A stretch of DNA of 64,000 nt from positions 1 through 64,000 of the forward strand of contig CAJNOJ010000455.1 in assembly GCA_905250025.1 (NCBI GenBank), given 5' to 3'. Below are positions 1-64,000 of this stretch, one piece after another. This DNA is from Adineta ricciae. Taxonomy: Eukaryota; Rotifera; Eurotatoria; Adinetida; Adinetidae. Position numbers and translations under genes: made by a program. Every line of letters starts with the position of its first letter. Position 1 is the stretch's first letter. The notes below the pieces were generated by a model, which did not search any database, was not told where the DNA came from, and was given only the letters and a program-made list of their open reading frames with translations.

Positions 1-648
1 TATCTTCTTTTGCAGCAAGAGCACTTTTTCTCAACAATACCAAGGATGGATTTCGTAATAAAAGAACTGCTAAATGCCATCGACGAACTGCGTTTGATGA
101 ATTCTTTTCACGTTTTCTTTCAATCGAAGTCACCATCATTGAATTATCTGTTAAGTGTTGTTTTCTTTTCATTTCTCCATACAAATAACTGGCCATTGTC
201 AACATGATCGGATTTCGATGTGTTGCTTCGATATGAATAAAACCACAATAAGCAGCAAATCCTGAATCTAATATTTCAAGTTTTCTTCCCAATGGTGAAT
301 AATCCAAACGACACATGTAAAAGAAACCTGCAATTACACTTAAGATGATTCGCATGATCGAAGATATCAAACCAAGAAATGAATCGAGAAAGAAGTTAAA
401 ATATAAGAAGATCATCAATACTCGTCGATTGTTAATCGCTAAAACGTCACCGTGATCTTGTAAAAGGGTGGGTATGGATGTGGATTGAGGAACTTATCAC
501 TCACCCACACCCTCAAGATGAGCAAGAGAATATAAACTCGAGTTAGAATGACATTTCACCGTCGTTGCTGACCAATTTCTTGTTCGTCACTATTGGGTGG
601 CGATGCAAAGAGATTCAAGATCAAAAGATACTTTTCCAAAGGAGACAT
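1..648 (-). CDS. Partial multi-pass membrane protein, possibly STRA6-like (retinol transporter family)
   Basis: The minus strand stays open from about position 500 to the left edge and runs off the window. It encodes a hydrophobic stretch (AINNRRVLMIFLYFNFF), then a segment beginning CRLDYSPLGRKLEILDSG, then a basic tail containing RRWHLAVLLLRNPSLVLLRK. This pattern (membrane segments, an RLD..LGR..E..D.G stretch, and RW..A..LL.NPSL..RK) resembles the C-terminal part of STRA6/RBP-receptor proteins as I remember that family; this is recognition, not a search. A possible first exon starts at the ATG at 648 and ends near a GT at 559, but I could not join it in frame with the 1-500 block, so the gene model is incomplete. 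The function, if the family is right, is uptake of retinoid-like ligands across the plasma membrane. Confidence 0.4.
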
Positions 649-734
649 CGTAGCAATGGTAAACTGAGTTTAATATCAGTGTAGAGTAAAACAAATTGCA
701 TATACGGTGTTCATATCTCTCATCAGAAATCATG

Positions 735-1140
735 TATTATGTTATGGCTTATTCAACCGTGTGTGATATGGAATTTTCCAACATGTTTTCTTTCGTTCTG
801 CTTGCATATATATATATGCTTTGTTTGTTCTGTTGACCTCGATTTGCATTCCGTTGGTCTTTTCCTATGAGTCACGTATATACAGACCACATTTCCTAGT
901 TGGTGTGTGTGTCTTAGTTATTAACAATAAACTATGCTTATACTCTAAAATCGGATTTGACAATTGGTACACTAGCCGAAAAATGTGGTCTATATATACA
1001 TGACTCATAGGAAAAGACCAACGGAATGCAAATCGAGGTCAACACAACAAACAAAGCATGTGTATATATGCAAGCAGAACGAAAGAAAACATGTTGGAAA
1101 ATTCCATATCACACACCGTGAAATATGCCGTAACAGTATA
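735..1140. repeat. Large inverted repeat (foldback / MITE-like)
   Basis: Two arms of roughly 140-160 bp are reverse complements. The core pairs 758-894 with 981-1118 and is nearly perfect; pairing with mismatches extends outward to about 735 and 1140. The loop is about 86 bp. The RNA or single-stranded DNA would form a very long hairpin. I see no convincing target-site duplication and no long ORF, so it could be a non-autonomous foldback DNA transposon, or a source of double-stranded RNA. Confidence 0.8.
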
Positions 1141-1515
1141 CTAGCGATAAAAGTAAAAGGCGTGACTTCTAGTTGGAGATATAATTAATAAAATCCAATT
1201 CAATTTATATTTCGACAGGAAAAGCTCTTTCGTAAGCGGTTTCAGCAATATGAGTGACTTAGAAATAACAACATTCATTCTCATATAGGCAAAATGATGT
1301 GTAATATACTCGCTTCTTTAGCGTCACTCTCACTCGCAAACATAGCGCCCTCTGTTCCACTGTTTTTTTTTCGGGAAAACCGAAACGACTGATTTTCCGA
1401 CACGTTTTTTCATATCTGTTGGTATTAATACTAAATATAATCGGAATGGATAATCGACTGCACAGACAATGAACTATTGTTACCATTTCTTTGTGCATTG
1501 TTGCTCCATGTCAGA

Positions 1516-1523
1516 TATATAAG
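1516..1523 (+). promoter_or_regulatory. Possible TATA box upstream of the DUF1254 gene
   Basis: TATATAAG lies 29 bases before the signal-peptide ATG at 1552. If used, the leader would be very short. It also argues against the earlier in-frame ATG at 1477, which would lie upstream of the box. The rest of 1141-1476 shows no gene. Confidence 0.3.
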
Positions 1524-1551
1524 GAATAGAAAAATAACGTTTATTTGTACA

Positions 1552-3150
1552 ATGTATTTGCGCACAGTTAGTCTTATCTTTCTGGTGATCGTCGTCAATG
1601 TTGACGCAGGGAAAAGTAAGAAAGTGATTCTTATTCCAAAACAAGCGCGAAATGTAGCAATAGAAGCTTATATCTACGGTTATTCAATAATAACTAGTGA
1701 AATAACTCGCGTACAGATGACTAATGTAAACGAACGGCAAACTTACAAAGCACCTATGGGCCAGTTTATTAATATGCGTCATTATCCATCCGCAAGTTTT
1801 CGTGGTATTACCACACCAAATGCAGATACTCTCTACTCAACAGCGTGGCTTGACCTTGACGATGAACCTTGGGTTTTCTCGCATCCGGATATGGGAAAGC
1901 GATACTATCTTTTTCCTATGTACGAACATTGGATGTCCGTAATCGAATCGCCAGGAACACGCACTACTGGTACAGGTGCTGCTACATACTTGTTGACTGG
2001 TCCGAAATGGAACGGAACATTATCATCACAACTTAAGCAACGAATTACTAAGCATATACGTTCTCCGAGTCGGTATCTGTTTATTCTTGGACGCACATAT
2101 TGTCTGGGCAAGCCGGAAGATTATGTTACTGTACATCGACTTCAAGATCAATACTTCTTGCGCCCACTTAGTGTCTTCAGCAGCAATAAATATCAAACTC
2201 CACAAGAGTATAATCCACCAGTACCAAAGGTTAATCCTAATTATGGTTTTAGCATGACAGATAAAGTGCGTGATGTCATTAATAATATGAATATTACTAC
2301 GTACTTTAACATGTTGGCTATGTTGATGAAGGTGAGTGATGCAACTGGACTAATATACCATTGTCAGCTGCGAGTATCATCAAGATGGAGCTATTAGAAC
2401 TGGAATGTAGATAACTACTGCTACTACGAGAAATTTCACACCAAGATTTCATAGTTCCTTCAGCATTATTCTATGCAATTTTTATCGTCTTTGTAGGATA
2501 ATCCACCTGCAAAAGAAGATGCAGGTATCGTGAAAAAAATGGCTCAGCTCGGCATTGTTCCTGGTAAAACATTCAATTGGAACAATCTCAGTCGTAAACT
2601 TCAAAATGCCATCAAGCCAGTTCCTAAACTTGCTTTTCACAAAATCATATCTTTGGAAAGTAAATCTGGCAAAAATCGAAACGGTTGGATATTTCCAAAA
2701 ATTCCTAACCACTATGGTACTAATTATCTTCTCCGCGCATTCATTGCTGCTTATGGATGGCCAGGTAATCTGCCCGACGATGCTATCTATCTATATACTA
2801 ATGTCGATTCAAATGGAAAGAAGTTGTCAGGAAGATACAACTATACGCTTCGTTTTCCAAAAGATCAAACACCGCCTATCAAAGCATTTTGGTCCATTAC
2901 TATGTACGACCCTGAATATTTCTTTACACCCAATGCATTAAACAAATTCACATTGAGTCCTCGAGATCCATTGATTTACAATACCAAAGATGGATCACTT
3001 GATCTTTATTTTCAGCATGTGGCTCCTGAAGAAAGCAAACAAGCTAATTGGTTGCCAAGTCCTCAAGGCAATTTTGTTCTGATGCTCCGAATGTATTGGC
3101 CGCAGATACAAAATTCAACGTGGACAGTCCCACCTGTGAAGAAGATATAA
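1552..3150 (+). CDS. Secreted DUF1254/DUF1214 protein (bacterial-type), copy A
   Basis: Two exons (1552-2331, 2497-3150; donor GTGAGT, acceptor TTTGTAG) join in frame to give 477 residues. I chose the ATG at 1552 because it starts a clean signal peptide (MYLRTVSLIFLVIVVNVDAG). The N-terminal half has the DUF1254 pattern (EAYIYGYSIITSEITR, TTPNADTLYSTAWLDL). The C-terminal half has the DUF1214 pattern (PPIKAFWSITMYDPEYFF, ending in LMLRMYWPQIQ). Such proteins are common in bacteria, have about this length and have no firmly assigned reaction. An intron plus a eukaryotic secretion signal suggests a horizontally acquired gene that has been domesticated (inference). It converges on the kelch gene; the stop codons are about 260 bp apart. 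A partial second copy lies at 20007-20933. Confidence 0.85.
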
Positions 3151-3372
3151 AATAGAAGATATACGAGAGGAATACTTCGAATGCGCATTTATTTGATTGC
3201 TGTGTTGATAATATCATATTAAAACTTAGATGAAATATTCTGATGTAGTTACTATTGATAGATTTTCCTGTGTTTTCTATTCTAATAAAGACTAGGTTCA
3301 AATTACGAAAATAAATAATAGAATAACATTTCCAATAGATTTTGTACATAAAACTGCTACAATGAATTAGAG

Positions 3373-3386
3373 TTTATTTGAATAAA
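3373..3386. terminator. Back-to-back poly(A) signals of two convergent genes
   Basis: TTTATT at 3373-3378 reads AATAAA on the minus strand, about 40 bases past the kelch stop. AATAAA at 3381-3386 reads on the plus strand, downstream of the DUF1254 gene, which also has an earlier AATAAA at 3294-3299. The same arrangement recurs in block B near 21172-21186. Confidence 0.5.
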
Positions 3387-3413
3387 GCTTTTGATTAACA
3401 AGAGAACTTTACG

Positions 3414-4738
3414 TTAATGTGTTTTCTGTGGTGTATACACTTCCGCACTACTGTAGAAGTCATAACCATTACCATATCCGCCGGTAACTAGTACTTTGCC
3501 GTTCTTAAGCGTATTTTGCGTATGGCCTGCTCGGGAATAATTCATGTCGTCAACAGCTGTCCAATTACCTGTCAATGGATCGTACACTTCAGCACTACTT
3601 GAACTATGAATCGAGCCCTTGTCTGCGCCCGCAACAAGTACTTTGCCATCTTCTAGCAGGGATATAGTAGATTCGTCTCGTTCCTGTGTCATGTTTCCAG
3701 TCAGTGTCCAAATTTTGGTTGATGGATCATACAATTCAGTAGTTTTATGGTCACTATAGCCAGGATGCCATCCACCGGCAACCAAAACCTTTCCATTTTT
3801 CAATACAACTGAAGCCTGATATATGCGAGGATAATTCATGCTAGCACTCAATGTCCATTTTTCTGTCAGGGGGTCATACAACTCACAATTATTGAAATTA
3901 TCAGTAACAGGAGATCCACCAATAACTAATACTTTCCCGTTGTTTAATAATACTGCAGTATGCTGGCTGCGTGTATGATTCATGCTGCCAGTCACTGACC
4001 AACTATTTTTCACCGGATCGTATATTTCGCAGCCATTAGTAGTACTAGTAGAATCATTATCACCGCCAACAATTAATACTTTACCATTTTTTAGAAGAGT
4101 TGCTGTATGCCAGATGCGTTTATACCGCATGTTGGGAATTCTCTTCCATTTTCTTTCTGATGGATCAAACAATTCAGCAGTATTTAAATAGTTTACGGTC
4201 TCATCCTGTCCACCAGTAATCAGCACTTTTCCATTCTCCAAAACAGTCTCTGTGTGCCAACATCGTGAGGCACTCATACTCTCGGTCAGTGTCCAATTTC
4301 CGGTCACTGGATCATACACTTCCGCACTGTTTAAAATGCAAATATAGAACACATCAATGTCCGATTTTTCCTTCAATCATTCAAGCTCTCAGTAAAATAA
4401 TACGTACTCTGCATAGTAGTCAGATCCACCAGCAACCAACAGCTTTCCATCTTTCAATAAAGATGCAGTGTGGTATATACGTACTCGATTCATGCTCTTT
4501 ATGTTAGACCATTCTGAAAAATACTAGTTAAAATACTTTTCTACTTTCGCGCGCGCGAACACAACTCACTGGAAGGCACAGCATCTATGTTATCCAAGTT
4601 TACTGGAACACAATTAGCTAAATCGATCATTAGCATCAACGTCAATGCAAACGCAAAAGCTGTTCAGACAAAAATACGATAGATATGTAATTGTTGCTTT
4701 TGTTGTCGCGACTTACTGTATATTTGACAGTTGCGCAT
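3414..4738 (-). CDS. Secreted kelch-repeat seven-bladed propeller protein, copy A
   Basis: I reconstructed four exons: 4738-4717, 4659-4570, 4513-4408 and 4326-3414, all with GT-AG borders and in frame, giving 376 residues. The tiny first exon supplies the start of a signal peptide (MRNCQIYTFAFALTLML...) ending near ANC. The mature part carries seven kelch motifs, each with GK[VL]L.[AIV][GT]G[GA] followed later by a blade strand such as AEVYDP..GNWT. Seven blades make a complete beta-propeller like the galactose-oxidase/kelch fold. I see no copper-radical catalytic residues, so it is more likely a binding protein. The blades are similar to one another, suggesting expansion by internal duplication. 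Copy B is at 21214-22538. Confidence 0.85.
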
Positions 4739-5055
4739 CTTGCTCTTTCTTCTAACTGTTGTTAGTAAATCAACTGTGTAGCACAAGAAACGTTCTCTTT
4801 TTATAATGTCGGAGTCGATGAAATATTGTTATCTTTTTTTAAACAAATTTTACCTATTCGTGCAAAAAGGTAGACGCATCTTTCCAATCGACTTAATCAA
4901 TTCATCGTATACGAAAATAATATCGATATCACATTAATTCACCAAGATGGTTCTTTAGTTTAATGATTTCGTATTTAAAACAAAAAGAACATTCCTGAAT
5001 GTATGAAATATCAAAGTATCGCAAAGGAATTGAAATTATTGTTTTAAGGATCAAA
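4739..5055. other. Intergenic, kelch promoter side
   Basis: Between the kelch start and the end of the helicase-PARP gene, both on the minus strand. AT-rich; I see no ORF or RNA gene. The equivalent stretch in block B (22539-22916) is about 60 bases longer owing to an insertion near 22670-22730. Confidence 0.5.
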
Positions 5056-8000
5056 TTAAGCTTTGTAAATAATTCTCAGGTATGGCAATGCTTGACCGAA
5101 ACGATAAACGATATATTCCGTATATTTAAATTCGGTTCCTCGTACCGAATGACAACCTTTTGGTGCTGCAGCCAAGTCATTTTTCGTTTTTGCCTCTATT
5201 GATTCTTTGCCTAATGCAACTTTGTTATAAAACATCACACGAGTCTGATCGCTGCCTTCGGGCTTAGTATAATTATGCGATTTCCGAGGATCATCTGCAA
5301 AATAAGCCCCAGCACCTAAACAAAACAAACGCATTACCTTCGTTGCTGTATTTTATACACTTACCCCACGCTCCTGCCGAACTAAAAAATCGATCATCAA
5401 AACCGTTCTCTAAAATACCTCTCATTCCATTGACTTTCGTTCCATGAAACAGTTTCTGTTCGTTCGGGTTTGCTCCTTGGCATTCCTTCGCAATCATTTT
5501 TTTAATCGCTTCGTATGTATCTTCAAGAAGTGGATTTTTAACTTCTTCAATCGATATAATTCGAACAAGTAGACTGATCTTCTTCATTTCATTTTCTAAT
5601 GATTGATACAATGGTGATGTGCCTGGAAGTGGTATGAGAACTGAATAGCAATGCGGTGGTGGCGATGGATTCACATTAATCGGGTCACCGTACTGTTTCC
5701 AACCGCGTTGAACCATTTTCTCGATGCGATCTTTAACAATTCGATCGATTGGGCGAAGAACTCGAAAGCGCCTTTCCATAACATTTTCGACGATTGACTC
5801 TAAATCAATTGAATACGGTGATTGAGTGACATTAATACGCATTCCGAGTTCGCGTGGATAATTTCTCTCTACTGAAAGATTGCTAACGTCAAGATCAATA
5901 CGATCTTGAGTTAATGCTACATGAGGCTCAATAAGATCCATTGTAAATGGTCCAGTTGGAACGTCTTCGTCGATTAATACAATATACCTCCACTTCTGCC
6001 GAAATACTTTGCAAATAATATCAAACTTGTGTAGACGATCTTGAAATTTCTCCATATCAAAGTATTTGTTTAAAGGTAAGTGACAATCTAAATCAGATGG
6101 GACAATCTCTTTTCTAATACCAGGAATATCTTGTCCTTCTTCACCAGGTCGGTATTCAATCCATGCCTTTGGATCATTCTGTAAATTTATTGGTACAAAT
6201 GCTTCATTTCCAACGATCCAATCGCGAACAAAACCACCTTCTAACTTACAATGAAATTGACAGACGGCGATCCATGCTACAACTTCCATACGTGATTCAC
6301 GTGTAGCCTTTTTCCCTTTGACTGCTTTATAAAGCTCAACAAGTGTTCGATTCGGATCCGCAATGCAGGCGATATTTTTCTCAATGTGAGGATATTTACT
6401 GCGTACTTTTGGTTGAAGTAGACGTGGAAGAACACCTAAGATAAACAATGTTCGAATAAAGAAGAATTGAGAAGTTTAGGATCTTACCGGAATTCGGATG
6501 TCGAATAACTACACATCGTTTCAACCAATCTCCGAACCGATCGAATTCTTTTTTCACATTCTCCTGTTCAGAAAGTCGTCCTTCCACTGTGATGTCGCAC
6601 GTTTTTGCCGCGGGATTATTATCGACGGTGATTTTCATTTGTTTCTCAGCTTCCCATCTCCATTGTATCGGTTGAAAAATGTAAATTATTTTCGTCACAC
6701 TTTGAAGGTTTCGTGCCAAATTCTCATATTCAGTAGTTCCTTGTCTACAGCGATTTTCTAATTGAAAGGTTCTAGTAGTGATTAACTCTGAACGTAATTG
6801 AACTTCGTCGTTAAAAACAATTCCAGCTCGGTTTTTTAAAACATACGCAGATTTGTTTTGTATCCAATTAACAAGCGTTGCAACAACCGACCGAATTTTT
6901 GCAAGAGCATTTCCATTTTCTAAGTGATTTTTTTCGTCCGTCGTCAAAAGAAAATGCCGTTCTAATTGATGTTCAATCCACGATGGTTTAAGTTCACCCA
7001 CAAAAGAAATAATCGACGTTGAACGAGCCGCTGAAGTATATAGCACATCTCGTGATAAAACTAAACGTACAGGCGCGTGACTAATCGGTCGGGTCAACGT
7101 CGATTGTAAATCAAGTATAGCGATGTCATTCGTGTCTCGATATCGACCAAATTGATGCGTTCTTTCTTGAATTTCTTTCATTGAAACAAAAACATTGTCT
7201 CCATAGCCTTCTAGCAAAGCTTTAGCGATCGATCTCCAATTTTCTGATCGGATCTGTGACTGTTGACGAAATTGTTGCGACTTGTTAAAGAGTTTTTCTA
7301 AACTCTCATATCTTCTCAGAGCTTGCTTGAGAATATGTCGAATTTTGTCCAACTGCTTTTGTTGACAAATTAAATCCAAATCGATCTTTTGCCCCGTACT
7401 CGATTGCTTCACCAAGAGAATTTCATTCATAACATTTAATAGAGTCATAAAGTCACCATCGGAACTTTTCATCGCTGGCGGAATATCTTTCAATATTGAT
7501 GCTGTATTCAAGCAACCTAAAATCGACGAAAGACAAATCAAATCACGACCACAATCGTATTGTGTGAGAGCTGCCAAAACCGATTTGGACATCGCTATGG
7601 AATTGAAATCAGGTAATTGAGCCAGGGCTCGACCATGCGGAGTGAATCGTTCGCCTGTCGATGTCCTTTCTAACACATCTATAATAGAGAACAGTACACT
7701 TATCGAGAAAATAATTCTTATACTAACTGAGTCGAACGAGTTCTTCTACAATGGTGCCGAGAGCGTTGGTATCTGGTTTATCAGGCAAAAACTGCTGCAT
7801 GTAGTGCAAGCCGTGTCCGATTGTCGACCGTCTGAGAATAAAATCGATATTTGTTAAATCTAATTGGCAAATTTGTGGAATTGGAAAAGGTTGGTCTTCC
7901 ACTTGAAAGTCATACAGAGCATAATACTCCCCATTTTGAGTTCGTCCCAGCCGTCCGAGTCGTTGTTTGATCGTTGATTCAGCAGCTTGAACCTGTTTCA

Positions 8001-11000
8001 AAACAGTTCGCTTCGTCTTCGGATCATAGATTGGTATGTTAATCATTCCGGTGTCAACAACATATTTTAACGATGGAAAAGTCAACGAAGTTTCAGCTAC
8101 CGTTGTAGAAAAGAAGACACTACCATGCTCGATATATGCTTGCTGTTCTGCAGCCGATTGAGATTGAATTAATGGATATCCTTTGATGGTGCCTTGAGTT
8201 AATTGTTCTAATAAACGGCAACATTGATGAACTTCAGTGGTTGAATTAACAAAACATAAAATTTGATCATGTCGTCGGCGCTTTTTGAATAATTCTTGAA
8301 CAATATCTAAAATATTTTCCCTCGGTCTAGAGATTCTTTTCACGTCATGTAATAGACCAATTTGTGGTAGTCGAAATTCTCGTAAACCGAACTGTTGAAA
8401 TAATCTTGGTACAGATGAATTTAGTGTTGCAGAAGAAATAATCAATTTGATCGTTGTTTTTAGTTCCGGTCGAACTGTTAACAACCGAGCTAAGAGAGCT
8501 AAACATAAATCAATATTAATCGACCGTTCATGAACTTCATCAATAAAAAAGACCATCGCCTTTTTCATTTCAGTATAAAGAGGTATGAAATTTGGGTTAT
8601 TCAGAAGACTTTCTCGTAGAAGGCCATCCGTAACATAAACAATCGGAGCATCAGGACGATCACCATCTCCACTAATAGCCCATCCGGCCAGTTGTTCCGA
8701 TGTACCATCTATATCAGTTCGGATCGTTTCATTGACTCGATTTGAAACAGCTGTGCACGGATATCGACGAGGTTGAGTTACCAGTATCCTATCGTAGCCT
8801 TCGGCAACGAGTAAAGCTGGTAACAATGTCGATTTGCCAGATCCTGTTGGGGTCGCAATCGCTGTCACTGTATGCGTCTCGATCATGTTTAAAAGTTTTA
8901 TTGATTCATCAAACAATGGTAATTGTAACAGAAAACATGAGTGATAAATTAAAATTTGCTTTAATAGATCAGGAATTAGTTTCCAATGCTTAACTTCATA
9001 ACCAATAAAATTGGGTTTGGTTTTTAATTGGTTTTTTATGCGATCAAGAAATATGTTCAACGTCTGAATCGATGATGGTCGAGGTCGTTTGTTAAGATGA
9101 GTAAATTGCAAAGTAACATTTTGTTGAATGAATTCTTCCATTGCTTCGTATTTAAACTCTTGAATTTCATTCAGAAATGAATGTTCATCAATGAAACCAT
9201 TTGTAAATTGTCGAAGTTCAACAGATGGTGACAAGAACTGATTACTAATCGCCCGTTCGGTTAACGACGTCGCTTTTGCTCGAATGTAATGATTAAACTT
9301 TGCTCTGTAATCCATCATCTTCGTATTCATTAAACGTTTGAGGATTGCAGTATACTGTCTCCAGCTTTTCGTTTGAACATTGACGTCTCGTAAAGTTTGA
9401 CTAATCGATCGTAATATGCGATTGGAATGTCGCTCGTAATATTCGATACTCGATGTTTGACAGTTGAACAAAGTTAACACACGTTTAAGCATTCCTTGAA
9501 ATGCAACATGGTGTTCTGGTAAACCTTGGATAGTCAATTGATAACCATTGTCCGTTTCTCGAAATTTTACAGTGACAATGCCATGGTGATCGTCTTCTTT
9601 TATACCCGGAGTCGCAGCTCTCAATTGACCAAGGAAATACTCGAACGTCGGTAAAAGAAAGTCATGCATAGCTTCTCGAGGAATTTGATTATATTCGATG
9701 CTTTTGATTTGTTGTTTCATTTTTTGTAGACAGTCGTGTTGTTCTTTTAATGGTTCTAATTCCTTTGTTAAACTATCAATCTTTGCTAATGCAGCTCTCA
9801 CGACTTCTTCTTTTTCCTCTAGTTTCAATGCATGTTCCTGTTCTAGAGCATGGCATCGCGTTTGCAAATTTAATGATTCGACTGTACGAAGAGTTTCGAA
9901 CTCACTGATTTTCGCATGTAATTTTTCGATCTCTTCTTCTGACGTGGATGTTTTTGCACCAGCCAATTGCATCGAAGCTTTTTCATTAGCTTGATTATCA
10001 TCAATATATTGATCGACGTTCATTTCAACTTCTCCATCGCAAGAATTCGGCTCTTCTAAGGCGTCATCTCCTCCATCTTCAACTAAAGACGTTGGCTTTT
10101 CAGGTTGCTGATCATCTTGAACGATATCATGTTCGATTGGAGTTTCATCGTCGTCTTCCAAAGCGAATACTGAGTTTAAAGCTTTCTTCTGATGTTCTAT
10201 GGTTAATAGCATTGGATTAATATTTGATGGAGTTTGAAAGTTATCAATTGGAACAATTCGATGTTCATTATTCGACACTAATTTCGGAATCCATCTTATG
10301 AAACCGGAGATTGTATCATCTTCGTTCTTAAATGTAAAACCCATCAGATCGAATCGAACAGATTGATCAACGAGTGAGAATTCGATGTACTTCCTTCGGT
10401 TATTCATTGCATCATCAAGTCGATCGTTGCTGTTTGCATCACAATTGTACCAAGTATTCAATTGTATGTCTAGTTGACCTTCATCGAGTAGCGATAGATT
10501 TAAAATTTTCATCGACATGGGGTTTTGTTGATCATATTTTCCGTTTGGATGTTCGAGATAGAAAACTTGCCATAGAGAAAAACAATTGAAATTAAGAATC
10601 GATGAACCACGACAACGAACCCATGTAAGATGCTTTCCATATTGAAGAAATCTAATCATGGAAATCGTTTGGGATATATTCCATTGATATTCCACTTGAA
10701 AGTGTTTGTTATCTTTAACCACCATTAATTCATTCAATTGCTCCATTTCGGGTTTATCAAAAGGAAGCCAAGTCTCAGGATAGCAGAATGGCAAGAATTC
10801 CCAAACGCAATCTTGTTTTCGATTTTGATCCATTTCTCGAATCGGATATTCAGGTAAATCTTGTCGTTGTTCGACATAGCCGAGATTTAAAAAATCTTGA
10901 AAATATTCTACCAAATCTGGCCATTTAGTAGCATTCATTATAGGCGTTTCTTCAGCTTGATTTCGACTAAAACAATTCGCACCGTTTTCAGTCAGATATC

Positions 11001-11658
11001 GAACGGTATCTAAATGTCCCCCATAACATGCGCCGTGTAAAGCAGTTGACCCCGCACTTGGATCAGCATTATAATCTGTCGCAGTGATGCTATCCATTTG
11101 AAGAGCTCGTTGGATATGCTGACGATTTGGAGCATCAATAGAACAATGGCATATGCCAAGAAGGTATTTGACCATATCCAATCGGCCGTTTCTTGCAGCA
11201 GAAAAGAGAAGTGTTGTACCCCATGGGCCTGGTTTATCTTTGAATATTGGATATTGTTCAAGGAAGATTTCAACCAATTGCTGATTTCCGTCCCATGCTG
11301 CACGATACGCATCGAGTGCATCTCGAGTGGCTTGAAGATCGTTTCTAAACAGTTCTAAACGATTAACAGTTAGAATCTGTTGGAACTGGAATTGCTCAGT
11401 ATCATAACCATATTCAAGAAGACAATTCGATAAGAATTGACGAAATTTAATATTTAATTTCGGTAGAAATTCCTTAAAACGATTTGCAATCTTCGTTGTT
11501 AATTCTTTTGCGCTTTGTTCTTTATAAGAATTACATGATAATATGTCGATATCAATATTTAATGTAGAATCAGTTTGGACTGAAGTATGCTGACAGTCAA
11601 TATTAATCATAGGAATAATTGTGTCCAAAAACGACCTTAATTCTGCGTCATCATTCAT
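5056..11658 (-). CDS. Ankyrin / DEAH-box helicase / nucleotidyltransferase-like / PARP fusion protein, copy A
   Basis: Four exons (11658-7728, 7678-6488, 6435-5365, 5315-5056), separated by introns of 49-52 bp, join in frame to 2,150 residues. In order: ankyrin repeats (about 110-250); a WWE-like tryptophan-rich stretch (about 280-345); an acidic linker and coiled coil (about 560-650); a DEAH/RHA helicase core with Walker A TPTGSGKS (near 934), DEVH (near 1039), SSATL, and motif VI QRLGRLGRT (near 1234); an HA2-type region (1312-1420); a domain with GGFVRDW (near 1776) and SDLDCHLP (near 1822) resembling the head of CCA-adding/poly(A)-polymerase nucleotidyltransferases; and a C-terminal tankyrase-like PARP domain with HGT (near 2037), GAGAYFAD, S-H-N-Y and TEYIVYR, so the H-Y-E triad is present. 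Expected activities are ATP-dependent RNA or DNA unwinding and ADP-ribosylation. A role in nucleic-acid sensing or defence is inference. Confidence 0.85.
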
Positions 11659-12755
11659 CGCTGCCGTCGTCTGCGTCTAGTCGCGCTGTAACGTAAGTTT
11701 CACTATACTGTTATAGAAAAGAAGAGAAAGATTCCGCACATTCGAAAAATGTTTATTAGCAGAAAGAAAAAAAAAAGATCGTCACACTGGGTTTTTTCAC
11801 GTCAAAAATATAGTCACCGATGTTTTTTTCCAAAAAATTCTTGTTGATGGTATCGGTAACAGCTTTATTTTTCATTTATGCATCCTTTTTTCTGATTTAT
11901 TTGAAATACAGCTGTTGCTGTCGATTTCTTTCATAAAGAAAGATTTGTATGCTATTGAGGGTGAGGATGTGACCCCGCAATTAACGAATAGCTCGATTTC
12001 CCATGTAAACGAAATATACGTTTGTGATGATGGAAGAGAAAACCGGACATCTTGCATTTATGACTAGTTCGCTGGCAACGTTGCTTGTCTCAATTAACAT
12101 CCCATCTGTAATCGATATTATCGATGCTTTTGCAATAAGATATTTTAGGCATCAGTCAAAATCTAAATACTCTGCACTCAATGATATGTGAAAAGCATCG
12201 TCTGTCATTTAAAATTGTATGTTTTTCTGATTTTTCTCAAATAAGCCTATGTAGATCTATGTAAGCGTAGTTGAAACTATAACATTTCGGCTAATTTAAA
12301 TGCATTCGAAGTAGATAAGTTATCTGAATGTACTCCTTATCATATCTGCCGGCGAGGAAGTATTAGTTTGAGCGAAACGCGTTCCCGAAAAGCACTGTAA
12401 GCCTAATATATGTATAGATGAACTTGCTCTGCTTCTAATTAATACCATCATATAAGACAGAATGACTTTTATGGTTATTTTTTCCAATTTGAGGGCATAC
12501 TTATCTTCGTTTCCAATGCAATTGAGAGCATAACAGTTGCAATTCTTTGCCCCATATTTAGGGGCGCACACGGGGTAAACATAAGTGAGCTAGTCTACCT
12601 TTTTCGAAAACATTATTCAATGAATACGTGAATTACAGCTATGAAAAATGTACAGGGAAATTTATTAGGAAATGCTGTCTAGTGGAACTTCTCTCCTCTA
12701 CAATAAATTTCACCACGAGAAAAAAGGTGATAGCAGATAAAAAACGAAATCAGAG
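11659..12755. other. Intergenic between helicase-PARP start and glyoxylate gene end
   Basis: About 1.1 kb. The proximal part is the helicase-PARP promoter region. Short ORFs here are not conserved in frame with the equivalent 29725-30842 region, which is recognisably homologous but carries many more indels than the genes. TTTATT at 12661-12666 is a likely minus-strand poly(A) signal for the glyoxylate gene, about 90 bases past its stop. I see no RNA gene. Confidence 0.5.
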
Positions 12756-15700
12756 TTAATGACCTTCTTGAACCAATTTCTTGTAGGCATCTAAAGTCAA
12801 GAAGTCCTTCAGATTTTTATCGCTAACGAATTTGAACAAAAGATTCGTAGCATCATCCAATCGATTGTGACTTTGAAGCTTTGTGATCCATTTGGCCTTT
12901 TCTTCGTTGATCACGTTTTCAACCATGTTAAGATCAACTGTGCGACCGTCGTCAAGTTGTGCGTTATGGTGCACCCATTGCCAAATTTGAGAGCGACTGA
13001 TTTCTGCGGTTGCAGCGTCTTCCATTAGATTGTATAGAGGTACACAACCTGAAAGAATATGAAAACTTTTATGGTGATGACAGTCGTAATGTCATCATTG
13101 ATTAGCTTCTTACCAGTTCCACGCAACCAAGCTTCCAAGTAACCCAATGTAACATTGATATTATGTCGAAGTCCTGCTTCTGTTCTGCTACCCAAAGGAA
13201 TCTCAATCAAACTCGCTGCCGAAGGATTTACATCGGGTCTGAGACGATCGACTTGATTTGGTTTTCCATTTAAAGTAGCTGCGAATGCTTCGATTGCGAT
13301 GCCAACAAGACCTGGATGAGCAACCCACGTTCCATCGTGACCTTCGTTAGCTTCTCGAACTTTGTCCTAACCGCACTCATAAGATTTATCCAAAGCTTCT
13401 CGGAACTTCACTTACTTCTCGCACGGCCTGCAAAGCTTTGGTATTCTCTTCTGCATTTGATTTGATCGGAATTTGTGCTGCCATTCCTCCCATTGCATGA
13501 GCTCCTCGTTGGTGACAAGCTTTTATCACGGAACGAGAATAGTTTCGCATGAATGGTGTTGTCATTCGAATCTCCGAGCGATTTGGAGTTAAAAATCCAC
13601 GATGATTCTGGAAGGCCTTGATGTACGAGAAAATATAGTCCCAACGACCGCAGTTTAGACCGACGATATGGTCACGAAGAGAATATAAAACTTCATCGAT
13701 TTCATAAGTCAACAGAATGTGTTCGACCAGAACGGTTACCTATAAACACGATTTTGAAAGAAAACACACAGTTGCTTATTTTTCACGGAAGAATTTTAAC
13801 GAAACTGTACTTTAATGGTTCCTCGAGGTATTTTCAGATAATCTTCCGCAGCGTTCAAAACTTCATTCCAAAGTTCAGCTTCGTGGTAGTTTTCCATTTT
13901 CGGAAGATAAAAATATGGTCCAGTACCGTTCCCAAGTAATTTTCTTGCATTATTGAAAACATAAACACCGAAGTCAAAGAGAGATCCAGACATTGGTTCG
14001 CCATCGATTTGAACGTGCAACTCAGGTAAATGCCATCCTCTTGGTCGAACCATGAGAACTGCTGGCTTCGGGCCTTGAAAAAAAAAACATGTACATTAGT
14101 CAAACGATGATCCGAAATAATTTCTTACCAACTTTATACTGTTTTCCACTTTGCGCATCTTCGAAAGAGATTTCACCGCGAATTGCATCATACAGATTTT
14201 TCTGACCTTCGATTAAATTTCTCCATGTAGGTGTTGTCGAATCTTCGAAATCTGCCATATATGTCTTCGCCCCTGAGTTTAGTGCGTTAATAACCATCTT
14301 CCGATCGCATGGACCAGTTATCTCAACTTGACGATCTTGAAGATCCTTGGGAGTTCCTGCAAGCTTACTGCATAAGAAATACTTTAAGCAATTGTAATAT
14401 GTTTACCTAGAATTTTCCAGTTCGTTTTTTTAATATCTCCGGTCGTTGTTAGAAATTTCGGACGTTGTCCTGCATTTAAAAGAAGTTGTCGGGTCTTTCG
14501 AGCTTCTAAGATCTGTTGTCGTTTTTTCTCAAATCGACGATGTAAACTAGCCAAAAACTGGATCGTTTCTGTACTGATTACTTTCTCATCACCTTCTTCT
14601 AAATCCATGGTTAGTTGTACTGAACTGTCCTGAGATACATTCTGCTTCATTCTATTAAAGATGAACCGATTTAATACATATTCGTTTCGTTTATTTTTAT
14701 TAGATTTTTATACAAATAGAAAATACAAGTTCAGTTTCGAGCGTTCACACTTCTGAATGACAATTTTCTGATATGTGAACTTACTGCATAGCAGCTCGCG
14801 CGATAGCTGGTTCCGTTGCTGGTTGTACAGAAATTTGTGGAAGACCATATGGAATAGGTTCTGCCTCTTTCGTGAATTGTGCGGCCTCAGTGGATTCAGA
14901 TAAGGCAAGTGTGCTTGATTTTCCTCCTAAAAGATTTTCATGTGTTACTTCTCTATCGTCTTGTCAAAGTTTTAAATCTTTTCTCTTTAACTCAATCGAG
15001 AAAACTCTTTACCTGTAACAGCCAGCATCACCGTATCGAAATATCCAGTTCCAACTTCACGTTGATGTCGAACAGCCGTATAACCATGTGGTTCCGATTT
15101 AAATTCCGCTTGTTGCAATTCAGAATAGGCAGACATCCCGTAATCCTTGTACTTTCGAGAAAGTTCAAACATTCCGTAGTTAATCGAATGAAATCCGGCT
15201 AAGGTAACGAATTGAAATTTGTAGCCCATGGCACCGAGTTCAGCCTAGAAACGATTAAGCAAATTCCAATAATTTGAAATACAAGTCATTGAAGCTTACC
15301 TGGAATTTGGCAATGGCTTCGGGACTCAAATTTGCTCGCCAGTTGAACGATGGAGAGCAGTTATATGCCATCATCTTTCCTGGAAATTCTTTCTGGATCG
15401 CTTCTGCAAATACTTTCGCATGTTCCATATTCGGTGTCGAAGTTTCCCACCAAAGAAGATCTGAATATGGTGCTGCACTGAGACCGCGTTTGATACAATG
15501 CTGTAATCCTGATCCTTGTTTTAGTCGAAAAAAGCCCTCGGCAGTTCGTCCAGCCAAAGTATCGATAAATTCACAATCGCGTTCGTCGATATTCGATGTT
15601 AAAAGTGTTGCCGATTCTGCATCTGTTCGACTGATGATCACTGTTGGAACACCACAAACATCTGCAGCCAAACGAGCTGCACTTAGATTTCGTACATGAG

Positions 15701-16681
15701 CATTGGTTGGGATCAAAACCTAGAAATTGCCAGATGAATTTGTCTCAGTTAATAGTCCGTATGTTATTACTTTTCCTCCCAAGTGTCCGCATTTCTTTTC
15801 CGAAGCCAATTGATCTTCGAAATGCACACCAGCTGCACCAGCTTCGATGTAGGCTTTCATAATTTCAAAACAGTTCAATGGTCCTCCGAAACCAGCTTCA
15901 GCATCGGCAACAATCGGAACAAACCAATCTCGTGACAAGTTACCCTCAGCATTTTCTATCTGAGAAGCACGTTCTAGAGTTTTGTTCACTCGACGAACCA
16001 TTTCCGGTCCTGAGTTTGATGGATACAGACTTTGATCGGGATACATTGATCCCGCTGTATTTCCATCTGCTGCGATTTGCCATCCTAAAAACACAAACAT
16101 ATCATTTTACATCATCGTTCTGTTTATACAAATTTCACTCTCAATTGAAAACTTTTCGGTTCAAGGAGAGACAACTTACCGGACATGTAAATTGCGTTCA
16201 AGCCGGCGCGAACCATTTGCATAGCTTGATTTCCTGTAATTGCTCCAAGTGAATTGATATAGGGTTCTGTATGTAATAACTTCCATAATCTGTTCGCTCC
16301 ATTCGTCTAAACATAAGAAAAATTTCAAATCAATATCTATTCGATGAATTTTTTATTCACGTTCTACACTCTCGCTTGAATATGAATTAAAACTAGATAT
16401 TTCTCCTATCAGATTCAAACGATTTTCGCTGCGAGATTCGAAAAAAAAAACATTGAGGTTATGTACCTAATCGTATTTATCTAAGAGTATTACTCAAACC
16501 GAAAGAAAGAAGAACGCTTTCTTAGTCACAATTTGTTTTATAAAATACTCACTGCTAATGTATACTCGATCTCCACGCCACTTCGTAGTTGACGAACAAT
16601 TTCAGGCCCATAAACTCGTTTGATTCCATCCCATCGACCAGCCGGTACCTTTCGTATCAGATCATAAAATGCCTTGTTCAT
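12756..16681 (-). CDS. Bifunctional isocitrate lyase - malate synthase, copy A
   Basis: Twelve exons (16681-16553, 16306-16180, 16084-15771, 15719-15300, 15244-15013, 14926-14785, 14651-14407, 14356-14129, 14073-13811, 13739-13416, 13366-13114, 13048-12756) join in frame to 989 residues, close to the roughly 970 of the nematode fusion enzyme. The first half is isocitrate lyase with the catalytic KKCGH signature near residue 185 and [17 protein letters not shown] upstream. The second half is malate synthase ([43 protein letters not shown]). It cleaves isocitrate to glyoxylate plus succinate and condenses glyoxylate with acetyl-CoA to malate: the complete glyoxylate shunt, allowing sugar synthesis from fat. 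Oddity: the exon 6 donor reads GCA|GTAAGT, so intron retention would end the protein at an in-frame TAA just after the lyase half. Copy B is at 30843-34775. Confidence 0.93.
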
Positions 16682-17641
16682 TATGCTGTTGTTTTATAAC
16701 GAAGTGAGTATAGCCAGATATTGATATTCGTGCGTATGATTTTGTAATGCAATTGTTTTCTATCGCAGTACCAAACACTGAAAAATACGTATATTCATAG
16801 CTTACTTATATAGTGACCGATGAGCGTACTTTTTTTTGGTATTCTATTCTCATCTGTCGCATACATTGATCTCGTCGTTTCTGGATAAAAATAGAAGCTC
16901 GGCCGTTCTTATCTTTTAACGTTCTCTTTCTCTTATTTTCGTATCGTACGTGCCCCGTGCTGTACCTTTTTTTTTCTCGTTCTGTCTGTATGACAAAATA
17001 TTAGGCCTTGATTTATGGACTTTCCCTCAATTAGATAGTGTAGATGGCAAAAGGAGCAAAGTACTCCGCTTCGTAAGTACAGTGAACTTTCGATGCTTCT
17101 TCTAGAGTATTTTTTTTATATTGCGACATTCTAAAAGTGAGGTCGAAGTACTAAACACATTCGTATGTAAGACAATATATCCGGTCGTACATTTGTACTG
17201 AATCATGTTTATTTGGAGTTTGGAGCCAGTGTGTATCGGTTAAAAGTACGCACGTCAAGAAAAGTACTGAAACAAGCAAAACAACTGTATAATATATACA
17301 GAATAAAAGGTACAGATGAAACATCGCACAACGAATTACATGCGCTTGTTATTGCCTTTTCAACTGTCGATTCGTATCGGTGAATATCAGATTTGTCTTT
17401 TTATTTCTTTCAAGGTTTCTCATTTGCCCTCATTGAACCAGAACTTCATGATAAGAATGCAAATCTGTTCGAAGATTAGTAGCATTCAAAAATATTTTAT
17501 TTAACAAAAGTCATCAATTAAGCGAAATGAATATCGTGACATTTTAGCCAATATTCGCTATTGAATAACGAGTGCTTCACATCCCATGATCTAGAAGAAT
17601 AGTTTATTCACAATCATGATTCATTTCTCAAAAATAATATT
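16682..17641. other. Intergenic, glyoxylate gene promoter side
   Basis: About 960 bp between the ATG of the lyase-synthase gene and the end of the NACHT gene. It is AT-rich with short T-runs; I see no ORF of note. TTTATT at 17603-17608 is a likely minus-strand poly(A) signal for the NACHT gene. The homologous block B stretch is 34776-35756. Confidence 0.45.
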
Positions 17642-20005
17642 TTACTTTTCAGAAAGCGAGTTTCGATCGATAATTTTGACGATACATAAACGCTCGTCGA
17701 TTTTCAGTAACAATCGATCATTTAATATCCCCACAAATGGATACAACTCCTTCTCAATGAATAATTTCGCCATTTGTTCACCATTTGAAACTCGATACAT
17801 TCGTAACAATCGATCCGAACAGATCACAAATAAATACTGTTCATCACTATCACTTGGATTAGCGTTACTTAGACAGAACGTTTCACACGCACCAGTAGCG
17901 TCATCCAATTGAACAACTTTGCGTGATTTTGTTACTAAATTGTATATAATTATCACTGGACGATCTATCGAATCATAAACAAGTAAATTATCTTTTATGA
18001 TTAATTGATAAGCATCATCCAGTTGTGTGAATTTGTCGTTCTCTTTGTGCCAAATAAAGATTTGATTATCGGTATTATGAAAGACGAGATGCTCCTGGAA
18101 TGAATACATTTGCAGAACTTTACTTGAATTTAATCGTATGGTTGATGAGCGAATTTTCAATGTTGAATTGACGAGATTGTACTCGAAGAGATGAGTTTGA
18201 TCTTTCGATAGAATGAATAACCGATCGTCGGATTCGCTTAATGTACTTGTCGAACAGTCCATCGCTAGTTGAATGAGAATTTTGATTTGAAACGCTTTCG
18301 TATCGATTTGAAAGACTTGTTTAGTTTGCGAACAGAATAGAACGAATGACGATTGGAGTGAATGGATCTGAATATTTCGATGTTGAAATTCATTTGTTGT
18401 CCAAGTTAATTTCTTTGTTTCCATCGAATAGATCGCTAGAAGATTCTTCCGATCAATAACTAACGCGTGCGATGAAGATTTCGTAAAATAGCATTGTTTC
18501 ACCGATGGAATCGATAGATGTAAATCAAGTTTATTCATTTCATTCAACGTGCAGATCTTCAAATCTTGATCGTTATCTGTGTAAGTTAGAAATCGATCTA
18601 AGTGTATTCTTGGCCGTTGACGAATTACTTCTGATGAAACGAGAGTTTTCAAACCCACGAGACAAGATAACATCGTCGCACTGTATTTGTACAAATCCTT
18701 TCCATCTGAACAATACAGTGTTATACCTTCGGGATTCTCTGAAATCGATGATTAGAAAGGAATATATGTCAAGTGTATCAATTACCCGCTTCGAAAACGC
18801 AATGATCGATGTAAATATCCAATTGAACATGACTGAGAAGATAAGATACATGTTTCTGTTGTTTTTTGTCATAAAGCCATTCATAAATATCCACGATACT
18901 TTTATTTCTGTTAATACAAGCTGAAAAGGAAAAGCCACATAGAAGTTTTTTTCAATGTGACAAAGCAAAACTCACCTATAAGATTTCCTAAACCGCCACT
19001 AAACGCATGTGAATTGTAATTATCATGAATCAAATCATATTCACTCGAAGATGTCAAACAAAATGGCTGAAAAATTTTCTCTTTACACAATGGGTTGAGT
19101 ATCATCACTGATGAGGGTGTCAACCAGCCAATCGAATTGCTATTCGGAAGATGGACGACCGAGTCGGGTAACGAATGAAAATCGATATCGTTGTGAACTT
19201 CGATTGGATTAGTTTCGCGATGTATAGTTAATAAAATTTTGGAGCTGTCGAGTGAATAGAAAAATTCGATGTGTAAGTCAAGGAGGATGCAATGTTGGTA
19301 AGAATTCTTGTCTCGGTGAACCGTTCGAATGAATTCGAGTTGACAATTCTTATTGATTGTAAAATAAGACATCTTTGAGCTTGATTTGAACGTCAGTTTC
19401 AAATCGTTTTTCTTCAGAAAATAATCCTCGATGATGTCGTCGCCACAATCATATTCAGATATTAAATTATTCTCGGCACAGTTCCAAATCTGTAAAGTGT
19501 GCTGCGATGATGAAATAATCAGAATGATATCCTTCTTAATAAATGAAATCAATCGATGACACGGGATTTGCATCGTTGTCTGTTTGGTCGAGACATTCTT
19601 TACGATCATTTCCGAACTTGATGTTAAACAGCATAGACACTCGCTGTAATACAAAGCCGAGATAATCTTTTCTTTCAAGTCTTTCTTCATATAGGTGATT
19701 TCGGACTGGTTGTATATTGTTCGAAAATGATTCTGAAACTGAAACATTCGACTGTCGTCGGTGACAACCAGCAGAAAAAAATTAGAAATTTTCGAGTAGA
19801 TCACGTGTCCTAATGGACATTTCAGGAGATATTGTGGTCGTTGATCGTCTGTTATCAATAGAAGTGGACACACGAGTAGACATTGATCGAGTAAATTGTA
19901 CAGATTTGGACTTAAGTGCTCTCGGAAAGGAAGTAATCGATAGACTAACTCGAATGGAAGGTTCGAAGGATGCGGATTGAGTATATCGATCAGCATTTCG
20001 AATTG
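17642..20005 (-). CDS. STAND/NACHT protein, 3' part only, copy A (cut by contig join)
   Basis: Three exons are visible (20005-18976 truncated, 18920-18786, 18738-17642), matching exons 9-11 of the complete copy at 35757-40957. The encoded part is the C-terminal beta-propeller-like region: many irregular WD/YVTN-type strands (such as LLVYDSIDRPVIIIYNL and QYLFVICSDRLLRMYRVSN). The N-terminal NTPase is missing because sequence stops at the N at 20006, not because of a stop codon. Spacing and splice sites equal those of the intact copy, so the gene is probably whole in the genome. Confidence 0.8.
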
Positions 20006-20006
20006 N
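20006..20006. other. Assembly join (single N) between blocks A and B
   Basis: Left of the N the sequence is the middle of NACHT exon 9, matching up to about 38120 in block B. Right of it the sequence is the middle of DUF1254 exon 1, matching from about 2229 in block A. A lone N at such a chimeric point looks like a scaffolder's minimal gap. Confidence 0.85.
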
Positions 20007-20933
20007 GGTTAATCCTAATTATGGTTTTAGCATGACAGATAAAGTGCGTGATGTCATTAATAATATGAATATTACTACGTACTTTAACATGTTGGCTATG
20101 TTGATGAAGGTGAGTGATGCAACTGGATTAATATATCATTGTCAGCTCAGCTGAGAGTATCATCGAGATGGAGCTATTAGACTAGAATGTAAATAACTAC
20201 TGCTACTATTAGAACTTTCATACCAAGCGTTTCATAGTTTCTTCAGCATTATTTTACGCAATTTTTATCGTCTTTGTAGGATAATCCACCTGCAAAAGAA
20301 GATGCAGGTATCGTAAAAAAAATGGCTCAGCTCGGCATTATTCCTGGTGAAACATTCAATTGGAACAATCTGAGTCGTAAACTTCAAAATGCCATCAAGC
20401 CAGTTCCTAAACTTGCTTTTCACAAAATCATATCTTTCGAAAGTAAATCTGGCAGAAATCAAAACGGTTGGATATTTCCAAAAATTCCTAACCACTATGG
20501 TACTAATTATCTTCTCCGCGCATTCATTGCTGCTTATGGATGGCCAGGTAACCTGCCCGACGATGCTATCTATCTATACACTAATGTCGATTCAAATGGA
20601 AAGAAGTTGTCAGGAAGATACAACTATACGCTCCGTTTTCCAAAAGATCAAACACCGCCTATCAAAGCATTTTGGTCCATTACTATGTACGACCCCGAAT
20701 ATTTCTTTACACCCAATGCATTAAACAAATTTACATTGAGTCCTCGAGATCCATTGATTTACAATACCAAAGATGGATCACTTGATCTTTATTTTCAGCA
20801 CGTGGCTCCTGAAGAAAGCAAACAATCTAATTGGTTGCCAAGTCCTCAAGGCAATTTTGTTCTGATGCTCCGAATGTATTGGCCGCAGATACAAAATTCA
20901 TCGTGGACAGTTCCACCTGTGAAGAAGGTATAA
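20007..20933 (+). CDS. Secreted DUF1254/DUF1214 protein, copy B, 5'-truncated
   Basis: The end of exon 1 (20007-20109) and all of exon 2 (20280-20933) are present; the signal peptide and most of DUF1254 are missing because the sequence begins at the N. The remaining protein matches copy A with few substitutions (such as V to I in LGI[VI]PG and K to E in G[KE]TFNW). Splice sites are conserved, and the intron has a small insertion relative to copy A. Confidence 0.85.
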
Positions 20934-21213
20934 AATACAAGATATACGAGAGGAATGCCTTGAATGTACATTTATTTGATTGCTGTGTCGATAATATCAT
21001 ATTAAAACTTAGATGAAATATTCTGATGTAGTTACTATTGATAGAATTAGTCCATATTAAATTTTTCCTGTGTTTTCTATTCTAATAAAGACTAGCTTCA
21101 AATTACGAAAATAAATAATAGAATAGCATCTCCAATAGATTTTGTACATAAAACTGCTACAATGAATTAGAGTTTATTTAAATAAAGCTTTTGATTAACA
21201 AGAGAATTTTACG

Positions 21214-22538
21214 TTAATGTACTTTCTGTGGTGTATACAATTCCGCACTACTGTAGAAGTCATAACCATTACCATATCCGCCGGTAACTAGTACTTTGCC
21301 ATTCTTAAGCGTATTTTGTGTATGGCCAGCTCGGGAATAATTCATGTTGTCAACAGCTGTCCAATTACCTGTCAATGGATCGTACACTTCAGCACTACTC
21401 GAACTATGAAGCGAGCCCTTGTCTGCGCCCGCAACAAGTACTTTGCCATCTTCTAGCAGGGATATAGTAGATTCGTCTCGTTCATGTGTCACGTTTCCAG
21501 TCAGTGTCCAAATTCTGGTTGATGGATCATACAATTCAGTAGTTTTATGGTCACCATAGCCAGGTTGCCATCCACCGGCAACCAAAACCTTTCCATTTTT
21601 CAATACAACTGAAGCCTGATATATGCGAGGATAATTCATGCTAGCAGTTAATGTCCATTTTTCTGTCAGGGGATCATACAACTCACAATTATTGAAATTT
21701 TCAGTAACAGGAGATCCACCAATAGCTAATACTTTTCCGTTGTTTAATAATACTGCAGTATGCTGGCTGCGTGTGTGATTCATGCTGCCAGTCACTGACC
21801 AACTATTTTTCACTGGATCGTATATTTCGCAGCCGTTAGTAGTACTAAAAGTATCATTATCACCGCCAACAATTAATACTTTACCATTTTTTAGAAGAGT
21901 TGCTGTATGCCAGATGCGTTTATACCGCATGTTTGGGATTCTCTTCCATTTTCTTTCTGATGGATCAAACAACTCAGCAGTATTTAAATAGTTCACGGTC
22001 TGATCCTGTCCACCGGTAATTAACACTTTTCCATTCTCCAAAACAGTCTCTGTATGCCAACATCGTGAGGCACTCATACTCTCGGTCAGTATCCAATTTC
22101 CGGTCACTGGATCATACACTTCCGCACTGTTTAAAATGCAAATATAGAACACATCAATGTCCGATTTTTCCTTCAATCATTCAAGCTCTCAGTAAAATAA
22201 TACGTACTCTGCATAGTAGTCAGATCCACCAGCAATCAATAGCTTTCCATCTTTCAATAAAGATGCAGTATGGTATATACGTACTCGATTCATGCTCTTT
22301 ATGTTAGACTATTCTGAAAAATACTAGTCAAAATGCTTCTTTACTTTTGCACGCGCGAACACAACTCACTGGAAGGCACAGCATTTATGTTATCCAAGTT
22401 TACTGGAACACAATTAGCTAAATCGATCATTAGCATCAACGTCAACGCAAACGCAAAAGCTGTTCAGACAAAAATACGATAGATATGTAATTGTTGCTTT
22501 TGTTGTCGCGACTTACTGTATATTTGACGGTTGCGCAT
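21214..22538 (-). CDS. Secreted kelch-repeat propeller protein, copy B
   Basis: Four exons at 22538-22517, 22459-22370, 22313-22208 and 22126-21214 have exactly the structure of copy A and also give 376 residues. About a dozen amino acids differ, mostly in loops (for example DSTS to DTFS, HPGYSD to QPGYGD), plus C4 to R in the signal peptide. All seven GKVL..GG motifs remain. Open frames and mainly conservative changes indicate that both copies are functional. Confidence 0.85.
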
Positions 22539-22916
22539 CTTGCTCTTTCTTCTAACTGTTGTTAGTAAATCAACTGTGTAGCACGAGAAAGGTTCTCTTT
22601 TTATCATGTTGGAGTCGATGAAATATTGTTATCTCTTTTTAAACAAATTTTACCTAATCGTGCAAAAAAGTACACGACTGCTCTAATTTTTTCACTAGGA
22701 TCTATGTCAAAATGCTATTATTCAAAACGCATCTTTCTCATTGACTTAATTCATTCGTCGTACACGAAAATGATGTCGATATCATGTAAATACAATAATT
22801 CGCTAAGATGGTTGTTTAGTTTAATGATTTCGTATTTAAAAGAAAAAGAATATTCCTGAATGTATACAATATCGAAGTATCGCAGAAGACTTGAAATTAT
22901 TGTTTTAAGGATCATA
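22539..22916. other. Intergenic, kelch promoter side, copy B
   Basis: Homologous to 4739-5055 but longer by an insertion around 22670-22730. No gene seen. Confidence 0.45.
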
Positions 22917-25900
22917 TTAAGCTTTGTAAATAATTCTCAGGTACGGCAATGCTTGACCGAAACGATAAATGATATATTCCGTATATTTAAATTCGGTTCC
23001 TCGTACCGAATGACAACCTTTTGGTGCTGCAACCAAGTCATTTTTCGTTTTTGCCTCTATTGATTCTTTGCCTAATGTAACTTTGTTATAAAACATCACA
23101 CGAGTCTGATCGCTGCCTTCGGGCTCAGTATAATTATGCGATTTCCGTGGATCATCTGCAAAATAAGCCCCAGCACCTAAACAAAACAAAGGTATTGCCT
23201 TCGTTGCTGTATTTTATACACTTACCCCATGCTCCTGTCGAACTAAAAAATCGATCATCAAAACCGTTCTCTAAAATACCTTTCATTCCATTGACTTTCG
23301 TTCCATGAAACAATTTCTGTTCGTTCGGGTTTGCTCCTTGGCATTCCTTCGCAATCATTTTTTTAATTGCTACGTATGTATCTTCAAGAAGTGGATTTTT
23401 AACTTCTTCAATCGATATAATGCGAACAAGTGGACTGATCTTCTTCATTTCATTTTCTAATGATTGATACAATGGTGATCTGCCTGGAAGTGGTATGAGA
23501 ACTGAGTAGCAATGCGGTGGTGGCGATGGATTGACATTAATTGGGTCACCGTACTGTTTCCAACCGCGTTGAACCATTTTCTCGATGCGATCTTTAACAA
23601 TTCGATCGATTGGGCGAAGAACTCGAAAGCGCCTTTCCATAACATTTTCGACGATTGACTCTAAATCAATTGAATACGGCGATTGAGTGACATTAATACG
23701 CATTCCGAGTTCGCGTGGATAATTTCTCTCTATTGAAAGATTGCTAACGTCAAGATCAATACGATCATGAGTTAATGCTACATGAGGCTCAATAAGATCC
23801 ATTGTGAATGGTCCAGTTGGAACGTCTTCGTCGATTAACACAATATACCTCCATTTCTGCCGAAATACTTTGCAAATAATATCAAATTTGTGTAAACGAT
23901 CTTGAAATTTCTCCATATCAAAGTATTTGTTTAAAGGTAAGTGACAATCTAAATCAGATGGGACAATCTCTTTTTTAATACCAGGAATATCTTGTCCTTC
24001 TTCACCAGGTCGATATTCAATCCATGCCTTTGGATCATTCTGTAAATTTATTGGTACAAATGCTTTATTTCCAACGACCCAATCGCGAACAAAACCACCT
24101 TCTAACTTACAATGAAATTGACAGACGGCGATCCATGCTACAACTTCCATACGTGATTCACGCGTAGCCGTTTTCCTTTTGACTGCTTTATAAAGCTCAA
24201 CAAGTGTTCGATTTGGATCCGCAATGCAGGCGATATTTTTCTCAATGTGAGGATATTTACTACGTACTTTTGGTTGAAGTAGACGTGGAAGAACACCTAA
24301 GATAAACAATGTTCGAATAAAGAAGAATTGAGAAGTCTAGGATCTTACCGGAATTCGGATGTCGAATAACTACACATCGCTTCAACCAATCTCCAAACCG
24401 ATCGAATTCTTTTTTCACATTCTCTTGTTCAGAAAGTCGTCCTTCAACTGTGATGTCACACGTTTTTGCCGCGGGATTATTATCGACGGTGATTTTCATT
24501 TGTTTCTCAGCTTCCCATCTCCATTGTATCGGTTGAAAAATGTAAATCATTTTCGTCACGCTTTGAAGATTGCGTGCCAAATTCTCATACTCAGTAGTTC
24601 CTTGTCCACAGCGATTTTCTAATTGAAAGGTTCTAGTAATGATTAACTCTGAGCGTAATTGAATTTCGTCGTTGAAAACAATTCCAACTCGATTTTTCAA
24701 AACATACGCAGGTTTGTTTTGTATCCAATTAGCAATCGTTGTAACAACCGACCGAATTTTTGTAAGAGCATTTCCATTTTCTAAGTGATTTTTTTCGTCG
24801 GTCGTCAAAAGAAAATGCCGTTCTAATTGTTGTTCAATCCACGATGGTTTAAGTTCACCCACAAAAGAAATAATCGACGTTGAACGAGCAGCCGAAGTAT
24901 ATAGCACATCTCGTGATAAAACTAAACGTACAGGTACATGAGTAATCGGTTGCGTCAATGTTGATTTTAAATCAAGTATAGCGATGTCATTTGTGTCTCG
25001 ATATCGACCAAATTGATGCGTTCGTTCTTGAATTTCCTTCATTGAAACAAAAACATTATCTCCATAGCCTTCTAGCAAAGCTTTGGCGATCGATCTCCAA
25101 TTTCCTGATCGGATCTGTGACTGTTGACGAAATTGTTGTGACTTGTTGAAGAGTTTTTCTAAATTCTCATATCTTCTCAGAGCTTGCTTGAGAATATGTC
25201 GAATTTTGTCCAATTGCTTTTGTTGACAAATTAAATCCAAATCGATCTTTTGTCCCGTGCTCGATTGCTTCACCAAGAGAATTCCATTCATAACATTTAA
25301 CAGAGTCATAAAGTCACCATCAGGACTTTTCATCGCTGGCGGAATATCTTTCAATATTGATGCTGTATTCAAGCAGCCTAAAATCGACGAAAGACAAATC
25401 AAATCACGCCCACAATCGTATTGCGTGAGAGCTGCTAAAACCGATTTGGACATCGCTATGGAATTGAAGTCAGGTAATTGGGCCAGAGCTCGACCATGCG
25501 GAGTAAATCGTTCGCCTGTCAGCGTCCTTTCTAACACATCTATAGTAGAGAACAGTACACTTATAGAGATAATAATTCTTATACTAACCGAGTCGAACGA
25601 GTTCTTCTACAATGGCGTCGAGAGCGTTGGTATCTGGTTTATCAGGAAAATACTGCTGCATGTAGTGCAAGCCGCGTCCGATGGTCGAGCGTCTGAGAAT
25701 AAAATCGATATTTGTTAAATCTAATTGGCAAATTTGTGGAATTGGAAAAGGTTGTGCTTCAACTTGAAAGTCATATAGAGCATAATACTCCCCATTTTGA
25801 GTTCGTCCCAACCGGCCCAGTCGTTGTTTGATCGTTGATTCAGCAGCTCGAACTTGTTTCAAAACAGTTCGCTTCATCTTCGGATCATAAATTGGTATGT

Positions 25901-28900
25901 TAATCATTCCAGTGTCAACAACATATTTTAACGATGGAAAAGTCAATGAAGTTTCAGCTACTGTTGTAGAAAAGAAGACACTGCCATGCTCGATATATGC
26001 TTGCTGTACTGCAGCCGATTGGGATTGGATTAATGGATATCCTTTGATGGTGCCTTGGGTTAATTGTTCTAATAAACGGCAACATTGATGAACTTCAGTC
26101 GTTGAATTAACAAAACATAAAATTTGATCATGTCGTCGGCGCTTTTTGAATAATTCTTGAACGATATCTAAAATATTTTCTTTAGGTCGACAGATTCTTT
26201 TCACGTCGTGTAATAGACCGATTTGTGGTAGTTGAAATTCTCCTAATCCCAACTGTTGATATAATCTTGGTACAGATGAATTTAGTGTTGCAGAAGAAAT
26301 AATCAATTTGATCCTTGTTTTTAGTTCTGGTCGAACTGTTAACAACCGAGCTAAGAGAGCTAAACATAAATCGATATTAATCGACCGTTCATGAACTTCA
26401 TCAATAAAAAACACCATCGCCTTTTTCATTTCAGTATAAAGAGGTATGAAATTTGGATTATTCAGAAGACTTTCTCGTAGAAGGCCATCCGTGACATAAA
26501 CAATCGGAGCATCAGGACGATCACCATCCCCACTAATAACCCATCCGGCCAGTTGTTCCGATGTACCATCTATATCAGTTCGGATAGTTTCATTGACTCG
26601 ATTTGAAACAGCTGTGCATGGATATCGACGAGGTTGAGTTACCAGTATTCTATCGTAGCCTTCAGCAATGAGTAAAGCAGGTAACAATGTCGATTTGCCA
26701 GATCCTGTTGGGGTCGCAATCGCTGTCACTGTATGCGTCTCGATCATGTCTAAAAGTTTTATTGATTCATCAAACAATGGTAATTGTAACAGAAAACATG
26801 AGTGATAAATTAAAATTTGCTTTAATAGATCAGGAATTAGTTTCCAATGTTTAACTTCATAACCAATAAAGTTGGGTTTGCTTTTTAATTGGTTTTTGAT
26901 GCGATCAAGAAATATGTTCAACGTCTGAATCGATGATGATCGAGGTCGTTTGTTAAGATGAGTAAATTGCAAAGTGACATTTTGTTGAATGAATTCTTCC
27001 ATTGCTTTGTATTTTAACTCTTCAATTTCACTCAGAAATGGATGTTCATCAATGAAACCATTTGTAAATTGTCGAAGTTCAACAGATGGTGACAAGAACT
27101 GATTACTAATCGTCCGTTCGGTTAACGACGTCGCTTTTGCTCGAATGTAATGATTAAAATTTGCTCTGTAATTCAGCATCTTCGTATTCATAAAACGTTT
27201 AAGGATTGCAATATACTGTCTCCAGCTTTTCGTTTGAACATTGACGTCTCGTAAAGTTTGACTAATCGAACGTACTATGCGATTGGAATGTCGCTCGTAA
27301 TATTCGATACTCGATGTTTGACAGTTGAACAAGGTTAACACACGTTTGAACATACCTTGAAATGCAACATGATGTTCTGGTAAACCTTGGATAGTCAGTT
27401 GATAACCATTGTCCATTTCTTGAAATTTTACAGTGAAAATACCGTGAATGTCATTTTCTTTTATACCCGGAGTGGCAGCTCTCAATTGACCAAGGAAATA
27501 CTCGAACGTCGGTAAAAGAAAGTCATGCATAACTTCTCGAGGAATTTGATTATATTCGGTGATTTGGATTTGTTTTTTCATTTTTTGTAGACAGTCGTGC
27601 TGTTCTTTTAAGGGTTCTAATTCCTTTGTTAAATGATCTATCTTTGCTAATGCAGCTCTCACAGTTTCTTCTTTTTCCTCTAGTTTCAATGCATGCTCCT
27701 GTTCTAAAGCATGACATTGCATTTGCAAATCTAATGATTCGACTGTACGAAGAGTTTCCAACTTATTGATTTTCGCATGTAATTTTTCGATCTCTTCTTC
27801 TGACGTGGATGTTTTTGCATCGGTCAATTGCACCGAGGCTTTTTCATTAGCTTGATTATCATCAATATATTGATCGACATTCATTTCGACTTCTCCATCG
27901 CAAGGATTCGGCTCTTCTGAGGTGTCATCTCCTCCGTCTTCAACTAAAGACGTTGGTTTTTCAGGTTGCTGATCATGTTGAACGATATCATGTTCAATTG
28001 GAGTTTCATCGTCGTCTTCCGAAGCGAATACTGAGTTTAATGCTTTCTTCTGATATTCTGTGGTTAATGGCATTGGATTAATATTTGATGACGTTTGAAA
28101 GTTATCAATTGGAACAATTCGATGTTCATTATTCGACACTAATTTCGGAATCCATCTTATGAAACCGGAGATTGTACCATCTTCGTTCTTAAATGTAAAA
28201 CTCATCAGATCAAATCGAACAGATTGACCAACGAGTGAGAATTCGATGTACTTCCTTCGGTTATTCATTGCATCATCAAGTCGATCGTTGCTGTTTGCAT
28301 CACAATTGTACCAAGTATTCAGTTGGATATCTAATTGATCTTCATCGAGTAACGATAGATGTGAAATTTTCATAGACATGGGGTTTTGTTGATCATATTT
28401 TCCGTTTTGATGTTGAAGATAGAAAACTTGCCATAGAGAAAAACAATTGAAATTAAGAATCGATGAACCACGACAGCGAACCCATGCAAGATAATTTCCA
28501 TATTGAAGAAATTTAACCATAGAGATCGTTTGGAATATATTCCATTGATATTCCACTTGAAATTGTTTGTTTTCTTTAACTAGCATTAATTCATTCAATT
28601 GCTCCATTTCGGGTTTATCAAAAGGAAACCAAGTCTCAGGATAGCAGAATGGCAAGAATTCCCAAACGCAATCTTGTTTTCGATTTTGATCCATTTCTCG
28701 AATCGGATATTCAGGTAAATCTTGTTGCTCTTCGATATAACCGAGATTTAAAAACTCTTGAAAATATTTTACCAAATCTGGCCATTTAGTAGCATTCATT
28801 ATAGGCGTTTCTTCAGCTTGATTTCGACTAAAACAATTCGCACCGTTTTCAGTCAGATATCGAACGGTATCTAAATGTCCCCCATAACATGCGCCGTGTA

Positions 28901-29724
28901 AAGCAGTTGACCCCGCACTTGGATCAGCATTATAATCTGTCGCAGTGATGCTATCCATTTGAAGAGCTCGTTGGATATGCTGACGATTTGNTAGTAGCAT
29001 TCATTATAGGCGTTTCTTCAGCTTGATTTCGACTAAAACAATTCGCACCGTTTTCAGTCAGATATCGAACGGTATCTAAATGTCCCCCATAACATGCACC
29101 ATGTAAAGCAGTTGACCCTGCACTTGGATCAGCATTATAATCTGTCGCGGTAATGCTATCCATTTGAAGAGCTCGTTGGATATGCTGACGATTTGGAGCA
29201 TCAATAGAACAATGGCATATGCCAAGAAGGTATTTGACTATGTCCAATCGGCCGTTTCTTGCAGCAGAAAAGAGAAGTGTTGTACCCCATGGTCCTGGTT
29301 TATCTTTGAATGTTGGATATTGTTCAAGGAAGATTTCAACCAATTGCTGATTTCCGTCCCATGCTGCACGATACGCATCGAGCGCATCTCGAGTGGCTTG
29401 AAGATCGTTTTTAAACAACTCTAAACGATTAACAGTTAGAATCTGTCGGAAATGGAATTGCTCAGTATCATAACCATATTCAAGAAGACAATTCAATAAA
29501 AACTGACGAAATTTAATATTTAATTTCGGTACAAATTCCTTAAAACGATTTGCAATCTTCGTTGTTAATTCGTTTGTGCTTTGTTCTGCATAAGAATTAC
29601 ATGATAATATGTCGATATCAACATTTAAGTTAGAATCAGTTTGGACTGAAGTATGCTGACAATCAATATTAATAATAAGAATAATTGTCTCCAAAAACGA
29701 TCTTAATTCTGCGTCGTCGTTCAT
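22917..29724 (-). CDS. Ankyrin / DEAH helicase / NTase-like / PARP fusion, copy B (interrupted by assembly N)
   Basis: Exons 29724-25589, 25539-24349, 24296-23226 and 23176-22917 keep the same borders as copy A; exons 2-4 have identical lengths (1191, 1071, 260). Walker A, DEVH, motif VI, GGFVRDW, SDLDCHLP, HGT, GAGAYFAD and TEYI are all conserved. Exon 1 is broken by an N at 28991, around which about 200 bp of ankyrin-coding sequence appears twice. Without that duplicate the frame is continuous, so this is an assembly artefact, not a pseudogene. Substitutions are spread through the coiled coil and acidic linker more than the helicase core, as expected under purifying selection. Confidence 0.83.
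28772..29195. repeat. Overlapping contig ends flanking an N (duplicated ~200 bp)
   Basis: About 28790-28990 and 28992-29195 are the same ankyrin-coding stretch with a few differences. The left version matches block A (10910-11120) without difference from about 28772, while the right version carries its own variants (for example GCACCATG instead of GCGCCGTG). The left contig therefore ends in the other haplotype's sequence. Confidence 0.85.
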
Positions 29725-30842
29725 CGCCGTCGTCGTTTGCGTCTAGTCGCGCTATAACGTAAGTTTCACTATACTGTTATAGGAAAGAAGAGAAAGATTC
29801 CGCACGTTCGAAAAAATGTTTATTAGCAGAAAGAAAGAAAAACTATCGTTTCACTGGGTTTTTTTCACGTCAAAGATATAGTCACCGATGTTTTTTTTTC
29901 CAAAAAATTCTTGTTGAGGGTATCGGTAACAGCTTTAGTTTTCATTTATGCATCCTTTTTTTCTGATTTATTTGAAATACAGCTGTTGCTGTCGATTTCT
30001 TTTATAAAGAAAGATTTATATGCTGTTGAGGGTAAGGATGTGACCCCGCAATTAACGAATAGCTCGATTTTCCATGTAAACGAAATATACGTTTGTGATG
30101 ATGGAAGAGAAAAGCGGACATCTTGCATTTTGACTAGTTCACTGGCAATGTTGCTTGTCTCAATTAACATTCCATCTGTAATCGATGCTTTTGTAATTTG
30201 CTATTGTAAGCATCAGTCAAAATTTAAACACTCTTTAAACCAAGTTTTTGATGACTCTGTACTCAAGAATTTGTGAAACGCATTATCTCTGTAATTTGAA
30301 ATCGTATATTTTCATGATTTTTCTTAAATAAGCCTATGTAGATCTATGTAAGCGTAGTTGTAACTATAACATCTCGACCAATTTAAATGCATTCGAAGTA
30401 GATAAGTTATCTGAATGTACTCCTTATGATATTCGCCGGCGAAGAAGTACCAGTTCGAGCGAAACGCGTTGCCGAAAAGCACTGTAAGCCCAATATATGC
30501 ATAGATGAACTTGTCCTGCTTCTAATCAGCGCCATCATATAAGACAGAATGACTTTTATGGTTATTTTTTTCTCCTTTGAGGGTATACTTATCTCCGTTT
30601 GCAATGCAATTGAGAGCACAAAAATTGCAATTCTTTGCCCCACATTTAGGGGTGCACACGAGGTAAACATAAGTGAGCTAGTCTAGCTTTTTCGAAAATA
30701 TTATTCAATGAATACGTGAATTACAGCCATGAAAAATATACAAGGAAATTTATTAGGAAATGCTGTCTAGTGGAACTTCTCTCCTCTACAATAAATTTCA
30801 CGACGAGAAAAAGGTTATAGCATATAGAAAACTAAATCAAAG
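29725..30842. other. Intergenic, helicase-PARP promoter side, copy B
   Basis: Homologous to 11659-12755, with numerous indels. No conserved ORF. TTTATT near 30748 is a possible minus-strand poly(A) signal for the glyoxylate gene. Confidence 0.4.
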
Positions 30843-33800
30843 TTAATGGCCTTCTTGAACCAATTTCTTGTAGGCATCTAAAGTCAAGAAGTCCTTCAGA
30901 TTTTTATCGCTAACGAATTTGAACAAAAGATTTGTAGCATCATCCAGTCGATTCTGAGTTTGAAGCTTTGTGATCCATTTGGCCTTTTCTTCGTTGATCA
31001 CGTTTTCAACCATGCCAAGGTCAACTGTGCGACCGTCGTCAAGTTGTGCGTTATGATGCACCCATTGCCAAATTTGAGAGCGACTGATTTCTGCGGTTGC
31101 AGCGTCCTCCATTAGATTGTATAGAGGTACACAACCTGAAAGAATAAGAAAAAATATTAAAATAATTATGGTGGTGACAGTCGTTATGTCATCACTGATT
31201 AGCTCCTTACCTGTTCCACGCAACCAAGCTTCCAAGTAACCCAATGTAACATTGATATTATGTCGAAGTCCTGCTTCTGTTCTGCTACCCAAAGGAATCT
31301 CAATCAAACCTGCTGCCGAAGGATTTACATCGGGTCTGAGACGATCGACTTGATTTGGTTTTCCATTTAACGTAGCTGCGAATGCTTCGATTGCGATGCC
31401 AACAAGACCTGGATGAGCAACCCACGTTCCATCGTGACCTTCGTTAGCTTCTCGAACTTTGTCCTAAAACTCATAAGATTTATCCGAAGCTTCTCTGAAT
31501 TTCACTTACTTCTCGCACGGCCTGCAAAGCTTTGGTATTCTCTTCTGCATTTGATTTGATCGGAATTTGTGCTGCCATTCCTCCCATTGCATGAGCTCCT
31601 CGCTGGTGACAAGCTTTTATCACGAAACGAGAATAGTTTCGCATGAATGGTGTTGTCATTCGAATCTCCGAGCGATTTGGAGTTAAAAATTCACGATGAT
31701 TCTGAAAGGCTTTGATGTACGAGAAAATATAGTCCCAGCGACCGCAGTTTAGACCGACAATATGGTCACGAAGAGAATATAAAACTTCATCGATTTCATA
31801 AGTCAACAGAATGTGTTCGACTAGAACGGTTACCTATAAACAAGATTTCGAAGGAAAACACAGTTGCTTATTTTTTCTCTGAAGAATTTCAACGAAGCTG
31901 TACCTTAATGGTTCCCCGAGGTATTTTCAGATAATCTTCCGCAGCGTTCAAAACTTCATTCCAAAGTTCAGCTTCATGGTAGTTTTCCATTTTCGGAAGA
32001 TAAAAATATGGTCCAGTACCGTTTCCAAGTAATTTTCTTGCATTATTGAAAACATAAACACCGAAGTCAAAGAGAGATCCAGACATTGGTTCACCATCGA
32101 TTTGAACGTGCAATTCAGGTAAATGCCATCCTCTTGGTCGAACCATGAGAACTGCTGGCTTCGAGCCTGAAAACAAAACCACGCACATTAGTCAAACGAT
32201 GATCCCGACATCATTTCTTACCAACTTTATACTGTTTTCCACTTTGCGCATCTTCGAAAGAGATTTCACCGCGAATTGCATCATACAGATTTTTCTGGCC
32301 CTCGATTAAATTTCTCCATGTAGGTGTTGTCGAATCTTCGAAATCTGCCATATATGTCTTCGCTCCAGAGTTTAGTGCATTAATAACCATTTTCCGATCG
32401 CATGGACCAGTTATCTCAACTTGACGATCTTGAAGATCCTTGGGAGTTCCTGCAAGCTTACTGTGTAAGAAATGATTTAAGCAATTGTAATATGTTTACC
32501 TAGAATTTTCCAGTTCGTTTTTTTAATATCTCCTGTCGTTGTCAGAAATTTCGGACGCTGTCCTGCATTTAAAAGAAGTTGACGGTTTTTTCGAGCTTCT
32601 AAGATCTGTTGGCGTTTTTTCTCAAATCGACGATGTAAACTAGCCAAGAATTGCATCGTTTCTGTACTGATTACTTTCTCATCACCTTCTTCTAAATCCA
32701 TGGTTAGTTGTACTGAACTGTCCTGAGATACATTCTGCTTCATTCTATTAAAGATGAACCGATTTAGTACATATTTGTTTCGTTTATTTTTAATAGATTT
32801 TTATACAAATAGAAAATACAAGTTCATTTTCGAGCGTTCACACTTGTGAATGACAACTTTCTGATATGTGAACTTACTGCATAGCAGCAGCTCGTGCAAC
32901 CGCTGGTTCCGCCGCTGATTGTATAGCAATTGCTGGAAGACCATATGGGATAGGTTCTGCCTCTTTCGTGAATTGTGCGGCCTCAGTTGATTCAGACAAC
33001 GCGAGTGTACTTGATTTTCCTCCTAAAAGGTTTTCATGTGTTACTTCTCTACCGTTTTGTCAAAGTTTTAAATCGTTTCTCTTTAAGTCAATCGAGAAAA
33101 CTCTTTACCTGTAACAGCGAGCATCACCGTATCGAAGTATCCAGTTCCAACTTCACGTTGATGTCGAACAGCTGTATAGCCATGTGGTTCCGATTTAAAT
33201 TCCGCTTGTTGCAATTCAGAATAGGCAGACATTCCGTGATCCTTGTACTTTCGAGCAAGTTCAAACATTCCGAAGTTAATCGAATGAAATCCGGCTAAGG
33301 TAACGAATTGAAATTTGTAGCCCATGGCACCGAGTTCAGCCTAAAAATAGTTAAACAAATTCTAATAAGTTGACAAACAAGTCATTGAAACGTACCTGGA
33401 ATTTGGCAATGGCTTCGGGACTCAAATTTGCTCGCCAGTTGAACGATGGAGAGCAGTTGTATGCCATCATCTTTCCTGGAAATTCTTTCTGAATTGCTTC
33501 TGCAAATACTTTCGCATGTTCCATATTCGGTGTCGAAGTTTCCCACCAAAGAAGATCTGAATATGGTGCTGCACTGAGACCGCGTTTGATACAATGTTGT
33601 AATCCTGATCCTTGTTTTAGTCGAAAAAATCCCTCGGCAGTTCGTCCAGCCAAAGTATCGATAAATTCACAATCACGTTCATCGATATTCGATGTTAAAA
33701 GTGTTGCCGATTCTGCATCTGTTCGACTGATAATCACTGTCGGAACGCCACAAACATCTGCAGCCAAACGAGCTGCACTTAGATTTCGTACATGAGCATT

Positions 33801-34775
33801 GGTTGGAATTAAAACCTAGAATTTGTCAGATGAATTTGTATCAGTTAATAATCAGTATGTTTTTACTTTTCCGCCCAAATGTCCGCATTTCTTTTCCGAA
33901 GCCAATTGATCTTCGAAATGTACACCAGCTGCACCAGCTTCGATGTAGGCTTTCATAATTTCAAAACAGTTCAAGGGTCCTCCAAAACCAGCTTCAGCAT
34001 CGGCAACGATCGGAACAAACCAATCTCGTGACAAGTGACCTTCAGCATTTTCTATCTGAGAAGCACGTTCTAGAGTTTTGTTCACCCGGCGAACCATTTC
34101 CGGTCCTGAGTTTGATGGGTACAGACTTTGATCTGGATACATCGATCCTGCTGTATTTCCATCTGCTGCAATTTGCCATCCTAAAAACACAAAGATATCA
34201 TTTTATGTCATCGTTCTGTTTATACAAATTTCACTCTCAATAGAAAACTTTTCCGTTCAAGGAGAGACAACTTACCGGACATGTAAATTGCGTTCAAGCC
34301 GGAGCGAACCATTTGCATCGCTTGATTTCCTGTAATTGCTCCAAGTGAATTGATATAGGGTTCTGTATGTAACAACTTCCATAGTCTATTTGCTCCATTC
34401 GTCTAAACATAAGAATAATTTCAAATCAATATCTATTCGATGAATTTTTTATTCTCGTTCTATACTCTCGCTTGAATATGACTTAAAACTAGATATTTCT
34501 CCGATGATATTCAGATGATTTTCGCTGCGAGATGAAAAAAAAACATTCAGGTTATGTACCTAATCGTATTTATCTAAGAGTATACTCAAACTGAAGGAAA
34601 GAAAAACGCTTTCTTTTAGTGACAATTTGTTTTTAAAAACACTCACTGCTAATGTATATTCGATCTCAACGCCGCTTCGTAGTTGACGAACAATATCAGG
34701 CCCATAAACTCTTTTGATTCCATCCCATCGACCAGCTGGTACCTTTCGTATCAGATCATAAAATGCCTTGTTCAT
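30843..34775 (-). CDS. Bifunctional isocitrate lyase - malate synthase, copy B
   Basis: Same multi-exon structure as copy A (start ATG 34775; last exon 31135-30843). The lyase KKCGH signature, [15 protein letters not shown] and [10 protein letters not shown] are intact. The exons I compared are nearly identical at the protein level, with differences such as NR to IR in the linker near EARK[NT]RQ and L to M in LASLH-adjacent residues; introns differ more. The same donor with embedded TAA follows the lyase half (minus strand of the 32870s), so that oddity is conserved between copies. Role as for copy A. Confidence 0.92.
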
Positions 34776-35756
34776 AATGCTGTTGTTTTATAACGAAATA
34801 AGTATAGCCAGATATGGATATCCGTACGTATAATTTTGTAATGCAATTATCTTCTATCGCAGTACCAAACACTGAAAAATACGTACATTCATAGCTTACT
34901 TATATAGTGACCAGTGAACGTACTTTTTTTTTCTGTTCTATTCTCATCTGTCGCATACATTGATCTCGTCGCTTCTGGATAAAAATAGAAGCTCGACCAT
35001 TCTTATCTTTTAACGTTCTCTTTCTCTTATTTTCATATCGTACGTGCATGTGCTGTACCTTTTTTTTCTTCTCATTCTGTCAGTATGACAAAATAATAGG
35101 CCTTGATTTATGGACTTTCCCCTCAATTAGATAGTGTAGATGGCAAAAGGAGCAAAGTACTCCGCTTCGTAAGTACAGTGAACTTTCGATACTTCTTCTA
35201 GAGTATTTTTTCTATATTGCGACATTCTAAAAGTGAGGTCGAAGTACTAAATACATTGGAATGTAAGACAATATATCCGATCGTACATTTGTACCGAATC
35301 AGAATGTTTATTTGGAATTTGAAGCCAGTGAGTGTCGGTTAAAAGTACACACCCCAAGAAAAGTACTGAAACAAGCAAAACAACTGTATAATATATACAG
35401 AATAAAAGGTACGCATGAAACATCACACAACGAATTACACGTGCTTGTTATTGCCTTTTCAACTGTCGATTCGTATCGATAAGTACCAGATTTTCCTTTT
35501 TATTTCTCTCAAGATTTCAACGGAGTTTTTCACTTGCCCCCATCGAATCGTACGTAACTTCATGATAAGGATGCAAATCTGTTCGAAGATTTGTAGCATA
35601 CAGAAAAATTTTATTTTTATAAAAGTCATCAATTAAGCAAAATGAATATCGTGACATTTTAGCCAGTATTCGCTATTGAATAACAAGTGCTTCACATCCC
35701 ATGACCTAGAAGAACAATTTATTCACAATCATCATTCATTTCTCAAAAATAATATT
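34776..35756. other. Intergenic, glyoxylate gene promoter side, copy B
   Basis: Homologous to 16682-17641. No gene seen. TTTATT at 35718-35723 is a likely minus-strand poly(A) signal for the NACHT gene, about 35 bases past its stop. Confidence 0.45.
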
Positions 35757-38700
35757 TTACTTTTCGGGAAGCGATTTTCGATCGACAATTTTGATGATAC
35801 ATAAACGCTCGTCGATTTTCAGTAACAATCGATCATTTAATATCCCCATAAATGGATACAACTCCTTCTCAATGAATAATTTCGCCATTTGTTCACCATT
35901 TGAAACTCGATACATTCGTAATAATCGATCCGAACAGATCACAAATAAATACTGTTCACCACTATCACTTGGATTAGCGTTACTTAGGCAGAACGTTTCA
36001 CAAGCACCAGTAGCATCATCCAATTGAACAACTTTGCGTGATTTTGTTACTAAATTGTATATAATTATCACTGGACGATCTATCGAATCAAAAACAAGTA
36101 AATTATCTTTTATGATTAATTGATAAGCATCATCCAGTTGTGTGAATTTGTCATTCTCTTTGTGCCAAATAAAGATTTGATTATCGGTATTATGAAAGAC
36201 GAAATGCTCGTGAAGTGAGTACATTTGCATAACTTTACTTGAATTTAATCGTATGGTTGATGAGCGAATTTTCAATGTTGAATTGACGAGATTGTATTCG
36301 AATAGATGAGTTTGATCTTTCGATAGGATGCATAGCCGATCGTCGGATTCATTTAATGTACTTGTCGAACAGTCCATCGCTAGTTGAGTAAGAATTTTTA
36401 CTTGAAATGCTTTTGTATCGATTTGAAAGACTTGTTTAGTTTGCGAACAGAATAGAACGAATGACGATTGGAGTGAATGAATCTGAACATTTCGATGTTG
36501 AAATTCATTTGTTGTCCACGTTAGTTTCTTCGTTTCCATCGAATAGATTGCTAGAAGATTCTTCCGATCAATAACTAACACGTGCGATGAAGATTTCGTA
36601 AAATAACATTGTTTCACCGATGGAATCGATAGATGTAAATCAAGTTTATTCATTTCATTCAACGTGTAGATCTTCAAATCTTGATCGTTATCTGTGTAAG
36701 TTAGAAATCGATCTAAGTGTATTCTTGGTCGTTGACGAATTGCTTCTGATGAAACGAGAGTTTTCAAACCGACGAGACAAGATAACATTGTCGCACTGTA
36801 TTTGTACAAATCCTTTCCATCTGAACAATACAGTGTTATACCTTCGGGATGCTCTGAAATCGATGATCAGAAAGAAAAATATGTCAAGTGTATAAATTAC
36901 CCGCTTCGAAAACGCAATGTTCGATGTAAATATCCAATTGAACATGACTGAGAAGAAAAGACACATGTTTCTGTTGTTTTTTGTCATAAAGCCATTCATA
37001 AATATCTACGATACTTTTATTTCTATTAATACAAGCTGAAAAGGAAAAAAGAACATGAAGCGTTTTTTCAATGTGACAAAGCAAAACTCACCTATAAGAT
37101 TTCCTAAACCGCCACTAAACGCATGTGAATTGTAATTATCATGAATCAAATCATATTCACCCAAAGATGTCAAACAAAATGGCTGAAAAATTTTCTCTTT
37201 ACACAATGGGTTGAATATCATCACTGATGATTGTGTCAACCAGCCAATCGAATTGCTATTCGGAAGATGGACGACCGAGTCAGGTAACGAATGAAAATCG
37301 ATATCGTTGTGAACTTCAATTGGATTAGTTTCGTGATGTACAGTTAATAAAGTTTTGGAGTTGTCGAGTGAATAGAAAAATTCGATGTGTAAATCAAGGA
37401 GGACGCAATGTTGATAAGAATTCTTGTCTCGGTGAACCGTTCGAATGAGTTCGAGTTGACAATCCTTATTGATCGAAAAATAAGAAATCTTTAAGCTTGA
37501 TTTGAACGTCAGTTTCAGATCGTTTTTCTTCAGAAAATAATTCTCGATCATATCGTCGCCACAATCATATTCAGATATTAAATTATTCTCGGCACAGTTC
37601 CAAATCTGTAAAGTGTGCTGCGACAATGAAATAATTAGAATAATATCCTTCTTAATAAATGCAATCAATCGATGACACGGGATTTGCATCATTGTTTGTT
37701 TGGTCGAGACATTCTTTACGATCATTTCCGAATTTGATGTTAAACAGCATAAACATTCGCTGTGATATAAAGCCGAGATAATTTTTTCTCCCGTATCTTT
37801 CTTCATATAGGTGATTTCGGACTGGTTGTATATTGTTCGAAAATGATTCTGAAATTGAAACATTCGACTGTCGTCTGTGACAACTAGCAGAAAAAAATTT
37901 GAAATTTTCGAGTAGATCACGTGTCCTAATGGACATTTCAGGAGATATTGTGGTCGTTGATCGTCTGTTATCAATAGAAGTGGACACACGAGTAGACATT
38001 GATCGAGTAAATTGTACAGATTTGGACTTAAGTGCTCTCGGAAGGGAAGTAATCGATAGACTAACTCGAATGGAAGGTTCGAAGGATACGGATTGAGTAT
38101 ATCGATCAGCATTTCGAATTGCTTGAGTAGGAATCGTGAATCGCCACTCCCACTGTAATTTCCCCTAGTAAATACGTATAGAAAATCGATTATGGTATAT
38201 TCACCGCAAAGAAGTAACGCGGTGAGAAAATCGAGATTGAATAAAGACGCGTAGTGAACGTATTCGTAACGTCCAATGTTGAGATATAATTGATGAAGAC
38301 GTCGAAGGTTGTATTGCTTTTTCTGTTTGTCTATCAACGGTTTTTGTGGTGTTAAACATCGATCAACGGAGATGATTGCTGTTGGTAAATTGTATTTCTT
38401 CGTTAATTTCGCGGAATAACTCATATCGAATGTTGTTTTGTATTCATTGGCATAATATTCCAAACGAGTTTTCTCCAAGACCGGTGTTTCCTGTCGATAT
38501 TGCTGCCCTTGTTCACCTTTCCATGGTTGATAATCTTGAAAATATCGATGATAACTAGAAACAAACAAATGCCCATGTCACTTCTCAATCTACTTTTTCC
38601 TCACTTACAAATAAATACATGGAACACCGTCGATATCCTTTTCAACCAAATATTTATGCATATCATTTCGAATACGAATCCACAGATTCGATGGTAAACG

Positions 38701-40957
38701 AAACGATTCTAACGGTGGCAAATAATGCGCAAAAACTGATTGTAGAATAACATCATCTAACGAAAGAATGTCTTCGATCTCGACTTCACTCAAACCCCCG
38801 GACAATTGAAGATAATGTATAGCACGATGGAATAAGATTTGTCCATGTTTTGCACCTAACTGATTGTATAAGTATTCAATGGCATCACCTGCGTACTCAA
38901 TAGATAAAAATTTCGCATCGGGAGTTTGATTGTACGAATGCCAGGTTAATGTTTGATCGTAGATAAGCGAAAGGAAAAGTGGATCGATCTGATGTCGCCG
39001 AGTTAGTTTTGGTTTGATCCATTCGTATTGAACTGGTGTTAAACAACGTCGGTCTTGTTGCAGCCAAGATCGTAACACTTCTTCAGCTGTATTTTCATCG
39101 AACGGTTTGATTTCTATATCGAATAAATTGTCCGGATAGATTGCTTGCAGTTGGAGGTAAATCTCGATTTTTGTTCGTTCTAATCCAATTTCTATATCCG
39201 GAATTGTCGAGTAGATACATTTGACATTCGACGGGAAGCTTTTCGGTAACCAATCGGATAAATGCATTACATCGACTTTCTGTAATTGGTCGAGCGAATC
39301 AAGAAGAAGAACGAGATTTTCTTCTTTCGGAACACGTGTCAAAGTACTCGTGAAGATTTCTTTAACATTTTCGAAACTCGATGGGACACTCAAATGATAA
39401 ATATGACATATTTGTTGAATAATCGATATGAGTGGACGCCGAATATCGCTAGATGATGGAGTGGCACCCAGAAATCGGACGATAACAGAAACATAATTCG
39501 GTTTGGGATACCAATTGGGAATCTATACTCATAATTATATCAACCTTCGAGTAAAGAACAACTTGTTGACTTACTTCATTAACGATCTTTGCCATAATTG
39601 ATGATTTACCGATTCCAGAGTGTCCAAATAACACACAAGCAGATTTTGTCGATGCTGTAATATACGTTTTGATCTAATAGTGAAGATTTACTAGGAGGTA
39701 TGAGAAAATGTCTGTTTACTTGATGGAAAACATCCGGTCGAGGAAAAAATCGTTGTGTTAATAGATTGCATTGAATTGCATGTTCTAAAACTTGATTAAA
39801 TAACAAATCGTCGCGTTTACTCTCGTAGATTTTCATATGGTAATCGATTTGCGATCGGACTGCATGGTAAAAATCATCGTAGAATTTCGATAGATAGTTC
39901 TTTCGATCGTTCCCATCGTTCCATCGTAACTAACCACACGAAATGATATCTTTTAGACAGAATCAAGACTTACTCTGTAGGTATAAATTTGTGAAGGATC
40001 TATCGATTGACGAAGCAATTGTTTGACATCGTCCAACATCTGTTGAGACTGAGCTTTATCATCGTTGTCGTGAAACATCGATTCGAGCTCGTCGATATCA
40101 ATTAATTCCCGAAAGAAACAAACTGTTCGCTGTGGTTTCTGTTTATTATGCTCCAAAGCACGATAAATTTCCTGCGCGGTGACTAAAATGAAAAGCTATG
40201 ATATGAAATACTCCCAGGAACGAATTACCTGAGATGTGAAATTCATCCCGTTCGTCTTTGTTGATCAGTTTTTGCTCGTAACATTGGTTCGATGCTTCCC
40301 GTAAAATTGTTTGCAATTTTTTCTCTGATTCGTTCCATTGTTGATTATTATCAATCGGCCGAAGAAAGTACTTTTGATCCAAATAATTCTCGTCTAACTG
40401 GTACATTTCATTCAGAAAGCTCTTCTCTTTAGTATTCGATAGAAGATGTTGAAATATCCGTGAAGAGATACACGCCGGTGTAAAACGACTTCCATATTTA
40501 TGACTCAACAAAATCTTGAAATGCAAAAATAGATGCAAAATAGACAAAGTCGGTATTTTACCACACAATTCGTTGCCATCGATAAGCGATAGGAAATATC
40601 AAGTTCTTGCAAACACATGTCAACGGTTGCATGAGTATTTGCTGCACTAGATTGAATACCCCAACGCATATCGGAATACTACAAAAATCAAGATAAAAAT
40701 GTGAAGATTAGAAAAGAAATTACTTGAAATTGAATATCATATTTCGAAGCACAATATTCACGTAACCGAGGATAAACGCTCTCAATGAGTCCATTTCGTT
40801 CATTGGTGGTATCTAATGACGCACATATTCGATATTTCAAAATTAGTTTATCTAATGACTAACCAGTGAATGTTGAACTGACAAATATACGAACTGAATT
40901 GAATTTTCGATCTCCAACATGATCAAACCGACCCCGATACAAGGAATTGTCTTCCAT
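35757..40957 (-). CDS. STAND NTPase (DUF4062 - NACHT - WD-repeat-like), TEP1/NWD1-type, complete copy
   Basis: Eleven exons (40957-40864, 40812-40724, 40678-40562, 40514-40229, 40182-39974, 39929-39720, 39673-39575, 39522-38609, 38554-37092, 37035-36901, 36853-35757) join in frame to 1,570 residues. The N-terminus has the DUF4062-type signature (VRIFVSSTFTDTTNERNGL, then SDMRWGI and VILLSHKYGSR). The NACHT NTPase follows, with Walker A GHSGIGKSS (near 352-360) and Walker B LVLLLDSLDQ (near 440). The last 800 or so residues are irregular beta-strands of WD/propeller type. Proteins with this order (NWD1, TEP1, NPHP3 relatives) act as scaffold or sensor ATPases; a sensing role here is inference. 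I chose the ATG at 40957; an upstream open exon near 41112-41034 splices in frame but has no clear ATG and may be leader. The 3' part of a second copy is at 17642-20005. Confidence 0.85.
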
Positions 40958-41535
40958 AGTCGTCTGAAAAGAAAATTTACTTTAAGTACAAAATAAATTT
41001 CACGGCTGTGGTCGATAACTCGCACCTTTCTCTTTTTATGTTGACGCGCGTCGTGTGCTTCGCTCAATTTCTCTTCTTTCTTTCTTTCTGCTATTAGACG
41101 ATTCCATGCCAATGGTAACTAAGAGACCATAATGCCAGTGACATAAACAAGAAAATGTTTTCTTTGAGTTTTGAAAGCAAATTAAATCCACAGAAATCGC
41201 GCTGGAAGAGTTGCCATGGAACGGTTATCGTTTCTGCTTGTGAAGAATCTAACTATTTTCATATATGACACGTGTTTATATGTGGACAATAACTATAAGG
41301 AAAAGAACGATAAAGTATAAGGATAACAAATACAGCGGATTATTCATCTCACACATGATGTTATGATGATTCATTCATCAGCTCTTATCAAGATTTTCAA
41401 CCTATATAGAATACATATTGATTTTGTGCGTATATATATATGATGTGATAAAAACATTCAGTCACATGTAGAACAATAAAGTAGTGTTTTACAAAAAACA
41501 AGTTCTACCTGTGATTACTATATTGATATAAACCA
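40958..41535. other. Divergent intergenic between NACHT and astacin genes
   Basis: It contains a likely spliced leader-side exon of the NACHT gene at about 41112-41034 (minus strand; donor GTGCGAG, acceptor TTTTCAG before the start exon). The rest, 41113-41535, is AT-rich with no further gene; both promoters must lie here. Confidence 0.4.
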
Positions 41536-42878
41536 ATGGCAGCAATGAATTGGATTTGCGATATTTTGACAGTATGGTTCTGTTTGATGTACAAATCATA
41601 TGGAATGCCAGTGGTGGATGAGCGCGATTGGTAAGAGAATTATCTCGTACGTTTTTTCAGCGATATATCTTCTGGCAATTTTGTAGGAAGGTATTTATAC
41701 GATCAGATCTAGTAACCATCGATCTTTTTCATGAACATTTTCGTTCATTATTCATCTAGGACGTTGAAGACGATACAGTCTTTATACAACAACAAAAGAT
41801 AAAATCAAGTTCGTATGATCATCTCTTCTTAAAAATGCATTAGTGATGTTTTACTTGGGCAATTTAGACGAAAATACGATCGTATGTATTCATTGGATAT
41901 GATATAAGGCACTTCTTTGTTGTTGCATAGCAAAGTCGAGGAGTGGCAGTGAAAATAAATCCAAGATGGCCTGCTGGTGTCATACCTTATTATATCGAGC
42001 CAAATTTTTGTTTGTATCCAAAACTTGCAATCAATCAAAAGTACGTTTTTTTTTTCGTTTATAGCTGATGCTCACACGCATTTGATTGAAGAAGCAATGA
42101 AACAAATCGAAGAAAGTACGAAAGTAGATGATAAATCGTGCATTCAATTTAAACGTCAGTCACAATACAAACTCCCTTATGTTCATATAATAAATGGAGC
42201 CGAATGTTCATCAACCGTACGTAGATACATAATAAATTTTACTTGAAAACGACAGTAATTGATTTGGTGCAGATTGGACAGGGATGGGGATATAAGAGAA
42301 TAATGCTGGAACATTCGTCGACGCGTAGTTGTATGAATATTGGAATTATTTTACATGAATTACTTCACACGTTAGGTAATTTGTGTTTGTTTCTCAAGAC
42401 AAATATCATAAATTTCACTATTAAGGATTTGGTCATGAACAGTTGAGGCCTGATCGCGATTCATATCTTCAAATTCAATGGGAAAATATCCAAGAAGGTT
42501 ATTAAGAAATACAGTTGACTATGAAATTGTTCACTTTCGTTCTTATTAGATAAATTCGATAAATTCAAGCGATATGAAGCACATCAAGCTTACGATCTTG
42601 ACACACCATATGACTACGGATCAGTTATGCATTATCCACTTGACGCGTACAGCAAAAACGGATCTTTAACAATGGTTCCAACAAAAAATATCAGTGTCAT
42701 CGTTGGTGAACCATTCAATTTAACTTCTATAGATATTCTTGAAATCCAACGGTATTATCAATGCGTTCCTTTCGGATCAACAACTACAACAACTCCGAAA
42801 TCTTGTGCAATCACATGCTCAGCGCCTTGCTTTTTCGTTTTCACTCTAGCCCTATCAATCTTAAAGATGCAATTGTGA
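41536..42878 (+). CDS. Astacin-family zinc metalloprotease, secreted, possible GPI anchor
   Basis: The start at 41536 gives a signal peptide (MAAMNWICDILTVWFCLMYK). Supported exons: 41536-41630; small pro-region exons around 41687-41711 and 41760-41870; 41931-42040 (NPRWPAGVIPYYIEPNFC); 42065-42216; 42273-42375; 42426-42497; 42550-42878. The zinc site is HELLHTLGFGHEQLRPDRD, matching HExxHxxGFxHE, and the Met-turn is GSVMHYP: the astacin signature. The C-terminus is Thr-rich followed by a short cysteine and hydrophobic tail ending KMQL, which could be a GPI-anchor signal. I could not close the 42040/42065 join in frame with simple GT-AG borders, so there is an unusual splice or a small sequence error. 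The stop is only 7 bp before an LTR. Confidence 0.85.
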
Positions 42879-42885
42879 TGAATAT

Positions 42886-43054
42886 TGTTATGATACGAGG
42901 TATCATGACATCTATTTTCCTGACTATTTCTTTCTCATTTCTTTGTTGCCGGTTCTATATATGTTGTGAAATAAATCGAACTAGTCAGTTATGCTTCGAT
43001 AGTAACATCGAACACACGTCTCTTTCTTTTCACTCTCGAACATCGAGCATAACA
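42886..43054 (+). repeat. 5' LTR
   Basis: 169 bp, starting TGTTATG and ending CATAACA (short inverted termini). Its second half shares with the 3' LTR the blocks GTCAGTTATG, ATCGAACACACGTCT and CTCTCGAACATCGA; the first halves are poorly alike. Confidence 0.7.
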
Positions 43055-43055
43055 G

Positions 43056-43072
43056 TGGTGACAGCGGTCTGA
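43056..43072 (+). other. Probable primer-binding site
   Basis: One base after the LTR, TGGTGACAGCGGTCTG begins with TGG, complementary to a tRNA CCA tail. I cannot name the tRNA. Confidence 0.45.
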
Positions 43073-43106
43073 AGAAGAAGAAAAGCAATTTTTCTTCTTT
43101 TAATTT

Positions 43107-43107
43107 N
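43107..43107. other. Assembly join (N) inside the retrotransposon leader
   Basis: Between the LTR/primer-binding side and gag; the gag start codon is lost here. Confidence 0.8.
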
Positions 43108-44334
43108 TGTGATCGATTGAAGCAACATTTACAAAGCGGCCGACCGATTCGTACACGTCCCTCACCACCAAGTGAAAACGTATCGGTGCACGACGAAGAC
43201 AAATGTACATTGGAGGATATTATCCATGAAAAATTTAACACCTATTCAGGTATTGGTGATGCTAAAAGTTGGCTACTACAAACCATGAATCAATTCAAAT
43301 TATATCAGATACGACGTGACGACCAACTCGAAGCTATGCCTTTATTGTTAGTCGACGAAGCTTATTTATGGCTCGTGGAAAACATCGAAGCTATTCCCAA
43401 CTTCGAAGTATTCACCAAATTATTTCTTGGACAATTTGCATCGACAGCAACACCAACGGCAAGTTCCACCAAGGGTACTGTTGCACCAGTGACTGTTGTA
43501 CCTGACCATTCACCTGCATCGCATTTGCAAAGAACCATAGCTGATGAAATAATCAAACGACCAACATATTTTCGTGGTTCACAAGATGATGTACACGATT
43601 GGTTGGAGAAATTGGAACAACGATTCGCAATGGCACATTGGAACGATGAGGACAAGTTACGATACATATCAATACATCTACAAGATGATGCCTATCGATG
43701 GTGGATGCAAACATCCACTACGATAAAGACTTGGTCTTCGTTCACAGATGCAGTCGTGCGTGCTTTTGGCTCAACACGAGCACAAGAATTGGCATTTGAA
43801 CAATTGAAATGGTACAAACAAACCATCAACCAGTCTATTACTCAATATTATGAAAAAGTTATTGAACTATGTAAAAAAGTCGATCCTGCAATGCCTGATT
43901 CCTTGAAATTAAAATATTTGATGGCTGGAATCAAGGAATCATTGAAAACACACGTTGCATTACAAGATCCGAAATCAACTGAAGCATTTTTATCATTAGC
44001 ACGAAAAGTTGAAGATATTTTTGCACTTAAACAAGCCGATCAGGATACTGCTGTAAATGATACTTATTTGAATGCAACCACTTATCAAAGTCAACCAAAT
44101 CAAACGAACTTCACACCAACGTCGAACAATAATTTCTATCGAAGTAATTCTCGACATCCAACGGCACCAAATAATCGTCCGATGTATAATCGAAACACAT
44201 CAAGTACATACAATGGTAACCGGCAAAGCAAATCTTCGAAGTATACAAAGTCAACACAACGATCGAATGCATGTTTTAACTGCGGTACTCTTGGCCATTA
44301 TGCCCGAGACTGTACCCGTCCGCATTTTCAATAA
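43108..44334 (+). CDS. gag: Retrotransposon Gag with CCHC zinc knuckle
   Basis: Open from the N at 43107; the true start is lost. The middle contains the retrotransposon gag domain (for example DVHDWLEKLEQRFAMAHW, YRWWMQTS and QSITQYYEKVIELCKKVD). The C-terminus is Asn/Ser/Arg-rich and ends with the zinc knuckle CFNCGTLGHYARDC. It forms the particle and binds the element RNA. Its stop overlaps the pol start as TAATG at 44332-44336. Confidence 0.85.
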   Translation, partial: CDRLKQHLQSGRPIRTRPSPPSENVSVHDEDKCTLEDIIHEKFNTYSGIGDAKSWLLQTMNQFKLYQIRRDDQLEAMPLLLVDEAYLWLVENIEAIPNFEVFTKLFLGQFASTATPTASSTKGTVAPVTVVPDHSPASHLQRTIADEIIKRPTYFRGSQDDVHDWLEKLEQRFAMAHWNDEDKLRYISIHLQDDAYRWWMQTSTTIKTWSSFTDAVVRAFGSTRAQELAFEQLKWYKQTINQSITQYYEKVIELCKKVDPAMPDSLKLKYLMAGIKESLKTHVALQDPKSTEAFLSLARKVEDIFALKQADQDTAVNDTYLNATTYQSQPNQTNFTPTSNNNFYRSNSRHPTAPNNRPMYNRNTSSTYNGNRQSKSSKYTKSTQRSNACFNCGTLGHYARDCTRPHFQ

Positions 44335-45098
44335 TGGAAGCACCGGTCGATGGTGTTGCTTCCAGAATGTTACATAGCAATCCATCGACGTTAAACACAT
44401 CATTGCTTTACCTTGATGTTCTTGTAAATAATAAGCGAATGAAAGCAATGATTGATACTGGCGCAAACCGAACATTTATTTCATTACAAGCACTACCTAG
44501 ACCACACACTCAACAATTTACCGATAAACAACAGAGAAGTGCATCTTTAGCTGATGGACACACATCACTTTCTATTTTAGGCACATTAGAATTATGCATT
44601 GATATCGGTGACATGTCAACAATTATCAAAGGATATGTCGTGAAGGAATTATGTGCCGAGTGCATATTAGGAATGGATTTCATTAGTAAATATAAACTCA
44701 TTATCAATGCTGATGAACGAACGGTGACAATGCATGATGATGATAGATGCATTACAACGACATTTAATGTTAATCAACGCAAAATTCGTTATCCGGCACG
44801 AACAATTCGTCAGGGCTATATTCCACCGAAACGAGCAGTCTCAATACCAGTCGACGTGAAAATATCGTCAGCCAAAGTTTCATTTCGGCCATCCTTTCGA
44901 TTGGCGCGACAATCACCAATGATATTGTTAAACAACATGGTCGTGGTGAATCACCAAAAGTCACACATTTCACTTTACAATCCGACTAAATATTCGTTCA
45001 CGATACCTGAGGGCATCGTAGTAGGAACGACCACAGTTCCAACACTATCTTTCAACAAATGCTTATCGATCGATCATGAATTAGTCAACGGACATATT
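44334..45098 (+). CDS. pol: Pol N-terminus (aspartic protease), piece 1
   Basis: Starts at the ATG inside the TAATG overlap with gag. The protease motif is MIDTGANRTFISL (catalytic DTG) with the second half ILGMDF. Open to the N at 45099, where this copy is cut. It processes Gag-Pol into its parts. Confidence 0.8.
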
Positions 45099-45099
45099 N

Positions 45100-45480
45100 A
45101 ACACGAGCACAGGAATTGGCGTTTGAACAATTGAAATGGTACAAACAAACCATCAACCAGTCTATTACTCAATATTATGAAAAAGTTATCGAACTATGTA
45201 AAAAAGTCGATGTTGCAATGTCTGATTCCTTGAAATTACAATATTTAATGGCTGGGATCAAGGAATCATTGAAGACACATGTTGCATTACAAGATCCGCA
45301 ATCATCGATATCCAACGGCACCAAATAATCGGCCGATGTATAGTCGAAACACATCAAGTGCATACTATGGTAACTGGCAAAGCAAACCTTCGAAGTATAC
45401 AAGGTCAACATGACGGTCGAATGCATGTTTTAACTGCGGTACTCTTGGCCATTATGCCCGAGACTGTACCCATCCGCATT
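45100..45480 (+). pseudogene. Gag fragment with internal deletion, piece 2
   Basis: Matches gag from about 43773. After the equivalent of 43975 it jumps to sequence like 44155, a deletion of roughly 170 bp that shifts the frame and ends the ORF near 45328. The zinc-knuckle coding bases (CFNCGTLGHYARDC) are still present out of frame before 45486. A distinct, defective copy. Confidence 0.75.
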
Positions 45481-45487
45481 TTCAATA

Positions 45488-46496
45488 ATGGAAGCATCGG
45501 TCGATGGTGTTGCTTCCAGAATGTTACATAGCAATCCATCGACGTTAAACACATCATTGCTTTACCTTGACGTCCTTGTAAATAATAAACAAATGAAAGC
45601 AATGATTGATACTGGCGCAAACCGAACATTTATTTCATTACAAGCACTACCTAGACCACACACTCAACAATTTATCGATAAACAACAGAGAAGTGCATCT
45701 TTAGCCGACGGACAGACATCACTTTCTATTTTAGGCACATTAGAATTATGCATTGATATCGGTGACATGTCAACAATTATCAAAGGATATGTTGTGAAGG
45801 AATTATGTGCAGAATGCATATTAGGAATGGATTTCATTAGTAAATATAAACTCATTATCAATGCAGATGAACGAACAGTGACAATGCATGATGATGATAG
45901 ATGCATTACAACGACATTTGACGTTAATCAACGCAAGATTCGTTATCCAGCACGAACAATTCGTCAGGTCTATGTTCCACCGAAACGAACAGTCTCAATA
46001 CCAGTCAACGTGAAAATATCGTCAGCCAAAGTTTCATTTCGGCCATCTTTTCGATTGGCGCGACAAACCCCAATGATATTGGTAAACAACATGGTCGTGG
46101 TGAATCACCAAAAGTCACACATTTCACTTTACAACCCGGCTAAATATTCGTACACGATACCTGAGGGCATCGTAATAGGAACGACCACAGTTCCAACATT
46201 ATCTTTCAACAAATGTTTATCAATCGATCATGAATTAGTCAACGGATATATTACAAAGTTGACTCGACACGTCGCAGATCCGAAACAAGCAGATGAAATT
46301 ACGAATATTCTTCACCACCATGAGAAACTCTTCGACACAAGCAAACCTGCGATTGCTGTTAATGTCAAACCACATGAAATCAAGACACTTGATTATCCTC
46401 CACCGACGTCGAGACCGTACTATTCAACGCCACAAAAAGAAGAAGAAATGTACAACATCGTTCAAGATCTTCTACAACATGGTCTCATTCGCAAGT
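45488..46496 (+). CDS. pol: Pol protease and linker, piece 2
   Basis: Nearly identical to piece 1 over the protease (DTGANRTFISL, ILGMDF), again starting in a TAATG overlap, then running into the pre-RT linker (TLDYPPPTSRPYYSTP). Open up to the N at 46497. Confidence 0.78.
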
Positions 46497-46497
46497 N

Positions 46498-48606
46498 GAG
46501 AAACTCTTCGACACAAGCAAACCTGCGATTGCTGTTAATGTCAAACCACATGAAATCAGGACACTTGATTATCCCCCACCGACGTCGAGACCGTACTATT
46601 CAACGCCGCAAAAAGAAGAAGAAATATACAACATCGTTCAAGATCTTCTACAACATGGTCTCATTCGCAAGTCATATTCTCCATTTGCAGCACCAGCATT
46701 ACTGGTCGCTAAGCACGATGGAACATGGCGAATGGTTGTCGATTACAAGAAACTGAACACCATGACAATCAAAGACAATCACCCATTGCCGAACATGGAA
46801 CAAACAATAAGACGATTAGGTGGTGGATACAAATTATTCTCCAAATTAGATATGAAGAGTGGATTTTGGCAAATCCCAATCAAGGAAGAAGACAAGAACA
46901 AGACAGCATTTATCACAGCTGAAGGATTGAAGAACAGCCCGCCGTCATATCAACGAGTGATGGCTGACATATTGGCACCTTGTCGACAGTTTCCATTGGT
47001 CTACATCGACGACATCGTGATGTTTTCTCGTTCATTCGAAGGGCACGTGGAACACATCCAACTAGTATTATCCATTCTATCCAAGTACAACTTTCAACTC
47101 AATCCACCGAAATGCAAATTATTCCAACGAAAAATTGAATATTTATTCTTGGATTCGCACTGATAGCTGCACCGATACACAAAATAACGAATTTGACCAA
47201 GGAGAACAAGAAGAATTTCAAATGGAAAGAACCACAACATAAAGCATTCTTAAAATTGAAACAACATCTAGTAACTTCTCCATTATCTCTTGATTATCCT
47301 AATGATGCTTATCCAGTTATCCTAACGACAGACGCATCGAAAATAGACATTGGTGGAACATTACAACAGAACATTAACGGTGAAATGAAGAATCTCTATT
47401 ATCATTCTCAAGTGACAACATCCACGTAGAAGAGATACGATCCAATTGAATTAGAAGCATTAGCTATATGGATGTGTTTTCAACGTATGAAGCCTTATTT
47501 ACTAGGAAGATCTATTATCATCTATGTCGATCATTGTCCATTATGTAACATGATGAATTCGACAGTGAAAAATCGAAGGGTGGATCGAATATCGATCTTA
47601 TTGCAGGAATTCAACATCGAAAAAGTTATCCACATCAAGGGTCAACACAATTGCTTAGCCGATTATTTGTCTCGAGATCCAATTACAAGGGAAGAAGAAT
47701 TATTTGGCGAAGATTATGGAATTGCAAAGCAAGTGAAGTGGGAACCGACTGCTACAGTGCGTGTTTCTGATGGAACTCCTCCACTGGTGGGAGCTGTTCT
47801 GATCCGGCCCAAAGCAAAACAACTACAAGACCAAGATGTGATGGAAATTACCCCATTCAATCAGAAGAAAATAACAACATCAACCGTAGAAGAAACAACT
47901 GATCAACAAGCAAAATCTCCACCGAAAGTTGGTCGAAAATATGATTTCGATATGAACAAATTGGAAGCCGAACAAATGAATGATCCTATCATTAAACAGA
48001 AGATTGCGGAAGTTATGAATAATCCAACCAAATGTTCTTATGAAGTGAAGGATGGTTCATTATACAAGCTAGTTATGATGCATATCGGTTCCAAGACGAA
48101 TAAGAAAGTAATATCGTACTATCATCAATGATCGATGGTCTACTCCAGATTTATCACAACCATCCACTTACTGGACATTTTGGAGTTCAACGAACATACC
48201 TGAAGATCAAAAACAAGTTCTGCTGGCCGAATATGAAACAGTCGATCACACGATACATACAATCATGTTTACCATGTCAACAGCACAACGCTAGTCGATT
48301 GAAAAAGCCTGGTCTTTTACAACCGATCACTCCTCCAGAAGGACTATTTCAATTAGTTGGCATGGGCTAATGTGGTCCACTTAAATCAACACCTCGTGGA
48401 AATCAATATGTACTCTGCATTACAGATTACTTCACAAGATGGGTGGTCGCTGTTGCTGTACCTGATTGCTCGGCACAAACAACTGCCGAAGCACTATTCA
48501 ACGAATACATTTGCAGATACGGGGTACCAGCAGCGATATTATCCGATCAAGGCACACATTTCCACAATCAGTTGATGGAAGCAATGGCGAAATTAGTTGG
48601 ATATAA
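46498..48606 (+). pseudogene. Degenerate pol copy (RT, RNase H, integrase), piece 3
   Basis: Reverse transcriptase is recognisable (DGTWRMVVDYKKLN, LFSKLDMKSGFWQIP, PLVYIDDIVMFS with the YIDD active site), but a few residues are missing after TAFITAEGL. After IEYL about 150 bp present in piece 4 is missing, giving a stop near 47161. Another stop interrupts RNase H at about 47427, a frameshift separates the integrase zinc finger near 48128, and a stop follows VGMG near 48368. This copy cannot make a full Pol. Confidence 0.8.
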
Positions 48607-48607
48607 N

Positions 48608-50799
48608 AAATTGAATATTTATCTCACGTCATTTCCGAAAATGGATTTCAACCGAATGGTGAAAGAATACGATCAATCAAAAATTTAAGGGAACCCTCTA
48701 CTCTGGTAGAGGCGAACAAGTTCCTGGGAGGTTTATCTTGGTACAGAAAATTTATTCCTGGATTCGCATCGATAGCTGCACCGATACACAAAATAACGAA
48801 TTTAACCAAGGAAAACAAGAAGAATTTCAAATGGGAAGAGCCGCAACATAAGGCATTCTTGAAATTGAAACAACATCTGGTGACTTCTCCATTATTTCTT
48901 GATTATCCAAATGATGCTTATCCAGTTATTCTAACGACAGACGCATCGAAAATAGGTATTGGTGGAACATTACAACAGAATATTAATGGTGAAATGAAGA
49001 ATCTCTATTATCACTCTCAAGTTACGTCCTCCACTCAAAAGAGATATGATCCGATTGAACTAGAAGCGTTGGCCATCTGGATGTGTTTTCAACGTATGAA
49101 GCCCTATTTATTAGGACGATCTATTATCATCTACACGGATCATTGCCCATTATGTAACATGATGAATTCGACAGTGAAAAATCGAAGAGTGGATCGAATA
49201 TCGATCTTATTGCAGGAATTCAACATCGAAAAGGTTATCCACATCAAGGGTCAACATAATTGCTTAGCCGATTATTTGTCTCGACATCCAATTACAAGAG
49301 AAGAAGAATTATTCGATGAAGATTATGGAATTGCAAAGCAAGTGAAGTGGGAACCGACTAATGAAGTACGTGTTCCTGTTGGAACTCCTCTACTAGTGGG
49401 AGCTGTTCTGACGCGATCTAAAGCAAAGCAGCTACAAACAAAGCAAGACCAAGATGTGATGGAAACTACACCACCTGAACAAGAGAAAACAACGACACCG
49501 CCTGCGGAAGAAAAAACCGATCCACAGGCACAATCTCCATCGAAAGATGATCATAATTACGAATTCGATATGGAGAGATTGAAGGTCGAACAAACGGACG
49601 ATCCAACCATTGAACAGAAGATCACAGAGGCCAAGAAGAATCCAACCAGATGTTCTTATGAATTCAAAGAGGGCCTGTTATACAAATTGATGCCGATGCG
49701 TACCAACTCCAAGACGAAGAAGAAACTTATTTATGTACCATCATCAATGATCGATGATCTACTCCGGATTTATCACAATCATCCACTTGCTGGACATTTT
49801 GGAGTTCAACGAACATATCTGAAGATCAAAAACAAGTTCTGGTGGCCGAATATGAAACAGTCGATCACACGATACATACAATCATGTTTACCATGCCAAC
49901 AGCACAACGTTAGTCGAGTGAAAAAGCCTGGTCATTTACAACCGATCACTCCTCCAGAGGGACCATTTCAATTAGTTGGTATGGACTACTGTGGTCCACT
50001 TAAGTCAACACCTCGTGGAAATCAATATGTACTCTGCATTACAGATTACTTCACAAGATGGGTGGTCGCTGTTGCTGTACCTGATTGCTCGGCACAAACA
50101 ACTGCCGAAGCACTATTCAACGAATACATTTGCAGATACGGGGTACCGGCAGCGATATTATCCGATCAAGGCACCCATTTCCACAATCAGTTGATGGAAG
50201 CGATGGCGAAATTAGTGGGATACAATCACACATACTCAACCACTTATCATCCACAATCGAACGGCATGATCGAAAGATTCAACGCGACATTCATCCCGCA
50301 AATCGCCAAACTCCAAGATAGAGAAAACAATAATTGGGATGAATTCTTGACACCAGTAGTATTCGCGTACAACACGGGAATTCATTCGACAACCGGATAT
50401 GCACCATATGAGCTGCTATTCGGCAGAGAACCAAGATTATCTACGGATCAACCTCCATCAACATTCACATTTCGGAAGCCCAACGATTACTACGAGCAAT
50501 TGAAGAAGAGTATGATGATCATACATCGAAATGCACGTAGAAAAATGACAGATAAGCAGCAACAATACAAAAAACGTTACGATACACAACGAAAGGACCC
50601 GCATTATTCAATAAATGACCGCGTGTTGATCAGAAAACATGGATTGAAGAACAAGTTAGATCCGAAATATTCAGTCACTCCTCAAATTATCGTTCGTGAT
50701 CAACATCCAGTCTATATCGTTCAGGACGAATCAACACATGTGGAAACACGGGTACATGTCAATGACATTCGACCCATTTATAGTTCACAATCGAATTAA
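48608..50799 (+). CDS. pol: Pol C-terminal part: RT end, RNase H, integrase, piece 4
   Basis: Continuously open from the N at 48607 (no need for the internal Met at 48859). RT thumb (FLGGLSWYRKFIPGFASIA), RNase H (VILTTDASKIGIGGTL, ELEALAIW, IIYTDHCPL), then integrase: HHCC zinc finger (HNHPLAGHFGVQ...CLPCQQH) and DDE core (MDYCGPLKSTPRGN, ILSDQGTHFHN, HPQSNGMIERFN). It ends with a basic C-terminal region (VHVNDIRPIY). This appears to be an intact, recently active copy as far as it extends. Confidence 0.88.
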
Positions 50800-51998
50800 T
50801 GAAGAAAAGAAGTCGGCGGGAAGCGAAAGCATAGCATTTTATCAAATATTTTAGTTAGAATCTTTATTAGAATTTTTGAAGGAAATATTTTTATTGATTA
50901 ACTTATGAAATATATTATCATTTCGTATCATTCATTTTTGGGTGATTATTCTCTATCATTTCGTGCAAGGTTTTGTGATTGAGAACTGTCGAATTATGTC
51001 GATCACATGCGCAGTGATTGACACGATGAAACATTTGTCAACAATGACTTGAATTCAAAGGAATCTTGACACGCGCGAATCAGGATGACAATTGTATATC
51101 AAAATTCAAGATGGAAAATTGATACGGTAGTAATGCACAAAGAAATGATAGACATGTCGATTTAGAAAGGAAACTCTCTTTAAAGAGATGTTTCTGATTG
51201 AATACCAATGGAATCACTTGTGTAATTTTATGACGTCGAATGACATCTATGACAACTATGGAATTAAATTGGAATTCGTTCATAACGAAGCTGACCACTG
51301 GCTATTGGTCTAAAGGGTTACTCGAATCAAAATGCTTCGATTCATTAACCCTGTTATTAGTCACAAAGTGAATCAGTATTTATTTATTTACCAGCCAGTG
51401 TTGCATCACGTGGTTAGTTGCTTCCCGTCGGTTCAATCATCACACCCTCAACTTATCATCGGATCACATTGTTTATTTACTCATTCGTCTTGTGTTTATT
51501 TCAGAAATCTTGAGATTTAACTGGTCAAAGGTCATTTATTCACCTTATTCATCGGTCGAATCTTCACTAGTCAAATCTCCATTAGTCGAATCATCCTCAG
51601 TCGAATCTTCATCAGTCGAATCTTCATCAGTCGAATCTTCATCGGTCGAATCTTCAGCAGTCAAATCAGCATCAGCCGAACCTCCATCAGTCGAATCGTT
51701 ATCGTCGAAGTCATTACTGCAATTATCGTGTGTAAATTTCATCGTTGAATTTTCATCGTCAAGTTGAATATCGTACTTTGATCGGACCTTTCGTTACAGT
51801 CGAATTTGCATTCCGATTGACCTCGTATTTCTATTCTGCATTGTAATTTCAAAGGAATTTATCATTCCAATCGCAAGTGGGGTAGAAATAAAAAATTTTT
51901 TTTTTTGTCATTTCGTTTGGATTGTCGTACATCGAAATCATCTGTTCGTTCTCAATTCGGTGTTACAACAAGTGAAACTGGGAAATCTATATTCGGAT
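50800..51998. other. Spacer between pol and ORF3
   Basis: About 1.2 kb without a convincing gene. It holds a 15-bp tandem repeat (51551-51700) and a T-run near 51895. It could contain an intron or splice acceptor producing a subgenomic ORF3 mRNA, but I cannot pick one. Confidence 0.5.
51551..51700 (+). repeat. 15-bp tandem repeat (unit about TCAGTCGAATCTTCA)
   Basis: About ten units, the central ones nearly identical. Because 15 is a multiple of 3, both strands stay open: plus reads repeated SVESS, minus repeated STDED. That explains the ORFs here without needing a gene. Confidence 0.85.
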
Positions 51999-53567
51999 AT
52001 GAACAAAGCAATGGAATGTAAGGGAGTCGCTGACATGTATCCTGCGTTTGTAGTCCCTGAGTTGATCCATGAAGTGATATTTGTTAACCAATACATGTCG
52101 ATGGAAGCGATTGACAGATTACTGAACCATATTAGTGATTGCTATCAATTTTCAGTCGATACGGAAGGCGAAGTGACCAACAACAGACTAGCTATTATAC
52201 AAATTCATACAATTCCACGAACATTACCATCTATGGTCATCTTGCTCGAACTGTGTCACTTGCCGTCTCCTGGATCAGAACAATATGCAAAAATTGAACA
52301 AATTCTTCGTCTAACCTTTAGGTCAGACAACTACATTTATGCATGGGGAGACATGAGGAAAGAACTCGAACCAGTAAACCACTTGCTCGACTGGCCAATT
52401 AGATCCGAATTAATTAACTTACAGCCACATTTTGCTGGATGGTATGAGTGGGCTCGGACCTTATGTAGGGTCCAGAACCTGCAAGAAAATGTTATTAAAG
52501 TGGAAAGTAATGAAATCAATCGATCAAATGATCCAATGAAATGCACGTGCCATCGTGAGTCTCCCTATCACGAAAGCCAGTTGTGGTCATTGCAAAATGC
52601 ATTGATTTATGGCTTTGATGTATTTATTGATAAAACAGCTCGGATGGCACATTGGTCACATGGACTAACATATAGTCATTCATCATTATCACATGCACAA
52701 CGTATTCGAATGATACATTATGCCAAGAATGATGTAATGGCGGTAACCTATTTGGTAAGACCCATTGTCGAACGCTGGTCGTTTACGAGAATCAAGGAAA
52801 CGAAGATCGAAGCAAGGTTTACTGCATTTGAACCAATATTACCAGCACCATTACGTCAATCGTCAACAAAGAGGAAGGTCAAAAACCTGGATGTACAAAA
52901 ATTGGCAAAAATATTCGAAACGATCGATCCCGATATTGAATCGATATCATCGGATGACGAAATATATTTGAATCAGGTGAACCAAGACGTTACTCAAGCT
53001 AGTGAAGAACATGTCGAAACAGAATTAGCAACAGCAACTAATGACAACATCAATGATGATTTAATTGAACCAACGAATGGAGATCTCGTTGACATTTCGG
53101 ATGATGAAATTATCATTAGAAATATTGGGACACAGATGGATAATGATGATGTTACAACGACTCAATACGAAATGGGATCAGCCGAAGTGATTTGGCAAGA
53201 TCCTGTAATAATTGCTGATGGTAATTATGAAGCAGAAGAAAGAACAAATCGATCGAAACATCAGCAACGCAGCATCAAAGCAAGGAATCGGAAAAACAAC
53301 AAACATAACAAGCAACGACGTAAACATCGTTATCGACACTTTATCAAGCGACGATGTTATTATCGCTTCACCATGTACGAAATGAAAAAGATTCTTCGGT
53401 ATTATGGAATTACATTTACGCACGTGAAATTCGATGAAACAAGTGAAAATTTAATTATCGGACTGAAGAATGAAGAAAATCGAAGTGAAGCAGAACATCA
53501 ATTGGCAATCGATATATTCAACCGCAGAAGTTATTATCATTACCGGAGAAGACAATATCACAAATGA
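51999..53567 (+). CDS. Retrotransposon ORF3: DEDDy-type 3'-5' exonuclease
   Basis: 522 residues from the ATG at 51999. Exonuclease motifs: DTEGE (motif I DxE, near residue 54), YAWGDMRKEL (motif II Asp), and YAKNDVMAVTYL (motif III Y-x3-D), the RNase D/WRN-like DEDDy family that trims RNA or single-stranded DNA ends with two metal ions. An acidic linker follows, then a strongly basic tail (RNRKNNKHNKQRRKHRYRH) that probably binds nucleic acid. The position between pol and the 3' LTR matches the DEDDy ORF3s reported in bdelloid LTR elements and Athena retroelements. It lies downstream of pol by 1.2 kb, so it needs its own mRNA or splicing. Confidence 0.8.
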   Translation: MNKAMECKGVADMYPAFVVPELIHEVIFVNQYMSMEAIDRLLNHISDCYQFSVDTEGEVTNNRLAIIQIHTIPRTLPSMVILLELCHLPSPGSEQYAKIEQILRLTFRSDNYIYAWGDMRKELEPVNHLLDWPIRSELINLQPHFAGWYEWARTLCRVQNLQENVIKVESNEINRSNDPMKCTCHRESPYHESQLWSLQNALIYGFDVFIDKTARMAHWSHGLTYSHSSLSHAQRIRMIHYAKNDVMAVTYLVRPIVERWSFTRIKETKIEARFTAFEPILPAPLRQSSTKRKVKNLDVQKLAKIFETIDPDIESISSDDEIYLNQVNQDVTQASEEHVETELATATNDNINDDLIEPTNGDLVDISDDEIIIRNIGTQMDNDDVTTTQYEMGSAEVIWQDPVIIADGNYEAEERTNRSKHQQRSIKARNRKNNKHNKQRRKHRYRHFIKRRCYYRFTMYEMKKILRYYGITFTHVKFDETSENLIIGLKNEENRSEAEHQLAIDIFNRRSYYHYRRRQYHK

Positions 53568-53593
53568 AGCAAAGGACACGAAAACAAAGATTT

Positions 53594-53745
53594 CTTTCTT
53601 TCTCTCTTCTCTTCTCTTTCTTTCTTTCTTTCTTTCTTTCTCTCTTCTCTTCTCTTTCTTTCTTTCTTTCTTTCTTTCTCTCTTCTCTTCTCTTTCTTTC
53701 TTTCTTTCTTTCTTTCTCTCTTCTCTTCTCTTTCTTTCTCTCTCG
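53594..53745. repeat. CT-rich microsatellite with a higher-order period
   Basis: (CTTT)n tracts alternate with TCTCTTCTCTTCTC blocks in about 40-52 bp units, four in all. ORFs across it on both strands are low-complexity by-products. Confidence 0.9.
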
Positions 53746-53863
53746 TTCATTTATTTCTCGCTACTGTGGACAGTTCTTTGTTATTATTTCTCCTGTGAAA
53801 GCTTTCAGTGATATTTATTCACAAAAAGTATTTTTTTATATACCAAAAAATCCTTTTTTGTGT

Positions 53864-53873
53864 CGGGGAAGGG
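53864..53873 (+). other. Polypurine tract
   Basis: CGGGGAAGGG directly abuts the TGTTACA start of the 3' LTR, the standard place for plus-strand priming. Confidence 0.65.
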
Positions 53874-54048
53874 TGTTACATCCCGCCATCTGATGACACG
53901 TCCACAGATCTTTCGTGGACGTAATCGTCTCTCTCTCTTTCCTTTGTGTGTTGTTTCTATATAACCTGGTGAAATAAAAGTAAAGTCAGTTATGTTCTAA
54001 CTATTTATCGAACACACGTCTTTTCGCTCTCGAACATCGAACATAACA
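53874..54048 (+). repeat. 3' LTR
   Basis: 175 bp, from TGTTACA to CATAACA, preceded by a polypurine tract. Shares its second half with the 5' LTR; the first half (with ACGTCCACAGATC..TCGTGGACGT) differs. Confidence 0.72.
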
Positions 54049-54529
54049 CTCTGTTTGCAGTGAATTATTATTGATTCTTTTGATAGAGTTAATAAATTTT
54101 CGCAATTTCCTAAAGTTTATTTTTTACATGCATGTGGAATTGCAACATCAAATGTTTCTCACGATTCACTGTAGTTAACGCTTGTGTTAATGGCGTCGCG
54201 CCAGTTTTTTCTTACACAACATTTTTCGCTCTTCTATTATTGTCATTCACACTGATTTATCATGTGATACGGGTCTTTCCATTGGTCGTTATCGATATCG
54301 TTCTCTGTCTTTTGTTTCTTTCCTCTCTTCTGCAGTATGAATCTTGAACAATAACAATTCATTCGACGAACATAGTTCCTTCTTAGCTCAGGTAAGAATT
54401 GTGTACGACACAAAGCCAAAGAAATGTTTTCTCATTCTGAAACTATCACGAAATGGAATCCGTTTGTTTCCATATTAAAAATCAAGCTCTTTTAAAATCA
54501 TATCCGTTTCTTCCAGATAATCTCAACAA
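54049..54529. other. Intergenic / leader region before the exchanger gene
   Basis: A pyrimidine stretch ending TTCTTCCAG at about 54516 looks like a splice acceptor just before the exchanger ATG, so part of this may be intron. No other gene seen. Confidence 0.35.
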
Positions 54530-54942
54530 ATGAATTCAACGGTTCATGGCGATGTCGGAGATGACTCTAAAACAAGTTCAGTTATCTTATTTCTCTCATT
54601 TTCAGTCTTGTCCTCATGTATATACAAAATCATATTATCGAAGTTTTTCAAGAATAAATTACCACTACCATTCACGGTTGTTGTTCTTCTCATTGGCTTT
54701 ATCATTGGTATTATTGCAGCACACATGAACAAAATCAAGAGTAATTTCTTATATGGTGAAATTGAATTAAGTCAAATCAATCCTCACTTGATGTATTACA
54801 TCTTTTTACCATTGTTAATATTCGATTCATCGTTTAACGGCCACTTTCATGTGATCAAACAACAACTATTATCAGCTATTCTTCTCGCTGGTCCTGGCGT
54901 GTTTATTTCCACTGGAGTTATCGCCATATGTGGAATCTATAT
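54530..54942 (+). CDS. Na+/H+ exchanger-like protein, N-terminal fragment (cut by contig join)
   Basis: 137 codons are open from ATG 54530 to the N at 54943. It has a transmembrane helix (VILFLSFSVLSSCIYKIIL), then LPFTVVVLLIGFIIGIIA, then YYIFLPLLIFDSSFNGHFHV and LLAGPGVFISTGVIAI: the start of the cation/proton antiporter fold, with the FLPLLIF[ED]S[SA]F signature of SLC9 exchangers, in particular the SLC9C (sperm-type) style. The rest of the gene is absent after the N, where unrelated sequence follows. Expected role: membrane exchange of Na+ for H+. Confidence 0.75.
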
Positions 54943-54943
54943 N

Positions 54944-55272
54944 CCTGTGTTTGAAACTTCTTCAGAGGTTGAAACAAAAAAGCGAAGCGTATTGGTCAGA
55001 TCTGCTCTACCAATGAGTTGTTTCAGTATACATAGCGCTAAACAATAGTTGAATAAAAAGATTCACTGTACAGCGCCTCCTATACTTATTCAAACGACAT
55101 AATGACAGAATTGGTTGGTTTCATCACCATTAAAAAAGATCAAATGATTCAGGAATCATATCGGATAGTTTTTCTGTTTTTTGAGAATCAACGACAAACA
55201 ACGATCATACTAATAATCTGAACACATTTACGATTGAAACAAATATCTGCAAACAGAAAATAAACCGTTTTT
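54944..55272. other. Short contig piece after a join, no gene recognised
   Basis: Does not continue the exchanger frame. AT-rich; nothing identifiable on either strand. Confidence 0.4.
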
Positions 55273-55923
55273 TCATTCAATGGTCTCATCGCAACGATCG
55301 GTATCATTGTCGTGAAAACGGTCAGATGATTTTCTCTTCGTTTTCTGCCGCTGTACTGATGATAATCTATTCAAACTGTTCAAATGATATCTAATCGAAG
55401 TAAAGATACGGTGTACATAACGCGAATTAACGTGTATCCTATCCGGTGCTAAATGGTTGATTTGAATTCCTAGGTCTAATATTTTAAAACCGATTTGACG
55501 AGATAGTTGACATAAATGTTCATTAAATGTTTCAATATTTCGAAGCAACGCCTTTTCACTTGAATACTTGCTCGTGACTTTTAAACACGGCATAGTCAAG
55601 CAAACTGTGATTCCATTTGATCGATTCAAATTCGAATAAGCGTGCTTGAGGAAAAAAACAACTTCTTCAACTTGAGAAATTATGAGTGATGCTGAAAATA
55701 TTCGAACAGAATTAGTGCCAACGAAAATGATGATTCCATTTGCTCTCTCTAAACAGAATTGAATTTCACGGGTAAACAATAAATGAAGTAAAGACAAATT
55801 CTTGTCGAAACTGTCAATGAATTTCAATCCAGAGATTGATTTTATTGTTAAGCCATATTCTAAACTTGCCATATTTGACTTTATGTATTTACTGTGACTG
55901 TCGCCGATAAGTAGATAATTCAT
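55273..55923 (-). CDS. SGNH/GDSL hydrolase-like protein
   Basis: 216 residues, single exon. Block I is LLIGDSHSKYI (catalytic Ser9), block III is FVGTNSVR (GxN at 69-71), and block V is DRIHVN (Asp161, His164): the Ser-Asp-His pattern of SGNH esterases. There is no signal peptide and no fused domain. Related single-domain SGNH ORFs occur as accessory ORFs of bdelloid LTR and Athena elements and in CR1-like elements, so this may be retroelement cargo, not a host esterase (inference). The tail is basic (RQKTKRKSS). Confidence 0.65.
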   Translation of the reverse strand: MNYLLIGDSHSKYIKSNMASLEYGLTIKSISGLKFIDSFDKNLSLLHLLFTREIQFCLERANGIIIFVGTNSVRIFSASLIISQVEEVVFFLKHAYSNLNRSNGITVCLTMPCLKVTSKYSSEKALLRNIETFNEHLCQLSRQIGFKILDLGIQINHLAPDRIHVNSRYVHRIFTSIRYHLNSLNRLSSVQRQKTKRKSSDRFHDNDTDRCDETIE

Positions 55924-56705
55924 TATTTTCTATCAAAGTCGTTTTTTCTTTCGTAATTATCTGCGTAATGAATAGTCCACAGATTTCGTTTCAAAATACG
56001 CGCAAATAAGTATTCACAGTTGTTTCTCATCAGTCAAGAAGAATAGATAGACGGCATAAAATTTTGTCACAAAGAAGTTCTCTCTTTATCATTATCAATT
56101 ATCGTTTCCATTTAGACGAAGAAAAAATCAGTAAGATTAAATTCTCACAAAAGAACTTTCTTGATTTAACATAAGGTTTGTTTCGTGCAAAAATTGAGTC
56201 CGCATTCAATTAATCGTAATGCTTAAAAACAGAACTAAACTAGAAAAGACAACTTTTATGTTTTGCATTGTTTTTTCCTACACAACGAAGAACAACACAA
56301 GTGATGGACTCAAATTCATACAACAATTTGGATTGCTCTTTAAATCAGCATTATTCGAGTCAGGACTCGATTTTAGATGAAATTGATCACGATATATGAA
56401 CAGTATACACAAAGTCATACTTAAAACAGGTCTTCGTCCTTGTTTCTAAGATTAAACATAGCCTTATAAAACAAAGATGTATCTTTACGCGCTTGGAATC
56501 CGATTTATGCATCAAATCATTTTATCAGTGCTGATGAAATCAATCTTTTGTTATTAATTAATAATTCAAAATTGCAATCTCAGCAATTTTCTAATCAAAA
56601 TACATTAATTTTTAGCGCGAGCTTATTGTTTCGTTTCAATCAATTTTCTTTTCGCCTCTCTTTTTTCTCTCTTCGCACCTTCGTACTCATCTCAAAGATT
56701 GTCTC
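55924..56705. other. Divergent intergenic, 780 bp
   Basis: Between the SGNH ORF (-) and the OB-fold gene (+). AT-rich; I see no ORF or structured RNA. Promoters for both must be here. Confidence 0.4.
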
Positions 56706-57905
56706 ATGAAACGCAAAGCAAACAACAATGACAGTGTCACTATTAACAATAATGATATGACGATCGAAGGTATACCAGTGGCCGTCACCAATATGACACA
56801 GAGCGACAACAATGTTCGATCGACCCACTGGTCCACTCTCATCTGTGATGCGAATCAGACTCTTGTCAGAATAACCAAATTTGTTTCCTCAAACACACGC
56901 TGTACTCTCCATCAAAAAATCATTGATCATATGAATAACCAGACTGGTGTATCTATTAGTAAAGTGAAACAAACATCAGACGACGCATATATCGCCAATC
57001 ATCAAACAATTGCAACTCCAAAATCTTTATCATTCTCTCCGAAATCTCTGCAAATTATTTCCATAGAAGAAATACAAAAACTCGAAGACGAACAGTATGT
57101 GTCATTCAATTGCAAGATACTCGACGTTGGAGAAGTAAAAATATGAAAATATTTTGCTATTATAAGTATTCGTAAAATTTAGGAAGAGAAAATTTCATTC
57201 TACAACAACTCAAAGAAAACCGAGAAAACGAAACTAACAGCAACAGCGGGTGACGAAACACAGTGTATAAAAATCAACCTTTGGGAAGGTCACTTGAACA
57301 AGATCAAGAAAAACCAGTGTTACAAAGTCAAATTGATGAAAACGAAGACGTTCAACAATGAAATATCGCTAACTACAACGGTGTATACAACGTAAATTTT
57401 TTAATTGTAAATAATGATCTCGTAGTCACTCTGTTTCTCTCGTTACAGTTTTGAAGAAATTAAAGATTTAGGACCTATTGAGTGTACTGATCTCCCATCG
57501 ATTTCAAACAACTTAACAATCAGTGGCTTCATTACTTCAATAGGATTTTCTGAAACGAATCTCACCTGCCCCAAATGCTTTTCGAATCAAGTAGAAACTA
57601 CTGAAAAGACAATCAAATGTTTGACCTGCAAAACACGGTCAATACTTTCCAAACAAGATGACGATCACAAGAAAATCAAAACTACAATTTCGACGGAAAG
57701 TAGACAATCGTTCGATCTTATAACCGAGTTAAGCAAAATCAAAGTTTTATTAGAACAATTGGATCATTCGGAACTATGCCAACGAGATTTGGTTGAAGAT
57801 GAAGAAGTCATCATTATCCTGACTTCCAATCCTGTCTCGGTCAATTTCAACGTACGAACGAACAACATTATCAACATGGAGATCTATCAGGCTAATGAAG
57901 GATAA
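56706..57905 (+). CDS. OB-fold / zinc-ribbon protein resembling RPA large subunit
   Basis: Three exons (56706-57134, 57183-57391, 57449-57905) with short introns join in frame to 364 residues. The centre (ISIEEIQKLEDEQYVSFNC, then KINLWEGHLNKIK and CYKVKLMKTKTFNNEISLT) has the strand pattern of a single-stranded DNA-binding OB fold as in RPA1. The last third has a zinc ribbon C-P-K-C...C-L-T-C (CPKCFSNQ ... IKCLTCK), as in the RPA1 C-terminal domain. It is shorter than RPA1 (about 600 residues), so it is a reduced relative. Binding ssDNA is the expected role; a mobile-element origin is possible given its neighbours. Confidence 0.55.
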
Positions 57906-58742
57906 AAAACGTATTGAAAATATTTGAAGAAATAACTCCTCCTTTGAGAGCTCTGCCGAACAACATTAAAAAGTTCTTCTTAACATAATCTAACATCGAT
58001 CAAATAATGTTTCTGAGCTCAGACATCTTCATAACAATTTCAGTCTAAATAATCGGAAACGCCCCTGATATAAAATACCTACTCGGTTATCCACTTTCTT
58101 TCTCTACTGAATATAATTTGTAGTTTACTGATTTGAAGAAATGATTCAAATATCTACATATATTCACCTCATCTAAATAATAAGTAACTAATCGTTCACG
58201 TTTCATAAAACACAAAAAATTTAAGAGATCTGTCTTCCATAGACATGAATTTAAACAATATATCNTACAACTCATTCACAAGCAAAGCTGAATACAACAA
58301 TCCACCTCTCTACCTTCTCAACCGTATTACCACAACAATACCGCAAGTCTCATCGTGTTTCACATTTTTATCCCGTAAGGGATTGCGCTGAAAGCTTTTA
58401 GTCAAAAGCATGCTTCCTTATATTCGTAAACGTGCTGAAGTCGTAGGAACTAGCCACATCGCCTAATTTTGCTTATTTTTCGAGTTTGAATTAAATTAAA
58501 GATGGCGCTATGAAAAATAATCATTAGTCGTGTTCGAACCTATACTGATCAGTTTTGAAAACTTTTCTAAAACATGTTCTAACATATTTTAAATCAATTT
58601 TTTCAGTGAAAATAAAGGTGTCAAACAGAAAATCTATTCTAACCGATGGTTTTAATCAAAAATTGACAACAGTTTTAGTATTTGGTTCATTTTACGTCTT
58701 TTATTATTGACATAGCTTCTACTCTTTCCATATTTTTTCACT
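57906..58742. other. Intergenic with a contig join
   Basis: Contains the N at 58265. AT-rich on both sides; no gene recognised. Confidence 0.4.
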
Positions 58743-58940
58743 ATGAATAAAACTGTTCGTCTGTCACTACATGAAAAAATTGAAATCATCAAATGGTACG
58801 CCATTCATGAAAATGTCGCTGAAGTTGCTTCTCGTTAATTTCAAAATCGTTTCGATCGAACTCCTCCGACATCGAAGAACATATTGAACAGTTTTTATAA
58901 TAAGAACACTACAAAGATAAACTTTCGTACATGTTTTGTT
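58743..58940 (+). pseudogene. Transposase N-terminal remnant (DUF4817 / mariner-like HTH)
   Basis: From ATG 58743 the translation reads RLSLHEKIEIIKWYAIHENV then AEVASR, with an in-frame TAA at 58836 and continuation FQNRFDRTPPTSKNIL. This is the helix-turn-helix start common to many animal IS630/mariner-type transposases. The catalytic DDE/D part is missing. About 180 bp downstream, ACACCCTGTATA (59119-59130) resembles the terminal inverted repeat of such elements. Confidence 0.6.
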
Positions 58941-59148
58941 TTCCAAGTGAGAACTTCTAATAAAAATTTTGTTGTTATTCACTCTGTATTTGTATGTTCT
59001 AGGATAAATTACTATATCTAAGTATCGTTCACATGCCTGATCTTTTACTCATCACACTTAACCGACAATCTATTATATAAAAAACAAAGAAAAGAAAATC
59101 AGTTTTCCTCACTTTTAGAACACCCTGTATAGAAATGATGGTGAAATA

Positions 59149-59969
59149 ACAAATGATGCTGTTCCATCTTTTGTTAAATCAAAATATAATTGTCATGCAA
59201 CAATTCAAGTTTATCTTGAAACAGGAATATCTTCGAAAAAGATTCTTATTCGTTTACCTTTGTTTGAATATCGTTCTAAAGGTTTGTTAATGAAAAGTTT
59301 ATTTTAAAAATGAAAATTCTTGATATTTAGAAATTAACAACACAGTTCGAAATCGATTTTCACAAATAGAATCAACTAAACTATCACATCAAACAGAAGA
59401 AGATGATATATTTGTTTAATCCATCAACTGGTCTTTGGATTAGTTACAATGATTTAGAAATAATCAATTTAAAGAATAATTATATCAAACAAAATCGATT
59501 AGGTAGAGCATTTTTTTGGAATTTTTTGTTAGATCGACAAGATGAATTTATCCGTGCAACATTTAACTCATTGTATCAAGATATTCATTCATCAACAGCA
59601 AATTGTTCATTATTAATTTCTACTTCAATCAATTTGTGGATAGTACAAAATCAATATAAAGTTAATCAACGTGTAATGTACCAAAATAAAAGTTATCGTT
59701 GTATTAAAACTCATCAATCAACACTCAAAGAAACATCAGATGTCTATAGTTCATTGTGGCAACTTGAGACTACAACAATAATAATAACCACAATGAAAAA
59801 AATGAATGAATTTACTTAATTATCTAAACAAGATGATATTTCTGAATGGAAATCATATAAATTATATTCAGTAAGTGATCAAGGAATAACACATGGATGT
59901 CAACAATTGCATACATCTTTACCGAATTGAAGGCCACCTTTTGAACAGGAATTATGGCAGAAAGTTTAA
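59149..59969 (+). pseudogene. Decayed GH18 chitinase C-terminus with two CBM5/12-like modules
   Basis: Exon-like piece 59149-59281 encodes GISSKKILIRLPLFEYRSK, like the GH18 'KI.lG.PfYGR' strand. After a 49-bp intron the frame reads to a stop in DDIFV, then resumes at NPSTGLWISYNDLEI and GRAFFWNFLLDRQDEF, matching the end of bacterial-type GH18 barrels. Then come a chitin-binding module (VMYQNKSYRCIKTHQS...SLWQL) and a second one (GCQQLHTSLP..RPPFEQELWQKV), in which the expected Trp codon is TGA. Several stops and a missing catalytic DxxDxDxE region show it is a relic. It starts beside the transposase end. Confidence 0.55.
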
Positions 59970-60895
59970 ATATTGTCCATATGTTTCATTGAGAAGTAAA
60001 ATAAATATATGTAATAAGAGAAAGATTTATTAAGGGCGCAAGTGACGGTAAGAAAATACGTCCGCACCCTCATTCTCACCCGCGGAACCCTTTTCACTGT
60101 ACCGAACTAGTAAACCTTTAAAGTTCAGCTATGTACCCTTTTTTTAGAGTGGGATTGAATAAGACTATCAATATCCTTCATATCAGTACGTGTCAAGCTC
60201 GATGTTGATGATGCTTGTCGAAGGATAAATGAATAGTCAATATCCAGTGAGAATTAAACATGAAAGAATAAAACTACGTTTGACTAACGTAGGAGTAGTT
60301 CGGTTACGAACAGAGACATCTGGTAAGATTTAGAAAGATGTAGCAAGGTACCATATTGCGCCTAACAGATACATTCTTTTTCTTCGTCTTTTAATCACCC
60401 CTCACACCTACCCTCAAATACGTGATTTATGTCTTTTCTTTAAACTTTCCATAATTTTAGTTCGTGAAGTATTAGATCGAATATTTTCATTGATTGAGAA
60501 TCTATAATGAGAACAGAAATTGAAAAAAAAAATTTTCCTATCATTGATAATTCTATAAAAATTATGTAAATCAGGTTGCGCTATAAAATTTTAGTTGAAT
60601 ATTTTATTTTACAAATTTGATTTAGATCATATGATAAATATTACTTGATATTTGACAATAAAACATGTCAAGTCTGTCCAAATGGTTTAGCAAATCTATG
60701 AATTTAACTGATTATTTCCCTCGTGATCAGTGGCGTAACCAGGATTTTTAGACCAACGGGCAAACTTTACTTAGGTCGAAAAGAAGTAGTGGGCAAAACG
60801 GGCAAGCTTTTTGTCGATAGGGCAAAACTTTTACACTGATTCAAGTTTCAAAACACGACCACCAACAAAAGTGAAAAATAAGGATCTTTCATTTT
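59970..60895. other. Intergenic with transposon-like fragment
   Basis: No gene. The stretch around 60728-60830 (AGTGGCGTAACCAGGATTTT and repeated GGGCAAA) resembles decayed transposon ends seen widely in animal genomes; I cannot name the family. Confidence 0.35.
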
Positions 60896-60979
60896 TTAGT
60901 ATAAAAAACAGAAGAAAGTCCAATACGCTGTCTTGTTTCCTTCACTGTAGTGCAGTATAAGAGAATGCAAGACAGGAGT

Positions 60980-60980
60980 N
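60980..60980. other. Assembly join (N) truncating the receptor-like gene
   Basis: The second membrane helix stops at LLASS and unrelated sequence follows. Ns at 54943 and 58265 are of the same kind. Confidence 0.8.
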
Positions 60981-63020
60981 GATGATGCCAAAAGGTATAA
61001 TCCGCATCCAACTTTTCGTAAAATTTCATTTTGAAAAGTTAAAATTGAACAAAGACAATTGATGATGCCCGCAACAAACATAATGATTATTACAGCAGCA
61101 CTCATCTTAATACTAAATGGCTGATCTTTTATTGTCTTATCTTGTTTCACTACAACTCGTAAAATAGCATCAAGAGTTACACCAATACTTTTAACTTGAG
61201 GATTACATGGATCACCAATATAACAATCAGTTGAATCATCATCTAAAAAAATTATTTATTATCGTAACATATGAAGAAAGTGGAGTCTTGTTTTGTTTCT
61301 TTTAGTTTCTATAAATTGATAAAGTTTTATCTATACTTACTCAAGCGTTCAAAAGTGAAATTCTCTGAACCATATATCTGGATTGAATAGTTCATTGGCG
61401 TCTGTGGTCTAAAAGTTGTTATAACTAATATGTACATTGTATTAGCTTGAATATGAGCTGAGAATTGATTGCAAGCTGTATACGAATGTTCAAGACATTT
61501 GGTTAAAGCCAAATTTTCATGCCAATGCAATGGATCGAATTGATTTTTATACATATCTACGACAATTGTTTTATTTGGACCAATTAAAAAATAATAATAT
61601 CCGTTTTTAGATGTTGTTATTCGAATAGTTTCATAATAATATTGCGAGCTGGTGCAATCTTTAGCATATGTTTGACTGTGTGCTGTTAAGCTTGATGAGT
61701 ATTCAAAACCAACAACCGGCGAAGGATCTATTCGAAAGAGTATCCAATCAGAAGTTGTAAAAGTGATAATCTTCTATCTTTATACTATTGCTTAGGAATA
61801 TCATATAGATTATACTTACCAACACGTTCTAAACCAACAGTACTTCTACCAAATACCTCTACTTTGAAATCTGTTATGGCAATGTCATCAAGTACTGCTA
61901 CAACCAATACATACTGGATATTAGCCATAAGTCGAACGGTAACTGTATCATGGTTACTATTGCAACGTTTTTCTTCTTCTGAAATTAAATTTCCCATTGG
62001 AATACGAGGATAAAAAACACGTTCATATATATAACTGGATATAGTTGTTAAAGGTAGGGTATCATTTCTAATGGATAAAAAAGTGTAGAAACCATTCTCA
62101 GTCACGTTCACTTGTATTGCTTCATAGCGTACCATCGTCCAAAGTTCGACACAAAGCTTACGAGCATTTGTTGAATGATTTTTTGTCAATGTAGATCTGT
62201 ATGTTGATTGGATAACTCGTTCAACGTCTATTCAACACAAAAATAAAATAAAACTAAAGAAATAGAAATAATCCTTTAGTTTCATTTCTATCTAATTATC
62301 ATGAGTTTTATTTTCAGAGAATGTATAAATATATATAATGATTCTAATTCTCAAAAAACAATTTTATCTTATATGTAATGATTTTTAATAAACATACTTT
62401 TACTTAATTTTCGAAAGGATAGTTATTTTAAGAATATCTGTATGTTAGGCCATTGTCATAACTATATCTTCTGTATAATACTCCTTATCTCACATATTTG
62501 TCTTCAAGAAACATACTAATAAAAAAACATATATTTAAGTGTCAAGGGTAATACTATCTATAAATCTGATTTCTTTTTTTAATTAGAAAATAAACTTTCA
62601 TTAATCTTATAGAATTATATTACTCACTCATGCGTTGAAGATGAACTATATTTGAACCAAATATGATGATTGAGAATGGACCTGTTACATTTCGATAATA
62701 TGTCGTCACTACTAATATATATGCAGTGTTCATTTGAAGTTCAACGGTAAATTTAAATTGATCTTTACTAACGGGTTTACCATACCATGCAATTAAATTT
62801 GTTAAAAGATCAAATCGAGAAAAATGATCTTTATACATAAAACCATAGAGTCCAATGCTACTGTTACCAGTCAGAATATAAAAGTCACTTTTACTCACAT
62901 TGACCTGTATGGCTTCATAATAATAAGCTAGAGAAGAATTATATAATTCACGTGAGAACATTTCGTGATGGTATGTTAAGGTAGATGAATACATTGCTTG
63001 AATTGTAGATGGAACATTTC
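60981..63020 (-). CDS. Multi-module ectodomain protein with C-terminal membrane helices (receptor-like), partial
   Basis: Four exons are visible: 63020-62628, 62227-61820, 61727-61341 and 61242-60981 (cut by the N at 60980). The first three each encode one copy of a roughly 130-residue module: Y[YE].AI.[VI].V...GFY, then NT.Y.LVV.T, then a closing FSI.[IV].GS..V.L.R strand, so exon and module boundaries coincide. The fourth encodes a linker with CYIGDPCNPQVKSIGVTLD, a helix (AAVIIIMFVAGIINCLCSIL) and the start of a second (GCGLYLLASS). This suggests a receptor with tandem extracellular sandwich-like modules and a multi-pass membrane part, perhaps GPCR-like. The ligand is unknown. Upstream exons are not found in the window. 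Confidence 0.6.
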
Positions 63021-64000
63021 CTAAATAAACAAAAATGTGGGTAATAATTCGTCTTTATTATTACAAGTAGCGCTCGTCGTGCCGACTCACTTAACCCTCG
63101 ACTGTGGAAGACACATATGTTTTTCGTGTCCCAGGTGTGAGACAAATTAATCTCACAACTTTATATAGTAGACAACAATTGAAATGTTATTACGTAGATG
63201 TATTTATGAACTTTCGAGAACAAACCATCCAATTTTTTGAGAATCAATGGGGGTAAAATGTATTTTTAATTGAGAGCTAACAAAATATTATAGGTAGTAA
63301 GAGGCACATGCAAAATTTGGTACATTTGTCGATTGCAGAAGCGTTATTTCTTTGCAAAGTTTTTATAAGTTTAATACATTCAACCAGACAAATCAATATC
63401 ACATGTGCTAAAGGCTAGTTTAGGCCCTGTCACTCTTGGTATATGGATTTTCTTCGTTTGGCGCTTTTAGTTACGATCCCCTGAGAAATTTTTCGTCATT
63501 CTTTTATGATTAGTAAGATCATTGACAGTTCCATCGAACTTGCAAAATAGTGCCATTTCGAACCACATATCAATTGCGAAACAACTTTAGTAACTCAGCA
63601 CCAACTCCAGTAAAAATCGTCAACTCAGAAACTGGAGTTGTCAATCAGTGATCCCATCCAACCGACCTTCTATTATCCACCATCCGAATCCACATCCCTT
63701 GAATAAATCATGTCACTATACAATCTATACTTTACCACACAAGCGCCACATCCTCACTGTCACCTCATCCACAGTGAAAACTTCCATCGATCTTCATACA
63801 CCTACCCCGGATTGCACTCAGCATCCTGACCCATGCCCATACACCCACACATAGTGTCACCGAACATCCCCCGCCTATACCCACACCATCACCCACACCA
63901 TCACCAACATATGATGCTCCCTACAGTCGACCGAACTACAGCGTCAGCATCTAACCATCCAACTCGATTACAGACTACGCACTTGCTATTTCATCCGTCT
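63021..64000. other. Right-edge region, no gene recognised
   Basis: 63021-63600 is AT-rich and featureless. From 63640 the base composition switches to C-rich, A/C/T-only stretches with ACCATCACCCAC-like short repeats near 63880-63910. An ORF at 63648-63854 is a by-product of this composition. Confidence 0.4.

Follow-up and report, generated by a model that had tools for sequence, protein, structure and literature searches.

An ankyrin–DEAH helicase–PARP fusion gene family in the rotifer Adineta ricciae, with a possible role in RNA surveillance

Gene structure of the fusion gene

The stretch of Adineta ricciae DNA analysed here (64,000 nt; hereafter the window) contains at positions 5056–11658 a gene (hereafter copy A) that joins ankyrin repeats, a WWE-like region, a DEAH-type helicase, a nucleotidyltransferase-like (NTase-like) domain and a C-terminal PARP domain (Table 1). 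It consists of four exons on the minus strand, runs from ATG to TAA and, when spliced, gives 6,453 nt that encode 2,150 amino acids with a single terminal stop, exactly the continuous four-exon frame that had been proposed from a sequence-only reading. All three introns (i.e. 7727–7679, 49 nt; 6487–6436, 52 nt; and 5364–5316, 49 nt) have GT..AG ends and none has a length divisible by three; the median intron length of A. ricciae is reported to be 55 bp (PMC5916493). Exon 1 lies inside a 1,317-codon frame without stops.

Paralogs in the same genome differ from copy A in their introns. A 1,201-codon frame in C700a spans residues 886–2065 (helicase to PARP start) without introns 1 and 2 of copy A, and a 453-codon frame in C132a spans residues 1709–2151 (NTase to PARP end) without intron 3. 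C36 carries 19 additional residues where copy A has intron 2, which are perhaps an intron without a stop. The linker between the WWE-like region and the helicase requires another intron in C36, C132a, C132b and C209, with ends that are not fixed, and the helicase/HA2 junction of C608 is ambiguous.

That separate helicase and PARP genes were merged by a faulty gene model or assembly is very improbable. The window was scaffolded across nine single-N joints, which speaks for such an artefact, but copy A contains no N, and the clearly placed paralog introns are in phase 1, like those of copy A. Furthermore, copy A exon 1, C700a and C132a jointly read every junction in single frames, so that no splicing is needed to establish the fusion. 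We therefore rejected an artefactual fusion.

Table 1. Positions of features in the window and of the sister loci (copy A numbering for residues).
Feature	Position	Strand	Content or residues	Basis
Exon 1	7728..11658	-	residues 1–1310: ankyrin, WWE-like, coil, helicase core	spliced model, stop-free frame
Exon 2	6488..7678	-	helicase-associated part and unassigned region, about 1311–1708	Prp43/DHX15-type matches extend into exon 2
Exon 3	5365..6435	-	NTase-like domain and initial part of PARP	conservation in family alignment
Exon 4	5056..5315	-	rest of PARP and stop codon	PARP match 5131–5322
Ankyrin repeats	10966..11304	-	residues 119–231	Pfam Ank_2
WWE-like region	10183..10812	-	about 283–492	weak assignment, PF02825 in relatives
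DEAH-type helicase core	7909..8916	-	about 915–1250	Pfam, PDB matches, motifs
NTase-like domain	5684..6433	-	EGGFVRDW, PSDLDCHLP, FTMDLIEP, RIDLDVSNL	assignment by motifs alone
Second copy (B)	22917..29724	-	94% identical to copy A, interrupted by N 28991	
204-bp overlap	28787..29195	.	repeated either side of N 28991	self-matches
C432	L052:675–6500	+		Helicase_C 9.9e-13, PARP 9.4e-5, zf-CCCH_2 0.0023, WWE 0.076 (last two weak)
C312	L053:1–5268	-	stretch with 3 Ns	Helicase_C 6e-13, PARP 4.1e-9, IBR 2.2e-4
C159	L054:65–4918	+		Helicase_C 3.8e-6, PARP 4.4e-5

Ankyrin, helicase and PARP domains

Pfam matches of copy A to Ank_2 (6.6e-17), Helicase_C (1.8e-8) and PARP (PF00644; 9.8e-21, residues 1986–2128) exceed their cut-offs, and the DEAD match (5e-5) falls slightly below its own. 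The helicase part matches DEAH helicases in the PDB (best 6.9e-39); the nearest solved helicases to the family, by PDB sequence and Foldseek comparison, are Prp2, Prp22, Prp43, DHX8 and HrpA. Both kinds of alignment extend beyond the helicase core, the Foldseek part on a low-confidence model (pLDDT 54), and Pfam gave no HA2 match in copy A. Helicase motifs I, Ia, Ib, II, III, V and VI are all present in copy A, with DEVH instead of DEAH as motif II. Across the 12 sources examined, every one of the nine helicase-bearing loci has motifs Ia, Ib, II, III, V and VI, eight of them also have motif I (the exception being C209), and the PARP H, Y and E positions are conserved in all 11 copies that cover them. 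Pfam, PDB and motif searches thus confirm the ankyrin, helicase and PARP domains read earlier from the sequence, together with the helicase motifs and the H-Y-E triad.

The label "tankyrase-like", given to the PARP in the same reading, is marginal: tankyrase-1 is the best PDB match (52.9 bits), but only by a few bits over PARP14 (47.2) and PARP12 (46.3), and no SAM domain appears in the Pfam scan of copy A (E up to 1). That scan places ankyrin repeats only at about residues 119–245, with no large clusters before the PARP. CCCH zinc finger, macro and IBR domains were not found in copy A by Pfam either. For the predicted structures of copy A residues 90–921 (pLDDT 63.9) and of the C700 exon (pLDDT 54.4), the listed matches were ankyrin and DEAH folds; the models resolved no fold for the NTase-like and WWE-like parts.

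WWE-like and NTase-like regions

For the proposed WWE-like region, every test stays below significance: the WWE profile (PF02825) matches 3 of the 14 rows of the family (best 0.0093), and copy A itself has no match. When pieces were tested, the first half matched in two of five (0.0052 and 0.051, below cut-off) and the second half in none of five. The structural model that covers this region of copy A is of low confidence (pLDDT 63.9). Predicted strands and helices raise no more than a suspicion of KH-like units.

Four NTase-like motifs (i.e. EGGFxRDW, DLDCHLP, FTMDLIEPH and RIDxDVxNL) are invariant across eight aligned family rows, and the first two are present in all nine copies that cover them. 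The domain has no significant Pfam or PDB match. Its motif order resembles that of class II CCA-adding enzymes and poly(A) polymerases, in which the motifs are GGxVRD, DxD and an RxDF-x-N-like stretch; it differs in that a long insert separates its first two motifs, and it shows no significant profile similarity to them. Alignment with CCA-adding enzymes (hhalign) gave a score of 19.9 and a probability of 1.2%; the score was 19.8 after removal of the ∼34-residue insert, up to 23.5 after removal of other blocks and up to 19.4 for column shuffles. Because the shuffles and the other block removals score as high or nearly so, this comparison does not support kinship with CCA-adding enzymes, and the "CCA-polymerase-like head" suggested earlier is assigned at the level of motifs. 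The PF19073 (DUF5769) profile matched five of seven NTase rows (best 0.00054), with 18.5 bits in copy A against a cut-off of 26.1; in the own genome it had no match, and neither did the controls of that search. In the own genome, 13 of 16 NTase-like copies adjoin a PARP match (those of C773 and C1031 do not). Among collections without animal genomes, NTase(+PARP) profiles had no match in viral_contigs or genome_contigs, and the NTase-like protein had none in plasmids or phages.

Paralog family and selection

The own genome (130,461,839 bases in 1,033 contigs) contains paralogous stretches at 29–64% identity, a minimum count since scores were obtained for 22 of 114 candidates. When spliced, the models of A, C700a, C36 and C132a align over their full length and retain the helicase, NTase-like and PARP motifs. 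Five further copies (C608, C132b, C700b, C186 and C94) have Ns or contig ends and were not used as full-length models; the C608 model, in the wrong frame with 102 stops, was excluded. The C209 model had two stops, and L046:2493–3536 (two stops) was omitted from alignment A2. This locus (L046, on C209) has in-frame stops and two tandem NTase–PARP ends and lacks an exact helicase motif I; it may be a copy in decay or a product of mixed assembly. An NTase tree of 11 rows falls into seven lineages, and four of these are close pairs.

Values of dS and ω are 0.116 and 0.244 for A/B (1,973 codons), 0.108 and 0.236 for C700a/b (1,179 codons), and 0.123 and 0.229 for C132a/b (697 codons). Pairwise ω between A and B is below 1 in all regions: 0.16 in the helicase, 0.14 in the helicase-associated part and 0.16 in the NTase-like domain; 0.38 in the PARP, 0.42 in the WWE-like region, 0.41 in the pre-helicase part and 0.31 in the coil. 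The helicase–PARP fusion is a real gene family with diverged paralogs under purifying selection. The earlier claim of a real gene under constraint is borne out by ω over the A/B codons and by the same domain order in diverged paralogs of the own genome.

Second copy and window assembly

Positions 2229–20005 align with 20007–28990 plus 28992–38121 at ∼94% identity, with single Ns at the joints. The tip at 28787–28990 is identical to copy A at 204 of 204 positions and to the stretch across the N at 199 of 204, and the adjoining 200-bp blocks are identical to copy A at 183–192 of 200; the tip at 19806–20005 matches its partner at 198 of 200. The dS of A/B resembles that of the two other same-contig pairs. 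Homologs in A. ricciae are reported to differ by a median of 4.55% (PMC5916493). The second copy probably represents the other haplotype, with contigs joined head to tail by scaffolding, and therefore does not constitute independent proof of the gene. An old tandem duplication was set aside as less likely, given the identical or nearly identical tips at the Ns and a dS like that of the other same-contig pairs. The repeat described earlier as intact is real diverged sequence, but it is broken by N 28991 with 204 bp repeated.

Nine single Ns occur in the window (20006, 28991, 43107, 45099, 46497, 48607, 54943, 58265 and 60980). Self-matches reveal repeated sequence around five of them (20006, 28991, 45099, 46497 and 48607), as if overlapping haplotype contigs had been joined unmerged.

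The window has other contents. A weak NACHT match (38608–39522; 1.2e-4, below cut-off) is adjoined by weak beta-propeller matches (37009–38577, with a parallel at 17645–18751), and this region is perhaps an NLR-like gene adjoining the fusion gene. Pieces of a Ty3-like LTR retroelement (gag, protease, RNase H and integrase matches) lie at 43153–50796 with single-N joints between them. Neighbouring frames at 1441–3147 match DUF1254 (1.4e-40) and DUF1214 (5.8e-33), a pair that we take to be bacterial-type and that was possibly acquired horizontally. Rfam gave no match within the window. TGTGGG arrays, the repeat that also served as built-in control of that search, occur in six contigs, which fits a bdelloid.

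Sister architectures in the same genome

The helicase query also matches loci at 31–35% identity (26% at C159) with a PARP match in the same open frame. Of these, C432, C312 and C159 were examined in detail, and C147, C427 and C55 are known from search matches. A DEAH helicase and a PARP in a single open frame were borne out at all three loci examined, with the PARP above its cut-off at C312 only. Judged by these matches, the three loci form another class of proteins with a DEAH helicase plus a PARP, diverged from that of copy A.

The ankyrin/WWE-like half also recurs. At C406 (L055, C406:47400–51400), a stretch with 34.5% identity to copy A residues 2–493 is followed downstream, in separate frames, by two Macro matches (2.7e-11 and 1.1e-7) and a PARP match, without a helicase. 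More WWE-like matches have a PARP match nearby at a second C406 place, C825 and C186:201426, and none is listed for C231. The second class and C406 together suggest that the fusion gene is one product of PARP domain shuffling in this genome, and they link it to macro-PARP-like and ZAP-like domain sets. With 125 matches to the PARP family (E ≤ 0.001, each exon piece counted on its own), the PARP repertoire of the own genome is very large.

Comparison with known systems

We found no fusion of ankyrin repeats, DEAH helicase, NTase-like domain and PARP in the open-access literature, in agreement with the earlier statement that no standard family is known to combine a DEAH/HA2 helicase with a C-terminal PARP and a CCA-polymerase-like head; the architecture may be present but unnoticed in databases. 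The word "helicase" is absent from the main text of a survey of PARPs across life (PMC4245714).

Several known systems share parts of the architecture. (i) Tankyrases (PARP5a/b) share ankyrin repeats and an H-Y-E PARP, whereas the fusion protein has few ankyrin repeats, no listed SAM domain, and added helicase and NTase-like parts. (ii) DEAH/RHA helicases (e.g. Prp2, Prp22, Prp43, DHX8 and HrpA) share the core motifs and fold, but the fusion protein has the DEVH motif II and embeds the helicase in a PARP protein. (iii) Macro-PARPs (PARP9/14/15 type) are approached through the N-terminal half shared with C406, whereas the fusion protein itself has no macro domain detected by Pfam. (iv) DEAH-RBR helicases are of the plant DEAH11/12 type, of which, to our knowledge, PARP is not a component; the second class resembles them at L053 (DEAH, IBR and PARP), and the fusion protein differs in having no IBR match. 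(v) ZAP/PARP13 with DHX30 and DDX17 shares a PARP, possible WWE parts and an RNA-helicase partnership (PMC11414379). ZAP has CCCH fingers and separate helicases; the fusion protein, by contrast, has a built-in helicase and no CCCH match, and its H-Y-E triad is counted as a further difference.

Possible functions

In vertebrates, similar tasks are divided between ZAP/PARP13 and helicase cofactors (e.g. DHX30 and DDX17). The fusion protein may sense unwanted RNA by itself and mark this RNA or its neighbours. Our best explanation, held tentatively and at somewhat less than even odds, is a single-chain RNA-surveillance ADP-ribosyltransferase resembling ZAP plus a helicase cofactor. In such a protein the helicase would engage foreign or aberrant RNA, and RNA binding or translocation would release the C-terminal PARP, which would consume NAD+ and attach ADP-ribose to its own chain, to bound proteins or to RNA. 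The WWE-like part would read the ADP-ribose produced, the ankyrin repeats would recruit targets, and the NTase-like domain might tail RNA or merely bind nucleotide. We infer the RNA ligand, activation, targets and defence role from (i) the domains and motifs, the full-length conservation of A, C700a, C36 and C132a, and ω of 0.23–0.24 in three close pairs; (ii) the recurrence of DEAH plus PARP as a second class and of the ankyrin/WWE-like half beside Macro and PARP matches; and (iii) the association of ZAP with DHX30, whose loss lowers ZAP antiviral activity, so that ZAP requires it for full activity (PMC11414379). The non-significant WWE and NTase assignments and the missing CCCH and macro matches count against RNA surveillance. 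The role suggested earlier, an ADP-ribosylating nucleic-acid sensor or a transposon-control factor, is likewise inferred.

The main alternative, which we consider less likely, is a PARP of the DNA-damage or desiccation response: one of a large PARP set, it would be activated when DNA breaks or the animal rehydrates and would signal repair, with the helicase acting on R-loops or damaged nucleic acid to remodel them. In Adineta vaga, 17 PARP genes are reported to be over-expressed following radiation and nine following rehydration (PMC10809525), and such induction in bdelloids fits this alternative and speaks against RNA surveillance; the 125 PARP matches noted above also favour it. No promoter stress motif is described in that paper. 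Against the alternative, the matched DEAH/RHA helicases, by their names, act mainly on RNA, and Pfam lists no PARP1-type zinc finger, WGR or regulatory domain in copy A. The same nearest solved helicases could suit housekeeping RNA processing (e.g. splicing or ribosome assembly) with the PARP regulating the helicase, but several diverged paralogs, some of them broken, and shuffled domains are unlike a conserved housekeeping factor, and we consider this role improbable. Bolder than the RNA-surveillance explanation, and a distinctly long shot, would be a one-molecule RNA-marking machine, in which the DEAH motor feeds RNA to the built-in nucleotidyltransferase and PARP, tailing and/or ADP-ribosylation then falls on foreign RNA or the proteins bound to it, and the WWE-like part reads the mark; it would be one of at least two classes of DEAH plus PARP fusion in the genome of one animal.

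The fusion brings to light an NTase-like domain that is conserved and has no family assignment. Fused proteins often reveal partners that cooperate elsewhere, and a DEAH helicase, a PARP and an ankyrin/WWE-like half in one chain offer a direct, testable case for cooperation between RNA unwinding and ADP-ribosylation, as proposed for ZAP and DHX30.
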